DNA from: Strigamia acuminata
Taxonomy: Eukaryota > Arthropoda > Chilopoda > Geophilomorpha > Linotaeniidae
Direction: 5' to 3'
Length of the DNA stretch: 64,000 nucleotides
NCBI GenBank assembly: GCA_949358305.1
Contig: OX442319.1
Span: 13,268,001 to 13,332,000, forward strand
The notes beneath the pieces are model-generated. The model saw nothing but the letters and a program-made list of their open reading frames with translations, had not been told where the DNA came from and searched no databases. This document shows positions 1 through 64,000 of the stretch, one piece after another; position 1 is the first letter of the stretch, and each line of letters opens with the position of its first letter. The position numbers and the translations under genes were made by a program.

Positions 1-164
1 GTGTCCGCTCCCTTCCCTCCCCCCCCATCCCCCCCCCTTTTTTTTTTTCTTTTAATTGATTTTTCTTTTTCTTTTTCTATTTTTATTCATTTTTTTATTT
101 TTATTTTTATTTTTTGTTTTTATTTTTATTTTTTTATTTATTATATTTGCTCGTTTTTAATCAG

Positions 165-3100
165 GCCACAATGGACACATCTCGACGACGTCCAGTGGAG
201 TCGATTCTGGACGACTCGCAATCGCAACCAACAGAGCCGATGCTGGAGGAATCCCAAGACACGGAATTCAGCGAGTCTCAACCCTCCGAGTCCAGGGTGG
301 TGTTGTACCACGAAAGGCTGGTGGAGAGGGTGGTGGAGAGGGTGGTGGAGAGGCGGGTGGATAGGCTGATAGAGAGGCGGGCAATAATGGAGGCCATCGT
401 TGGAGATGCAGGGACGGTGAGTGAATTAGAATTAGAAAAATAGAAATTATACACCGTATATCTCCAAATAGTGCATCCACACGCTATCTGGGGACAAATT
501 TTCTCATGTGTACGATCAGAGGCCCGCGCGCGTTATTCGTGAACTAAAATTGTCCCACCGAAGACACGTGTACAAATCGAGGATACCGTTTATCTGTAAA
601 TAGCGCATCCGTGCGCTATTTAAAAATAAATGGTCCCGCGCGCTATTAAAGACCCGCAGAGTAATCACAGATATACTGTATACAGTATATGCATTTTTTT
701 TTCTGTTTTGTTTCTTTTTCTTTTCAATCCGTTTGAATATTCATATTTGTTTGTTTCCTGTCAGGCCGCGTCCGAAGTCATGTCGACCGTCTTGTTTCGA
801 GTCGCACAATGCATCGCGTCTTCCGGGGCACCGGACCATGAACCCGCAACTGCAACGGTAGGCTAAAGAATCAAAGTCGAGTTTACAAGAGTGTTCTTGA
901 CTCTCATGTTTCCGACACGATCGGCGCAGACGAAATGTGAAAACGACCAACCAACGCGCGTCATCTCGAGTTAGGCGCGCACATCAAATGCGTGCTCTTT
1001 ACCGACACATTTAACGTCAGGGTCTATTTAAATTTAATTCATTTATTGGTTAATTTTTTCCTTTTCTTTTTTTTTACTACAAGTTAGTCATTTTAATTGT
1101 GGGCGTCTTTTTGGCCCCCTTTTTTTATTTTTATTTATTTATTTATTTATTTATTTATTTTTTAATTATGCACACGTTTGTAATTATATTTACTCGTTTC
1201 TTACCAGGACGGACCCAACGACGACGGTGCCTTGGACCTATCCCAAAGCACGGGGCATTCCGTGTGGTCATCGAGCCTGCCACAAACGTGAGTTCCACGC
1301 GCTCTTCGGGTCTTGCACGCAACGTCTCACAATTTATTTATTTATTTTTTTTTTTAGAGAAACGGATGGGACGGCGGATGAGATTGTGGGGGGGGTTGTG
1401 GATGAGATCGTGGAGGAGGTGGGGAAGGCGAGGGCGGCGGAAGAGACTGTGTCGGAGACGGAGAAGAAGAAGGCGGTGGAAGAGACTGTGTCGGGGAAGG
1501 AGGTGGAAAAGGAGATGGCGGTGGAAGAGACTGTGTCGGAGACGGAGAAGGAGAAGGCGGTGGAAGAGACTGTGTCGGGGACGGAGAAGGAGAAGGCGGT
1601 GGAAGAGACTGTGTCGGGGAAGGAGGTGGAAAAGGAGATGGCGGTGGAAGAGACTGTGTCGGAGACGGAGAAGGAGAAGGCGGTGGAAGAGACTGTGTCG
1701 GGGACGGAGAAGGAGAAGGCGGTGGAAGAGACTGTGTCGGGGAAGGAGGTGGAAAAGGAGAAGGCGGTGGAAGAGACGGTGGTGGAAGAGACAGTGGAGG
1801 AGATGGGAATAGTGTGGCCGGAGATGGAGGTGGAGTTGGAAAAGGAGAAGGAGACGTGGAAGGAAACGGCGGTGGAAGAGGCAGTGGAGGAGAAGGAAAA
1901 GGAGAAGGAGACGGCGACGGCACCGAAGAAGAGGACGTGTGTGAGGAAAGGGGGTGCGAAAAAGAAACGGAAGACCGTTGAGAAGGTGGAAAAGGAAGTA
2001 TTCGAGGTAACGTAGTAACTGACCATTTTATTTTGACAATCAACGTGATCGCGTTCCAATTTGAAATTGAAAAGCGATCACGTTGATTTGACGTAAATTA
2101 ATAATTCCCGCGCGCGCACTATAATTTAACCTGCAAATTTAATTTGCCGCGCGCGCATTGAGCGGATTGATCGTATGAATCCGACCCGCGCACAAACTTG
2201 GATTCGACGTGCAATATCGTATATTTATTTGCCCGTCTGTTTGTTCGTTTATTCATTTATTTATTTTTTTTTTTCTCCAGTCGTTGCCCAGCACATCAGG
2301 GTGCACTTGGACGATGCCAAGCGTTGTGACGGTCCCGTCGTCACCAGACCTGTCACCGCCGCGGTCGCCACCACTTCAACCAACGGCGACATTAGGCAAA
2401 ATGCCTTTAATGTGCCCCGTCGTGAGGTTGGAACGGCTGCAATTGCCGATCCTCACACCAATGCCACGTCCTATCATGTCGGCGCCGTGCCCGGTTATGT
2501 CGACGCCGTGTTTCACCGTGCCACCATCTGCGCCCATCGCCCCCCCGCCGCCGCAAGAACAGCAACTGGCGCGTGTCATCGCCAAGCCGCGAAGATCCGC
2601 GTCGAAGCGGCCCGCATCACCGTCATGGGAACCCGCGTCGAAAAGGTCGGAGACTCGAGTCACGCGGTCGACGGAAAAGGTAACCTGTCTGGTCTATTTG
2701 TCTTTGATCGTTTGTTCAATCGTTCCTTCCATTTCTTTCAGATACGAAAGGCATCTGCATCCCAGGGCTCGGTGGTGCCGTCTGGCAGGGCAGGACCGAG
2801 TGGGCTTCCGTCCAACCTTCCGTCCAACTTTTCGATGGAGTTGGATCGACGGTTCGGAGAATTTCAGGAATGGGTGCTCCGGAAGGTGGGGGAGGTGGAG
2901 ACGGGGGCGGTGCCAACACGGCAACGACGCCAGGGTGGAGGGAAAGGAAAGAAGGGAGAAAAACTCCGGACAGAGGGCGGGAAGTCGTTCTATTGTGCTC
3001 TGTGCGCCAAACAACCGGGTAATGAGAAACATACATTTGTTTATTTGTTTGTTTATTTTTTGTCTAATTTTTATTTTTTTTTTTATTTTTTTTTTTTCCT

Positions 3101-3303
3101 TTCCTCTCCCGCGTACCTTAGGGGTGTCGAAATACGGGCGTTTTAGCGAGGACGCGTACCGCCATTGGCGCCAACATCACCACCTAGACGCAGTTAAGCG
3201 CGAGGATGAAATCTCCAAGAGAGTCAGGAAACATCTGCGGGACTATTCGCGTAGACCCGATCTCCTGTTGCCGGTGGGTATTTAATCAATTAGTCGATTC
3301 GTT

Positions 3304-3334
<31 letters not shown>

Positions 3335-4304
3335 TTTTTTCCTCTGTTTCCTAGAAGTTGAAAAAAATGCACAAGGCCCTGAAACGGTGCCCATTCTGCA
3401 TTGCGAGGCCTGTGGTTGACCGACTAGAGGACCACTGGTTGGTCAAACACAGATATCGCATTGCATGGGCACCGGGGATGGGAGAGGGAGAGGGAGAGCG
3501 CGTCGGAGACAACGATGACGACGACGACGACAACGACGGTGATTCGGCGTCACGTTCATCATCTTTTCAACGAGGCGATGCGCAGGAAGAGGAACGGGTG
3601 TTGCGATCGAGGGTGGTTCCCGTTGCGGAAGGGGGCAGCGAACCCAACAACGATCCCAACTATTGGGACGCTAGCCACGAAATGAAAATCTTTCGCGACG
3701 GGAGCATGCGGTTCTCCATCCATTCGCTTACTATCCTGCTCTTTACGATACGGGCTCAGGTTCAGGCGGAACAAGTATATATATTTTTATTTTTATTTTT
3801 ATTTTTATTTATTTATTTATGTATATATTTTTTTTATTTTTTATTTTTTTTTAGTATTGGGACGATCCCGACATCAAGACCCACTTACTCCGGATGCTGG
3901 GGATGTTAAACCAATGGAACGACATGTTGGTGAGTGAATCTACCGCGCGCGTCTACGTCGACACTTTTCAGATATTGATTTTCCCGTTTTATTTGCAGAA
4001 TAAAGATTTCTCGTTCGGTGATGAGGTGCTGATGAAGGAGAGGTTTGTTGTCGTCGACGAGCCCGAGAACGACGGGTGTGAAGAAAAGAGACGCCGGGAA
4101 GAAGAGCGTGAAACAGGCGAAAGGTGTGAAGAGGAAAAAGAAGACGACGAAGATTACAGAAACTCTGAATTTGAGGACGATGCGGAAAGTGATGAGGACG
4201 AAGACGAAGAAAAGAAACTGGCGAGGAAGGAGAAAGAGAAACGGGCAAGGAGCAAGAGAAAGAGGAAAGGAAAGGGAAAGTCGAGCGCCGGAAAGAAAAA
4301 GTGA
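165..4304 (+). CDS. Ten-exon gene for a ~898-aa zinc-finger, highly charged protein of unknown family
   Basis: I rebuilt this gene from splice sites: exons 165-416 (ATG 171), 765-857, 1208-1287, 1358-2006, 2281-2679, 2742-3018, 3122-3273, 3355-3774, 3855-3929 and 3999-4304. Every junction is GT-AG and all phases agree, which is strong support. The protein opens with an acidic Ser/Gln/Glu region (1-113), then a 13-residue Glu/Lys/Val/Thr repeat tract (about 140-300), then a Pro/Ser-rich stretch. Two zinc fingers follow: C-x2-C-x18-H-x3-H (about 574-600, split by an intron) and C-x2-C-x11-H-x4-H (C644, C647, H659, H664). The tail is acidic then strongly Lys/Arg-rich, resembling a nuclear protein. 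Introns are pyrimidine-rich with (TTTA)n. An acceptor-like site sits just before the start codon, so a 5' untranslated exon may lie upstream. I do not recognise the family; a nuclear nucleic-acid-binding role is inference. Confidence 0.72.
466..622. promoter_or_regulatory. Duplicated palindromic motif in intron 1
   Basis: Two diverged copies of a ~40-bp unit lie at about 453-489 and 585-622. Each is centred on an inverted repeat; the better one is ATAGCGCA-TCCG-TGCGCTAT (600-619). A related AAATAGC/GCTATTT pair occurs at 13031-13055, upstream of the piggyBac transposase gene. The dyad symmetry suggests a protein-binding site. That is inference. Confidence 0.35.
1440..1800 (+). repeat. 39-bp coding minisatellite (13-aa EETVS...EKEKAV unit)
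   Basis: About nine in-frame copies of a unit coding for variants of AVEETVSxTEKEK, with alternating GKEVEKEMA variants that create a longer higher-order period. The unit is a multiple of three and lacks stops in other frames, so several long overlapping reading frames on both strands here are shadows. Confidence 0.85.
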
Positions 4305-5343
4305 ATTCGCCTAATCTGCTCCTCAAATGTACGAATACATGTTTCAAATTTAATTTTAATTTATTTCACTCCTTTAAAACTCGTTCTTTTTTTTACAGAC
4401 AAATGGGCACGTCGGTGTTTGATAGCGACGCAATCGTCTTGTTCGTTGTTCGAGCGCATCATTTTTCGGCACCCCCAATCACAACGATGTCTTCTCTCGC
4501 ACACGTGGAATGTGGCAGCCTCGTCCACGTCGAGTCTGGTTCGAGTGGACTCTGACAAAACAGCGAAGTTACTCGAATTCTCGACGTCAGTGTGTTTGGT
4601 GTCGTCGTTGTTTCGGTCACACGAGTGGCGCCCTCTTCACGTCCGCGCGGAGAAACGCTAAAAATTGCGGACAGCGTTCCAAAACAATCAACGGTCATTC
4701 ACAGCGAATTACTAATCTGACAATAATTTCGGTGTTCTTGGTGTTGTTTTTGATTACGGTGTTGTTCTTTTTAACAATCAAGCATGGTTCTGCGTTTAAA
4801 ACACACCGATTTTATTTCTTTTTGTGCTTGTTTGTTTTTTTTTTTTTTTTTTTTTAATTTTATTAGATTTCAAACAGTTTTCCGGATCGAAACTAATTTT
4901 TTTTTTTGCTTATATTTAATACTTCTGATAAAAAATAATAATTTATATTTTTCTGAGTTTACAACTTGCAGTTTTATTTTAGTTTTGGTGTGGTAGCATT
5001 TAATATTTGCGTGTTTGTTTGTTTGAATCTCGATTAGTCTGGTATAAAAGATGTTATGTTATGTTTGTTTATTTAATGCTGAATTTTAACAATATTGATT
5101 TAAAAAAATAATCGATAGATAATTTAACATGTGCATGTTAATTACAAACGAGTTTTAATGATTAAATATGATTTGAAAAATTAAAAATGATTTATTCACA
5201 AAAAAATAAAGAAATATATATATATATATAAAAACAAGTTGTTTACAAAAAAAAAGGAAAAAAAAAAATTAAAAATTAACATGGAAAATGGAAAATTACA
5301 AATGAGTGAACATGGAAAATTTAAAATTTAAAAATTGAGACAA

Positions 5344-5376
<33 letters not shown>

Positions 5377-5567
5377 ATTAAATAAAATTGAAGCGACGAG
5401 TTGCCATCTCGGCCGCGAACAGAGTTGCCCGTCGCACCTCCTCGGCTGCTTCAGATGAGGCTACGGCGGCATCGACAGCCTCTTCAATGGCGGCCACGAC
5501 GTTGTGGTCAGTGACGTTGGCCGACGCGACGACCCCTGCCACCGCCGCCACCGACTCCCGTGTTGCT
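4305..5567. other. AT-rich spacer, no gene seen
   Basis: This holds the 3' flank of the zinc-finger gene, then a very AT-rich stretch with poly-T/poly-A runs and a short (TA)n tract near 5214-5230. Short open frames at 4400-4860 show no splice support, motif or protein-like composition. The Ala-rich frame at 5378-5665 is treated with the next gene. Confidence 0.5.
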
Positions 5568-5930
5568 CTAATCGACTGCGACAGAGTCATGGCCGCTGCG
5601 GCAGCCGCCGTGGCCGCCATGATCAAGGACAACGCCGGGTCCCGCCGACGCACGAAGTGCCGCAATTCGATGTCGCATTATCGGCGGCCGTGGTGGCGGC
5701 GGAAGGCTGCAACAAAGAATAAATAAATCAATCAATCAATCAATCAATCAAACGACCAATCGTGTCAATTTGCAATTTACTCACCTCGGTTGGGCGTCGC
5801 GTCTAAGTGCGAACTGCTGAGGGCGGGGTAGGGGCGACGCCCACCTCTCGTTAATCGAGGGGACACCCCTCCACGCCGCCCTACCCCGTCCTCGGATTCG
5901 ACGCGATCGTTCATCATCACTGTCTGCCAT
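5568..5930 (-). CDS. Possible two-exon small basic protein (94 aa)
   Basis: Exon 1 (5930-5785) starts with ATG directly after a good acceptor and ends at a GTGAGT donor. Exon 2 (5706-5568) follows a TTGCAG acceptor and keeps phase 2 to a TAG stop. The product would be Arg/Gly/Pro-rich. A competing frame over the same exons also reads well: it starts at an ATG a few bases further in, crosses one in-frame TAA, and then gives a long Ala-rich amphipathic helix down to 5378. Either the small basic protein is real, or this is an Ala-rich protein broken by a stop. I cannot decide. No family is recognised. Confidence 0.3.
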
Positions 5931-5948
5931 CTAGGAAACAAAAATATA

Positions 5949-5955
5949 AATAAAA

Positions 5956-6016
<61 letters not shown>

Positions 6017-6017
6017 A
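5949..6017. repeat. (AAAT)n microsatellite
   Basis: An uninterrupted run of about 17 AAAT units. On the minus strand it forms the pyrimidine-rich part of the intron before the small minus-strand gene. Confidence 0.95.
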
Positions 6018-7309
6018 AGATAATAAAAGTTGAACGAAATAAGCGGAGAAGAAACTTGAGTCGAAGCTGGGATGCATGTTGACGGAACATATAAACCGGA
6101 TGTCGGCAATAACACTGCACCGAGGATGATTTAACAACTTGAAATTGGAAATTCTGTTTTGAATTTTTAAATTTACCATCTATTTGTTTGTTATTTTGAT
6201 TGATTTTGTAGTGTTTTGTTTTGCGTTGTTCGGTCAGGCTAGATTGGACGTTGGTTTTCGAGTTATTGTGCCACAGTTGTTGCCGAAATCTGGTATGTAT
6301 GTCGCGTTCCGTCAACACGGAGGCGAGAAACACTCGCTACGCTTCATCGCGCCCGTCTGTCTAATTATTTGTTTGTTTGTTCGCTCCTCCTCAAATTCGT
6401 CTATCGAACAATTGTTCAAACCCTCGATCGATAAATTGCCGAATTGATTCAATTCGGACAAATTCCCTCCGGAAACAATCGATTGTTTACTTACGGTAAA
6501 TGCGCGAGTCGAGGTGCTTCGTTTGCTTCGCTGTGGTTAATGGTTCCGACACCGGGTTAAACGCGTCGCTAGCGTCGCGTGTATACAACCGCGCGTGTTT
6601 GAAAAATAAAATGGGTGAAAATTAAAGAAAAAATATTTATTGGTGAATTATTAAAATGATTGATAAATTAATTAATTAAAAGAAAAAGAAAAAGAAAAAA
6701 AAAATAAAATAAAATAAAATAAAATAAATAAATAAGTTTGGCCGTTGCCGCCATCTGTCGCGTGGACTCATCCACTCACTTGCTCACACTCGCTCACTGT
6801 CGACCAACCGTGTGAGAACGTTAAAAGGTAAGTTAACCATTTCACATATTCACATATACACATACACACACAAAACTCGCCCACCCGCACTCCTAAATGC
6901 ACGTCCAAACACGCGCCCAAACGCATATCCACGTGGAATTTGGCGAGCCACGCGCGTAGCCATTTTTTATTTTTCCGCCCCACGTTGTTGTTGTCGCCGC
7001 CAACAGAAACCAAGCGATATTGAGTTTAACGTCTCGCGCGGGGTTTTCGTTTTCTCTTTTTTCGGGAATTCCCGGTTCCCAGTACCGGAATAGCGTCTTT
7101 TCTTTCTTTTTCTTTTCGTCATAAATTATCGTTTTTATCAATTTTTTAGTCAGTCAAAAGTGGCCATTCTCGTTATTGAAACGTAATAAAATATAACGTT
7201 TCGTTGACAAAAATGGCGTCTCGATTTCCAGGTTCCCGACATTAAAACCATAATCCCGCGTGTTTTGTTTTCACTTTATTACTTTTTTTTTTTTATTTTT
7301 TTTTTTTTC
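6018..7309. other. Spacer with 5' flanks of divergent genes
   Basis: Apart from the promoter-like block at 6494-6597 this stretch holds A-rich simple repeats (6680-6735), a (CA)-rich tract near 6855-6875 and GC-rich patches before the plus-strand coiled-coil gene at 7310. Short open frames here lack splice or domain support. Confidence 0.4.
6494..6597 (-). promoter_or_regulatory. Candidate core promoter and 5' UTR exon (minus strand)
   Basis: On the minus strand a GC-rich block CACGCGCGGTTG is followed by TATACACGCG (6597-6576), then about 80 bases ending at a consensus GTAAGT donor near 6496. That order (TATA-like box, short leader, donor) fits a promoter with a non-coding first exon for the minus-strand gene at 5568-5930. 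A near-identical block lies at 13840-13865, upstream of the transposase gene. Confidence 0.35.
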
Positions 7310-7871
7310 ATGGAAGAAAAAATGGAATCCACCATGTCGTCTCCTGTCTCCATTTTGCAGTGCGTCGACTATACGTCGCCGCCGTCGACGATCAGTTGTT
7401 CCCCGCCGCCGTCGACGATCATTTGTTCCGGGGCGTCTAATAAACGTCGCTCGGTGGATTCGAAGAAAGCGGGCACTCCCGCAAAAAGAAGAAGGGTCAG
7501 TATTCTATCAAAATTTTCGCCCACCTATTTATTTGTGTATTCGTTAATTCTCTTTCCTCGTTTTTCAGAGGTCGCTCTTGACACCAAGGACACCAGGTGC
7601 CAGGAAGGTGGAGAGAATAGTTGCGGACAAGATTGAGAAGGCGGTGATGAAAAGGATGGGGAGGATCGAGAAGACGGTGGCAAAAGGATTCGAGGAGATG
7701 ATGGCAAGAATGGAGAGAGTTGTGTTGGGTATGGAAGCGAGGTGGCGAGAGCGCCTGGAGAAGATCGAAGAGGAGGAGGAAAGCGAAGGCGATGGAGAAG
7801 AAGATTGCGACGGGAGGGGAAAGGATGCCGGAGAGACTATCAACGACAGTGATGGTTTGATGGAGTATTAG
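7310..7871 (+). CDS. Two-exon 163-aa nuclear-type coiled-coil protein
   Basis: Exon 1 (7310-7495) joins exon 2 (7569-7871) in phase 0 across a short T-rich intron with a GTCAGT donor and a TTTTTCAG acceptor. Residues 1-45 are Ser/Pro-rich with a repeated PPSTI motif. Residues 46-62 are a strongly basic patch (KKAGTPAKRRR) like a nuclear localisation signal. The second exon codes for a long amphipathic helix rich in Arg, Glu and Met, likely a coiled coil, and an acidic tail. An AATAAA lies near 8144. The family is not recognised. Composition and intron style match the other genes of the cluster. Confidence 0.62.
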
Positions 7872-7994
7872 GGGGGGGGGGGAGGGGGTGCGCCTAAAGG
7901 AACAAAACTTTATTTGCTGTTCAGTTTATTCATTTATTCGGTTCATTCGTCCATTTATTTATTTATTTGTCTGTTTTGCAATTGTTTCACTTCG

Positions 7995-8002
<8 letters not shown>

Positions 8003-8032
<30 letters not shown>
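8003..8032. repeat. (GT)n microsatellite
   Basis: About 15 GT dinucleotides, in the 3' flank of the coiled-coil gene. Confidence 0.95.
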
Positions 8033-8035
<3 letters not shown>

Positions 8036-8462
8036 TCTCTTTCCTTTTTCTCAAATTATGGAAAAAGTTTGTATAATTTTATTTTCGTTCGGTCCATTAA
8101 ACTAATGCATTCGATCGATTCAGTGTGACATTTTATTAAATTTGAATAAAAGATGTGAAAAAATGGATAAAACGCAATGATCGCGCGCGTGACCGAGCGC
8201 CTAATTGCGTGACCGTGACTATCCGCTTCCGTCACCGCTCCGGGAGGTTTTCCGATCTTGTACGACATAGTAGATGGATGTGGCGTTGGTGGAACCCTTC
8301 AAAAATTTAAAAAAAAAAAAAATAAATAAATAAATAAATAAATAAATAAAATATCATAGAGAAACAAAACAGATGAGAGATCCGTTCGTCGTTTAGTTAC
8401 GACGACTGAATAAGTAGTTTAAAACGTAAATAAATTAAATAAAACCAAAAAAAAAAAAATAA
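8033..8462. other. Spacer, no gene seen
   Basis: Presumed 3' end of the preceding gene (an AATAAA near 8144), then (AAAT)n and poly-A tracts. Nothing else supported. Confidence 0.4.
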
Positions 8463-8697
8463 GTAAATAAATAAAAGGGATCAAATCTTTCGACCCCTCC
8501 CCCCCCTCCCACAGGCCCTGGGGAAGGGAGTATGTGTAATGGCACGTACACATCGTCTTTTTTGAATATTTATCCCGTAGATATGAAGAAGATCGACTGA
8601 AACGAAAATTCGGGAGAGTCGAGACTCGAACCCACGACCCACGACTCCGTAAGGCGGGTGACTACCCACTCGACCACCTGGGCCGACGATAAAAGGT
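8463..8697 (-). repeat. tRNA-derived SINE-like element
   Basis: The minus strand shows a tRNA-like head: an A-box-like GGTGGTCGAGTGG followed about 45 bases later by a B box GGTTCGAGTCTC. The 5' and 3' acceptor arms do not pair, so this is not a working tRNA gene. An unrelated ~100-bp body and a TTTATTTA/T-rich tail follow, the usual layout of a tRNA-derived SINE. Only one copy is visible in the window. Confidence 0.6.
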
Positions 8698-8707
8698 CGC
8701 CGTTATC

Positions 8708-8725
8708 GGTGTTGTTGTTTGTTGT

Positions 8726-8771
<46 letters not shown>
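8708..8771. repeat. (GTT)n microsatellite
   Basis: About 20 GTT units, next to the head of the SINE-like element. Confidence 0.95.
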
Positions 8772-8773
<2 letters not shown>

Positions 8774-9004
8774 TGTTTGCAATTAGTGTCACTAGGTATC
8801 GCGTCATAGCGCCGTAGTGTCACGACATTTCAGTTCGCCGCGCACGTGTGGCTGCCCCCTCGCTCGACGGCGTCACACAGCGAGTGGTCCAACTATTCTA
8901 CTTTCCCAACAACCGGAAACTCGTGGCACAACAAACCAACATTGATGTTGCCACCACCATCGTCGTTTTATTCTCTCAGCGGTGTCAAAATTGTCCGTTT
9001 TCAG

Positions 9005-10359
9005 ATGGAACCGAAGTGTGAAGAAGAGAGGCGACCAAGATGGCCACCTATTCCCGTTATCGTGGTAAGCGCGTTTACATGCTTATGAACCCGGGCTATT
9101 AAACGGAGTGGTACGGCGCGTATGTGCATATTTTTCTGATTTGATTGATTAATTATTTCCAGGTCGATGACGAGGAAGGGGACGATGACGCCACCCTCAC
9201 TATTGTCGCCGCCGCCGCCGCCAACGTCAACGACGCACCGTTGTGCAGTGCTAAAAAGGAACCCGAAATCGAAGTGAGAATCTGTAATGTCGTGCCTCGT
9301 TTCACCTCGATTCATTAATTCGTCCATTTACTTACTTACTTACTTACTTACCCATCTACTGGTCTGTGTCTCTAGATTGGGGTGGTTGAGGTGGAAGTAC
9401 CATACGAGGGAGGAGGAGGAGATGAGCGACCCGCGATGGGAGAAGATGTCGAGATGGAACGGGAACTCGCGATTGAGGAGAATCGGAAACGCGCGATTGG
9501 AGAAGATCTGGAACGCGCGATTGGAGAGGATTCGGAACGCGCGATTGGAGAGGATCGGGAACGCGCGATTGGAGAGAAACGGAAACGCGCGATTGGAGAG
9601 GAAGAGCGAGAAAATGGAGAATCAATGAGCGCGCGGTTTCTATTGGCGCAAATTCAACAAACACGAGAGGAGCAGCGACAGTTGCGTCGAGTCGTGGATG
9701 ACGAGTTGGGGGAGTTGAAGCGAGAGATAGGATCGCTTCGAGGGCAACTGGAGGAAAAAGAAAAATTGATGATCACAGAGAGGATGAAAGATCTGGATGC
9801 GTGGCACCAAAAAGAATACCGACAACAATTGAAATACCATAAGGAATATGAGGAGCATCAATTACAATTGCGTCTCGCGCAACTGGAGCGAGAAAAAAAA
9901 ATTCAGTTGGAGGAGTGGCGCGAAAAGGACCTAAAGAGGCAGAAGAAGTGTCGCAAAGAAGACCTGAGGCAGCAGCGGGAATGGGCAATGCGCCCACCCG
10001 GACAAGGAGTATCGTGGGCCCGGTATGTAGGGGGTTATGCGGAGCAGTTGAAAAAAAATTCAACGGAGCTGGGGGTTCGGGCGGCGAAGATAGAGGCACT
10101 CGAAGTGCTGGTGGAAAGTCTCAAAGAGCGGTTGCGGAAGGAGTGGCAAATTCGACATAACCAAGAACGGAGTTCGCGGTTGATCGCCAGATTCGTGAGT
10201 GTATCTATCTCTTTCTTTCTTTCTCTTTTTCTTTTTTTTTTTTTCCCCCTTCTTCATTCTCTCTTTTTTTAGGGGTCGTGTCCAAAGTTGAGTCGTCCCC
10301 CGGATCTTTTTGACAAAGCCATTCAAACCGAGCAACCAGAAAAACCCGAAACAATTTGA
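9005..10359 (+). CDS. Four-exon 358-aa coiled-coil protein with decapeptide repeats
   Basis: Exons 9005-9064, 9163-9273, 9376-10194 and 10273-10359 join in phase 0 throughout, with GT-AG borders (GTAAGC, GTGAGA, GTGAGT donors). The frame is also open upstream to an ATG at 8846, so a longer N-terminus is possible. The protein has an acidic, Ala-rich N-terminus. It then has about five copies of a 10-residue unit of the form RAIGEDxE (near residues 85-135), each encoded by a ~30-bp DNA repeat. A ~180-residue Glu/Lys/Arg/Gln-rich region follows that should form a long coiled coil. The family is not recognised. Its 3' end converges on the piggyBac gene, with 250 bp of simple repeats between. Confidence 0.72.
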
Positions 10360-10419
10360 GGGCGACTCGGACGATACAAAAACCGACGCGAGACCAACGA
10401 GTCAATTGATGCCCATTCT

Positions 10420-10426
10420 TATTTTA

Positions 10427-10468
<42 letters not shown>

Positions 10469-10580
10469 GTCATCTCATCATCGCCACCGCTGCATCTATC
10501 ACACGATAAATAGATAAAAAAATTGTTACATGTTCTGGTGGAAATCATAAAAGTTTATTTATTTATTTATTTATTTATTG
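10420..10580. repeat. (ATT)n and (TTTA)n tracts between convergent genes
   Basis: An ATT repeat spans about 10426-10467 and a TTTA repeat about 10555-10580. On the minus strand the TTTA run reads AATAAA repeatedly, 30-50 bases after the transposase stop codon, so it probably supplies that gene's polyadenylation signal. Confidence 0.8.
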
Positions 10581-10608
10581 AGTTTTACAAACAAAAGAGC
10601 ATAGAAAA

Positions 10609-12928
10609 TCACGGCAATCTACCGGCGCCGGCTTTGTGGAGTTGGAAACAATTGCGGTAGCGTGGGCGACATAGGTGGGTCCGGCAGGGAGCGCACCAGA
10701 AACTGCTCTCGTGGCGTTCTTTGTGGACCTCGCGACACACCACGCATCGACAACTTTTCCCCGCGTGCTCCATTCGATGGACGACGGGTCCAGTAGGTAG
10801 GGCCGCGCGCGAGGCCGTGGTCGTCGTCCTCGTCCTCTCCCGAGCCAAGAGTTGAGCGACAAGTGCCCTTCGGAATTGTAATTGCGATCGATCGCCGCGC
10901 GCGGAGGCTGTGACTTCGCGCATGTTGATTCGGGCGTTGACACACACTGCGGGGAATAAATGGAAAACGACGAGTCGAGATTAAGATTGTAACGATAACA
11001 ATAATGATAATAATCAGAGATTGGGGCCTTGATCCCACCTTGATTCAGCTTTTGAAAGAAGAAGTATCGGTGCCAATAACTGGACCGGCGTCCGATGTGG
11101 AATGAGGAGACGAGTCGGTTCAAGACGTCTACCCAATGAAAATTTTCGATGTAGGACAGTGCGGGCGCCGGACATGCAATATCCACGTTCCTGCCACCGA
11201 TACGACGCAAGACACGGCCGGCCGCTGACAGTGGGTCGACGTTCGTACTGAGCAAACTCACGGTGGTTGTGTCTCGCCACGCAGTGAGCACCAACCGACC
11301 GTTTTGTCGTTGTATGAAATCGCCTACAAAAAAAAAAAAAATGAGAGAGATAGATAGAATAAAAATTAATAATTGAATGAATCAAACGCGCGTTCACGTC
11401 CGAGCAAATGCGTTACCTCTCCGGTTGCCTTGATATCGTCTGAGTGTCGAAAAATCTGATGGCATCTGGGCCGAATTGGCCCGCAGCGTCCCCACGGCCA
11501 TGGTGTTGTGGCGGGTGAAGAGGTGTTCGAATAACACGGCGGACGAAAATCGATTATCGCAGGCGATAGTGTACCCCATGCCGAGATAGTGTCTGGCCAC
11601 GTATACGACGATGCGTCCGAGGACACTACCCGGATACCTAGCAAGTTTGGAGTAAAGCAATCCGAGGTGAAATAGAAAAGGCAATGAATTGACTCACTCT
11701 GGTTCCGGCTCTTCGTCCGGGTCAAAATACATCTTGGTGCGCTTACCCAAGTGCACCTCGTCGTTCAGCACGTAGCCGGTGCCCGCTTCGCACAACGTGA
11801 AAAGTTCAAATCCCCATTTGATGGGTTTGGCCGGTTGGAAGACCTGGAAGAAATTTGCCGAACGAATGAACAAATGTAGACAACTGGATGAATAAATAAA
11901 TAAATGTACGCACTTTTATCTTTGATCGACCTCGAAAGGCGATCATCGACTCGTCAATGCACAGCGTCGTCCTTGGTTGCCGACATGCGCGGAAGCGTTT
12001 GTTGACCAGGTCGGCGAACAAGCGAACTTTCATCGCGCGGTCGTCCTGTTCGCGTTCTTTCAAAAATGACACCCTTTCCGCCGTTGTGCTGCCGCCATCG
12101 GGGCCGCGTGCAGAGCCGGTAACGTGCAACCGTTGGTAGGACGGTTGCGTGCCGTAATGAAGGTACCGCGAAATCTCCTGAAACCTCTTGTGTGTCATGG
12201 CTCGCCCAACGGCCGGTGCACCGAGATCACCGACGTTGCTGCTCGACCAGTAGTGTCGCAATTCGGGTTGTTTGTTGTAGCCGGCCAAGACGTGGATCCC
12301 TAGATATACATAAAACTCATCGAGCGTTAGAGGGCGGACCCGCGCGCGCGCCCTTGTCGCTGTCCCTCTCGGTTGTGGCGGGTGTTGCGGTCGAGACGGA
12401 AGTCGGGGCTGTCGCCCGGCGGCCAGCTCGGCTGCCCTTCTGTCGGCCGCGGTGATACACACTCTCAAAACACTGCGTTGTGGTCCGTGTGCTCCAGCGC
12501 CACTACCGCAAGCCACGGCGACCAACGTCCTTTGTCTAGTTCTCGGACCTCGTGGTCGTTGCATCGAACGCGTCTAAAACGAAAAACATGTATATTATAC
12601 GAACAATCAACCAAAAACGCGTCTGAGAACCCCCGTGAACGACGTGTGCAACGTGTGCGTCAACTTTTCCCAACACCTGTACTCGCGTTCTTCCCACTTC
12701 TTTCTCCTGCTTCGCCTCTCTCCGAATGGCCCGGTTCGTCGCCGTCACGGTGAAGCGGGCCGCCTCGCCGAAGAGTTCCTCGAAATAGTCGAATTCCGAG
12801 CTGGTAGCCACGCATCGGCCGCGATAGCTGGGTGTTTCGCCGTCGAATCCGACGTCCTGTCGGTACCGCGTCGTCGTGGCGGCCCATACGCGCGTGTCGT
12901 TGGGCGTTTTTGGAAAACCGTCCGTCAT
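10609..12928 (-). CDS. piggyBac-superfamily DDE transposase, six exons, apparently intact (633 aa)
   Basis: Exons 12928-12677, 12573-11914, 11843-11698, 11637-11417, 11323-11039 and 10946-10609 join in consistent phases (0,0,2,1,1). piggyBac transposases cut and paste DNA at TTAA sites with three catalytic aspartates. All three are visible: D291 in IDESMIAFRGR, D380 in ACDNRFSS and D492 in HWVDVLNRL (the family usually has GVD there). The N-terminal part has the EFDYFEELF...TNRA pattern and the LRHYWSS and RFQEISRYLHYG signatures. A C-terminal Cys/His-rich zinc-binding domain (about 582-630: CRCVVC, WCAPC, HLC) is complete. An Arg/Pro-rich insert of about 80 residues precedes the core. Five introns are unusual for an autonomous transposon and recall domesticated PGBD-type genes. 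No stop or frameshift is seen. Confidence 0.93.
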
Positions 12929-14034
12929 GGACCTAGGCAAAACAAAACAAAACAAAAAAACAAAAAAGTAAAACAAAAAAAAAGTAAAGTAAAGTAAAGT
13001 AAGTACGGACGAACGAGAAAATTTTGCAGTGGAAATAGCGCGGGTGGCTATTTGCATTGGTATTTCAGGGAAAATAGGATGCAGGATATTCCCACGATAT
13101 GTATATGCATTATTGCGACAACATTTGGTGCACCTTTCTTCGCGATTTACCAGAGTCGATCGAGTAGATCTTTTAACAAACCTCCGAGAAGGGTTGGACA
13201 CGGGTATCTGATAATAGGGGGTTCGGGTTTGCAAATAACGCGCGGTCATTGAATGGCGCGCGGGTTGGTGCGCGTGTGCGTGGATGAAGATTGACACGTT
13301 ATCAAAACGTAATCGTTGTCACGTGCTGGGAACGTGATTAAAGGGGAAGCAATGGCACACGTGTTATCCTTCCTTCCCCCTTGAAATACCGATGCGTTTT
13401 AAATTTCATCACGGGTTTAAATGGTAAATGATGCCAATCTTCATTTAAATTTAGAGTAAAATACAAATTATGTTAGCTTTTGAATGCAACTGGTGAAAAT
13501 ATCTACCCACGCTATTTTCGTCAAATATTTCTCTCGAAATATCTGTGGGAGCAAGATGGTGACAATTACACCGCTTGTGGTTCCCGTCTGTGTCCGTCCG
13601 CGAACATGGCGCTCGCTCGTCGACATACCTGCTTAATTCGATGGATAAGCCGGTTGATAGACCGGTTGATTCAATTTTCTTCCTCTTTTTCTCGCTGGAA
13701 AAGTACTTGGCAGTTGACCAACTACTCGCTGCCACGCCGTCGTCGTGCGAACGCGTGTAGGATGAACCGAGGGATGATGGGAAACCACGGGGCTTTCACA
13801 AGGCTCGCACGGTCGAGAGGCGAGTATGGAAATCGGACGCGCGTGTATATAATCAACCGCGCGTGCGTGTGCAATTTTACACAACAACAATTTATGTGCT
13901 GAAAATTTTGTTAAACGCATGGATAAATAAACAAAACAAAACAAAACAATGCGAAACGGGGTGCGTGTTTGTTTATTCGAAACCGCAAATGAAAAATAAA
14001 AAATAGAAAAGAAAATCTGACAAACTGTGCCGTT
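12929..14034. other. 5' region of the transposase gene
   Basis: An intron with a long T-rich tract (minus strand) ends in an acceptor just before the transposase ATG, so a non-coding first exon should lie here. An imperfect palindrome is at 13031-13055. A TATA-containing block occurs at 13840-13865 on the minus strand. Several open frames at 13450-13950 have no supporting features. Confidence 0.4.
13840..13865 (-). promoter_or_regulatory. Candidate TATA promoter of the transposase gene
   Basis: The minus strand reads CACGCGCGGTTG, then ATTATATACACGCG. The same two blocks, without the ATTA spacer, occur at 6576-6597 upstream of another minus-strand gene. The shared arrangement suggests a common promoter design within the cluster. 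Confidence 0.35.
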
Positions 14035-15750
14035 TCACGGATTGGCACGCGTGTCTTTCAAATCGTCAACAAAATACCGCGGGCGATCCACATTAGCCAG
14101 GAAAAAGTCTGCGTGGTCCCGATCGATGTCCTCGATCTTAGAGATCAATCGGGTCAGAAATTCGGGAATTGCGACCGCTGTCATGAAAGTTTCAATTCCG
14201 TGTGGTCCCCACGTCTGCGCATACTGTGTTTTTATGGGCAGGTCCGTGCTTATTTTCTTTATAATAGAATGAGCAAAACGTTTGCACTGAAATGTAAATG
14301 AGCAAAATTCAATCGAACGAAAGAAAAGAACAAACAAACAAACAAACAAACAAACAAACAAACAAACAAACAAACAAACAAACAAACAAACAAAAACATA
14401 TAAAAATAATAAAAAATCTATAGTCTGTACCAGTTCTTCGTCTTGGATCAGTAAATCGTGTCGGTTGGTCGACATGGACGATTGCTTCGGGGCACCTTTG
14501 TCAAAGAGGTTCATCCGCCAACTTTTAACCTTTCCATTGAGTACGTCTGCGACGTGTTGGAAGCAGATGTTGAAGTGTTTGGTGAGATTTTGCTCAATCG
14601 AGTAAGTGGAGTACCTGTGTAAAATAATTAAAACTAGTTTAGCAAAAAATGAACAAGCGAATTAGACTACGGTGTGGCCAAAAAAATTATAGTTAATTAC
14701 AGAATAAAATGAAAGAAAACACTCACCGCAGTTTCGTGATAGGAGCGGGAGAAATTTTACGACAACCGCTACAAAAGAACTTGGTGTAGCTTTTCCGGTT
14801 GGTCCATGTCCGCCCCACACATTCTTCGTGTACCGAAGAGGAACACGATTTGCAACTCAGTCGCGGACTAGTCGACTCCGCGCAGTAAACACTGTCGCAT
14901 TTGCTTCCCGTGATGTCTCGTTTCTCGCGATACAAGGCTGTCTGAAATTTCAGTCAAACACGAACCACCAAATTAATGAGAGCAGCGGAAAGGATCCCTT
15001 TCCTTTACCTTGAACGGATCCGGTTTGTCATTGTCCGGCGACGACGACGACGACGACGACGATGGCGACGACTTTGTAGTGGGAGTCGGCCCGCGTCCAC
15101 GTATTTGTTTAGCCTCACGTTCGCGTTTGCTCTTCGCAATGCTAGCGATTAGACCGCAATCGCGCTTCATCCCGCGTCCAGGAGCGGTGCCGCGACCATG
15201 TCCGACGCGACCGCCGTCGTTTCCACCGTTTCCATCGCCTTCGCCTTCGCCTTCGTCTTCGTCTTCGCCTTCGTCTTCGTCGTCTTCGATGTCGCTACTG
15301 TCATCGTCGTCGGGTCGTGTCTTCCCGAACAAAAACTCTAGGGCCCGAGCTTGTCGATTCAAATCGATGGGTTGCTGAAATAAAACAAACAAACAAACAA
15401 ACAGACGGACAATCGATCAGTCTAGTTGCCCGGGCAGGTCCTTGGGGCGAGACACTCACGTTCTTCTCCCATTGCGTGTATCCTTCTCGCAACAACTTCA
15501 TGGTCTTTGGTGTTACCACGATTGCCTAGAGAGAGAAAATGTCAATGACAAATAAACCGAATTGTTTTTCCCTCACCTCGTCACCCTTCTTCTTCTTCTC
15601 GTTCCCTTGCTGTTGTCGAGCACCACTGTGGTGGGGAGGGGTATCACCTCCTCTCTTCGTGCCCTTCCCACTTAGCTTCAGAAATGTGGGCAGTACGTCG
15701 AATCTGAAGAGTTGCAATGGCCTGTGCGCAGTCGAAATAACTCGAAACAT
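14035..15750 (-). CDS. Six-exon PHD-finger protein (419 aa or longer)
   Basis: Exons 15750-15577, 15525-15460, 15374-15009, 14941-14727, 14614-14431 and 14286-14035 join in phase. Residues 81-202 hold an acidic Asp/Glu/Gly run, then an Arg/Gly-rich stretch and a Ser run. Residues 217-262 show C-x4-C-x9-C-x2-C-x4-H-x2-C-x15-C-x2-C, the C4HC3 pattern of a PHD-type zinc finger, which in known proteins reads histone tails. The last two exons code for a helical domain I do not recognise. The frame is open upstream of the chosen ATG as far as the copia insertion at 15812, so the true 5' part may have been displaced by the retroelements. A polyadenylation signal lies near 13973-13978. Confidence 0.7.
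14330..14394. repeat. (CAAA)n microsatellite
   Basis: A long AAAC/CAAA run inside the last intron of the PHD-finger gene. Read on the gene's strand it is a GTTT pyrimidine-rich tract. Confidence 0.95.
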
Positions 15751-15811
15751 CGTTTTGGCTGGGCGGATAAATCGGACACGCGTCCGCCATCTTTTATTAC
15801 AAAAGTAAGTG

Positions 15812-16169
15812 TGTTACATAAAAGCCTGGTTCGAGGCTAAACGCCCTCGATCTCAAACACAATGAAATCACAGAACAAATCATTGTTTCAATACACTGAC
15901 TTGTTCTTTGCAGAAAGACAAAACTAATGGATAAAATAAACAGAACAACATAAACAATAAGTGCTCATTTGAGCAGATGACAGGTTGTGTGTGTTGTCAC
16001 GTAATAGGAGTCGGTTGCGGTACAAAACCAGCATTGGGATTAAAAATCAGAATCAACCGACTGCGATACGGGACATCAACATGGCAACACACTGATTGCA
16101 TTTAACCACAATATGCAATCTGATAATCTACGCGGATGCGAGGACAAACAGGAAAACGGCAACCTAACA
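15812..16169 (-). repeat. Copia 3' LTR (~358 bp)
   Basis: On the minus strand it begins TGTTAGG next to the polypurine tract and ends TGTAACA, the usual TG...CA form. The outer flank is AAGTG on the plus strand, a candidate 5-bp target duplication, but no matching copy is found on the other side of the composite. Confidence 0.72.
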
Positions 16170-16186
16170 AATCCCCCTTCGTTTAG

Positions 16187-19100
16187 CTATTTGTCAATTA
16201 CAAAGATGTATTCGCATAGCGCGTTCAATCTGGATTTAGCTAACCATTTCGTCAGAATATCCGCGACATTTAATTCGCCGGAAACATGCTCGATTGAAAA
16301 CGTTCCTTTCTCAAACCAATCTCTAACGAAATGGAGCTTCACGTCTATATGTTTGTTTGCCCTGTTCTCGATCCTATTCTTACAGTATTGGATAGCCGGC
16401 TGGCTATCCGCAAAAACGCAGGGCGTATTTCGCTCGAGACAAAACATTATCTTTGCATCGTAAAGGCGCTCGAGCCAAATAACTTCTTTCACCCCATCGA
16501 CCACGGCGAGAAATTCGCTCTCCATGATCGACAGGGAGGTCATCGATTGTTTGTGGCAATTCCACGAAATGGGAATGCCACCCATATAGACAATATGTCC
16601 CCCAAAGCTTCGTCGTCTGTCTTGATCCAGGGCAAACGACGCGTCGGTGTAAACTGTCAAATTCTCGTTTTTACAGTTCGATAAGTTAATCGAATAATTC
16701 GACGTGGTGGCCAAATATCGCAGGACCTGCAGTAACATATTGACATGGCGCGTTGAATGCGTCTCGTTATACTGGGAAAGCACTATTACTGAAAACAGTA
16801 TGTCGGGTCTGGTTCGGCTGGCGATGAACAACAGACTTCCGACCAGAGATCTGTACGGGAATGAGGTGTCGACTTTTTCTCCGGTTCTTACACCTTGAAT
16901 CATGGTTCCCGGGGTTACTGGAACCTTTACTCGATGGCACGAGTCAATCCCGTACGCTTTACAAAGCTTTTCAATATATTTCCGTTGGTGGATTTTAATC
17001 ATGCCCCCGGACCTATCAAACTCGATTCCTAAAAGTAAAGTTACGGGTCCCAGACTCACTACTTCAAACGATTCCCGTAACCACTTCAAAACGCATTGTT
17101 CCACATAGTCATCCTTCGAGAATAGCACGATATCGTCCACGTAGAAGATGACTATCGCGTCGTTGTCTAGGGCATAGACACAGTTTAAACCCAACAACGG
17201 TTGAAAGCCCAATTCAAGTAGTCGTATGTGGAGGACCTGGTACCACATACGACCGGACTGGTGTAATCCATAAAGTGCTTTTAAAAGCATCCAGCATTTA
17301 TGCTTATTATGGGCGGTACGATATCCCTTGGGGATCTCCATGTACTGTACCGTATCGAGGTCCCCGTAAAGGTACGCGGCCTTGATATCCAGGTGTAAAT
17401 CCCGCCATCCCTTGAGTATCACCGAAGTGCAAAAGAACACTATCACTAGCACGAAGTTGACGACGGGGGAGAACACCTCCGTAAAGTCAACTCCGGGCTT
17501 TTGCTTAAAGCCCTGTGCGACGAGTCGGGCTCGGTAGCGTTGGATAACACCCGTGTGGTCGCGCTTCATTTTGTATATCCATTTCGATCCCAAGAGAGTC
17601 GTACCCTCATCTAAAGTTGTTTTGTCAACTTCCTTGTAAACCGTTCTTTCGTCGAACACATCAATTTCCTCTCTCATGGCTTTTATCCAATCAGGACGCT
17701 TGATGTGGTACATGGCTTCTTCGTAGGTTTCTGGCTCGACGGCACAGAAACCTGCAAACCCTAACGGTTCACCGTCCCCCTCTAATGTCTTAAAGTCAAA
17801 TAAGGTCGCATCATATGCGTACCCTTCTTCATCGCACCACCGTGCGATATCAACTCGACTTCTTATCTTGTCCTTTAAGGGCGTGATGTAAACAACATCT
17901 ACTTGTCCCGCCGTCGCTCCGTCTTTACGGACGGATGCGCGTCGTTCCCATTCCGCCATATTTAACGGCAGTAGTTCCGGATGTAACATCACGTTCCCTT
18001 GCTTTTTCTTTGATCGTGATCCACGCCGTGTTTGAATCCCAGGAGGAATTTCAGGTTCCCCATCATTGTCAGGATAGATGTTGAAGTAATTCACATCATC
18101 CCCCTTCGCCCCACCAATTTCTTCAACAGGCTCATCCTCTGTATCCCCGTCCCCAAGAATAGGGTTCCCCTCAACGGGCATGAGTGGGGGTTGCCGAGCT
18201 GCCTGTTTAGCGACTGGCCTCAATTCAGGTCTAAGAGTAGGCTTTGGGGTCGTGGGCAATGCGGGTTTCACTTTTTGTTGCGGAACAGGCTGTGGAACTT
18301 CCTGTATCGCAGGAGGGGGTTCCGGAATCTCCGGAACTTCTAGGACCTCCGGGATCCCCGGAGCCTCCTGAATTATCGGGTCGCCAGCAACACTGTCATC
18401 GTCAGAAAATGACCCATTGAACGAGTCCGAACTCGAAGTATCAAAGTCATTCTCCAATTCAGGCGACGTGGCCGTCCCTAATTCAAACCAGAAATTGTTT
18501 TCAAAAATTTTGACGTGTTTAGATAAAAACACCTGATTTTTATTCGGATCCCAAATTCTATAGCCGCGTGTAGAAGCGGCGTATCCAATTAATGCCCCAG
18601 CCCATGCCCTGTCTTGTAATTTCCCACCCCGAGTCTGAGATGGGATATGGACATAAGTCAATGAGCCAATGCACTTGACATGGCGAAGGGACAATTTCTT
18701 ATCATAAAACACAGAATAAGGTGTTTTTCCCCCAATTCCCGTATGTGGAAAACGGTTTTTCAGATATACAACTGAAACGGCAAGCTCTGCCCATAAAGTG
18801 GCGGGAAATTTATTCTCAAAAAGAAGTGCCCGAGTACCATTAAGAATGGTACGGTTCGCCCGTTCGGCGACCGAATTCATTTCTGGGCTGTATGCATTAG
18901 TCCTCATACACTTAAGCCCAATTGTCGCCACATAAGCGTCCCATTGTCTAGATATGAATTCCCCTCCATTATCGGTTTTTATGGCCTTTACCTTCTTAGA
19001 GGTCGTTCGCTCAACTTCAAGTAGCCACCGCTTGAAATGTCCTAAAACGTCACTTTTCCGTTTCATGATAATTATCCACATAAAGCGGGAAAAATCATCG

Positions 19101-21070
19101 ATGAGAATGAGATAATAGTACGCCCCACCCAACGTTTGAACTGGAGCGGGGCCCCACACGTCTAAGTGTACTATTTCCAAAATGCTTTTTGTCGTAATTC
19201 CAATTATTGGGGGAAAACTAGCACGTGTGCTCTTCGCCCTGGCGCAAAAATCACACGTCGACAACTCCTTATTCGAGAGTTTCAGCCCAAAAACATCAGT
19301 TGACTTCTCTAAACCCGCAATTCCCTTTGCATTTAAATGCCCTAAGCGGGAGTGCCAAATGTCCATAGTTTGGGCCTTGTCTTTCTTGTCAAAAGTTTTA
19401 ACCCCATTAGTAGAATTGTTCCCATTCTCTGCTTTGTCTGCTTTGTTCTGCACAATTGAACTTGCCTCCTTAGAGGCATTGGCAGTCTTTGCCTTGATTT
19501 TATTTGAAACATTCGCTTGCGCATTAGTCGTAACTTTCGCAGGCGCGTTGTTCGCAACACTCGCTTGCCCCTTTATCGCTGGTGCAGGTTTCCCTGACTC
19601 ACTCGAATTTTGGGTTAATGCGTCCTTAAAACTAGGGTATGTTAGTATCGAATTTACAACTTCATCGCCTTTTATAAGCGGACTAGAAGACACTGTCGCA
19701 GCCTGTTGCGCAGGTAATGCGGCAGTGTTCACAGGAGAAATACGACAATTGACCTTATACATCCGATCACTCGTGCGTTCCGCAGTGATGGAAGGGTCAT
19801 CAATTTTGTCGTTATAAATAACCATTTTGCCATTTTTGATCATGGTCGTTGCCCCAGCTTCATCCGTGCGACCCAACGAAATCAAATTCTTCCTAAAGTT
19901 GGGTGCATAAAATACATTTTGCAATGTAAGTGCACGGGTGCGGGTTCTGTAAATCGATGTCAATGTCACATTTCCTATTCCTTCGATTCTCGACTTTCCT
20001 TCTCCCTGTTGCACGTGGCCAGTTAATGGCTTGAAGTCGGAGAACCAGTCTTTGTTGAAGGAGAAATGGTCCGTCGCCCCTGTGTCGACGTACCATTGCG
20101 AATCATAATTCGCGTGAGACACGTGGGAAGCCGGCACAGGGGGTTGTTGTTGAAGCCAAACCGCCGCTGAGTAATAAGAAACTGGAGAGTCACTAAATAT
20201 GTCAGCCTGAGTGACAGTGGCCTTTTGTTGGCCCCTTCCACGCCCCTTTCCACGTGGGTTGCCTCTAAACTGTCCAGTTTGGTTCCCTTTTGCAGGAAAT
20301 TGCTGTTTCGGCGGAGTAGGGCATTCGCGGGCGAAGTGGCCCGTCCCACCGCAAGTAAAACAGATGCGTGGGCCGCCGGGTGCATTTCCACCACGTCCGC
20401 GATGTCTTCCGCCTTGGTTAAAGAAGGCACCAGTGTTCTCCAATGGCGCCTTGGAAGGCACGCCAAACTCGTCGGTTGTTACATGTAGGCGGTTGTATTC
20501 GCCTACTAGGCGTTCCTTGACCGCTGCTGCCGTGAACTCCGTGTCACCCCAGTGATAAACCGTCTGCTTGACCGGTTCGTATTGGGGTGGCAGCAGGTCA
20601 AGATATTGAAAGGCGTGAAACTCATCAGAAATTTGAATCTTGACATCTGCAAGCTGTACTACTTTCCGGTCAACACGTGCGGTGAAAACAAACATCTCTT
20701 CGTTTTCATGCAACCGCATGTCCAAAAATTCCCTGCGAAGACGGGCTTTACGTGCCCGGGTCGTGGGCTGGTAGGCAGCTTTCAGTGCCTCCCACACCTC
20801 TTTAGCAGTGGCCTGGGCGACCGCCACGACCTGTTGGGCCTCGCCGCAAGCCAAACAAATGGTGGAGCGAGCCCTTTCTTCGCCTTTCTCGAAATCCCTT
20901 GTCTCTCGAAACGGTGATCCGGCCGGCGGCTCTTTCGTCTTGCCGGTCACGTGGCCCCAAACTCCGTACGATTGGAGGAGGAGCTGGACTTGTACGCTCC
21001 AAGTCGGGTAGTTGGTTCCGTCCAACTTTCTCACGTCCTTGTAATCGTCGTGGCGCTCATATGACGCCAT
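16187..21070 (-). CDS. Copia gag-pol polyprotein (1,627 aa, intact)
   Basis: A single reading frame from the ATG at 21070 (the frame is open upstream, but MASYER... is the usual gag start for the family). In order: gag domain; CCHC zinc knuckle CFTCGGTGHFAREC (about 235-248); aspartic protease with DTGATDHF (about 325); pre-integrase zinc region with HSRLGHLN (about 570); integrase DDE core at LDVWG, TDNGGEF and SVAERAN (about 635, 696, 733); reverse transcriptase with YVDD (about 1308); RNase H with VYTDAS (about 1470); and the ADILTK end motif. The order integrase before reverse transcriptase defines Ty1/copia. All catalytic motifs are present and no break is seen. Confidence 0.96.
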   Translation of the reverse strand: MASYERHDDYKDVRKLDGTNYPTWSVQVQLLLQSYGVWGHVTGKTKEPPAGSPFRETRDFEKGEERARSTICLACGEAQQVVAVAQATAKEVWEALKAAYQPTTRARKARLRREFLDMRLHENEEMFVFTARVDRKVVQLADVKIQISDEFHAFQYLDLLPPQYEPVKQTVYHWGDTEFTAAAVKERLVGEYNRLHVTTDEFGVPSKAPLENTGAFFNQGGRHRGRGGNAPGGPRICFTCGGTGHFARECPTPPKQQFPAKGNQTGQFRGNPRGKGRGRGQQKATVTQADIFSDSPVSYYSAAVWLQQQPPVPASHVSHANYDSQWYVDTGATDHFSFNKDWFSDFKPLTGHVQQGEGKSRIEGIGNVTLTSIYRTRTRALTLQNVFYAPNFRKNLISLGRTDEAGATTMIKNGKMVIYNDKIDDPSITAERTSDRMYKVNCRISPVNTAALPAQQAATVSSSPLIKGDEVVNSILTYPSFKDALTQNSSESGKPAPAIKGQASVANNAPAKVTTNAQANVSNKIKAKTANASKEASSIVQNKADKAENGNNSTNGVKTFDKKDKAQTMDIWHSRLGHLNAKGIAGLEKSTDVFGLKLSNKELSTCDFCARAKSTRASFPPIIGITTKSILEIVHLDVWGPAPVQTLGGAYYYLILIDDFSRFMWIIIMKRKSDVLGHFKRWLLEVERTTSKKVKAIKTDNGGEFISRQWDAYVATIGLKCMRTNAYSPEMNSVAERANRTILNGTRALLFENKFPATLWAELAVSVVYLKNRFPHTGIGGKTPYSVFYDKKLSLRHVKCIGSLTYVHIPSQTRGGKLQDRAWAGALIGYAASTRGYRIWDPNKNQVFLSKHVKIFENNFWFELGTATSPELENDFDTSSSDSFNGSFSDDDSVAGDPIIQEAPGIPEVLEVPEIPEPPPAIQEVPQPVPQQKVKPALPTTPKPTLRPELRPVAKQAARQPPLMPVEGNPILGDGDTEDEPVEEIGGAKGDDVNYFNIYPDNDGEPEIPPGIQTRRGSRSKKKQGNVMLHPELLPLNMAEWERRASVRKDGATAGQVDVVYITPLKDKIRSRVDIARWCDEEGYAYDATLFDFKTLEGDGEPLGFAGFCAVEPETYEEAMYHIKRPDWIKAMREEIDVFDERTVYKEVDKTTLDEGTTLLGSKWIYKMKRDHTGVIQRYRARLVAQGFKQKPGVDFTEVFSPVVNFVLVIVFFCTSVILKGWRDLHLDIKAAYLYGDLDTVQYMEIPKGYRTAHNKHKCWMLLKALYGLHQSGRMWYQVLHIRLLELGFQPLLGLNCVYALDNDAIVIFYVDDIVLFSKDDYVEQCVLKWLRESFEVVSLGPVTLLLGIEFDRSGGMIKIHQRKYIEKLCKAYGIDSCHRVKVPVTPGTMIQGVRTGEKVDTSFPYRSLVGSLLFIASRTRPDILFSVIVLSQYNETHSTRHVNMLLQVLRYLATTSNYSINLSNCKNENLTVYTDASFALDQDRRRSFGGHIVYMGGIPISWNCHKQSMTSLSIMESEFLAVVDGVKEVIWLERLYDAKIMFCLERNTPCVFADSQPAIQYCKNRIENRANKHIDVKLHFVRDWFEKGTFSIEHVSGELNVADILTKWLAKSRLNALCEYIFVIDK

Positions 21071-21169
21071 TACTAAAAATTTGCGACGAAATTCAGTGAA
21101 AAAACCGAAGCACAAATTACACAAATCACGTAAATTCGTCGCACGGATGCACAAATAGCCCCCAAAAGT

Positions 21170-22760
21170 TGTGACGGTTACACTGTCATACACTTTGTTA
21201 GTATAGGACGATTACTTCACCAATAGATGGCGCTGATACGTTTTAGCGGTAATTTCAAATTTCGACAATTTTTGAATGAATATAAAATATAAATTACTAT
21301 TTATATTTTATTCCACTGCGACTTTATACACTTTTAAATACTTTTGGATGTTTTAATACTAGTTGATTTATTTGTCACATAATTCTATTGAATTATGTGC
21401 AAACTTTACACCTGGTGAAGTCACCCTTCATCACCCACTGTGAGTTGGACTCCTTTTGGATTATAGTCAAAGGGACTTAATCCAAAATGTGTCCTGCGTA
21501 TCCAGTTCCTGTTTTGGACCTAGTAGAAGACTATGTCCTGAGTATCCACTTCCTATGACCTAGGATTGGATGGATTTGACTGCCCAGTGATCCCATTGGA
21601 TCACTGAACAGCTATTCTCCTCACCGAGTATATATCCCCCTGCAAAACGGATATAGCTCGCTCTTGTTCTGTTTTTGTTTGATACTGATATTACTTGAGC
21701 ACATATTATACTTCTCTGCGTTCCGACAATCCGTTGTAGAAATACCTTGTATTTAGTGTAAGTATCTAGAGTGGGTAGAAGACTCACAGACACACTGCCC
21801 GCCTCTTCATGCCAACATTCCGTTGTAGAAATGTCGTAACTAGAGTGAGTAATTCACAGACACATTTAAGTGTAGGATCTAGAGTGGGGTACAACCCACA
21901 GACGCACTCCCTCCAGCTTCATGCCAACATTCCGTTGTAGAATGCAGAATCTAGAGTGGAGTAAAATTCACAGACGCATTGGTAATGTAGAATCTAGAGT
22001 GGAGTATTTATACTTCACAGACGCATTATCAGAGTAATCGACGCGGAGTAATTTCCCGGTTACTCTCCCGCCAGCCAGAACCGAGTGGAGTAATTTCCCG
22101 GCAATGGATAACCTTTCCTGCGAGATATTTCGATTCAATTCGTTATTGGTTTGACGGAACATTTAAGTCTAACTTAGATGTTGATTGCACTCGGGGCAAA
22201 AAATAGCTCGGCGCTATTTTAATATATTTTACTTATTTTCACAGTTTAAGTTAAGTTTGTGACTCTAAAATATCATGATTAATTCCATAGAATTAATATG
22301 ACTATTTATTCTCACATTGTTACATCTCACGGTAATTATTGATTACAATAATTATCTGCGATGCGATGTGTGTGACGATACAGAAAAGTCAACCGCACCT
22401 CTCGGATATAACCCACCCAGCCTAACCATTTACACGCCTTTTAGAATCAAACCCCGGACCATTTAGAAGCCAAAGCCATTCATAGATGACATCTTTTACG
22501 TCACAGCAATAAGACCGTTACAAATTCTTATTGCATGACTGAAGCCTTCAAATGATATTATTTCAGGGCTTTTGCCACATAACTGTATAGTTTAACTTAT
22601 CGTCATTTTAGCCACTTGTAGGCATAATAGTTATATAAGTTTCAACCGGAATAAATGTTATATGTTTTGAGAAAACATCAGGTTTGCATATTTTACACTT
22701 TCACACAGATAGTTCACACTTTAGTTTAGCAATTGCTATCTCCAGAAGGTAATCGTCACA
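21170..22760 (+). repeat. Gypsy 5' LTR (1,591 bp)
   Basis: Direct repeat of 33574-35163, with terminal inverted bases TGTGACG/CGTCACA. Internally about five short diverged direct repeats (21730-22030) carry CTAGAGTGG...CACAGACGCA, an internal subrepeat array possibly in the promoter/R region. Confidence 0.96.
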
Positions 22761-22762
22761 CG

Positions 22763-22780
22763 TGGAGGTTCTACCGAGAT
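22763..22780 (+). other. Primer-binding site, tRNA-Gln type
   Basis: TGGAGGTTCTACCGAGAT starts two bases after the LTR. It is the complement of the 3' end of eukaryotic tRNA-Gln (...CGGTAGAACCT plus CCA), recalled from general knowledge of tRNA ends. It would prime minus-strand DNA synthesis. Confidence 0.7.
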
Positions 22781-23617
22781 AGGTTGCATTTTATCGAAGT
22801 GAACTCTGTGATCCAAGTGTAAAAATTGAAAAGCGAATTTTTGATTATTTATGTAAATATTATAATCAGAAAATTTCAGATTTTCTCCTTGAACTTACTG
22901 CGCAATATTCATTTGTTTTCAAAAAAATTCTCATTATCTTTTGGAAATATTTGAAGTCGAATTTTTGGATTATTTTGAAAACTCATTATAATTCCGAATT
23001 TCGTACAAAAAATCTATTTTGATTTTGTTGAGTTTCCCAGAATATTCGGCTATATTCTGGAAAATTTTGAAACCCGAAATTTTGATCAAAAAACGATTTT
23101 GACCAGAATTTCTGCTAACGAAAGAATAAAAGTTAAAATATTTTATTTTGCTGGTTAAAAGACTTGACCAAGTTTCCATTGTTCTGTTCAACGTTTTGGA
23201 TTATTATTTTAATCTTTGACGAAGTAAAGAATGTAACAAAGAGAGCCACTCACGATGCAGCTCGGAGTAGGTCATCCAGATGTGGGATTGTTGAGAATTT
23301 CGGGTTAAGAAATTATCAGAAATTTTTTCAACATCACCAATCACAACAGACTGTCTTGACAAAGGAGGTTTTCCGGAAGCTAGTTTGACAACCAATATTC
23401 AGCCACACTTGCTTTTCGACAGTGCGACCATCCAGTTGTGCCTTTGTGACCAGTGCCCGTTGGACCATTCTTGACCACGCAACAGGACAGTCCTTTCCCG
23501 AAGCCACTTCAGCTTCAGCAGCTAAGGTTGTATTTTTTCAAATTATTTCTTAGTTTAATTTTAAGCGTGTTACATTTACGCTAGTTCAGTTAATTTTTAT
23601 TTTGTACGTGTATTTCT
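22781..23617 (+). other. Gypsy leader between primer site and gag
   Basis: AT-rich untranslated leader of about 840 bases. I see no gene. A packaging or translation signal is expected here in such elements, but I cannot point to one. Confidence 0.5.
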
Positions 23618-25675
23618 TTGAGTATTATGGCCCGTAGACCTGTAAGAGTTCGTGGAACACGAGGAAATCGTGGAGCACGACGACGTGGTGGTATGTGTGA
23701 AACACCAAGAGGAATTGTGGAGTCTGATCTAGAAAGCCAGGGGGAAGAAAATGTTCCTAGAGACGTTTCCAACCCAGGTAGTTCTCGAACGGATCCACTA
23801 TCAGTCCCACATGATTTAGAGGTTTACTGTCGCCATTACCAATTGGAAGTGACGCAGTTTTCCTCTCTGTGCGAAGCTCAACAATACACGGCGAATAATC
23901 ATCACGAGAGAAATCGTGTAATTACTCCCGATGTAGTTGTAACCAACGAACGAAGTGTTTCTGTAGATCGAACTGGCCCTCGTTCACCGGCCACATATCG
24001 CTACCAGCAATTACTTGGATGGCGAATGAATGTTGCTCGTGACGACAATGGGCAGTTAAATTCTTCACTATCTGTTCAACCTTCGATTCAGTTACCAGCT
24101 AGTTCTTGGCGATCGAATTCGGCCGAAAGGATGGGAAATTCCGGACAAGGAAATATTTCTGCGCCAATTTCCCGAAATTTGCCAAGTGCGACGGCAGTAA
24201 ATAATAATTTACCCTCTCCCACTGGAAATTTGAACGATTCTTTCAGAATTCCACAGCCTCGAACTAATCTGTCGATCCAACCAAGGGGGAGAAATGAAAA
24301 ATATCAAAATTTTCAATCTCACGCCCAATCTGATGGAGATTTTAGGAATTATAGGAATTCCCGCTCTCAAGGTGGACGAGCTCCGCCGAGAAATCAACGT
24401 TTTCCCGGAGCTCCAGGTGATCCTCGTGACTCCGACCCTAACTCGAGTAGTGACGAATCTCACGCTGGTAGAGGGGGAAATTATAACAATAATTTCCACC
24501 GACGAAATAATTCGCGTTCTCCACCGCCACCTGATGGACATCAAAATTGTCAAGGAGAGCCAAATCCGCCACCCAGAGACCAAGAAAGTCGGTCTACACC
24601 CAATTCGAACTCTGTTTCTAATTTGTCGGACGAAAATGTAAAACAAATTATTCAGGGTTTAGTTGGTCAAATCCGAAGTCCGAGTAATCCCAGTCAGAAT
24701 TTTGGAAAAGGAATTGAGATTCCTATTTTTGACGGGAAACAGACAGAGGTTGCGCGATTCCTTGAAATTGTCAAAGCTGTCGCACTCGGGAAAGGCATTC
24801 CTTTAGACGACATGGTACACACTGCTGTACCTGGACGACTATTAGGCCATGCACAACGTTGGTTCCATAAGCAACGCCACACTTTTAACAGTTGGCGAAC
24901 TTTCGAAGCCTCTTTTCTCGATTGTTTCGATCTCGTTCCACTTACAAGAGAAAGGCGACTTCTTAATGTAAAACAACGAGCCGACGAGTCACTTTATAGT
25001 TTTCTTCTGCGTTATACGCAAGAACAAGGTGAAGTGCCGCCAGGTGATAAAACTGGACGTGCACAATTATTCGACAATCTAACTCAAGAAAGTTTCACGG
25101 CGTTATGTACACAAGGAATGTATGGTAACTTTACAGTAGATGACATTCTACAATATGTAGGAGCAAATCGCTCTAAGTTTGAAAGTTCTCAACTTGCAGC
25201 AAAATTGGAGTATGATAATCGAGAGAATCATCCTACTCCAAAAGTTCACGAAAAATCTAAGATTTTTCCATCTAAAACTTCACTACGTTTGACACAAACG
25301 CAAGATGAGGTTGAAAATGAAGACGAGTCGGAAAATGACGACTCAACTGACGATGGTTCAATGGAGCGATTATTTGCCGCCCAGTATGAAAAGACTACTG
25401 GAAAATGCTTTTTCTGTCACGAGCCTGGACATTTTAAAAGAGAATGTCCCGCTCTTGCTAAAAAATTAGCAGGGAAAACAGACTCGTTAAATTCAAATAA
25501 AAGATTTAACCACTCTGCTCCCAACCCCGAGTTTAAACGACCCAAACAAAATTGGGTTACGTCAGAAACTTTAGACTCCAAATTTACTGACTTTCAGAAA
25601 AACATGGTTGACCTGTTAATTAAGCATTTACCAGCAGCCACTGAGTCAGTCACTCCCGACGAGACAAAAAACTGA
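23618..25675 (+). CDS. Gypsy Gag (685 aa)
   Basis: A structural protein that assembles the retrotransposon particle and binds its RNA. The N-terminal third is Arg/Gly-rich, then long Asn/Ser/Pro/Arg-rich disordered stretches, then a helical capsid-like region (about 360-540, with QRWFHKQRHTFNSWRTFEASF). An acidic stretch and one CCHC knuckle CFFCHEPGHFKREC (about 597-610) close the domain order. Two start codons, at 23618 and 23627, are close together. The frame ends at TGA 25673-25675 directly behind a frameshift heptamer. It is long for a Ty3/gypsy Gag, mainly because of the disordered N-terminal half. Confidence 0.93.
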   Translation: MSIMARRPVRVRGTRGNRGARRRGGMCETPRGIVESDLESQGEENVPRDVSNPGSSRTDPLSVPHDLEVYCRHYQLEVTQFSSLCEAQQYTANNHHERNRVITPDVVVTNERSVSVDRTGPRSPATYRYQQLLGWRMNVARDDNGQLNSSLSVQPSIQLPASSWRSNSAERMGNSGQGNISAPISRNLPSATAVNNNLPSPTGNLNDSFRIPQPRTNLSIQPRGRNEKYQNFQSHAQSDGDFRNYRNSRSQGGRAPPRNQRFPGAPGDPRDSDPNSSSDESHAGRGGNYNNNFHRRNNSRSPPPPDGHQNCQGEPNPPPRDQESRSTPNSNSVSNLSDENVKQIIQGLVGQIRSPSNPSQNFGKGIEIPIFDGKQTEVARFLEIVKAVALGKGIPLDDMVHTAVPGRLLGHAQRWFHKQRHTFNSWRTFEASFLDCFDLVPLTRERRLLNVKQRADESLYSFLLRYTQEQGEVPPGDKTGRAQLFDNLTQESFTALCTQGMYGNFTVDDILQYVGANRSKFESSQLAAKLEYDNRENHPTPKVHEKSKIFPSKTSLRLTQTQDEVENEDESENDDSTDDGSMERLFAAQYEKTTGKCFFCHEPGHFKRECPALAKKLAGKTDSLNSNKRFNHSAPNPEFKRPKQNWVTSETLDSKFTDFQKNMVDLLIKHLPAATESVTPDETKN

Positions 25676-25706
25676 TTCAGGGGGTTGTTCAAGTTGTCCA
25701 ACCCCC
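25666..25706 (+). promoter_or_regulatory. Programmed -1 ribosomal frameshift signal between gag and pol
   Basis: The heptamer A_AAA_AAC (25666-25672) lies in the correct gag register and abuts the gag stop TGA. After a 7-base spacer comes a stem GGGGGTTG (25680-25687), an 11-base loop and CAACCCCC (25699-25706): eight perfect base pairs. Slipping back one base enters the pol frame, open from 25645. This is the canonical slippery-site, spacer and hairpin arrangement. Confidence 0.88.
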
Positions 25707-28700
25707 GCTTAAAGAGTTGTTTCCTCTCTCGGAATTGTCAAATGATTTATTTTCACGAAAAGATGAATTTAAATTAAGACATAAGCCTAGTCATCTCACA
25801 GTACCTTATGTTGACGATTCGAAGAATAAACCACCATCGTTGGTCATTTCTTACGAAGCAGTACCTGTCTGTCGAAAAGCGAGTAGTTCCACTGGTGGTG
25901 TCGATGAGAATTTAAAAATCATGACAGACCAACTAGAAAATTTGAGTATTTTCAGTGGAAGTTGGAATGCACCCAAGAAACCGCTTGTACCCAAGGTTTT
26001 CAAGTTAAGAAAACTTCTTAAACTTGAAAAATGGAACAAGAAAGAACGAAAAGTATTGCTTGGCAAACTTTGCAATAGCAAATTAATCAATGGTGGCAAA
26101 GATGATCCGCGTATGAATGTCCAAATTGGAGGTTTGGATTACAACGCACTAATGGACTCTGGAGCCACCCAATGTTTTATTGGAGTACAACTCCTTTCAA
26201 ACACAGAAATTCCGGTGGAATTCATACAAGAATGTCCCCGCGGAATGCGTGTCTGCGCAGTCGGAATAGATCACCGACCTATCGGTCAAGTTTGTCTTTG
26301 TGTCAAATGGGCCGATAAAAGGAGAGTTACACCTATGACCTTCATAATTCTACACAAGAATGTATGTGGGTTAATTTTGGGTCACAATTTTATGCGTAGA
26401 ACGGGGATAAACCCTAATCCCCGACGGGCTGTGTTCACCTGTGATGACATGCCCGGATGGACAGCACCATACGAGACCACTGAACTTAACTGTTGTTTAG
26501 CAAGCATTAGGACTTTAGGTCTCCAAGGTGAAGGAACTCCCACTTCACCTGACTGGGCAGAAAAACTCGTCGAAGGCTGCAACAGCTCGGCGGAAGAAAA
26601 ACAGCTACTCGTAAACGTTCTTGTGAAATTAAAAAACGTATTTCGAGACCAATTGGGCTGTACGAAGGTGGCCAAGCACAGCATCAAGTTTAAACCTGGT
26701 GCTACTTGGAAACACCAGCCATATAGAATGTACAACCCGGCCAAGAAGGCCATTATGACGGAATTGGTCGAGGAGTTAGAGGCCGATGGGTTAATCGAAC
26801 CTGCCACTGGCCCTTATATAAGTCACCCCGTCATAGTGGCTAAACCCGGCGGGAAGTATCGATTATGTATCGACTACCGCTGGTTGAATGCGATCACAGA
26901 AGTTGATGCAATTCAAATGCCAAGTATTGACCTATTAATTCACCATACTAATCAGGCCAAGTACTTTACATCCATTGATTTAACTAAAGGTTATCATCAA
27001 ATGGAAATGGAGGAGGAGGATAAGAGCAAAACTGCTTTTTACACCCCAAAAGGCAAATTTCAATTCAAGAGATTGCCATTTGGTCTTTGTAATGCACCTA
27101 GTTCTTTTCAACACCTCATGACTACTGTATTGGGTGACTCTTTATATAAACATGCTCTGGTCTATTTAGACGATATAATTATTTTTTCTGACACATGGGA
27201 AAATCATTTATTACATATTAAAGACGTACTTGAGAAGTTAGATGCCGCAAATCTAACTATCAATAAAGACAAGTCAAAATTTGGTCGAACATCATTACGA
27301 TTTTTAGGCCATTTAATTTCCGAGGGATCTCTTCTTCCAGACCCGGACAAAGTCTCGGCTGTAAGGAATTTTCCCAAACCGACTTGTTCTAAAGACATTC
27401 AGAGATTTGTAGGACTTGCGAATTTTTTCCGAAAATTTATTCCTAACATCGCAAATATTGCTCGTCCATTGACCAATATTATGCATGATCAAGCAAAGTT
27501 TGTGTGGGATGATTCACAAACAACTGCATTCGAAACTATCAAAGATATTTTGTGTGACAAGGACCAAGCCCTTCTTCACATGCCAGATATGAATAAACCT
27601 TTTGTCATTTTGACAGATGCTTCTCATTCAGGCTTGGGTGCAGTACTCTGTCAAGACGTAGAGTTATTCTGTGAAAAGAAACAGAAATTAATAATGGTCC
27701 CGAAAGCAGTCGCGTACGCCAGTCGAGTGTTACACGGGGCCGAAGTAAGGTATTCTACGCCGGAATTAGAGTGTTTGGCTGTTGTATGGGCAATCGAAAG
27801 ATTTCGCCCATATATTGAATACACGACTTTCACTCTCGAGTCCGATGCTAAGGCCCTTAGCTGGTTGATGAGTACGCCGGAACCATCGGGAAGGTTTGGT
27901 CGTTGGGCCGTCAAAATACAATGTGGCGCGTTTAAAATTATTTTTAGACGCGGCGCAATGAACCAAGTAGCGGACGCATTGTCACGCGCTCCACTGTCTG
28001 CACTAGACACTCCGGATTATGATTATATCGAACCAGAGGAAATCACCCATTTCTATCCAACTTGGAATGGAAACAGGTGTGCATCTTTACAAGTGACGGA
28101 AACTGAGCGCAAACATTTTCTTACAAATGTTGGCCTTAGTTTAGATTTTTTCTCAGAATCATATAATCCAGTTAGATTTCATGATTCTGGAGAAAAGGGG
28201 GAGGAAGAAGGATGTACGAGAGAAAATTGCAGACATATAGATGTCCACAATTGTAATCACGAAAATGTACACACTGCGCTAACAGATATCCTAAAAGTAG
28301 TTCCGCCGACGCGAGACGAAATTATCGAAGCGCAGCTTAAAGATCCAGCATGTAGTAAAATCCTTGTTTACCTAAAAGGAGACGAAAAATTAAAAAATCG
28401 TATCACGGATAAACATTGGTTAAATGCGATTCGTGGCTACACTCTCGACGAACCGGAAGAAAATAAAGGTGTTATGCTAATTTATTTTGCTCCGACCGAT
28501 GAGGAGGAGTTAAACGACTCCGGCAACGGGTTTAAGGCGGTAATTCCACGCTCTCTTGTGAGACGTGCATTATTCGCATGCCACGGCCACCCACTTACAG
28601 GACATGCCGGCATGAGCAAAACCCTGGATAGAGCAAAAAAGATGTATTTCTGGCCTAGAATGAGCAAAGACACTCGAAACTACGTTCGCAGTTGCACTCA

Positions 28701-29952
28701 TTGCCAACAATACAAACCTAGTCAACACCAAAAGCATCGGGCAAGCTATACACCCCACAACATGACCAACCCGTGGGAGACTGTAAGCATTGACCTGATG
28801 GGACCAAAACCAGCCGGTCGTTCACAATTAAAATGGATTTTAGTAATCATTGATAATTGTACAAAATGGATTGAAGTCTTCCCACTAGCGACTGCATCAA
28901 GTGAATGCATCGTTAATAAAATGAGCGAAGTTTTCCACCGTTGGGGTTATCCAAAAAAGATAATCTCCGACAACGGCAAACAATTCGTGTCAACAATATT
29001 TAATGATTTTTGTCGAAAAAATCACGTAGATATTGCTCACATTAGTCCATATCACGCTGCCGCTAATATTACAGAGCGGGCTAACAGGACTTTAAAAATG
29101 ATGTTAGCTTTATACTCGGACATTCACTCTCACTGGCCAAAATATTTAAATTCTTTTGCCTTTGCGATGCGCACCGCTAAGTCCGAGGCAACAAATTGTT
29201 CTCCGATGATTCTTAATACGGGAAGAATCGTTCCTTTGCCATTTGACCCGCGTATTACTAAACACGCCATCAAATTCGACAAAGAAAATCCCGAAGCTTA
29301 TGTCTATAGTATTTTAGACGTAATTAGACGTGCACACAGCGAAATGCATCGGAAAATTCAATCGAATTACGAAAAGCATGATCGACTACATAAAGACAAA
29401 TATTATATTTGTCAATTTGCCAAAGGAGATCTCGTGTGGAAAGCCACACATATTTTATCAAATAAAGATAAAGGGATTTCGGCAGGATTCGCTGAGAAAC
29501 GTGATGGACCTTGGGAAATTACGGCTGTTCTCGGCGGAGGTTCCTACACACTACGGAAGCTTTCTGATAACACGAAAGCACAAGCGATCAACATACAGGA
29601 TTTAATGCCTTATATCCCAAGTTATCCGATTGAGGAATGGACATTAGATCAGAAAGTCGGTACCAACGAGTCACACCCGACTCCAGATTGGATGGCAGGT
29701 CAGGTTATTAATTCTCCAGAATTAATAAATGACCCTGTGTCCACGGAAACAGAGGATTTAGTTGAAGGAAAAGAGGAGGAAACTTCTCAGATTTCTTCTA
29801 AAGAGGACGAAACTCCTCAAAATCCATCTAAAAAGAGGAAAAGATTTCCATCTCCCGTTCGACAGTCTAAACGAAGACCCAAGCCGAACACAAAATACGT
29901 GACCGATTTTGTACAACTCATAAATTGTTTAAAACAAGTCAAGTTGGGTTAG
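25676..29952 (+). CDS. Gypsy Pol (protease, RT, RNase H, integrase; ~1,410 aa)
   Basis: The reading frame is -1 relative to gag and has no good AUG at its head, so it is probably made as a Gag-Pol fusion by frameshifting. Counting from 25717, domains run: protease with MDSGATQ (about 147); reverse transcriptase with FKRLPFGLCNAPSSF and YLDDII (about 483); RNase H with ILTDASHSGLG (about 630); integrase zinc finger H-x-H...CTHC (about 955-1000); and the catalytic core at SIDLMG, SDNGKQF and ITERANR (about 1024, 1084, 1118). A Glu/Ser/Lys-rich tail with SKRRPKPN ends the protein. It is intact, with every catalytic residue I can check present. Confidence 0.96.
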
Positions 29953-31255
29953 AACACAATATATTGAAAATATTTTATTTTAAATAAATATTTCCAATCA
30001 TATTCACGAAGGATTGTTAAATTTTATTGATTAAAAACATTTTTTTTGTGTGAATAAAATCTAACAAATGTTTGAGTTATTTTTACACGGCCGATTATAT
30101 TTAAATTAATCTACGTGTAAACATTTACTTGAAACTATGTTTCCCCCTTTGGGTTAATAGAAACTTCGAGATGAGTAATTGCAAACCAATCAAATTACTC
30201 CTCGAAACTCCCCTTAACCCCTGGTCTGAGATTATCACTCACTTGTTCGCCAAGTTTTGTACTGGACTGAAATCAAGGATTATTCTCGACTTTTCGACAC
30301 TTCAACGGATTTTCGCTGGAATTTAGTGAGTTAAAATCTAGATGATTTTGAACACTTATCGTTTGTTTTAACTGATTTTTCTCATTTTGACCAATATCAG
30401 TTTAAACTTAGGAATTACCGATACACTGCTTGTATATCGAAACCATTTCGTGGCAGAATCGCAAGGAACCTTCCCGCGAATTCACTACGTGATTTTCCGG
30501 TAAATATTTAAGCAATATTTTGTCAAAATTAATAATATTTTGACATTAATTGACGACATTTATTTTGGTTAAGCGTCCATTACGGCAGACTTAGAGTTCA
30601 CACGCGCCGCACAACGTTTTTATCGGCCAACGTCGCCGGAACCGAGCAGCCCTCGCAAATACGTGAAGCTAGACATTAAACTAGCCAAATATACCCTTCT
30701 AGGACTACACCTAATTAGTAAGTGTTTATTTTATGAAAGATAAAATATCTCTTAAGTTCCTTGGAAATTGGTGAGCATACATGTGTTAACAAGTCACGTG
30801 TATGATAGTGACAAACGCCACCAGATGTCGGTGATAGATTATTTACTCGGACGAATTATAGAGTTATTCGTCCAGCTAAAATTATGTAAAGTGACTATTG
30901 TCAGGTACTAAAATGCTTGCAAAAATATTTTTTAATATTTTGACAGGTTTTTTAGTTATCATGTCGTTTAGATGCCAAAATTAGGTTTATTTCATCTAAT
31001 AAACGCTAAATTGAATATTTTATCAACCATATTGTTTTTAAAGGATAAGATGAAATTATCTACCAAGTCGAGAATAATTATTAATTTTAATAATTATTCG
31101 ACAAATAAAGGAAACACGCTAACAAAAGGAACTTAAGAATTAATTATGGAATTTAACCCGATTTTAGGTCGACAATTAGTTTAATTTAAATTAAATTAGT
31201 TGCCGACGTTTCGATTCATGTTCTCAAATAAAATTTATATTTTCTTGAAGATGCA
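29953..31255 (+). other. Non-coding gypsy stretch between pol and ORF3
   Basis: 1.3 kb of AT-rich sequence without a credible gene. A pyrimidine-rich TATTTTCTTGAAG just before the ORF3 start codon could be a splice acceptor for a subgenomic ORF3 message. A matching donor was not identified. Confidence 0.45.
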
Positions 31256-32911
31256 ATGAGTCGCCGAGGTCGTGCTAGCAAGCGACAATACGTGCATTGG
31301 GATCCAGAAGAGTCGGAAGAGACGGATTATCGCTTTGTTAATCCCTCCTCTGACCCCGAGCTCGTCGCCAACTGGGCCCGTGATAACCCGGATCTCGTAC
31401 CGCCACGAATTAGGAGCGCCATGGGCGTTAGTCCGAACGACTCGCGTCCTTCCAGAGGCCGTCAAGCTAGTCAGCGCGTCGTAACCTATGATGCGCCTCA
31501 CGAGACTCCGAATTGGGATTTTTCTGACGACTCGTCACAATACTCCCGTTCTGCTTCACGGAGACGGCGCCAAGATGACTTCTCGCAAGAAGAAGAATCG
31601 GTTGAAGAAGCTCCACCTCAGACCACCAGCAGGCAGTTTGCCCGACCACGAAATCCTCGCGATACCGCTAGTCGAGGAAAAACCGGCAAATCCAAAGGAC
31701 CCACCAAGTCCACGTTGGCATCTTCATCCGAAGCGCTGACTCGCCCAACATCGCAAGCTCGCTCATTATCGGAGCTCAACTTACCGAGTTATCGTAAGCA
31801 ACGGCGAGAACACGTGTTTCGCGATATGGAAGCTGCCGCCTTGGGAACCAATATCATGCCTAAATCGAAGTTGATGTTCTGCCCATTGTGCGCAGGATGC
31901 GGGTGGTTATCTTCACTTTTGTCCGGCATTCACGCCGTAGTCTGCGTGAACTGTCACGGTGGTAAGCGCGTTGCCATATCGAGCATGTGGAACGAGGAAA
32001 TTCTTCCATTCATCGTCAAAGGGCTAAGTACGCCGACAGCACGCAATTGGGCGATGTGTCGCGAATGTGGCCTCATCCACCAGGGCCCGGAGCAAGCTAT
32101 TTATTTAGAACCGGCGCAAATGTCCAGCAACTCGACTCCACGAGGAGGATTTACGGAGCCACAACCCGAGCCGGCTACCTCCGCCAAGGTGATTGATGGG
32201 ACTCCAGTTGTCTCGGCGGAAAACCTTCCAACGTCAGTTACTGCGTCTGATTCTCCGCCGGTTGCATCCGATTCTGGTCCACAAGCCGCCGCTTCTCCAG
32301 AGGGAACATCGATTAACAACATGATTGTAGCGACTATTCCGCTCCCAGAAGTAAGCCACGCTGCTGAACCGGTTATTTTACTGGTCCACCCATATATGCC
32401 GAGACCAGACATGTCACTCACGGAGCAAACTAAGGCGGAAGTGGAACATTATTTCCCAATTTTATTGGAAGCAGCTAAGCGTATTAGTGTGTCGATTTCA
32501 AACGATCGAATTCCAGATTTGAGCGTGCCACTGGCCGTGATCCAATGGATTTTCCATCCATCCCGGCCGGAATCTTTTCAAACCCGCTCTTTTATTTGGT
32601 GTAAGATTTTGCAACAGGTCTCAGCAGCAGCACACCCATTGATTCGTGAGGGATGGCACTCTGGCTTACCCGACCATCACTTGGTTTTCTCCGAGCCAAC
32701 CAGCGCTAACACCATTCCGTTAGGAGGGCCTGATCCCCTGGAAGTATTCACCGAGGAACAACACAGAATGCTCCTGAATCCACTGGCCCATGACGTTGAG
32801 CCAGATGTAGTACCGGAATTGGTAGCTATTCAACTTAATTCTCCACCCGCAGCCGTCTCGGAAGTTGTTACATCCATGGAGGGATTTATTGAGGATGAAG
32901 AGTTGGACTAG
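31256..32911 (+). CDS. Gypsy ORF3: 551-aa Cys-rich accessory protein
   Basis: A third intact frame downstream of pol, where env sits in errantivirus-like elements. It is not envelope-like: there is no signal peptide and no membrane span. The N-terminal 190 residues are Arg/Ser-rich and charged. Residues about 207-275 carry CPLCAGC, CVNCH and CRECGLIH, three closely spaced Cys/His groups that look zinc-binding. The C-terminal half is Pro/Glu-rich with a compact helical part. I do not recognise the family. It could be a nucleic-acid-binding or regulatory cofactor of the element, or a captured host gene; both are inference. It has no stops and sits inside near-identical LTRs, so it is likely under selection or very recent. 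Confidence 0.8.
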   Translation: MSRRGRASKRQYVHWDPEESEETDYRFVNPSSDPELVANWARDNPDLVPPRIRSAMGVSPNDSRPSRGRQASQRVVTYDAPHETPNWDFSDDSSQYSRSASRRRRQDDFSQEEESVEEAPPQTTSRQFARPRNPRDTASRGKTGKSKGPTKSTLASSSEALTRPTSQARSLSELNLPSYRKQRREHVFRDMEAAALGTNIMPKSKLMFCPLCAGCGWLSSLLSGIHAVVCVNCHGGKRVAISSMWNEEILPFIVKGLSTPTARNWAMCRECGLIHQGPEQAIYLEPAQMSSNSTPRGGFTEPQPEPATSAKVIDGTPVVSAENLPTSVTASDSPPVASDSGPQAAASPEGTSINNMIVATIPLPEVSHAAEPVILLVHPYMPRPDMSLTEQTKAEVEHYFPILLEAAKRISVSISNDRIPDLSVPLAVIQWIFHPSRPESFQTRSFIWCKILQQVSAAAHPLIREGWHSGLPDHHLVFSEPTSANTIPLGGPDPLEVFTEEQHRMLLNPLAHDVEPDVVPELVAIQLNSPPAAVSEVVTSMEGFIEDEELD

Positions 32912-33560
32912 AAAAGCGTCCACGATGTCGGGATCCGTTACTTTCCCGATATCTTCCCCTTTTAGGCAAGACCAGAAGTAACGAGTCCATCTTCTCCATC
33001 TCCATTGCTTGACCCGAGATGAAGCAAAAATTTTGTCAGGTTCAGGTGTATTTTATGCCGTTTTTTTTTGTGAATAATTCAAAGATCTTTAATATTTAAA
33101 CTAACAATTCTGTTAAAATTTGATTACGAGTCAATGTGAGTTTGTTTTATATGAATACTAATTTTAATACTTGAATTTTAACGTGTAAAGTGTTATTTTG
33201 CAAACCATTATATTTCCAATGAGAAGTTAAGTTTTGTGAAAATAATTGTTAAATTTTATTAATCATTTGTTTGATACAAGAGTTTGATGTTAGTTTAAGT
33301 TATTGCCTTTTCTTGATGCAGTTGTAAGTCCACCTGTAAAGAGAGATTGGAATTATTATTAATAATTGAGAGTTTTATAACCCTAATAAATATTTTTTGA
33401 AGCATTTGATTAAGAAATACTCTTTATTTATACTATTAAGATATAAAATAAAGGTTTTTACTTACCAAGGATTACAGCTCCAGTTCCATAGATGACAGTG
33501 TGGTCTTGATCCTCAAGATATTCGGAATAAATAGTATGTTAATACAGGTATTAACATATA

Positions 33561-33573
33561 TTTAAGGGGGACT
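33561..33573 (+). other. Gypsy polypurine tract
   Basis: TTTAAGGGGGACT immediately precedes the 3' LTR and would prime plus-strand DNA. The region between ORF3 and this point (32912-33560) is AT-rich untranslated sequence. Confidence 0.75.
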
Positions 33574-35163
33574 TGTGACGGTTACACTGTCATACACTTT
33601 GTTAGTATAGGACGATTACTTCACCAATAGATGGCGCTGATACGTTTTAGCGGTAATTTCAAATTTCGACAATTTTTGAATGAATATAAAATATAAATTA
33701 CTATTTATATTTTATTCCACTGCGACTTTATACACTTTTAAATACTTTTGGATGTTTTAATACTAGTTGATTTATTTGTCACATAATTCTATTGAATTAT
33801 GTGCAAACTTTACACCTGGTGAAGTCACCCTTCATCACCCACTGTGAGTTGGACTCCTTTTGGATTATAGTCAAAGGGACTTAATCCAAAATGTGTCCTG
33901 CGTATCCAGTTCCTGTTTTGGACCTAGTAGAAGACTATGTCCTGAGTATCCACTTCCTATGACCTAGGATTGGATGGATTTGACTGCCCAGTGATCCCAT
34001 TGGATCACTGAACAGCTATTCTCCTCACCGAGTATATATCCCCCTGCAAAACGGATATAGCTCGCTCTTGTTCTGTTTTTGTTTGATACTGATATTACTT
34101 GAGCACATATTATACTTCTCTGCGTTCCGACAATCCGTTGTAGAAATACCTTGTATTTAGTGTAAGTATCTAGAGTGGGTAGAAGACTCACAGACACACT
34201 GCCCGCCTCTTCATGCCAACATTCCGTTGTAGAAATGTCGTAACTAGAGTGAGTAATTCACAGACACATTTAAGTGTAGGATCTAGAGTGGGGTACAACC
34301 CACAGACGCACTCCCTCCAGCTTCATGCCAACATTCCGTTGTAGAATGCAGAATCTAGAGTGGAGTAAAATTCACAGACGCATTGGTAATGTAGAATCTA
34401 GAGTGGAGTATTTATACTTCACAGACGCATTATCAGAGTAATCGACGCGGAGTAATTTCCCGGTTACTCTCCCGCCAGCCAGAACCGAGTGGAGTAATTT
34501 CCCGGCAATGGATAACCTTTCCTGCGAGATATTTCGATTCAATTCGTTATTGGTTTGACGGAACATTTAAGTCTACTTAGATGTTGATTGCACTCGGGGC
34601 AAAAAATAGCTCGGCGCTATTTTAATATATTTTACTTATTTTCACAGTTTAAGTTAAGTTTGTGACTCTAAAATATCATGATTAATTCCATAGAATTAAT
34701 ATGACTATTTATTCTCACATTGTTACATCTCGCGGTAATTATTGATTACAATAATTATCTGCGATGCGATGTGTGTGACGATACAGAAAAGTCAACCGCA
34801 CCTCTCGGATATAACCCACCCAGCCTAACCATTTACACGCCTTTTAGAATCAAACCCCGGACCATTTAGAAGCCAAAGCCATTCATAGATGACATCTTTT
34901 ACGTCACAGCAATAAGACCGTTACAAATTCTTATTGCATGACTGAAGCCTTCAAATGATATTATTTCAGGGCTTTTGCCACATAACTGTATAGTTTAACT
35001 TATCGTCATTTTAGCCACTTGTAGGCATAATAGTTATATAAGTTTCAACCGGAATAAATGTTATATGTTTTGAGAAAACATCAGGTTTGCATATTTTACA
35101 CTTTCACACAGATAGTTCACACTTTAGTTTAGCAATTGCTATCTCCAGAAGGTAATCGTCACA
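33574..35163 (+). repeat. Gypsy 3' LTR (1,590 bp)
   Basis: Copy of 21170-22760. I noticed one single-base deletion (near 34575) and one A/G change (near 34733) by eye. It ends ...CGTCACA at 35163. Confidence 0.96.
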
Positions 35164-35536
35164 AGCTTCATCTTTTCCTTCTCCATCTTGAACTGTCTCG
35201 TGGCACGGCTTCTTTTGTCTTCCTGTCGGCTTTTTTCGATCTCCCACTCCAAACGGCGCTCCTCCAAGCGGATGCGCATTTCTTCGGTCTCGTCGAATCT
35301 CTCGCTCGGCGACGGCGATCTCGGAAACCGTCCTGTTCTTCCGTTGCGGTTTCCCGCGCTTCGCGATCCGCACCTCGCTTGCGATTTTGTTTCGCCATCT
35401 TGACGCGAGACGAAAAATTTACAATATTGTCCTCGTCTTCAAAGATGGTCGAGTCCGGTAATACTGCATTCAAAATGGCTTCGGGAATGACCACGTTTCT
35501 AAGAACTCGTAGCTCTCCTCTGACCACGTGTTGTCT
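35164..35536 (-). pseudogene. Coding-exon stub truncated by the gypsy LTR
   Basis: On the minus strand a good acceptor (TTTGGACAG, ending 35537) starts an exon open for at least 370 bases that stops where the LTR begins. One frame is Arg/Glu/Lys-rich and reads like a coiled coil near its end (MRIRLEERRLEWEIEKSRQE, then more Glu/Lys/Met). That composition is close to the coiled-coil genes of the 1-16 kb cluster and to linkers after Myb/SANT-like domains. The remainder must lie on the other side of the retroelements or be lost. No firm family assignment. Confidence 0.45.
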
Positions 35537-35564
35537 GTCCAAACAAAACACATAATTTACGACA

Positions 35565-35762
35565 ATTTTTTCCTATTTTTGATAAAATTCAAATTATCTC
35601 CTACTTACGATGATGAATTTTTTCCTATTTATGATAAATTTGGTTTTATTTTTGATGAATTTGGTTTTATTTTTGATGAATTTTTATTTATTTTTGATGA
35701 GTTTTTTTTTATTTTTGATGAATTATTTTTTATTTTTGATGAATTTTTTCTATTTCTGACTG
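35565..35762. repeat. ~27-bp AT-rich minisatellite
   Basis: About seven diverged tandem copies of a unit like TTTTATTTTTGATGAATTTGG. No coding sense. Confidence 0.85.
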
Positions 35763-36381
35763 AATGTGAATTTGTTTAATTCATGACAATTTCGTCCAAT
35801 TATTACAGAATTTCTTAAGAATAACATTGAAAATATTTTGAATAAAAACGAAAAATGAAAACAAAATGTCGGTAAATGTTGCTTCAAAAAGCTCCATCGA
35901 TATAATTCATAAATAATGTTTGCTGTCAAATAAAAATGTTCCACTTCCTCTCCCGAAGCAATAAAACTTCTGAAAGAAATAATTCATCGGGCATAAGCAG
36001 TTGTCATTTATTTCAAAAATAAATCATTTTTATGTAAAATAGTAAACCGGATATTAAATATATTGATTAGAAAAATGAATGAAGCAGACCAGGTCAAGCT
36101 GGAGAAACACGTGTACACTCACTTCAACTGGAATACACTTATCCGCTATTCTCACCGTGGCCGGTGAGAATATTTCCACTACTCAACGGTTTGAATGGCC
36201 TTTCACCGTTAGTCATTGTGACCGATCAAATTCAAACAACTGGATAGACCAACTTTGACACAACTGCTTCGGTTGAACTACATTTTCAGTCCTGCGTAAA
36301 GGTAAGACGATAAATTTTGTATATACACCAACTAAACCAGTAAACCAGGCATACAGATATAATATACGAGAAAATTAAATA
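35763..36381. other. 5' flank of the DEG/ENaC gene
   Basis: AT-rich spacer of about 620 bases with no gene seen. The promoter of the channel gene must lie here, but no clear TATA box or initiator stands out. Confidence 0.4.
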
Positions 36382-39300
36382 ATGGAAGGACAGCAAGCGA
36401 GCCAACTTTTAGGCTGGATTCGGAAACACAGAATTAGAAGATTGCGTGACATCGTTGCAAATATTCTCACCGAGCAAACGGGGACACCAGAGTTTACCAA
36501 ATCACTCAAGAAAATTTCGGGAAAGAAAAAGATTCTGCGTATACTAGTTTGCACTCTACTCTTGATGAATATAGCAGCTTGTGTTTACCAAAGCGCAGAC
36601 CGAATAATGCATTACATGTCTGAGCCAACAGCAGTTGACGCCAACTTAATTGAAACAACAGACGCCTCAACGATGCCATTTGTTTATTTTTATCCAGACA
36701 CCACGCAAGAATTTAATAATTTCATAAATAAAAAAGATCAATGCCATTATGCGCTCGTTGATCCTTGGTCTACAAAATATAACTACTCAGAAGTAATAAA
36801 ATATGTGAGACCTTCTAACTTCATAACCGATGCCTACTTTGCAGCGGTAAATCATTTTCATTTTTTTGAAAAAATTCTTTTGTCTGGAAATTCAATGTTT
36901 TATCCGGAAATTCAATGTTTTATCCAAAATCTAATTTCATGTAATGTTTGTAGGGGAAATCACGTGCTAACCTTACAGTTAAACCGCACCCTGCCCTTTG
37001 GCCAGTGTCTCAAGTTTCTAGTTGTGAGTCTACAAAAATTGGTTTATTTAAATTTTTAAATCCATTTTCTTTAGCATTTGTTTTTTCATTTGGAAATCAA
37101 TATTACAAGATGATAATCAAATTCAAATTCCCCAAAAAATGCTGGAGTGTTGTTGTAAGTATTTGATTAGCTAAATGAATTGCATTAATTTGTACTAGGG
37201 TAATTTGCATTGAAAAGAAACTTGATTCGTTATTAAGAGGAAGTTTTTAGTCGGCGAGTGCATCCAATTCGCCACTTTACTAATCGCCGATTTTTGTAAC
37301 AATTGTCATTTATTGTTTTAATTTAAAGGTATTAATAGATGCCTTACCGATCGTGGATCATTTACGCAAAACTAATTTAATCAGAATGCCATGTTATCGC
37401 AGAATGAACCGTGCTGGAATAATCACGCAGAAAGTAAGGATTAAGTTCAAAGTTCAAAGTTCAAAAAATAAGATATTACATGTAATGTTTAGTTCTACAA
37501 CTTTCTAAACATTAGCGCTGTTTGTTTATTCTACGTAACAATTGTGCTAAAATTAATTCAATATTTCCTTCTAAACTCGTTTTAGTTTCACTTTATTAAC
37601 CTGAAACGAAAACCGTGTGGCAATGAAGTTGACTTTGAGAACTGCTTGCGAACTTGTTTCAGGAAACTGATAAACAGCAGGTACTGTAAAGTGTCGTTAT
37701 GACAAAATCTGCATATCCAAACACAGATATCCATTGGATGTTCCCGTGTTGTGTTCTGTGGGAAAATAGAGAAGGGAATAAAGTTTTTTTATCAACATGT
37801 GTTGTACTTTACAACTACGGAGTATCTTACTTGGCAAAAAAAATGGAATAATGGTCAAAACTAAGTTCATCACGTACAAACACGAAACGAGTTTTGCATA
37901 CGTTTTAGACTTTTTGAATGCACCTAGTGTATTTTCAGTTTACAATTTTGTTAAAAGCAAACTTCAAAATTATGATTAGCATTACATATTAGACTTCTAA
38001 ACCTCTTCTACACTTTTGTGTTAGAAATACATCTGTCCGTCTGTCCCTAAATAAAACACCAAAATAAAAGAAAATAATGTGGAATTTTCGGGCTCGAGAA
38101 ATGCACAGACGGGCGACAACACGTCGCCAGAGGGCGTTCGGTCGTAACTCGCGCATTTTGATATGTCCGAAAAACGTTTTGTGGTTACAGCCAATAGGAG
38201 TTGACCATTCATGTAATATAACACGTCATTTTCGGTATCAGTCTGTAATAGACGGCTAAAAGTCTAGTAAAACCGGTTTATTAATTAAACCGGAGGTTGG
38301 AAAAAAACGAAACGACCTTAGGACAGGGGTCGGCAACCTGCGGCTCTTTCGATGCCGAGGTGCGGCTCTCCAAGATGCGGCGTCGCTAAAACATGCGTCG
38401 CTAAAATGAAGTACATTCTTCACTTTAGCGACGCCCGTTTTAGGAACGCCGTTTTTTAATCTAATTAAACCTAACCTGACCTGACCTAACCTAAACAAAC
38501 TAAGCTAACCTGACCTAAACTAACCTAACCTAGCTAAATCTAAGCAGCTGAAACACGGCGTCGCTAACGTAGTATACCGTACTGCCCCGTTTAAACGCCC
38601 GGGTTCAATAAAGCGCCGGCCCCGTTTTAGCGCCGGGTAGTCATCGGCGGTTCAATGAATTGGCGCCAGGCCCCGAAAAATTACTATTTTTTTTGTAAAA
38701 AATCGATGATTTTTGCCGAAAAATCGCCATTTTTTGCGAAAAATTGGCGAATTTTCGGTTATGCGCCGGGTTCAATTTAGCACCGGGTTTAAAATTGGCG
38801 TTGAGGAAGTGGCTGAAAAAAAAATTAAACGCCCGGGCGTTTAAACGGTGGCTCTTTAACACTAGAACGGCCAGACCGGTCATTTTGACCGGAAATGCTG
38901 TTTAAAACAGCAGCAGCAATAAACCCAATGGGTTTACGATGCTGCTAATTTGCGACTTTAGCTGATTTATGATGCTTTATATCATAAATCATCGAAAGTT
39001 GCATTTATCTTAAGAAATAATAAAAAAAAAGTGAATTGACCTAGAACGGCCGAAACCGGTCAAAATAACCGGTTGAAATCACCTGAACAATACGTCCACC
39101 AAATTGCACTAAACGTGCACCAAACGTGCACCAAACGTGCACAATACGTGCATACAATGTTTTGGCATCAAACTGATTCAGTAACACGCGAAACATGCGA
39201 AGAAAATACTAAAACAAAAATTGATGGTTTTTATAAAATCTGATAAAATTAAAAACGGAAATTTAATTTGATCAGGTTTTATAATAACCATCAATTTTTG

Positions 39301-42300
39301 TTTTGGTATTTTCTTCGCATATTTCGCGTGTTACTAAATCCATTTGATGTCAAAACGTTGTATGCCCTTATTGTGCACGTATTGTGAAAGTATTTTGCAC
39401 ATTTGGTGCACGTATTGTTCACGGAATTGAAAACCGGTCATTTTGACCGGTTTTGGCCGTTCTAGGTAGGCGGAAATTCCGGCCGTTCTAGTGTTAAAAA
39501 CTGGAAAATTATGTAAATTTTAACTTTTGGCTCTTCTGTCTCAAAAGGTTGCCGACCCCTGCCTTAGGAACATAATACAGGCATTACTACTAGTGGGCAT
39601 GCTGAGTCCATTGGCGTTGCCCGTTTGGCTCTACCTGCTTTCGTTTTGGAGGAATTGACAGACAGACAAACACACGGACAGAGCCGTTTCATTAGACTTT
39701 CTAAACATCAGGTTTAGAAGTCTAAAAAACTGGAATATGCAATTGTTTGAGACAAAAACAATGGAGCAATGAGTTAAAGTGATATACAAAACATTTATTA
39801 GTTGAAATTATAACTTTTAGTTGATGTGGATCATTGTTTTGCATTAATTACAGTTTGAATTTTGTTATAGTTTCAAGAAATAAATGTTTTTTATGTCACT
39901 TTTCCACATTGTTACATTGGTAAATTGAATCAATATTTTTCAGTTCAATTTTAACCAAACCACAGCTAAATAAAGGTAGAATCATATCCTAAAAACCATC
40001 ATTTATTTATTTATTTTGTTATTTTTAAGAAGTTGTAGTAAAAAACGATCATGAACATAGTTTGACCAATATTCCATTTTGGCAAGGAGCTCTACTATAT
40101 AAATACTGAGTTGTGTAGCTTGTTCAAATGTTGGGATAAAAGTTTAGGGGCTTTCATTTGTCCTCAATTTGAGAAAATCACTGTGTTCATGTTGTTTCAG
40201 TTATTTATTTTATGAACTACAAAATCTACAAAAATTCAACCAAACTGAAATTAGAAGGCAGTCCGAGTATATAAATAAACTGCTTACTGAGGAAAACGTC
40301 ATTCAGAAATGCAAATGTCTCGATTTATGCGATGTAACACATCAAAGTACTTCATTCAATAGAGAAGATTATAAAGAAAATGTTCTACAAGTATATGCTG
40401 TAAATAATTATGTTCGAACATTGCAAGAACGTCACTCTTACGATATCATCGATTTGTTGTGTGATATTGGAGGAACCATCGGTCTCTATTTCGGCATGTC
40501 ATGCTTAACACTCGTTGAAATATTTGTCCACTGCTGCAAAACACCTTTCGTCAAGTCCTACAAAACAACTAAAGAAAATTGCCAGTTGAAAGAGAGAATC
40601 CAAACAATACTAGAAAGGAATCAGAAAACACAAAAAAAATCATTCGTTAAAAAGCTAATCAAAAGCACAGTAATATTATTCCTGCTCTCTCTTTCGGTTT
40701 ATTACATGTACGATTTGATGGACGAGTTTCTGAAATATCCAGTCTATCAAACTGTTAGTCTCGAAAGGGACGAAATCATACATTTTCCACAAATTATTGA
40801 ATGTGAAGAAAATAAGAAAATATTAGATGCTAAACTAGATTTGGCAAAAAAAATGAATGCTAATAGCGAAGATTACCAACTCATCGATTTGCTGCATCAA
40901 TCATCAGAATTCGCTAACAAGCCTTTGCAATTATGGAACGCTTCATCTAATTTCAAATACTCTGACGACCGAATCCGGAAAAGCCAGTCGAGTGTAAGCA
41001 AATGAATATTCAAAGAAGGTGAATTTGTTTGCATACTTTAATTTTTTTTACAGGCTTCTTTTAACCAACTTCATCTATCATCTCTGTCAACGATGTTTGG
41101 TCTATGCAGTGTTATGAAGAAAAGTAGCAAAAATTTGACATTATTCTAAGCCATCTTTCAACTTGTTTAGCCACCTAAATTTCTAACACACGTAGCCCTA
41201 AAAATCGACCCAAAATGCACCAGCCCTGTAAAAGACTAACGGATACATTTCATATTTTCATAATAATGGGTTTGACATTGTCACAACATCAAAACGAGTT
41301 ATCGCACATGTTGGCAATGCATGCTGACCACGCTGCTAATGTATCTCGATTGAGGAACCTCTGCACCTTAAAATATTGCTTAATTGTAGCATGAACCAAG
41401 CATGACATGGACACATATCCATTTTTCTACCCGGCTACTTTTTTACTACACTTTTTTCAACCGACTGCGATACAAGTTAGCACGTCACCCAAATCGTCAC
41501 ACCAGCACTGTAAAACAATAGCAGATATGTTTTTTTAATGTATGATCGCCTTTTGTTTCAAGTCACAACACCAAAACATGAGTACTCAAGCAAAAGTTTT
41601 GTACGTGTTGGCAATGTGTGCTTACCATGCTTGATCTTAATTGATCAAACCATACACTTTTCAATCACGGATGCATAATTTCTTTTGTGGTGGTGCCATG
41701 TTTGATCACTAAGGTTACTTTGTTGAGGCAATTATTGATTTAAAGAGAGAAGAATAATATAAGCATATTTCCTGTTTTAATTAAATATTCACTGTTTCAC
41801 TGTAATCCATTGTGTACTTGTGCTTTTCTACGCCATCCGATCTAAATCAGTTTCAATCCAAAGTAACACTTAATTATTCCAAATTTAATAAAAGTTGATA
41901 ACCGCGACAATTCCACTTATTCCCATCATAAACAAAAACACGCCATATAAAATGATTTTTTTTTCTGCTTCTAAACCTTCTAGATGAAGAACAGTTTATT
42001 CGGAATGCAAACCTGATAAACATTTATAAAAAGTGGAACATCAACAAACTTCAGCCAGTGAGGAATTTTTGAACATTTGAATTAAACGAATGATTTCAAC
42101 TTGAGATGCATTGTAGCACTTCATTCTGCCACAAAATCAATATTTTCATCCTAAACACATTTTCTACATATCCGGTGGAAATTATGTTAAAATTCATCTT
42201 TCCCGTCAAACGGTAAGCTTATAATTGAATCAGAACAACTGTGCACAGTGCTTAGAACACATTAGTTCATTCTAGATTGTTCGAGTCGATACCCCGACAA

Positions 42301-43637
42301 GCCCGTGTGGTGACAACGAGCAAGTATCAGAATGTGAACACGACTGTTATGCATCCCGACTGAATATTTCATGCAGGTCAGCATTTACATTAACACATTA
42401 TTCTAGAGCATTTATTTTCCCCCCTAATAAAACTAAACCGAAAATACTGCTCCACCCACCAAAAAAACTTCTATTGCCCTCCGAAAAAGCTGGTTTCCCC
42501 CCCCCCCCCCCCCGGAAAAAAAAACAGAAAAAACTCATTTAACTCTCAAAACAAACCTCAGAAGAACAAAATCAGTGCGAAAAATGTCCCTCTAGGTCAG
42601 AAAAGGAAACGTGGCAGGCCATCTTAGGCTCTTTTTAGGGACATTTTTCGCCTCAAGTGGAACAGAGTATATCTTAGCTTCTCACCAACCGCTATGTTTA
42701 CAAATGTAGGTCTTAAAAAAAATGGGACATGTGCAAGTCCCTTCGTCCCATTTGCTATTTTCTATGGTCACAAGCCATAAACTATTCTTTGACTGTATAT
42801 ACGTCGTAGGTATCAAAGTCGCGCCAGTTTTTAAGGTCAACCTGTCGTATGTACTTGTCGATGTCACTTTCGTGCAGTGTCTTTTTACGAGTAGGAACCA
42901 CGAAGTAACGTTTCGTGTCTTCATCGAGATTATCAAATATTTTTATTTTGGCCCATTTCAATTCCAACTTTCTGCGCTTTCGGGGTGCATTGGTATCATT
43001 GTTGAACATGAATACAAAAAAATCATAATATGCAGGTTTATATACCACAAGATGCATGAACGTCGCAATAAACGTTACCGGCGTAACGTTTATCCGACGT
43101 TTATACGCCATTTGGCGAAACAAAAATTTGGGAGGGGGGATTCCTAGAAAAAGGGGGCAAATAAGTTTTTTTTTTGGGGGGGGGGGGAGAATCCAAGTGT
43201 TTTTGGTGGGCGTTTAATTTACCCCCTTCTTTTTTTAACGATTCTGCTCTATTGTGTTGCAATGCTACAAATGTATTCTAATTGCAACAATTTATAGATT
43301 ACCATTCATGGAGAATAGCAATTCACCGCTCTGCATTACATTAGAAGAAGCAAAAGCAATGCAAAAAAAATACTTGGAAACTCAAATGAAGACAAACCCT
43401 CAGAAAGACTGTCGGTGCAAAGCACGCTGCCTAGAAACCATATTCCATCCAGCAGTGGTAGATGAAAGATTAGGAGGTGACTATTCACGTGCAACATACA
43501 AGATTCCGGAAAATGTTAGAGAAGTGATTGCAGAAAAGAGAACAGTTACGCTCACAAAATTATTTTCTAATATTGGTTCTGTAATTGGTATTCTGACCGG
43601 CCTCTCGACGTTTTCTGTCATAAATATTTTCATTTAA
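36382..43637 (+). CDS. Tandem-fused DEG/ENaC sodium channel, two subunits in one chain (11 exons, ~762 aa)
   Basis: Exons: 36382-36846, 36954-37023, 37075-37154, 37329-37433, 37586-37680, 40201-40993, 41054-41123, 41984-42057, 42117-42212, 42276-42376, 43298-43637. Phases agree at every junction. DEG/ENaC subunits have two membrane spans around a Cys-rich outer domain and normally form trimers. Here spans fall at about 51-70, 359-384, 424-447 and 738-762: two full units. Both second spans keep the GxS filter (GLYFGMS; GILTGLS). Both outer domains keep PCG(N/D)NE...C-x3-C (C251/C260/C264; C627/C636/C640). Unit 2 has the post-span YPVYQTV...FPQIIEC motif. The intron phase series 0-1-0-0-2 is identical in both units. 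Each unit is short for the family, and the usual N-terminal HG is not evident. In exon 2 the motif matching unit 2's FGLC (FGQC) lies one frame off, next to a GGGG run: an indel, assembly error or decay. Confidence 0.83.
38324..39561. mobile_element. hAT-type non-autonomous element with 8-bp target duplication
   Basis: Terminal inverted repeats CAGGGGTCGGCAACCT / AGGTTGCCGACCCCTG, flanked on both sides by CCTTAGGA (38316-38323 and 39562-39569). An 8-bp duplication and CAGGG ends are diagnostic of hAT. There is no transposase frame. The interior has a run of diverged CCTAACCTGACCTAA-like repeats and a separate nested insertion. Confidence 0.93.
38860..39493. mobile_element. piggyBac-type MITE inside the hAT element
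   Basis: TTAA on both sides (38856-38859, 39494-39497) and inverted ends CACTAGAACGGCC / GGCCGTTCTAGTG. TTAA duplication and CACTAG-type ends are typical of piggyBac MITEs. Subterminal copies of CTAGAACGGCC...AACCGGTCA occur, and the centre (about 39184-39340) is a long palindrome that could fold into a hairpin. No coding capacity. Confidence 0.92.
42672..43123 (-). pseudogene. Degenerate MULE-transposase fragment with SWIM zinc finger
   Basis: The minus strand has two overlapping open frames that together look like the C-terminal end of a MULE transposase. The first runs to WRDFDTYDVYTVKE. In the second, after a frame change, comes VTIENSKWDEGTCTCPIFF and then YICKH: the CxC...CxH SWIM signature. 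Short C-rich and G-rich homopolymers and weak inverted similarity (TTTCCCCCCTAATAAAACT / GTTTAATTTACCCCC) flank it at 42415-43230. It sits inside the last intron of the DEG/ENaC gene, antisense to it, so it is a dead insertion. Confidence 0.7.
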
Positions 43638-44893
43638 CAGAATTATAATCGGAAAATGCTTTCTACTATTACTAACACATTATAAAGATGTTTACTTAAA
43701 TGTTTTAACCTTTATAAACACAAGCAAATACAGAACAAGCAATTCTACAATTTTATCATTTAAAAACTGATGTGTCATTTTTACTTTTGTCAAACTCGTG
43801 TCATTTTAACTTTGTGAAACTCGAGTACTTTTAAGTTTGTCAAACTCGTGTTCGATTGTGCCGAACTATATAAACAAGAAAAAAATCCAATAATACCCAA
43901 AAAAATGTCATTTATCTATACTCCTATCTTTACACTTTAGAACCTTTCAAACGGAGTAAACATGCACTTAAGAGGGTTTGTAACCCCTAGCTCACGCCAA
44001 CTTTGAAATGTAGATGGCGCCACTGTTTTCCCATAGAAGCCCATTTTAATTGGTTTTTCCAGTTTATCTCGGTTAATAATGAGTCTTTTTTTAATTTTTT
44101 TTGTAATATGTGTGGAATGACCTGTTCTATAGCGCCACATTGTCCAAATTTTAATTTTTTGGTGTACAAGCCAGAAAAAAGCGATTTTCGGGTGTCAATT
44201 CTCCCAAAAAAAATTATTTTTCATTGTGTTTAAAGTGCTCAAATCTTTTCCAATTTTCGTGATTTAACATTGATTTCCCACTAAGTTGAGCATGGAGAAT
44301 ACAAATTTCACCGTCGACAGCTGACGGCTGCGACAGCCGACGGTGTTTTCGGTTCAATGCCGAACTCGATGCGCAAAGGTCGGCACGGCGTAGTGGATCG
44401 CCGTCGATCTACGTAACTTCTAAGTTTTTTTCATTTTTTTCATGTTGAATTTTAGATATTTTAGGTTGATTGGTTATGATGTGTTATGATGTTGACGTGT
44501 GTTTTTGCATTTTTTTTTTTTTTTTTTGACATGTCCGGTGATTATTTTTTGACTTGAGCCGGCGGACTGACGAGTGTTTGGGCGGGGGGCGAGCGAACGA
44601 GCGTTCGGGCTTTCGGGCGCTCGGGCAGGCGGACTGACCAGAGTTCTTTGGTGAATAAAGTGAAACAAAATGGCAGGCAACACCTGCAACTCATTAGCAC
44701 AAGCAGGGATTATGTAGAGGAGCTGCCACCCCTTTTAATCCGAGGAGGATAAAAAATTAAAAAATTCAAATTTTTTTTATTTAAATTTTAGGAGGAAACT
44801 AACCAGAAATTTGTATTCTCCATGCTCAACTTAGTAGGAAATCAATGTTAAATCACGAAAATTAGATAAGATTTGAGCACTTTAAACACACTA

Positions 44894-47305
44894 GGTGCAT
44901 TCACAGTTAAAATCCAAATTTGACTTATCATAATCTGAATTATCAATAATTCATGTAAGTCATTTGGTTAAACTCCATACAAAGTGAACAATTATTTGGC
45001 TGATGTGGCTGAAATATCTTACCAGCCACAGGAAATGATGTAATTTACATCACTGAAAAGATAATTCAATTGCAATAAGTGGCCTATTGATAAGTCACTC
45101 CAATCATGACTTATCAATAAGTGGCTGATGGAAAAATTCATCCAATCATGGCTCAGCACATGAATTATTTGGCCACTGGAATAAGTCATTCAAGATGGAT
45201 GCCCCCAGTCAGTCTATCATGAAAAGAGGAATACAGCAAAAAACTGGTCAAGGACTGAAGAAATGAGCAGTGCTCATTACCTAGCTGAACAGCCATACTT
45301 AGGCAAAAGCAAGGTTAGTAATTGCTGACATTTTTAAACACAAATTTATGTTTTCGAGCGCACGCCGATCGTACGATTGCCAGGGCCGCACATTTCCGAC
45401 ACGTTCGCGGCGTCGACCGCTAATCGACGAGGAACGTCGCACGGACGTTCGCGGACAACGAGAAACGTTGCACGGACGTTCGCGAACAACGAGGAACGTT
45501 GACGAAACGTTCGCGAAGGACGTGCAGCAGAGAAAGTGCCCAGACGACGATTTGTACCATTTGGACTCGTGCGAGGCATTTTTTGAACGTTTTGCATGTT
45601 TTTGAACGTTTTTTAGACCCAAATTTCGAGAGGAAAACACACGTGAAGTGTGGGAATCGATTTGGATATCATAGACCAGCGAAAATTGTAAATTTCGGAC
45701 ATTTTGACCAGAAAAATACACGTGAAGTGTGTGGATTGTTTCGGATATTTCAACCAGTAGAATTATGGATATTTTGGACCAGATTTTCAAGGAAAAGCAC
45801 GTGAAGTGCACCAGATGACCTTTCAACTTCTTGAAAACATCATTTTTGAAGATTTTCTTGATTAATTTGAATTTTTGAATTTATTTTTGAATTTATTTTT
45901 GAATTTATTCATTGAATATTATTGTAAACTAGCTTAGTGTTGTGTTAGCATTTTACTAACCTAATTATAAGAGCGCTACTAACCTGCAAACATTGAACCT
46001 CGTTTGCATGTAATTTATGTTTTGAGCATTTCCACTGGGCAGTGGATTTTTTTTTAGTGAAAATAGTACTTTTTCAACATTTATATTTTTATTTCTATAA
46101 AGAGTTAATTTTTTAGTAAATATATTGGATTAAATTAAATTAAATTAAATAAATAAAAAAAAATATGTTAATTTTTTTGTGAATATATTAAAGTAAGTTT
46201 ATTTTTTGTGAATATATTAAAGTAAGTTTATTTTTTGTGAATATATGAAATGAATACTTTTTAAATAAATGAATGCCTTTCTGTAAATATCAAAAAATAG
46301 ATGGGTGCTATTTAGTGAATATTTTTTTTAAAAAATGAATGCTTTTTAACAGATTTTAACAGATTTTTAACAGATGTAAAAATGGATAAAATAAATTATT
46401 AAAAACTAAGTAAAAATCATGAAAAACTGTGTAAAAATCGAGAAAAACTGTGTAAAAATCGAGAAAACTGTGTAAAAATCGAAAAAAACTGTGTAAAAAT
46501 CGAGAAAAACTGTGTAAAAATCGAGAAAAACTGTGTAAAAATCGAGAAAAACTGGGTAAAAATCGTAAAAAATCGAGAAAAAATGGGTGAAAATCGTAAA
46601 AAATCGTGAAAAACAGGATAAAAATTGTGATAAACTGAGTAAAAATCATAAAAAATCGTGAAAAACGTTAAAAATCGTGTAAAATCGTGAAAAACTGTGT
46701 AAAAATCGTGAAAAACTGTGTAAAAATCGTGAAAAACTGTAAAAATCGTGTAAAATCGTGAAAAACTGTGTAAAAATCGTGAAAAACTGTAAAAATCGTG
46801 TAAAATCGTGAAAAACTGTGTAAAAATCGTGAAAAACTGTAAAAATCGTGTAAAATCGTGAAAAAAAGAATAAAAATCGTGAAAAAAAGAATAAAAATCG
46901 TGAAAAAAAGAATAAAAATCGTAAAAAACTGAGTAAAAATTGTTAAAAACTGGGTAAAAACTATGTAATTTGTAAAACAGAGTAAAAATTGTGAAAAATC
47001 ATAAAAAACTGGGTGAAAAGGATAAAAATCGTGACAAACTGGGTAAAAATCGTGAAAAACAGTTAAAAATCGTGAAAGCCTCGGTAAATATCGTCAAAAA
47101 CTGCGTAAAAATCGTTAAAAAAGGGAAAAACTGGGTGAAAAGTCTTTAAAAGCTTGTAAAAAAATCATGAAAATAAGCAGATTATGATTAGTCAAATTTG
47201 GATTATCATCTGATGATGTAAATTACATCATTTCCTGTGACTGATAAGTCATTTCAGTCAAATCAGTCACTTCCGTCAAATAATTCATTTGACTTTGAAT
47301 GCACC
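44894..47305. mobile_element. TA-flanked 2.4-kb element inside the foldback arm
   Basis: Ends GGTGCATTC / GAATGCACC with TA on both sides (44892-44893, 47306-47307). The opposite arm of the host foldback gives the empty site, confirming the borders. Subterminal sequences repeat in both orientations (GGAAATGATGTAATTTACAT near each end). The interior has a G/C-rich repeat of ACGTTCGCG-like units (45360-45530) and a large minisatellite. No transposase frame is visible. A Tc1/mariner-like or related TA-targeting system is likely. Confidence 0.8.
46390..47110. repeat. ~21-bp minisatellite (AAAAATCGTGAAAAACTGTGT)
   Basis: More than 25 diverged tandem units with blocks of higher-order repeats (a unit plus a shortened AAAAATCGTGTAAAATCGTG unit). 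Reading frames through it are repeat artefacts. Confidence 0.95.
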
Positions 47306-47551
47306 TAATGAAAAATAATTTTTTTTGGGAGAATTGACACCCGAAAATCGCTTTTTTCTGGCTTGTACACCAAAAAATTAAAATTTGGGCAATGTGGCGC
47401 TATAGAACAGGTCATTCCACACATATTACAAAAAAATTAAAAAAAAGACTCATTATTAACCGAGATAAACTGGAAAAACCAATTAACATGGGCTTCTATG
47501 GGAAAACAGTGGCGCCATCTACATTTCAAAGTTGGCGTGAGCTAGGGGTTA

Positions 47552-47705
47552 TGTGTTGTTAGATGCTCAAATCTGGAGGCTGATGAAATAACATGAGGAC
47601 GCCATTACAGTGTAGAAAACAACAACTAGTGCCACCTTTTAATGGTACACATAAGTATAATACAAGAACGCCATCTAGCGTGATAAATACACAACATATC
47701 ACACA
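47552..47705 (-). repeat. mag-like gypsy 3' LTR (154 bp)
   Basis: On the minus strand TGTGTGATATG...CTAACAACACA. Identical to 52204-52357. Confidence 0.97.
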
Positions 47706-47758
47706 TCCCCCTCCCAGTTACAAAGTTATAATTGGAACGAAACAAACGAAAAGACTTC

Positions 47759-50700
47759 TTAGCATTCTTCAATGAGCCGACTTGGCTTGTTGACCGCTCT
47801 TCCGCTCCTCGTAACCATTGGTCTTGGAGATGTTCGCCTCGTCTCTGGTGATTGTCGAACCGGAACTGGAATCTCGGCCGTCGCTGGTGCCTGTTGATCC
47901 ATTGGTGGTTCCTCGACCTCACTGGACTCATCTGCTTGGCTGTCCCCTGGATCGATGTCGTCCGGCTTGTCCGAATCGTCCTTCAGTGGGATGAGGTGGA
48001 ATCGATTGCGTTGCACCGTTCGCTTGTCGGTGTTAACAATGTATGAGCGCGGTCGTCCCGCCTTCTTCTCGATGACGCCCGATCGCCTCAAATCGATGAT
48101 CCAAACCCTCTCGCCTGGTTGTAGATCTGGAAGATCCCTCGCTCGATGTCGCTTATCGAAATTCCTCTTTTGGTCTGCTATTCTCTTCTCCTCCTTCCCC
48201 CGAAGAAGTTTCGCATCTGGAGTCTTAGGCATCAATTGGGTTGCGGCGATCGGAACTTCGGTCCTGATTTTCCGCCCCATCAGCAGCTCCGCGGGTGAGA
48301 ATCCGTTTGCCAGTGGAGTCGCACGATAGCTTTGAAGTGCTTTAAAGCCGTCGCTAGATTTCTTCAAAATCCGCTTGATGACTTTGACCCCGGCTTCTGC
48401 GAACCCGTTACTCTGAGGATATTTCGGACTCGATGTAGTGTGGATAAATTTCCAGTCTGTCGCGAATATGGAAAACTCCGATTTTAATAGAGTTCCAAAT
48501 TGCGTTCCATTATCGCTGACCACCTCTTGTGGTGTACCATGTCGCGAAAATATAGATTTTAGGAATAGAATCACTTCGCTTTCCTTGAGCGATGTCAGCG
48601 TCTTGACTTCTGGATACCGCGAGTAGTAATCTTCAACGAGCAAATACCACTGACGATCCAAGTAGAAAAGATCCATGCCAACTTTTTGCCATGGCCGTTT
48701 CGGGAATTCCGCTGGCATGAGTGGTTCGTGAGGATTTGTGGACTCTTTGATGCATTCCGTACACGTGGAAATGCGTTTTTCAACGTCCCTAGAGATCCCT
48801 GGCCACCAAACCGCAGACCTTGCCCTGGCTCGACATTTTGTGATTCCTAAGTGTCCCGTGTGGATCTTGTCCAATATGAATTCACGTAATTCCGCTGGGA
48901 TCACAATCCTTGACCCTTTCATGAGTAGGTCTTCTTCTATGGCTATCTCATCTCGGTATTGCCAAAAATCCCCTAACCCTTGTGGTAATTGATCTTTGAC
49001 TGGCCATCCATGTTGACTGAACTGCCGAAGCTTGATGCAAATCGGATCCCTGTTCTGGACCTCTATGATTTCACCTAAGCGTTGGTCAGTAGCTTGAAGA
49101 TGCTTGGTAATCAGCTGCACATATGCAGTCACACAACTCTCGAGTCGTTGCTCAATGTCGCCATCTTCTTCAGTGTCCGGCAATGGACGCCTTGACAAAA
49201 CATCAGCCGCGCCTAACTCCTTGCCTGGAATGTGCTTGACCGTGTAGCAGTATCGCTGAAGTCGAAGTCGCATCCGTTGCAATTTTGGAGTGATCTCGTC
49301 GAGTTCCTTCGTCATCAAGATGGGTACCAACGGCTTGTGGTCAGTTTCCAGACAGACGGGAATTCCAATGATGAAGTTCTTGAACCTCTCACATGCCCAT
49401 ACGAGAGCATATCCCTCTTTCTCTATCTGTGCCCAATTCTTCTGACATTTCGTTAAGGTTTTACTCGCGTAGGCAATCGGCCTGAATTTGCCGTCTTTTT
49501 GCTTTTGTTTAAGCACTGCACCTACTCCGTATGAAGACGCATCCGCTGTGATCACTGTCTCTCTCGTAGGATCGAACCACGCTAATGTTGGGGCCTTTGA
49601 TAATTCCTCTTTAATGGCGTCAAACGCTGCTTCTTGCTGCGTCCCCCATCGGAATTCATTCTTGCCGCCCAATAGTTCATTCAACGGGTGTGCTTTTGTC
49701 GCCAAATTCGGGATGAATCTACCCAGGTAATTGACTGAACCCAGTAGACTTCGTAATTCCGACACATTTTCGGGTTTGCCCATTTGTCTAATGGCAACAA
49801 TCCGGTCGTCATCGACATGAACTCCGGCTTGATCAATGATGTGTCCCAGGAATTTTATCTTGGTTTTCCCGAACTCGCATTTCGCTACGTTCAACGTTAT
49901 TCCCGCTTCTAGTAAGCGTTGGAGAACCGCACGTAAACGTCTATCGTGTTCCTCAATGGTGTCGCCATAAACCAATATGTCATCAACGTTGACTTGCTTG
50001 CCTTCCAATCCTTCAAGGATTTCGCTCATTCTCTTCTGAAAGAATTCAGGTGCTGCATTTATGCCGAAAGGAAGCCTCTTGAACATGTATCGGCCAAATG
50101 GAGTGATGAATGTTGTCAACAGCCGTGATTCGGCATCCAACTGACACTGCCAAAAGCCATGATTGGCGTCGAGCTTTGAAAAATACTTTGCTTTCCCAAG
50201 CCGACCCAACACGTTCTCAGTAACGGGCATCGGATGTGTTTCTCGCATCACGTAGCGATTAAGCCTCACATAATCCACGCACATGCGAATCGATCCGTCG
50301 GGCTTCGGTGCCAAAACCAGCCCAGAACACCAATCTGTTGGTTCTTCTACCCGTTCTATTACTCCCAATAATACCATCTTGTCGAGGTTTGCTTTTATCT
50401 CGTTTAGTAGAGGAATCGGAACTCTTCGAGGTGTCATTAACGCATATGGACTTGCATCAGGTTTCAGTCGTATTTTGTACGGTATTTCGACGCGCCCCAA
50501 ACCGCTGAATAGCTTCGGGTAAGCCGTCTTCGGATCGAATGACATCTTTGGTGTCTTCTCCGTTTTCACCGCATCAACTCCGCAACGTCTGATGATGTCC
50601 AACTCTTCGCAGGTATCGCCATCTAGTAATGGCTGCATCAAACCTCGAACGACGTAGATCGCTGTTAATTTCGACCGTCCTCGGTACTCGATTTTCTCCC

Positions 50701-51778
50701 ATAACATTCCTAACGTTTCCATTTTTCCTTTGGTCGCATTGTGCAAGTTCAGCTCGGGTTTCCGTAATTTTCTATCGGAAAAATAGTCCATGTAGACTTC
50801 CTCGGGAATACATGTCGTTTCGGCGCCGGAATCTGCCTTGAATGTGATTCTTGCGTTCCTGATCTCGACCGACACATGCCATCTTCCCTGTCGACTGGCA
50901 ACTCCATTGACTGATTCAATGTAAGCATCCGTCGCTTCATCGACCCCTTGAACCGCTGCACTTCGACAAACCCTCGCATAATGACCTTTGCGATTGCATT
51001 TGTGACATGTCAGCCTCGTTGCTGGGCAATCCTTCATCGGATGGAATCCGCCGCCACATCTGCCGCAATTACTCGAGTTTTTCGATGCATTCTTCGGCTG
51101 TGTCTTGGGACCGCCGTCCGGTTTGCTCGATTTCCCGCTGTCATCTGGCCGTTCTGTCTTCCTTTTCCAGAAGTTGGATCGTTGCACCTTCTTGGAGTCA
51201 ACTCGATCCACGGACTTATTGGTCGATGACGCTTCCAGCAATGTTTTCGACTGCGAATTGACCTGTTCAGACTGTTTCGTCATCTCGATTGCCTTCGCCA
51301 ATGTCAAGTTGCTTTGAAGCTGAAGCTTCTTTGCCATCGCCTTGTCCCGGATGCCATTCACGATCTTATCGCGGATAAACTCGTCGTACAATGCATCAAA
51401 TTTGCAGTGTTTGGCCGCTGTGTGCAATGCCGTGATATATTCGTCCATTGCCTCTCCGTCCTTTTGCTGGCGGTTGTAGAACATGGCTCGCTCATAAATC
51501 ACATTTGTTGTCGTAACAAATTTTGCCTCAAAAGCTGCCTTCACTTTTGCATAATCGTGCTTGTCTGGATCCGCCAATTTAAATGATGTGTAAATGTCAT
51601 TTGCTGTGTCCCCCATGTGGTAAAGGAGTGAAGCCACTTGCTTTTTGCCTGGCTGTGTGTCCAAATCCACCATGGAGCGAAACAACTCAAATCTGGCAAT
51701 CCATCTTGGCCAATCTGCAGCATTCTTGAAGTCAAATTCATCTGGTGGTTTGCAAATGCTGTGCTCCACTTTTGCCAT
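47759..51778 (-). CDS. mag-like gypsy gag-pol polyprotein (1,339 aa, intact)
   Basis: One frame from ATG 51778. The N-terminus (KPPDEFDFKNAADWPRWIARF) is typical of the Gag of the mag lineage. Two zinc knuckles follow (CGRCGGGFHPMKDC and CHKCNRKGHYARVC, about 235-275), then protease with KADSGAETT (about 315), reverse transcriptase with FGINAAPEFFQ and VNVDDILVYG (about 596; V-N-V-D-D rather than the usual Y-x-D-D, both Asp kept), RNase H with ITADASSYG (about 742), and integrase with H-x-H...CTEC (about 975-1010) and catalytic MDLFY, SDNGTQF and NGFAEAG (about 1033, 1088, 1124). Gag and Pol are fused without a frameshift, as in mag elements. No break seen. Confidence 0.96.
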   Translation of the reverse strand: MAKVEHSICKPPDEFDFKNAADWPRWIARFELFRSMVDLDTQPGKKQVASLLYHMGDTANDIYTSFKLADPDKHDYAKVKAAFEAKFVTTTNVIYERAMFYNRQQKDGEAMDEYITALHTAAKHCKFDALYDEFIRDKIVNGIRDKAMAKKLQLQSNLTLAKAIEMTKQSEQVNSQSKTLLEASSTNKSVDRVDSKKVQRSNFWKRKTERPDDSGKSSKPDGGPKTQPKNASKNSSNCGRCGGGFHPMKDCPATRLTCHKCNRKGHYARVCRSAAVQGVDEATDAYIESVNGVASRQGRWHVSVEIRNARITFKADSGAETTCIPEEVYMDYFSDRKLRKPELNLHNATKGKMETLGMLWEKIEYRGRSKLTAIYVVRGLMQPLLDGDTCEELDIIRRCGVDAVKTEKTPKMSFDPKTAYPKLFSGLGRVEIPYKIRLKPDASPYALMTPRRVPIPLLNEIKANLDKMVLLGVIERVEEPTDWCSGLVLAPKPDGSIRMCVDYVRLNRYVMRETHPMPVTENVLGRLGKAKYFSKLDANHGFWQCQLDAESRLLTTFITPFGRYMFKRLPFGINAAPEFFQKRMSEILEGLEGKQVNVDDILVYGDTIEEHDRRLRAVLQRLLEAGITLNVAKCEFGKTKIKFLGHIIDQAGVHVDDDRIVAIRQMGKPENVSELRSLLGSVNYLGRFIPNLATKAHPLNELLGGKNEFRWGTQQEAAFDAIKEELSKAPTLAWFDPTRETVITADASSYGVGAVLKQKQKDGKFRPIAYASKTLTKCQKNWAQIEKEGYALVWACERFKNFIIGIPVCLETDHKPLVPILMTKELDEITPKLQRMRLRLQRYCYTVKHIPGKELGAADVLSRRPLPDTEEDGDIEQRLESCVTAYVQLITKHLQATDQRLGEIIEVQNRDPICIKLRQFSQHGWPVKDQLPQGLGDFWQYRDEIAIEEDLLMKGSRIVIPAELREFILDKIHTGHLGITKCRARARSAVWWPGISRDVEKRISTCTECIKESTNPHEPLMPAEFPKRPWQKVGMDLFYLDRQWYLLVEDYYSRYPEVKTLTSLKESEVILFLKSIFSRHGTPQEVVSDNGTQFGTLLKSEFSIFATDWKFIHTTSSPKYPQSNGFAEAGVKVIKRILKKSSDGFKALQSYRATPLANGFSPAELLMGRKIRTEVPIAATQLMPKTPDAKLLRGKEEKRIADQKRNFDKRHRARDLPDLQPGERVWIIDLRRSGVIEKKAGRPRSYIVNTDKRTVQRNRFHLIPLKDDSDKPDDIDPGDSQADESSEVEEPPMDQQAPATAEIPVPVRQSPETRRTSPRPMVTRSGRAVNKPSRLIEEC

Positions 51779-51789
51779 TATTTGTGGAA

Positions 51790-51930
51790 TGTTTTTCTCT
51801 TCCTTCTCCTCCTCTTGGTCCTCTAGTATGGGCTCAATGATGAGTAAGGCTAAAATTCCTTTTTCACTTCCTTCTCCTCCTCTTGGTTGTTTAGTATGGG
51901 CTTAATGATGAGTAAGGACTCAATTCCTTG
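51790..51930. repeat. ~65-bp direct duplication in the mag-like leader
   Basis: CTTCCTTCTCCTCCTCTTGG...AGTATGGGCT.AATGATGAGTAAGG occurs twice in tandem between the 5' LTR and the start codon. Confidence 0.85.
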
Positions 51931-52191
51931 TCTTCTTCAAACAAAAGGCACATTTGCCAGCTTCTACAGACGAAAATTGTCGAAAATTGACGAAAATAGA
52001 CAAAAATAGACGAATCTCGAAGAATACTCGGCAAATAATCGGCGTGCTCGAGCTCGCGCATCAACGTCGCACTTGTTGCTCACGATCGCACGTCGTTTTC
52101 GGTCCCAAATGTCTGAATTTTGTATGGCCTACCGTCCTTATTGACGTATCTTCACCCAGTTGATATTTCCAACCAATTTCCAGTGTGATTT

Positions 52192-52203
52192 CCGCTGCCA
52201 CCA
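52192..52203 (-). other. Primer-binding site, tRNA-Leu type
   Basis: TGGTGGCAGCGG abuts the 5' LTR on the minus strand and complements the 3' end of a tRNA-Leu (...CCGCTGCCACCA), recalled from general knowledge. Confidence 0.65.
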
Positions 52204-52357
52204 TGTGTTGTTAGATGCTCAAATCTGGAGGCTGATGAAATAACATGAGGACGCCATTACAGTGTAGAAAACAACAACTAGTGCCACCTTTTAATGGTAC
52301 ACATAAGTATAATACAAGAACGCCATCTAGCGTGATAAATACACAACATATCACACA
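52204..52357 (-). repeat. mag-like gypsy 5' LTR (154 bp)
   Basis: Identical copy of 47552-47705, followed on the plus strand by the GGTTA target duplication. Confidence 0.97.
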
Positions 52358-52490
52358 GGTTACAAACCCTCTTAATGGGTGGCGGATGAACGAAAAAATG
52401 TGATACACCAAAATACAATAAGATAACGCAAACGGAGGTTACTATAGAAACTAGAAGTGCATAATAGCGCCGATTAGTGACAATATTATT

Positions 52491-53588
52491 AGAACTAAAC
52501 ACATTACAAGAAAGGCACAAACACACAAATTGAATGCACATTGCAAATGCTTTAATTTAATTGAAAAAATGTAAAAACAAACATAAAAAAATTCATTTTT
52601 TAAACAATTTTTATTTCATGAATCAAATGGCTTTTATTTTCACGTTTGTTTATTCGTGAACATGAAATTGAAATTTCTAATTTTGGAACGAGCAATTATT
52701 TCGAAGCATGCAGATGTGTCGAGCAGTCGCAATGTCACGTGACGTTGCGAGTGATCTAACGCATCACGAAGAGTTTTAATTTACAAAAAGAGACTTGACC
52801 ATGTTTTTGGAACATTTCGTGTGTCAGTTCCTTTGTGTGTCGGTTGCTCGCTGAATATGTATCGAATGAATATATAAGTTTTGTTTCCATATGATTTATC
52901 GGGATTGCAATTTACTTGTTTTGCTTATACTCATTTAAAATAAATAATGTATATATATATATCTGATATAAACCAGTTGGTCACATTTCACAGTGAAGCA
53001 AAGATTATTTTTATTAGCTTTGAAATAAAATTTATAAGATAGACTTAAAGCTTTTCCAGGTGCTGCACTCGGAATAACAACTTCAGCTGCCCCTTGTGCT
53101 TTACTGCGTTTCTCTGGTGAATTTTAAATGGTTGATGTTTTTGACTTGAATTTAGTAAATGTGGATTAATTGGTTTGTTGAAATGGGTAAGGGATTTTGT
53201 GGATTGGTATTGTATCGACTTGGATGTGTAAATTTGAGTTACAGTTACTGGTTTGTTACTTAATTGATTTTAATTAAACAGAACTGAAAGTAATATCCGA
53301 TTTTAATATCGAAATGTAACCATATTGAACGTTAGAAATTGCTCGTTTTCAGGTTATAAAATTTAATTCAGAACATACAAAAACGTAAAAGTGAAAGAAA
53401 TTTTTACTTTTCCTGTACAATGCAAGAATGTGTTTGAACAATGAAAATGAACCCAGAAAAAATATACAATTCTACTTGTCAAGAATTCAAAGTAATAGGT
53501 GTATTATTTGAAAAGTGAAATGCACAAACAAAACCAAAAATCAGCGTTTGAATTGAAGTATTATAAACAATGTATGAAAAGAACGTTT
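52491..53588. other. AT-rich spacer with a dispersed repeat
   Basis: No gene seen. Bases 53060-53170 are a diverged copy of 59950-60065 (shared GGAATAACaACTTCaGCTGC, CTTTACTGCGTTTC and TTGACTTGAATTTAGTAAAT). A (TA)n run lies near 52950. Confidence 0.5.
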
Positions 53589-54305
53589 TTAAATTTCTAT
53601 TCCTGCTGAAAATGCTTTTTCTCGTATATGGGTTAAAAGATGTCTTCTTAAATTCCCACTTGTAATACAGGAATAGTCACACAAATGGCACTTGAATGGT
53701 TTTTCTCCTGTGTGGGTTAATAAATGTGTTTTTAAGGTCCCAATTTGGGTGCAAGAATAATCACACAAATGACACTTCCACGGTTTTTCTCCAGTATGGG
53801 TTAATAGATGTTTCTTTAAACATTCACGACGACTCGAACAATAAGCACAGAAATGGCACTTGAATGGTTTTTCTCCTGAATGGGTTAATAAATGTCTTTT
53901 TAAACTTCCACTTCGACTGCAGGAATAATCACACAAATGGCACTTGAATGGTTTTTTTCCTGTGTGGGTTAATAAATGTTTTCTTAAATCTGAACTTTGA
54001 ATACAGGAATAATTACACAAATGGCACTTGAACGGTTTTTCTCCAGTGTGGGTTAATAAATGTTTTCTTAAATCCCCACTATGAGCCGAAGAATAATCAC
54101 ACAAATGGCACTTGAATGGTTTTTCTCCAGTGTGAATTCGCATGTGGACAGTCAAGTAACTTTTAAGTCGAAATGAAAGTGAACACATTTGACATTTGAA
54201 CGGCTTTTCACCAGTGTGTTTAAGCATGTGCTGTTGCAATAAGTACACGTATGAACACGAATACTCACACAGATTGCATTCGTAATCCTCATGTGTTCTC
54301 TTCAT
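53589..54305 (-). CDS. C2H2 zinc-finger protein with eight fingers (238 aa)
   Basis: A single-exon coding part from the ATG at 54303-54305, preceded on the minus strand by an acceptor-like TTTCATTTCAG and a short leader, so the 5' UTR is probably spliced. Eight tandem C-x2-C-x12-H-x3-H fingers joined by near-perfect TGEKPFKC linkers fill almost the whole protein, as in DNA-binding transcription factors. Most fingers share CHLC(D/N)YS and LLTH. The recognition helices vary (for example SGDLRKH, SSDLRKH, SGSLKRH, IGTLKTH, SGNLRRH). The target is unknown. No other domain is present. An inverted, damaged paralogue lies at 55727-56344 and the pair is divergent. Confidence 0.92.
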   Translation of the reverse strand: MKRTHEDYECNLCEYSCSYVYLLQQHMLKHTGEKPFKCQMCSLSFRLKSYLTVHMRIHTGEKPFKCHLCDYSSAHSGDLRKHLLTHTGEKPFKCHLCNYSCIQSSDLRKHLLTHTGKKPFKCHLCDYSCSRSGSLKRHLLTHSGEKPFKCHFCAYCSSRRECLKKHLLTHTGEKPWKCHLCDYSCTQIGTLKTHLLTHTGEKPFKCHLCDYSCITSGNLRRHLLTHIREKAFSAGIEI

Positions 54306-55094
54306 TTTTTTACTTCAACGACAGTGACAGTGAAATGCGCGCAGTCTGAAATGAAAAAAATAATAATAATTAAGTTAGAAAACGTTTAATTTAATTGGAC
54401 ACACTTTAAATAATATTGGTATGTATACTGTGAACAAAAACAAATAAAACAAAAAAATTACATTTTTGGAAAAAGGCTTTTATGCTGTATCCCTGCGAAA
54501 TTTGAATCCAGACTAAAAATTTGCCAAATGACAAATCGTTTTTTAGCAAATAAAAAAAAATGTAGCTCAGATCAAAAAGTTATCAGCACCATTTGCAAGA
54601 GCGGCAAATTCTGCACAGGAAACATAATTTTTAATTTTTTAAACCGTTCATTTTTCATATTTTTTGTTTTTTTGAATTCAAATTTCTTACTAAATTGGCC
54701 ATGGTGAAAAAACAAAAAAGAAACAAACAGGCTTGTGCAGAATGCAATTTCCAATCGAATGAGTCTGGTTTCAGAATTTATAAATTCGTTTTTAGTACCG
54801 AAACCTTCAAAATTCGTATTGGGCGAACATTTTGGCATCCATTAAAGGACAAGGGTTCGCAGGACACACAAACATTCCAATTGTTTGTAATTTGTATTTC
54901 CAGTCCACAGCGCTTAAAAATGAGTCTTTTTTTTATTTTATTTTATATAATGTGTGGAATGACCTGTTCTAGGGTGCTACACACAAATCGGAAGCTGAAA
55001 CACACCAACCAGAAGTTGAACCCCACAAACATTCAAGTCAAGTTAAATAAAAGCCTTTAAAAACGAGGTCGGGGCATCGCCGCTAATGGTTCGA
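54306..55094. other. Spacer between the divergent zinc-finger copies
   Basis: The part next to each gene (54330-54430; 55600-55720) is conserved as an inverted repeat. In between, 54910-54985 resembles part of the foldback element arm (AATGAGTCTTTTTTTTATTT and ATGTGTGGAATGACCTGTTC), an old transposon fragment. An open frame at 54695-55060 overlaps that fragment and is not convincing. Confidence 0.5.
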
Positions 55095-55576
55095 ATTCAG
55101 TTAGGGAGTTAGGCCTAACGTTCGATGCACGGTTGTGCCGAACTTTATAAATCGAAAAAAAAATCCAATAATACCCCTAAGAAATTTGATTTATCTATTC
55201 TTCTATCTTTACCTTAATCTACTTACACTTTGGAACCTTTCAAACGTAATAAAGATGCATTGAATCACGGATGAACGAAGAACGAAAAATACACCAAAAT
55301 ACAGTAGTTCAAATATTGTCACTAGTCGGCGCTGTCATGCACTTATAGTTTCTATGGCAACCTCCAGTTTGATGTTTGATGTATCGCACTTTTTCGTTCA
55401 ACCTTGATTAAATGCATGTTTTTTACCTTTGAAAGGTTCCAAAGTGTAAGCAGATTAAGGTAAAGATAGGTGAATAGATAAATTATATTTTTTTGGGATA
55501 TTATTGGATTTTTTTTCGGGTTTATAAAGTTTGGCGCAATCGCGCATCGAACGTTAGGCCTAACTCGACGATACTC
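55095..55576. mobile_element. Palindromic MITE (~480 bp)
   Basis: A near-perfect long inverted repeat. Outer ends TTAGGCCTAACGTTCGATGC / GCATCGAACGTTAGGCCTAA. It carries CCAATAATACCC, CTATCTTTACC.TAATCT and ACCTTTCAAAcG in both arms, and an AT/GC-mixed centre. It is non-coding. A second copy is split around 43968/52375. The GTTAGGCCTAAC ends are themselves palindromic, so the target duplication is unclear. Confidence 0.85.
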
Positions 55577-55726
55577 GACTTTCCTAACCGCGTTTTTTCT
55601 GTTCAGAGTATATACATACCTCTTACCAATATTATTTAAAGTGTGTCCAATTAAGTTAATCGTTTTCGAACTTAATTATTTTTATTTTTTTCATTTCAGA
55701 CTACAATCGTTGAAGTAAAAAAAAAA

Positions 55727-56344
55727 ATGAAGAGAACACGAAAGGATTACAATTGCAATCTGTGTGATTATTCGGGTTCACGCTATTCACTTTTGGAACA
55801 GCACATGCTTAAACACACTGGTGAAAAGCCGTTCAATTGTCCAATGTGTTCACTTTCATTTTGACTTAAAACTTACATGACTGCTGCCCACATGCGAATT
55901 CACACTGGAGAAAAGCCATTCAAGTGCCATTTGTGTGATTATTGTTCGAGTCAAAATAGGGATTTAAGAAGACACCTATTAACCCTCACGGGAGAAAAAC
56001 CATTCAAGTGCCATTTGTGTGACTATTCTTCGGCTAATAATGGGAATTTAAAAGTCCATCTACTAATCCACACTGGAGAAAAACCGTTCAAGTGCCATTT
56101 GTGTGCTTATTGTTGCAATCGAAGTGGGGATTTAAGAATACATCTTTTAACCCATACTGGAGAAAAACTGTTCAAGTGTCATTTGTGTGCTTTTTCTTGC
56201 AATCACAGAGAGAATTTAAGAAGACATCTTTTAACCCATACAGGAGAAAACCCATTCAAGTGCCATTTGTGTGATTATTGTGCGAGTCAAAATGGGAATT
56301 TAAGAAGACATCTTTTAACCCATACTGGAGAAAAAGCATTTTAA
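55727..56344 (+). pseudogene. Damaged inverted copy of the C2H2 zinc-finger gene
   Basis: Starts like its sister (MKRTRKDYNCNLCDYSGSR) but has TGA at 55862-55864 in finger 2, where the sister has Arg. One codon is added before the first His of that finger, and the C-terminus is shortened by TAA in place of Ser. From 55877 an in-frame ATG could still give a 155-aa protein with five intact fingers (CHLCDYCSSQ, CHLCDYSSAN, CHLCAYCCNR, CHLCAFSCNH, CHLCDYCASQ). Upstream and downstream flanks match the sister gene, so the whole unit (about 53400-54430 versus 55600-56560) was duplicated in inverted orientation. Classed as a pseudogene, but residual function is possible. Confidence 0.85.
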
Positions 56345-58317
56345 GCAGGAATAGAAATTTTAAAACGTTCGTTTCATACATTCTGTTTATGATTCTTAAA
56401 TTCAAACGCTATTTTTTGGTTTTGTTTGTGCATTTCACATTTTAAAGTAACATACTAATTACTTTGAATTCTTGACAAGTAGAATTGTATATTTTTCTTT
56501 GTTCATTTCCAATTTTAAAACACTTTTTCTTGCATTGTAAATAAAATAAAAAAATTTCTTCCACGTATGTATTTTAAGCATATTTATCTATTTTTTTCTA
56601 TTTCTGATTAAAATGTTTAAAGTTGAAAAACAATCAATTTCCATCGTTCAATAAGAATTCTAAGCACTAAGCATTCAAATGATTACACTTTGCTGTTGGT
56701 TCTCAAATCGATTTATATGCAAAAATGAGTTTCAATGTTTAGGAAAGAGAAAAGTTTAACCTGTAGACAATAAATGCTACTTTGGTGTTGTTAGGCTGCA
56801 TTCAATTTGTGAGTGTAGCATTCACCAATTTGATAAAAATTGATAATCAAATTTCCTACAGATTTTGAAGAACCACATGGGATATACTTTAGTAGAATTG
56901 GGCCCACTTCAGAATGGGCCCAAAATTTGGTTACTTACCAAAAAACGTACGCTGATACCAAAAATAACACTTAAAAGTGTCGGAAATTAAGCTAGCTAGT
57001 TGAAAACGCTGAGTGAAAGCATTTTCGGAATCACCATGGTTTATTTGCTAGGTAGACAAATTTTCAGCCCATTCTGAAGTGGGCCCAATTCTAAAGTGCA
57101 CCCAATTAGTTTATTAATTGTGACAAATCATCTGGTGTTGTAAACCTGCATTCGAATGTGTGAGTGTGGTATTCACCAATTTTGATAAAATTTAAAAAAT
57201 GCTACAGAACATTCCAAATAAATGCATTTCCGTCACTCAGAATTAATCTTATTAATTATTACGGACCCAAAATGAATTATTTCTTATTTTTAATTTTAAA
57301 GAGCTTATTTTCTTTCAATTTCCCATTTGTTTTTGACGTTTTAAATTTCATGTGCGGTGATGATTCTGCTGAATTTCCAAATCATTTGTTTTTCCGTTTG
57401 TAGATACGATTTCCCAGTTTCCATATATGCAAAACATAAAATATTGGTATTCCAAACTTAGTGGTAGCATTTCCCTTTTGATCTAATGAAATGTGTGCTC
57501 GGTCGCTAAGCCGACTGAAAATTTTCACCTAGCCTGAATTTCGTTGCCTTTATTTGCAAAATAGACATGCTGGCTCCCTAGTGTATAAATTTTGTTGTTG
57601 GGTGTGAGACCATGAAAACTGGATGATTTTTAATTTAGCAGCAACCTCTTTCTACCCCGTTTACAATTGCAGAAGCGCTAAAATAATTCCAACATGATTT
57701 ATACATTTTATTCCTCCCTAAATTTGCCTAATCTAGGAAAAAAGGCGCTGCTCTCTTCTAAATGACGTGCTAAAAATGTTTTTCTGGCCTGGATACACCA
57801 AATTTTGCAACGTTTTTGTTTATTGAACACCCTGGTATGCACCTGGAGATGGTCACAAGGAAGCTAGGACGTTAATCCGTAATCTCTATTTTTTGTTTGC
57901 ACAAACTTAACTTGCAAGCTTAAATTCAAATTTACCGCTAAAATATACAACAGCGCCTCCTAGTGGTAAATCATTATTTATTTCACGTGTCATAACTAGC
58001 TGCCCCCGCGATGGAAAGCGGCTACTCCCCTGGATCTGCCAGTGGCCTACGAACAGCCATATGAAATTTTATTTCATTTTAGATTTAGAAATTCTTTTTT
58101 TAAGTCAAATAACGATTTTTAGATTTTACTTGAGATGTGTGGAGATGTGATTTCTTGAGTTTTCACGCTGGTATTAATTTGTAATTTCAAAACATTTATT
58201 TTCTTCAAATTTTCATTTATTTTTTCGTGTGCATTGTTTTTTCTTGGAGAAACATTCCATTGTTAGTTTGTAGTTATTCAAATGAATGGGTAGATTTTGG
58301 GATTTTGGAAAAGTGTA
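56345..58317. other. AT-rich spacer with MITE-like repeats
   Basis: The first 200 bases are the conserved 3' flank of the zinc-finger copy. A direct repeat (56782-56850 and 57130-57195, sharing GTGTTGT.A.CTGCATTC and ATTCACCAATTT.GATAAAA) brackets an inverted repeat (GGGCCCACTTCAGAATGGGCC near 56899; CCATTCTGAAGTGGGCCCAA near 57069), probably a non-autonomous element. No gene seen in the rest. Confidence 0.5.
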
Positions 58318-58442
58318 AAAATGGGTCTAAAAAGTGAAAAAATGGATCTAAAAGGTGAAAAAATGGATCTAAAAGGTGAAAAAATGGATCTAAAAGGTGA
58401 AAAAATGGGTCTAAAGAGTGTAAAAATTGGTCTAAAGAGTGT
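58318..58442. repeat. 21-bp minisatellite (AAAAATGGATCTAAAAGGTG)
   Basis: Six tandem units, read on the minus strand as DPFFHLL repeats that extend the TFIIB-like relic by chance. Confidence 0.93.
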
Positions 58443-58465
58443 ACAAACAAGAAATAGCAGTGGTC

Positions 58466-58958
58466 GTTGGTCCCATTCATCTTTTTCACGTCCATGACCT
58501 TCTTGGACAAATTATTCGCTCCGTCCACGATGGTCTGCAGCAAGTGGATTCTCTTACGCCATCGTGCTTATCGGAATGCGGTGGTCAACACCAGCCTCTT
58601 ATAGCCCCTATTTGACACTGTCTTTCTCGTCCACACTCTTCGCTCCCGTCGTCGGCACCCGAACGGCTCTGCTCACCACCGGTCTCTTGTAGCGGGGTTT
58701 GGCACCGTCTTTCGCAATCCTCGCGGACAGATCGAATCCCGAGAGCAGCGCATCCTCAGAGGATTCACCACGACACGGGTCGGCAGTGACGGTTTCTTGG
58801 CCGACGCTTAGGGACCAACAATATTTTTCGATGCTTAGGCACGATCGCCAGTCGTTGACGACAAGACCACACTCGCTGCAGATTATATCCCAAGTGTCGT
58901 AATTTTCGATCAAAAGCGTAGCCGGGTGATATTTGCACCAAAAACTTCTGTCGCTCAT
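58466..58958 (-). pseudogene. TFIIB-like general transcription factor relic (zinc ribbon plus start of cyclin fold, frameshifted)
   Basis: From the ATG at 58958 the minus strand codes for a TFIIB-type zinc ribbon: C-x2-H (CKYHP), then C-x2-C in ICSECGLVVND, with the LLIENYDTWD stretch between, as in TFIIB. A B-linker-like part follows (ALLSGFDLSARI, then KPRYKRPVVSRAVR, aligned with the NPLLS..DLST and KYQNRR..SSSDR region of TFIIB). The frame then stops at 58608. Downstream, pieces of the first cyclin repeat are recognisable in two frames: ISTMA, then after a shift RIHLLQTIVDGANNLSKKV, equivalent to the ITTMADRI..NIVDRTNNLFKQV helix. The second cyclin repeat is absent. TFIIB bridges TBP and RNA polymerase II; this copy cannot do that unless a short ribbon protein is used. 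Confidence 0.82.
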
Positions 58959-60600
58959 TTTAGGATTTAATTCGGTGTGCAGTGGTTTTAATGTGTAGTG
59001 GAAGTGTTTGTTCGCGTTGCTACTACACAAGTTTGATGATGATGTCAGAAGTGGGATGCTTATATAGTTAAAGACGTACTCGCGACGTGATAATTGTATC
59101 GTAACGTACGCGCGACGTGTATAATGGAATTGCTATGCATGCGGAATGCATTATTTCGGACGGAATGTCAGATTTTATTACAATTTGGAAAGGAAAAAAA
59201 CCATTTTTATTCAATTTCCTCGGAAATTAGGGAATTAAAGAAGATTAAAGTATTTGTGTCAAAATGAAATATACAAAATTTATTTAATCCGTTTTGCTAA
59301 AATGTGGAAGTGTTTGTTTGCAGTTGACGTAATATTTAATCGTACGCGCGAATATATGAAATTTCAGCGCATGCGCCGTCATTATTTTCCGTTTTTCGAT
59401 GTTTTACATATTTCTGTTTGTATTATTAAGTTTAATTTTTAATTTTTTGGGAAGAAAATAACTGTTGGTATTTTTATATGCAAAACGGAGCAGCGTGAAC
59501 TCCCTAGATAAACAAAGATGAAAGGAAAAAGTGAAACGTCGACGTGATTTAATTAGCACGTGTTTTGAGTGACAAAATGGAGAATCGTGACATTTTTTAG
59601 GATCAAGTTTCATGACTCATATTTTATTTTTATTTTTTATTTTTATTTTTGGATGTCAAAAAATATTTATAAACAAATTTCGGTCGTAAATTTTCGAATA
59701 GAATTAAACTTTGTTTTTATTGCGCGTAATAAATTGTTGGTGGTGGAAAAAGTTGAGAAATCTTTCGATCGACACAAACTCGGGATGCGAAAGGCGAAGT
59801 GAGTGATGGCTTTACCACCCACATGTCCACATCCATCTTTGTCACCGGTGAATGTATATAAAACACTTCCCACTCTCGCTGCAGCGTCCTTTAGGAAATG
59901 AAATACAATTAAGATTAACATAAAATAGGATTACAGGCTTTGCAGCAACATTTCACGACTTCATAATTTTAGCCGGAATAACGACTTCGGCTGCCCCTTG
60001 AGCTTCACTGCGTTTCACTGGCGAAGTTTTAAATGTTTTTGACTTGAATTTAGTAAATGGGGATTAATTGCTATTTTAGTGTTTTTATGATAATTTTTTT
60101 TTAATGGAAAATGTAAATCCGGTGTTTTGTTAAATTTAGAAAATTTCAACCCGACTTAAAAAATAAAATAAATTTTAAATAAAATTAATTTTTTTCTGGA
60201 ATAAAATCAATTTTCTTTCATTAGATTTGTTTAAATTCAATTTAATTTCTTTATTTTTATTCAAATTTTATTGTTTTCCCTTAATTTTATTCAAATTTTA
60301 TTGTTTTCTTTCGACTTTTGTTAAAATTCAATTGAATTTCCCGTTTTTCTTTAAATTTTATTCAAATTCAATCATCTTTCATAAAAAAAAAAAACCACCA
60401 ACTTCCGCAAACAAAAAACAAAACAAACAAAAACAAAACCAAAACACCAAAAAACAACAAAAAAATTTTCATCAAAAACCAGAAAAAAAAACAGAAAAAA
60501 AAAATCCAACTTCCCCCCACCCCTAAAAACCCCCCAAATTACCTTAATTCCACCATTTCCCACCTTCAAAACCCCCCAGCAAACTCCAAACCAAAATTCC
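58959..60600. other. AT-rich spacer with a dispersed repeat
   Basis: No gene supported. Bases 59950-60065 are the second copy of the repeat at 53060-53170. On the minus strand both can be read as SP(V/E)KRS(E/K)AQGAAEVVIP with mostly silent differences, then diverge. A minus-strand frame at 59667-59921 has no recognisable motif. T-rich then A/C-rich simple sequence fills 60060-60560. Confidence 0.4.
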
Positions 60601-61270
60601 CACCAAAATGGCTGACCGCAATGACAATACGCCTAATTAGTCTTGATTTATTGCTGATGAATTTACGACCCCCTCGAGGCCCCAGACCAAACCCACCTCT
60701 AAACCTAATCCCATCCAATGACATCAAGTCGCCAATCACAAAAAAAAAAACTCTCCACCGTGTCCACTCATTGTTTCAAACAACACGATAAACAAGCACG
60801 ACCGGATAACAAGACCTCTAAATCCAAACCCCACCGTCGCCATGACAACCGCACATTCCTCGCATTCCACGCCCGTCCCGCGGCCCCAGCAGGCGCCCGC
60901 ACCACATCCCCCGACGACGAGTCGCGACACGTTTCCCCCCGCCCACCGCCCACCCACCCACTGTCCACCACACTGTCCACCCGGCGCGCGTGATTCGATG
61001 AATCGACGGAAGCCGCGCGTCAAACTCGACCCTTCAATTATGCACTTAAACTAATACATCCATCAAGCGCAAGAAGGAAAAAAATCGCTCTCCGCTCGCC
61101 CTCCCTTTCATCGCGCCTTAAATCGCACGGTGTCGTGCCATTGGCTCCGGCCGAGTGCGAGCGCGGCTTCCCGCTGCGCCAACGTGGCCCTGGCCGAGGT
61201 GAAACCATTGCGCGCGAGCAGGGGGAAGCGACGCAACTTCACACCTCGTGCATTCTGACGAGGTGCCGCC
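60601..61270. other. GC-rich upstream region of the four-jointed-like gene
   Basis: The base composition changes from AT-rich to C/G-rich here, as expected for a promoter and 5' UTR. Open frames on both strands reflect the high GC content. An in-frame TGA five codons before 61271 supports that ATG. Confidence 0.45.
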
Positions 61271-62308
61271 ATGCGGACCACTGGGGCAGGGGTCCTCGGG
61301 AGTCGTCTGTGGGCGTCCGCGGCTTTTCTCATCGTTTTTCGCACGCAATTTCGCGTCGGAGCAGACAAACTCGAGTTTGTCGACGGCGTTTGGTGGACGG
61401 AAGGCGCGGAAAAGCTCGTTCCGGCCGGTTTTGACGCGAATTCGGACGAGAATTGGAGGAAAACGTGTCGGAGCGGGACGATAGTCGGACTGACGACGGA
61501 CGGGACGTGCGGGAAGAACGCGAAACTCGCTTTTCGGACGGAAAACGCGTGCTGTCGTCAGCGGAACAATTTCGACCAACTGCAAGGCGAAGTTTTCGGC
61601 TTCGTGCTGGCACGACGACTGGGCATCGAGAACGTGCCGTGCACGTCGCTCGTGCGGCCGCGTGCGGACGCGCAGTGGTCGGCGGTGAGGTCGCAGTTGG
61701 CCGTGTCCGAGTGGAGACACGACCGACCGGTCGTGGTGACTAAATTCGTGGACGGTTTGGAGCCGGCGTTCATCCCCGTGCAGCTGAGGGAGCGCGGACG
61801 GCGACTGCATCCGAGCGACGTGCGAAATAGCAGCGAAAGTGCAGTGCGGGAGCTCGTGCAGTGGTCGGATCTGTTGTTGTTCGATTACGTGACGGGGAAC
61901 GTGGACAGGGTGGTGAACAACCTTTATAATAGACAGTGGAACGAGGAGATGATGAATGCACCCGCGCACAATTTGGGGAAGAAGAAAAGCTCGGGTTTGC
62001 TGGTGTTTTTGGACAACGAGAGCGGACTCGTGCACGGATATCGGCTGGTGAGGAAGTACGAAGTGTATCATAGGGAGTTGTTGGAGGCGTTGTGCGTGTT
62101 CAGGAGGCGGACTGTGGAGTTGGTGCGACGGCTGGTTCGTGGGGGGGATGCTGGGGGGGCGATTCAGGAGGATTTTGGGAGGTTGGAAGGGGAGAGGAGT
62201 GGGTGGGTGCCGCCGTTGCCGGGGAAGTCGAGGAAGATGTTGGAAGAGAGGTTGGGGTTTGTGGATAGGCATGTGAGGAGGTGTGAGTCGATGTATCCAG
62301 TGAGGTGA
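61271..62308 (+). CDS. fj: Four-jointed / FJX1-type Golgi protein kinase (345 aa, single exon)
   Basis: Four-jointed is a Golgi-lumen kinase that phosphorylates the cadherin repeats of Fat and Dachsous, tuning their binding in planar polarity and growth control. The start has a strong context (GCCGCCATGC) after an in-frame stop. A short hydrophobic stretch at about 10-24 may be a weak signal anchor; a clear membrane span is lacking, so an upstream exon is possible. The conserved domain starts near residue 34 (LEFVDGVWWTEGAEKLVPAGFD). It continues through the ELVQWSDLLLFDYVTGNVDR signature near 211-230, which holds the catalytic NxDR, and FLDNESGLVHGYR near 257-269 (the metal-binding DFG equivalent), ending at CVFRRRT and a closing Cys. 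It is shorter than typical members because the N-terminal stem is short. No intron or damage is seen in the domain. Confidence 0.9.
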   Translation: MRTTGAGVLGSRLWASAAFLIVFRTQFRVGADKLEFVDGVWWTEGAEKLVPAGFDANSDENWRKTCRSGTIVGLTTDGTCGKNAKLAFRTENACCRQRNNFDQLQGEVFGFVLARRLGIENVPCTSLVRPRADAQWSAVRSQLAVSEWRHDRPVVVTKFVDGLEPAFIPVQLRERGRRLHPSDVRNSSESAVRELVQWSDLLLFDYVTGNVDRVVNNLYNRQWNEEMMNAPAHNLGKKKSSGLLVFLDNESGLVHGYRLVRKYEVYHRELLEALCVFRRRTVELVRRLVRGGDAGGAIQEDFGRLEGERSGWVPPLPGKSRKMLEERLGFVDRHVRRCESMYPVR

Positions 62309-63313
62309 ATTTTGAGTTTTTATTTATGTTTGTAATTTATATTAATTATGGAGTGTGTGTATGGATTTTGTAGTTTTTGTGTGATTTTTTTTTGTTTTTG
62401 GTTTTTTTTGTTTTTAAATGTTTTTTTTATTTATAATTGGTTTTTATCAAAATGTTTTGGAAATTGTTTTTGGTTGATTTATTGATTGTGATTTTGTGAG
62501 CTTTGTGTTTGATTTCTTTTGTTTTCTTATTGTTTGAGGATTTTTTTTAAGTTTTTGTAATTTTTGTTTGTGTTTTGGTTATTTTTTTATTTGGGTGTAA
62601 ATACATTGTTTTAATTCATGTTTTTTTTTTTTTTGCTACGATTGTATCAAATTTGTTTTTATTTAATCTCTGAAGCTGTGAGGAAAAAAAATTGTAACAT
62701 AATTTATTTAATTTTCTGCAAAAAGTAGATGAGGGAGAAAAAAGTACTTTTTTTTTTAATGAGAAAGTTTTGATAAAAACACTTAAACAGATGTTTTGTA
62801 TTTTTTTTAATTCTTAAAAACAACTTTTTAAAAGTAGATTTTGAGAAAAGAAATTTTTTTTAATGGGATGAAATAAAAGTATTTAAAGATAGTTTTGAAT
62901 AGCTGCAGATGTAATAAAACAATATATATATTATTCTATTATTTTTTTTAGTTAAAATCTATTATTTATCAAAATCTACTTTTGAAAAGCTGTTTTTCAA
63001 AATTTAGCCTTAAAAATAATTTTTAGTGAATTCATTGATTCATTGATTTATAAGGAATTAGAAATAAACAACTTTTCTGATACTTTTGAAAAACGACTTT
63101 TCAAAAGCAGATTTTGATAAACAACAGATTTTGACAACAAAAAACAAAACTACCGGCACTCCTAAAAATAATTTTTAATAAATAATAAATACAAAATATT
63201 TTGATTGAAAAAAACTAAACAAAAGTAGATTTGGATAAATAACATAATTTTGAATAAAAATAAATAAATAAAACTATAGTCTTATACATAACTTTTACTA
63301 TATTTATAAATTA

Positions 63314-63346
<33 letters not shown>

Positions 63347-64000
63347 CATTTGTATTTTATTTCATAAAAGTTGCTTTTGATTCCTTTCAGATTTTGACCA
63401 GAAAAAAATAATTCCAAATACTTACATTGATTAGAAATAAAAAACAGCTTTTCAAAAGTAGATTTTATAAATAACGGATCCCGATTTAAAAAAAAATAAA
63501 ACTGTAGTCCTAAAAATAATTTATAGTAAATTGAAAAAAAAAAAAAAAAATCCCAAATTAAAAAAAATCTATTTTTCCACCAAAACAAACAACACACAAC
63601 ACGAAAACAAAACCATAAATAAAACGTGTTCATCTTATTTTCTCACCATTATTGCAATTGTTTTTTCTTTTTTTCTTTCTTTCTTTCTCTCTTTCTTGTC
63701 CAATCCAACCGCAAGGCGCTCTGAGCCTCTGAGGTTTGGAATTCGGGTTAATCTGAGGGGATGTAACCATGAAAGGTCACCAATCCCACGCCCCCCCTTG
63801 TGACAGGTGTGTGACTCGTCGATTTATGGCCAGCCGACCTTCGACTAATTATCGTCTTGCTATGCGCATGTGCGACAAGCAAAAGGATTGCTCAGCAGGA
63901 AGCCAGAGTTATGTCCAGTCGCGTTTGGTCACGTGGAACAGGTGATAAACCCGGCGCGGCTACAAGAGGCACGACAAATGTTTCAATGACGAATAAAGTA
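62309..64000. other. AT-rich 3' flank with a degenerate repeat family
   Basis: Long T- and A-runs. From about 62700 to 63540 a motif like TTTTCAAAAGTAGATTTTGATAA occurs at least six times in both orientations, suggesting decayed copies of one repeat. The last 300 bases become less biased, without a recognisable gene. No RNA gene was found. Confidence 0.5.

Follow-up and report, generated by a model that had tools for sequence, protein, structure and literature searches.

A probable covalent pair of DEG/ENaC channel subunits encoded by a large gene family in the centipede Strigamia acuminata

DEG/ENaC channels are described as trimers of three separate single subunits, and in their pore helix an acidic residue comes after a G-x-S selectivity filter. 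In K2P, TPC and Nav/Cav channels, subunits have been joined into one chain by evolution, and the repeats of these chains divide a fourfold channel evenly. Two units in a DEG/ENaC chain, in contrast, cannot divide a trimer evenly. A large arthropod expansion of the DEG/ENaC family is reportedly found in the spider mite Tetranychus urticae, for which a chemosensory role has been proposed.

Two solved relatives, each the best match of one of the units compared here, are from Scolopendra. PDPNaC1 (antennal proton-dissociation channel, PDB 9jf7) is described as a homotrimer in centipede antennal sensory neurons, and BRTNaC1 (broad-range thermal receptor 1, PDB 8ymr-8ymx), from centipede antennae, is likewise described as trimeric. 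Joined DEG/ENaC subunits are described for engineered ASIC concatemers, in which identical or chosen subunits were placed head to tail with cytoplasmic linkers of 8 to 19 residues; currents were retained, and the pH0.5 of a tandem ASIC1a dimer was measured (PMC4529235, PMC10329638). In oocytes, channels were obtained from tandem dimers, trimers and tetramers of ASIC1a alike, and a tetrameric channel was proposed by one group (PMC4529235). No description of a natural DEG/ENaC concatemer was found among the matches listed from open-licence PMC papers, and neither pickpocket, ENaC, degenerin nor sodium channel is mentioned in the main text of the paper on the Strigamia genome (PMC4244043).

The gene reported here was found in a window of 64,000 nucleotides (the whole stretch of DNA analysed) of the geophilomorph centipede Strigamia acuminata. 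The mitochondrial gene order of this genome agrees with that of Strigamia maritima. The adjacent position of cox2 and cox3 on the mitochondrial contig had pointed to a chaetognath, but chaetognaths are without atp6, and a frame resembling atp6 was present. The gene in the window probably encodes a covalent DEG/ENaC pair, derived from one fusion and amplified to at least 169 copies. The second unit, B, gave BRTNaC1 as its best match among the solved structures of the PDB (E 5.5e-12, residues 431-761, the full length of the unit), and the two share a pair of membrane helices and a Cys-rich ectodomain. BRTNaC1 has 431 residues and one unit per polypeptide, assembled as a trimer, whereas the gene described here has two units in a chain of 762 residues. 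For the first unit, A, the best listed PDB match was ASIC5 (1e-5), which is not a centipede channel. Unit A of the paralogue L045 matched PDPNaC1 best (5.5e-9), with BRTNaC1 at 8.3e-9; PDPNaC1 belongs to the same family as this unit, but is a homotrimer of single subunits of 421 residues. In comparison with the man-made ASIC concatemers, the centipede pair is natural, consists of two long-diverged units with a linker of 37-47 residues, and occurs in many copies. The likeness to BRTNaC1 and PDPNaC1, together with the size of the family, makes it fairly likely that the pairs form cation channels acting as sensory receptors.

The gene model (Table 1) has 11 exons and codes for 762 amino acids without a stop, with subunits A and B complete and in a single frame. 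All ten introns were GT-AG. The exon end phases were 0-1-0-0-2-0-1-0-0-2 and one 70-nt exon was present in each half, in agreement with the earlier note, which had described two parallel exon series with phases 0-1-0-0-2 and paired 70-nt exons. An outer-domain motif of the form PCG(N/D)NE...CxxxC had also been proposed for both units; the exons read PCGNE..CLRTC in A and PCGDNE..CEHDC in B, and so differ by a one-residue gap. The whole protein matched the Pfam family ASC (PF00858) in four stretches with an E value of 2.8e-26 (93 bits; curated cut-off 23.6 bits). Half A alone (7.1e-15, 55.4 bits) and half B alone (7.9e-13, 48.7 bits) were also well above the cut-off. Four hydrophobic spans, two per unit, were seen in a hydropathy scan. 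The chain would be organized as unit A, with two membrane helices and an ectodomain, then some 44 residues of basic linker in the cytoplasm, and unit B, built on the same plan and ending right after its pore helix. Within the 64-kb window, retrotransposon frames flank the gene on both sides.

Table 1. Positions of exons and encoded features of the two-unit gene in the window
Feature	Position	Strand	Basis or remark
Exon 1: start codon, cytoplasmic N-terminus and first membrane helix of A (helix at about residues 50-72), beginning of the A ectodomain	36382..36846	+	gene model
Exon 2, 70 nt: A ectodomain	36954..37023	+	gene model; likewise 70 nt in close paralogues L070 and L071
Exon 3, 80 nt: A ectodomain	37075..37154	+	gene model; same length in both L070 and L071
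Exon 4, 105 nt: A ectodomain	37329..37433	+	gene model; evolves fast among three close genes
Exon 5, 95 nt: A ectodomain, PCGNE..CLRTC	37586..37680	+	gene model, paralogue comparison
Exon 6 (fused exon): last part of the A ectodomain, pore helix of A, linker, first membrane helix of B, first part of the B ectodomain	40201..40993	+	gene model; at least 169 copies
A pore helix, GMS filter (40493-40501) and conserved Glu	40457..40528	+	pN/pS 0.08
Linker, 44 residues, basic, no Met in the window gene	40529..40660	+	pN/pS 0.28
B first membrane helix	40661..40735	+	hydropathy; pN/pS 0.29
B post-helix motif FPQIIEC	40784..40804	+	F, P and C identical across 35 aligned copies
Exon 7, 70 nt: B ectodomain	41054..41123	+	low conservation; model length 55 nt in L070, 73 nt in L071
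Exon 8, 74 nt: B ectodomain	41984..42057	+	gene model; L070 and L071 have the same length
Exon 9, 96 nt: B ectodomain	42117..42212	+	gene model, paralogue comparison
Exon 10, 101 nt: B ectodomain, PCGDNE..CEHDC	42276..42376	+	gene model, paralogue comparison
Exon 11: last part of the B ectodomain, pore helix of B with GLS (about 43554-43634), stop codon immediately after the helix	43298..43637	+	gene model

Full stop-free 11-exon models of two units were obtained at 12 of 15 attempted loci, with exon order and phases imposed by the fitting and low scores for exons 4, 7 and 8 in distant copies. No sound model was obtained at L042 (exon 10 poor), L048 (deletion within the fused exon) and L049 (several exons poor). 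In the 12 modelled genes, the filter of A was GMS in 11 and GMC in one (L047), followed in all 12 by Glu. The filter of B was GLS throughout. An acidic pore residue was present in B of nine genes, with Asn instead in the window gene, L070 and L071, and B ended 3-6 residues past this position. The ectodomains contained 8-12 Cys residues in A and 10-12 in B. An N-terminal His-Gly motif is common, though not universal, in DEG/ENaC channels; it was absent from the first 60 residues of A in 12/12 genes.

How a covalent pair is accommodated in a three-fold assembly had been raised in the earlier note, and was the right question to ask. As the linker is short, A and B of one chain may be neighbours in a trimer, with the third place going to a further DEG/ENaC subunit, which could be a single-unit protein of the genome or half of a second pair. 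This is the least certain part of our interpretation, and the chances for and against it are about equal. Alternatively, the channel could be built from whole polypeptides, two concatemers giving a pseudo-tetramer or three giving twin trimers, with A and B present three times each. A tetramer or hexamer would accommodate an even number of units, both units have a G-x-S filter in all 12 genes (with Cys for Ser in A of L047), and the tandem ASIC1a constructs of two, three and four units were all functional, a tetramer being favoured by one group (PMC4529235). This assembly is nevertheless unlikely, given that PDPNaC1 and BRTNaC1 are described as trimers and that B, which ends so soon after the position of the acidic residue, is without this residue in three of the 12 genes, including the window gene. 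Tentatively, and with some doubt, the family may be seen as a large repertoire of obligate covalent pairs, the working channel being, instead of three free subunits, a pair plus a shared single-unit co-receptor that fills up the trimer, two pairs (pseudo-tetramer) or three pairs (twin A/B trimers).

The fused exon was earlier claimed to read without interruption from the second span and GMS filter of A to the first span and FPQIIEC motif of B, and was indeed located inside one stop-free frame of 285 codons (40148-41005). The order in its translation was CDIGG...GLYFGMSCLTLVE as the GMS-bearing pore helix of A, a linker of 44 residues (about 40 by the earlier estimate), a hydrophobic helix and FPQIIEC. 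When the exon was resampled 2000 times with a first-order Markov model, the longest open run was 176 codons, so that a chance open frame of 285 codons is unlikely. Across 38 copies the linker was 37-47 residues long with a net charge of +6 to +15 (median +10). Positively charged segments sit in the cytoplasm according to the positive-inside rule, and the linker is therefore predicted to be cytoplasmic. An AlphaFold model of the fused exon, based on 35 alignment rows, had helices at 69-112, 126-143 and 148-177, but with a mean pLDDT of 56.7 (low confidence) it was too weak for a fold search. Regional pN/pS, calculated for 91 pairs from 14 close copies, was 0.08 for the A pore helix, 0.28 for the linker and 0.29 for the first membrane helix of B. 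The linker is under purifying selection.

A and B could still end up as separate proteins, if the polyprotein was cut in the linker or if B was produced from an internal Met or promoter, giving free subunits in equal amounts. The linker is basic and probably flexible. Internal starts are possible in 34 of the 38 copies, because their linker carries a Met, which is found directly before the first helix of B in close copies and at no position common to all. On the other hand, four of the 38 linkers are free of Met, that of the window gene among them, no 2A-type NPG motif was present in the 38 fused exons, and the linker is constrained both in sequence (pN/pS 0.28) and in length. Separate subunits are for these reasons rather improbable, and it appears very probable from the sequences that the pair is translated and remains joined. 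The earlier claim of two DEG/ENaC subunits in one polypeptide was supported by the constrained linker and by a fused frame free of stops in 162 of 169 listed copies.

In the genome, the seven other copies of the fused exon contained an in-frame stop. The junction was covered by every listed match in two match lists (145/145 and 150/150). An AG acceptor and an in-phase GT donor were present in 30 of 30 copies examined. Homologues of exon 1 and of exon 11 were each found at 150 or more places among the matches listed. The order A first exon, fused exon, B last exon, as direct neighbours, was observed for 91 of the 169 listed copies, compared to a mean of 7.05 and a maximum of 13 in 200 label shuffles. 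A first exon followed by a last exon with no fused-exon match between them was seen in four cases among the matches listed. Reversion to single units was rejected for L048, a damaged copy in which the pore helix of A is lost together with a piece of the linker, and for L049, where the fused exon is diverged or damaged. The two remaining first-last cases map to C1, at about 32.94 Mb and 52.25 Mb. At three places, one fused exon directly followed another, which may reflect longer concatemers or a first exon absent among the matches listed.

A decaying or selfishly spreading family, in which fused copies multiplied without function, would fit the damaged copies (seven with stops, and L048 with its deletion) and the retrotransposon frames on both sides of the window gene. 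The part of the fused exon coding for the A ectodomain also had a pN/pS near 1 (0.97 in the 14 close copies), which fits relaxed and diversifying selection equally well. This explanation is nonetheless very improbable, as the fused exon is stop-free in the great majority of the listed copies, the ratios are low in the two membrane helices and the linker, and the whole-gene ratio among three close genes was 0.64. Amino-acid changes exceeded the silent expectation in the outer-domain exons 4 and 5 of A and 9 and 10 of B in these three genes, but the Fisher p of 3e-11 is a hint only, the exons having been picked after inspection and the pairs being non-independent. Single read-throughs bridging two genes are a common annotation error, but the large number of independent copies practically refutes an assembly error or chance open frame of this kind. 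The join recurs at no fewer than 169 places, spread over C1, C6, C8, C9 and four small contigs, and 34 aligned copies had 43-87% identity to the window exon.

In both trees, the A units of the 12 modelled genes grouped in a clade of their own, as did the B units (99/98, 100/99; 100/99, 100/98), and the sampled pairs therefore stem from one fusion. An A gene would have been joined to a B gene in this event, and the pair would then have been amplified as a unit. The matching phases of the two halves had earlier been taken to imply tandem duplication of one gene. This was not confirmed. The single-unit loci L067, L068 and L069, with splice sites read by eye, shared the two phases checked, phase 0 at the end of exon 1 and phase 2 in the exon that precedes the pore-helix exon; both may therefore be ancestral. 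Sisterhood of A and B was neither rejected nor supported when tested against single-unit genes (p-AU 0.539 and 0.192).

Two long-diverged subunits were apparently joined once by evolution and kept joined in their many genomic copies, in a family described as single-subunit trimers. That the window gene belongs to a very large family is invisible from the window sequence alone. With such a natural construct, the order, neighbourhood and stoichiometry of subunits become testable, and numerous natural linkers and combinations of A with B are available for comparison. The pair family may represent a major repertoire of sensory receptors in soil centipedes.

The two-unit DEG/ENaC gene of the window (coordinates in the table) was modelled with 11 exons, zero stops and GT-AG at every intron. 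The whole protein and each half separately were matched by Pfam ASC. An earlier note had described a single exon, here called the fused exon, as running from the second membrane span and GMS filter of the first subunit (A) through a linker of some 40 residues into the first membrane span of the second (B). This order was confirmed: within an open frame of 285 codons, the exon encodes the A pore helix with GMS and Glu, a linker of 44 residues and the B first membrane helix. The longest open run in 2000 Markov resamples of this exon was 176 codons. The two parallel exon series with phases 0-1-0-0-2 were borne out by the model, in which the exon-end phases were 0-1-0-0-2-0-1-0-0-2. The proposed layout held as a two-unit gene, with some exon ends slightly corrected. 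A natural DEG/ENaC tandem, in very large copy number, was confirmed at the level of the genome sequence. An earlier description of such a tandem was not found in searches of open-licence PMC papers.

Matches to the 264-residue fused exon were found at 145 or more places in the genome (the best 145 of 1453 first-look candidates). A distant family member as query gave at least 150 places (the best 150 of 1462), and by our comparison of the lists 24 of these were new, so the fused exon is present in at least 169 copies. The junction was covered by every match listed in both searches. In-frame stops were seen in 6 of the 145 places and in 1 of the 24. Among the six of the 169 copies on small contigs (C30, C68, C76 and C95), some may be allelic, and certain adjoining copies on contig C1 had identical scores; the number of distinct genes is therefore somewhat below 169, while the counts, being lower bounds, push the opposite way. 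First-exon and last-exon matches were each found at 150 or more places. In 91 of the 169 cases the nearest listed neighbours of the fused exon (genomic order, same strand, within 15 kb) were a first exon upstream and a last exon downstream, compared with a mean of 7.05 and a maximum of 13 in 200 label shuffles. Among the exons listed, the next element after a first exon was a fused exon 118 times and a last exon four times; the two of these four inspected, loci L048 and L049, were damaged or diverged. At L048 (C1:44366900-44371900) the A pore helix is missing together with some of the linker, but the B first helix is still in frame over a stretch.

Modelling was attempted at 15 loci including the window, with exon order and phase fixed beforehand, and gave a complete stop-free two-unit gene at 12 (the window, L039-L041, L043-L047, L050, L070 and L071) and none at L042, L048 and L049. 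Because conservation is weak in exons 4, 7 and 8, where these begin and end in distant copies is uncertain. The fused exon had an AG acceptor before it and an in-phase GT donor after it in 30 of 30 fetched copies.

Trees were built from the pore-helix region (33 rows, 9 single-unit) and the first-helix region (32 rows, 8 single-unit); both have long stems, and the position of some single-unit rows is unsure. The 12 A units grouped together and, separately, so did the 12 B units, with support of 99/98 and 100/99 for the pore helix and 100/99 and 100/98 for the first helix, which indicates that the sampled pairs stem from one A-B fusion. Sister grouping of A and B (p-AU 0.539 and 0.192) was neither rejected nor established. 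Exon-level PF00858 matches numbered at least 93 (the best 93 of 2095), and none of those listed overlapped the listed fused-, first- or last-exon places when compared by eye. Single-unit DEG/ENaC genes exist in number in this genome. At three such loci (L067, L068 and L069) both checked intron phases were the same as in A and B. A long tandem repeat, with translated units like KIHFPDRKFIFRTENSFSG, occupies about 1001-2260 of L069, in an intron region of the gene.

Selection on the fused exon was estimated from 91 pairs among 14 close copies. pN/pS was 0.08 for the A pore helix; the linker and the B first helix gave 0.28 and 0.29, and the B and A ectodomain parts 0.53 and 0.97, respectively. 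By this value the linker is maintained as protein. Across 38 copies it was 37-47 residues long (median 44), with a net charge of +6 to +15 (median +10). In three close complete genes whole-gene pN/pS was 0.64, and in some outer-domain exons replacement change exceeded silent change per site, which may reflect diversifying or relaxed selection. Amino-acid change outpaced silent sites in outer-domain exons 4, 5, 9 and 10 of these genes, a hint of ligand-driven change.

Coordinates of the two-unit channel gene and of other features in the window
Feature	Position	Strand	Remark
Copia-type polyprotein frame	16190-21211	-	1674 codons
Methyl-CpG-binding domain	17789-17956	-	PF01429, E 6.7e-9
LTR-retrotransposon pol frame	25645-29949	+	RVT_1, RNase H, integrase
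Two-unit DEG/ENaC gene	36382-43637	+	762 residues
Outer-domain exons 4, 5, 9, 10	36954-37433 and 42117-42376	+	
Fused exon	40201-40993	+	
LTR-retrotransposon pol frame	47762-51901	-	RVT_1, RNase H, integrase
Open frame	53592-54314	-	C2H2 zinc finger array
Open frame	61259-62305	+	349 codons

The channel gene is flanked on each side by an LTR-retrotransposon pol frame. The methyl-CpG-binding domain lies between the integrase and the reverse transcriptase of the Copia-type frame, which to our knowledge is unusual. The 349-codon frame had zero Pfam or NCBIfam matches; we take it to resemble the four-jointed kinase family.

Contig C157 (15068 bp) was found to be mitochondrial, with COX1 identified by Pfam and the remaining genes named by eye from translations. 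The order of its 12 protein genes is cox1 cox2 cox3 nad6 nad2 -nad5 -nad4 -nad4L atp6 cob nad3 -nad1; atp8 was not identified in the translations read. Order and strands are those given for Strigamia maritima in PMC4368715, where the order is called unique among the animals compared and the size is 14983 (14938 in the abstract). C1 is 67 Mb and six other large contigs are 9.8-19.3 Mb, which loosely fits a Strigamia karyotype of one long pair of chromosomes and seven short ones, mentioned in PMC4244043. The genome is very probably that of a geophilomorph centipede, either a Strigamia or a close relative.

Two units per chain do not divide three. In engineered ASIC concatemers, a functional tandem dimer included, linkers 8 to 19 residues long are enough (PMC4529235, PMC10329638), compared with 44 in the window gene, so that this linker can connect neighbours. 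A would sit beside B in the channel, with the third unit supplied by a single-unit protein or by a second pair; this arrangement is favoured, at about even confidence. Pseudo-tetramers or twin trimers are an unlikely outcome, and an AlphaFold prediction for the fused exon was too weak to inform stoichiometry. Cleavage of the chain or separate starts are quite improbable: the NPG motif was absent from the 38 copies searched, and 4 of the 38 linkers, the window gene's included, are without Met. 

The A filter and its acidic pore residue were kept in all 12 modelled genes, one with Cys for Ser. The B filter was GLS in all 12, with the acidic residue in nine, and B ended 3-6 residues beyond that position. 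Unit B of the window gene matched BRTNaC1, a thermal receptor of centipedes, over the full unit (5.5e-12). Unit A of the paralogue L045 matched PDPNaC1 (5.5e-9) and BRTNaC1 (8.3e-9), and the top listed match of the window's own A was ASIC5 (1e-5). PDPNaC1 and BRTNaC1, Scolopendra channels with one unit per polypeptide, are reported as trimers in centipede antennae. The tandem proteins would be cation channels, probably with a sensory role.
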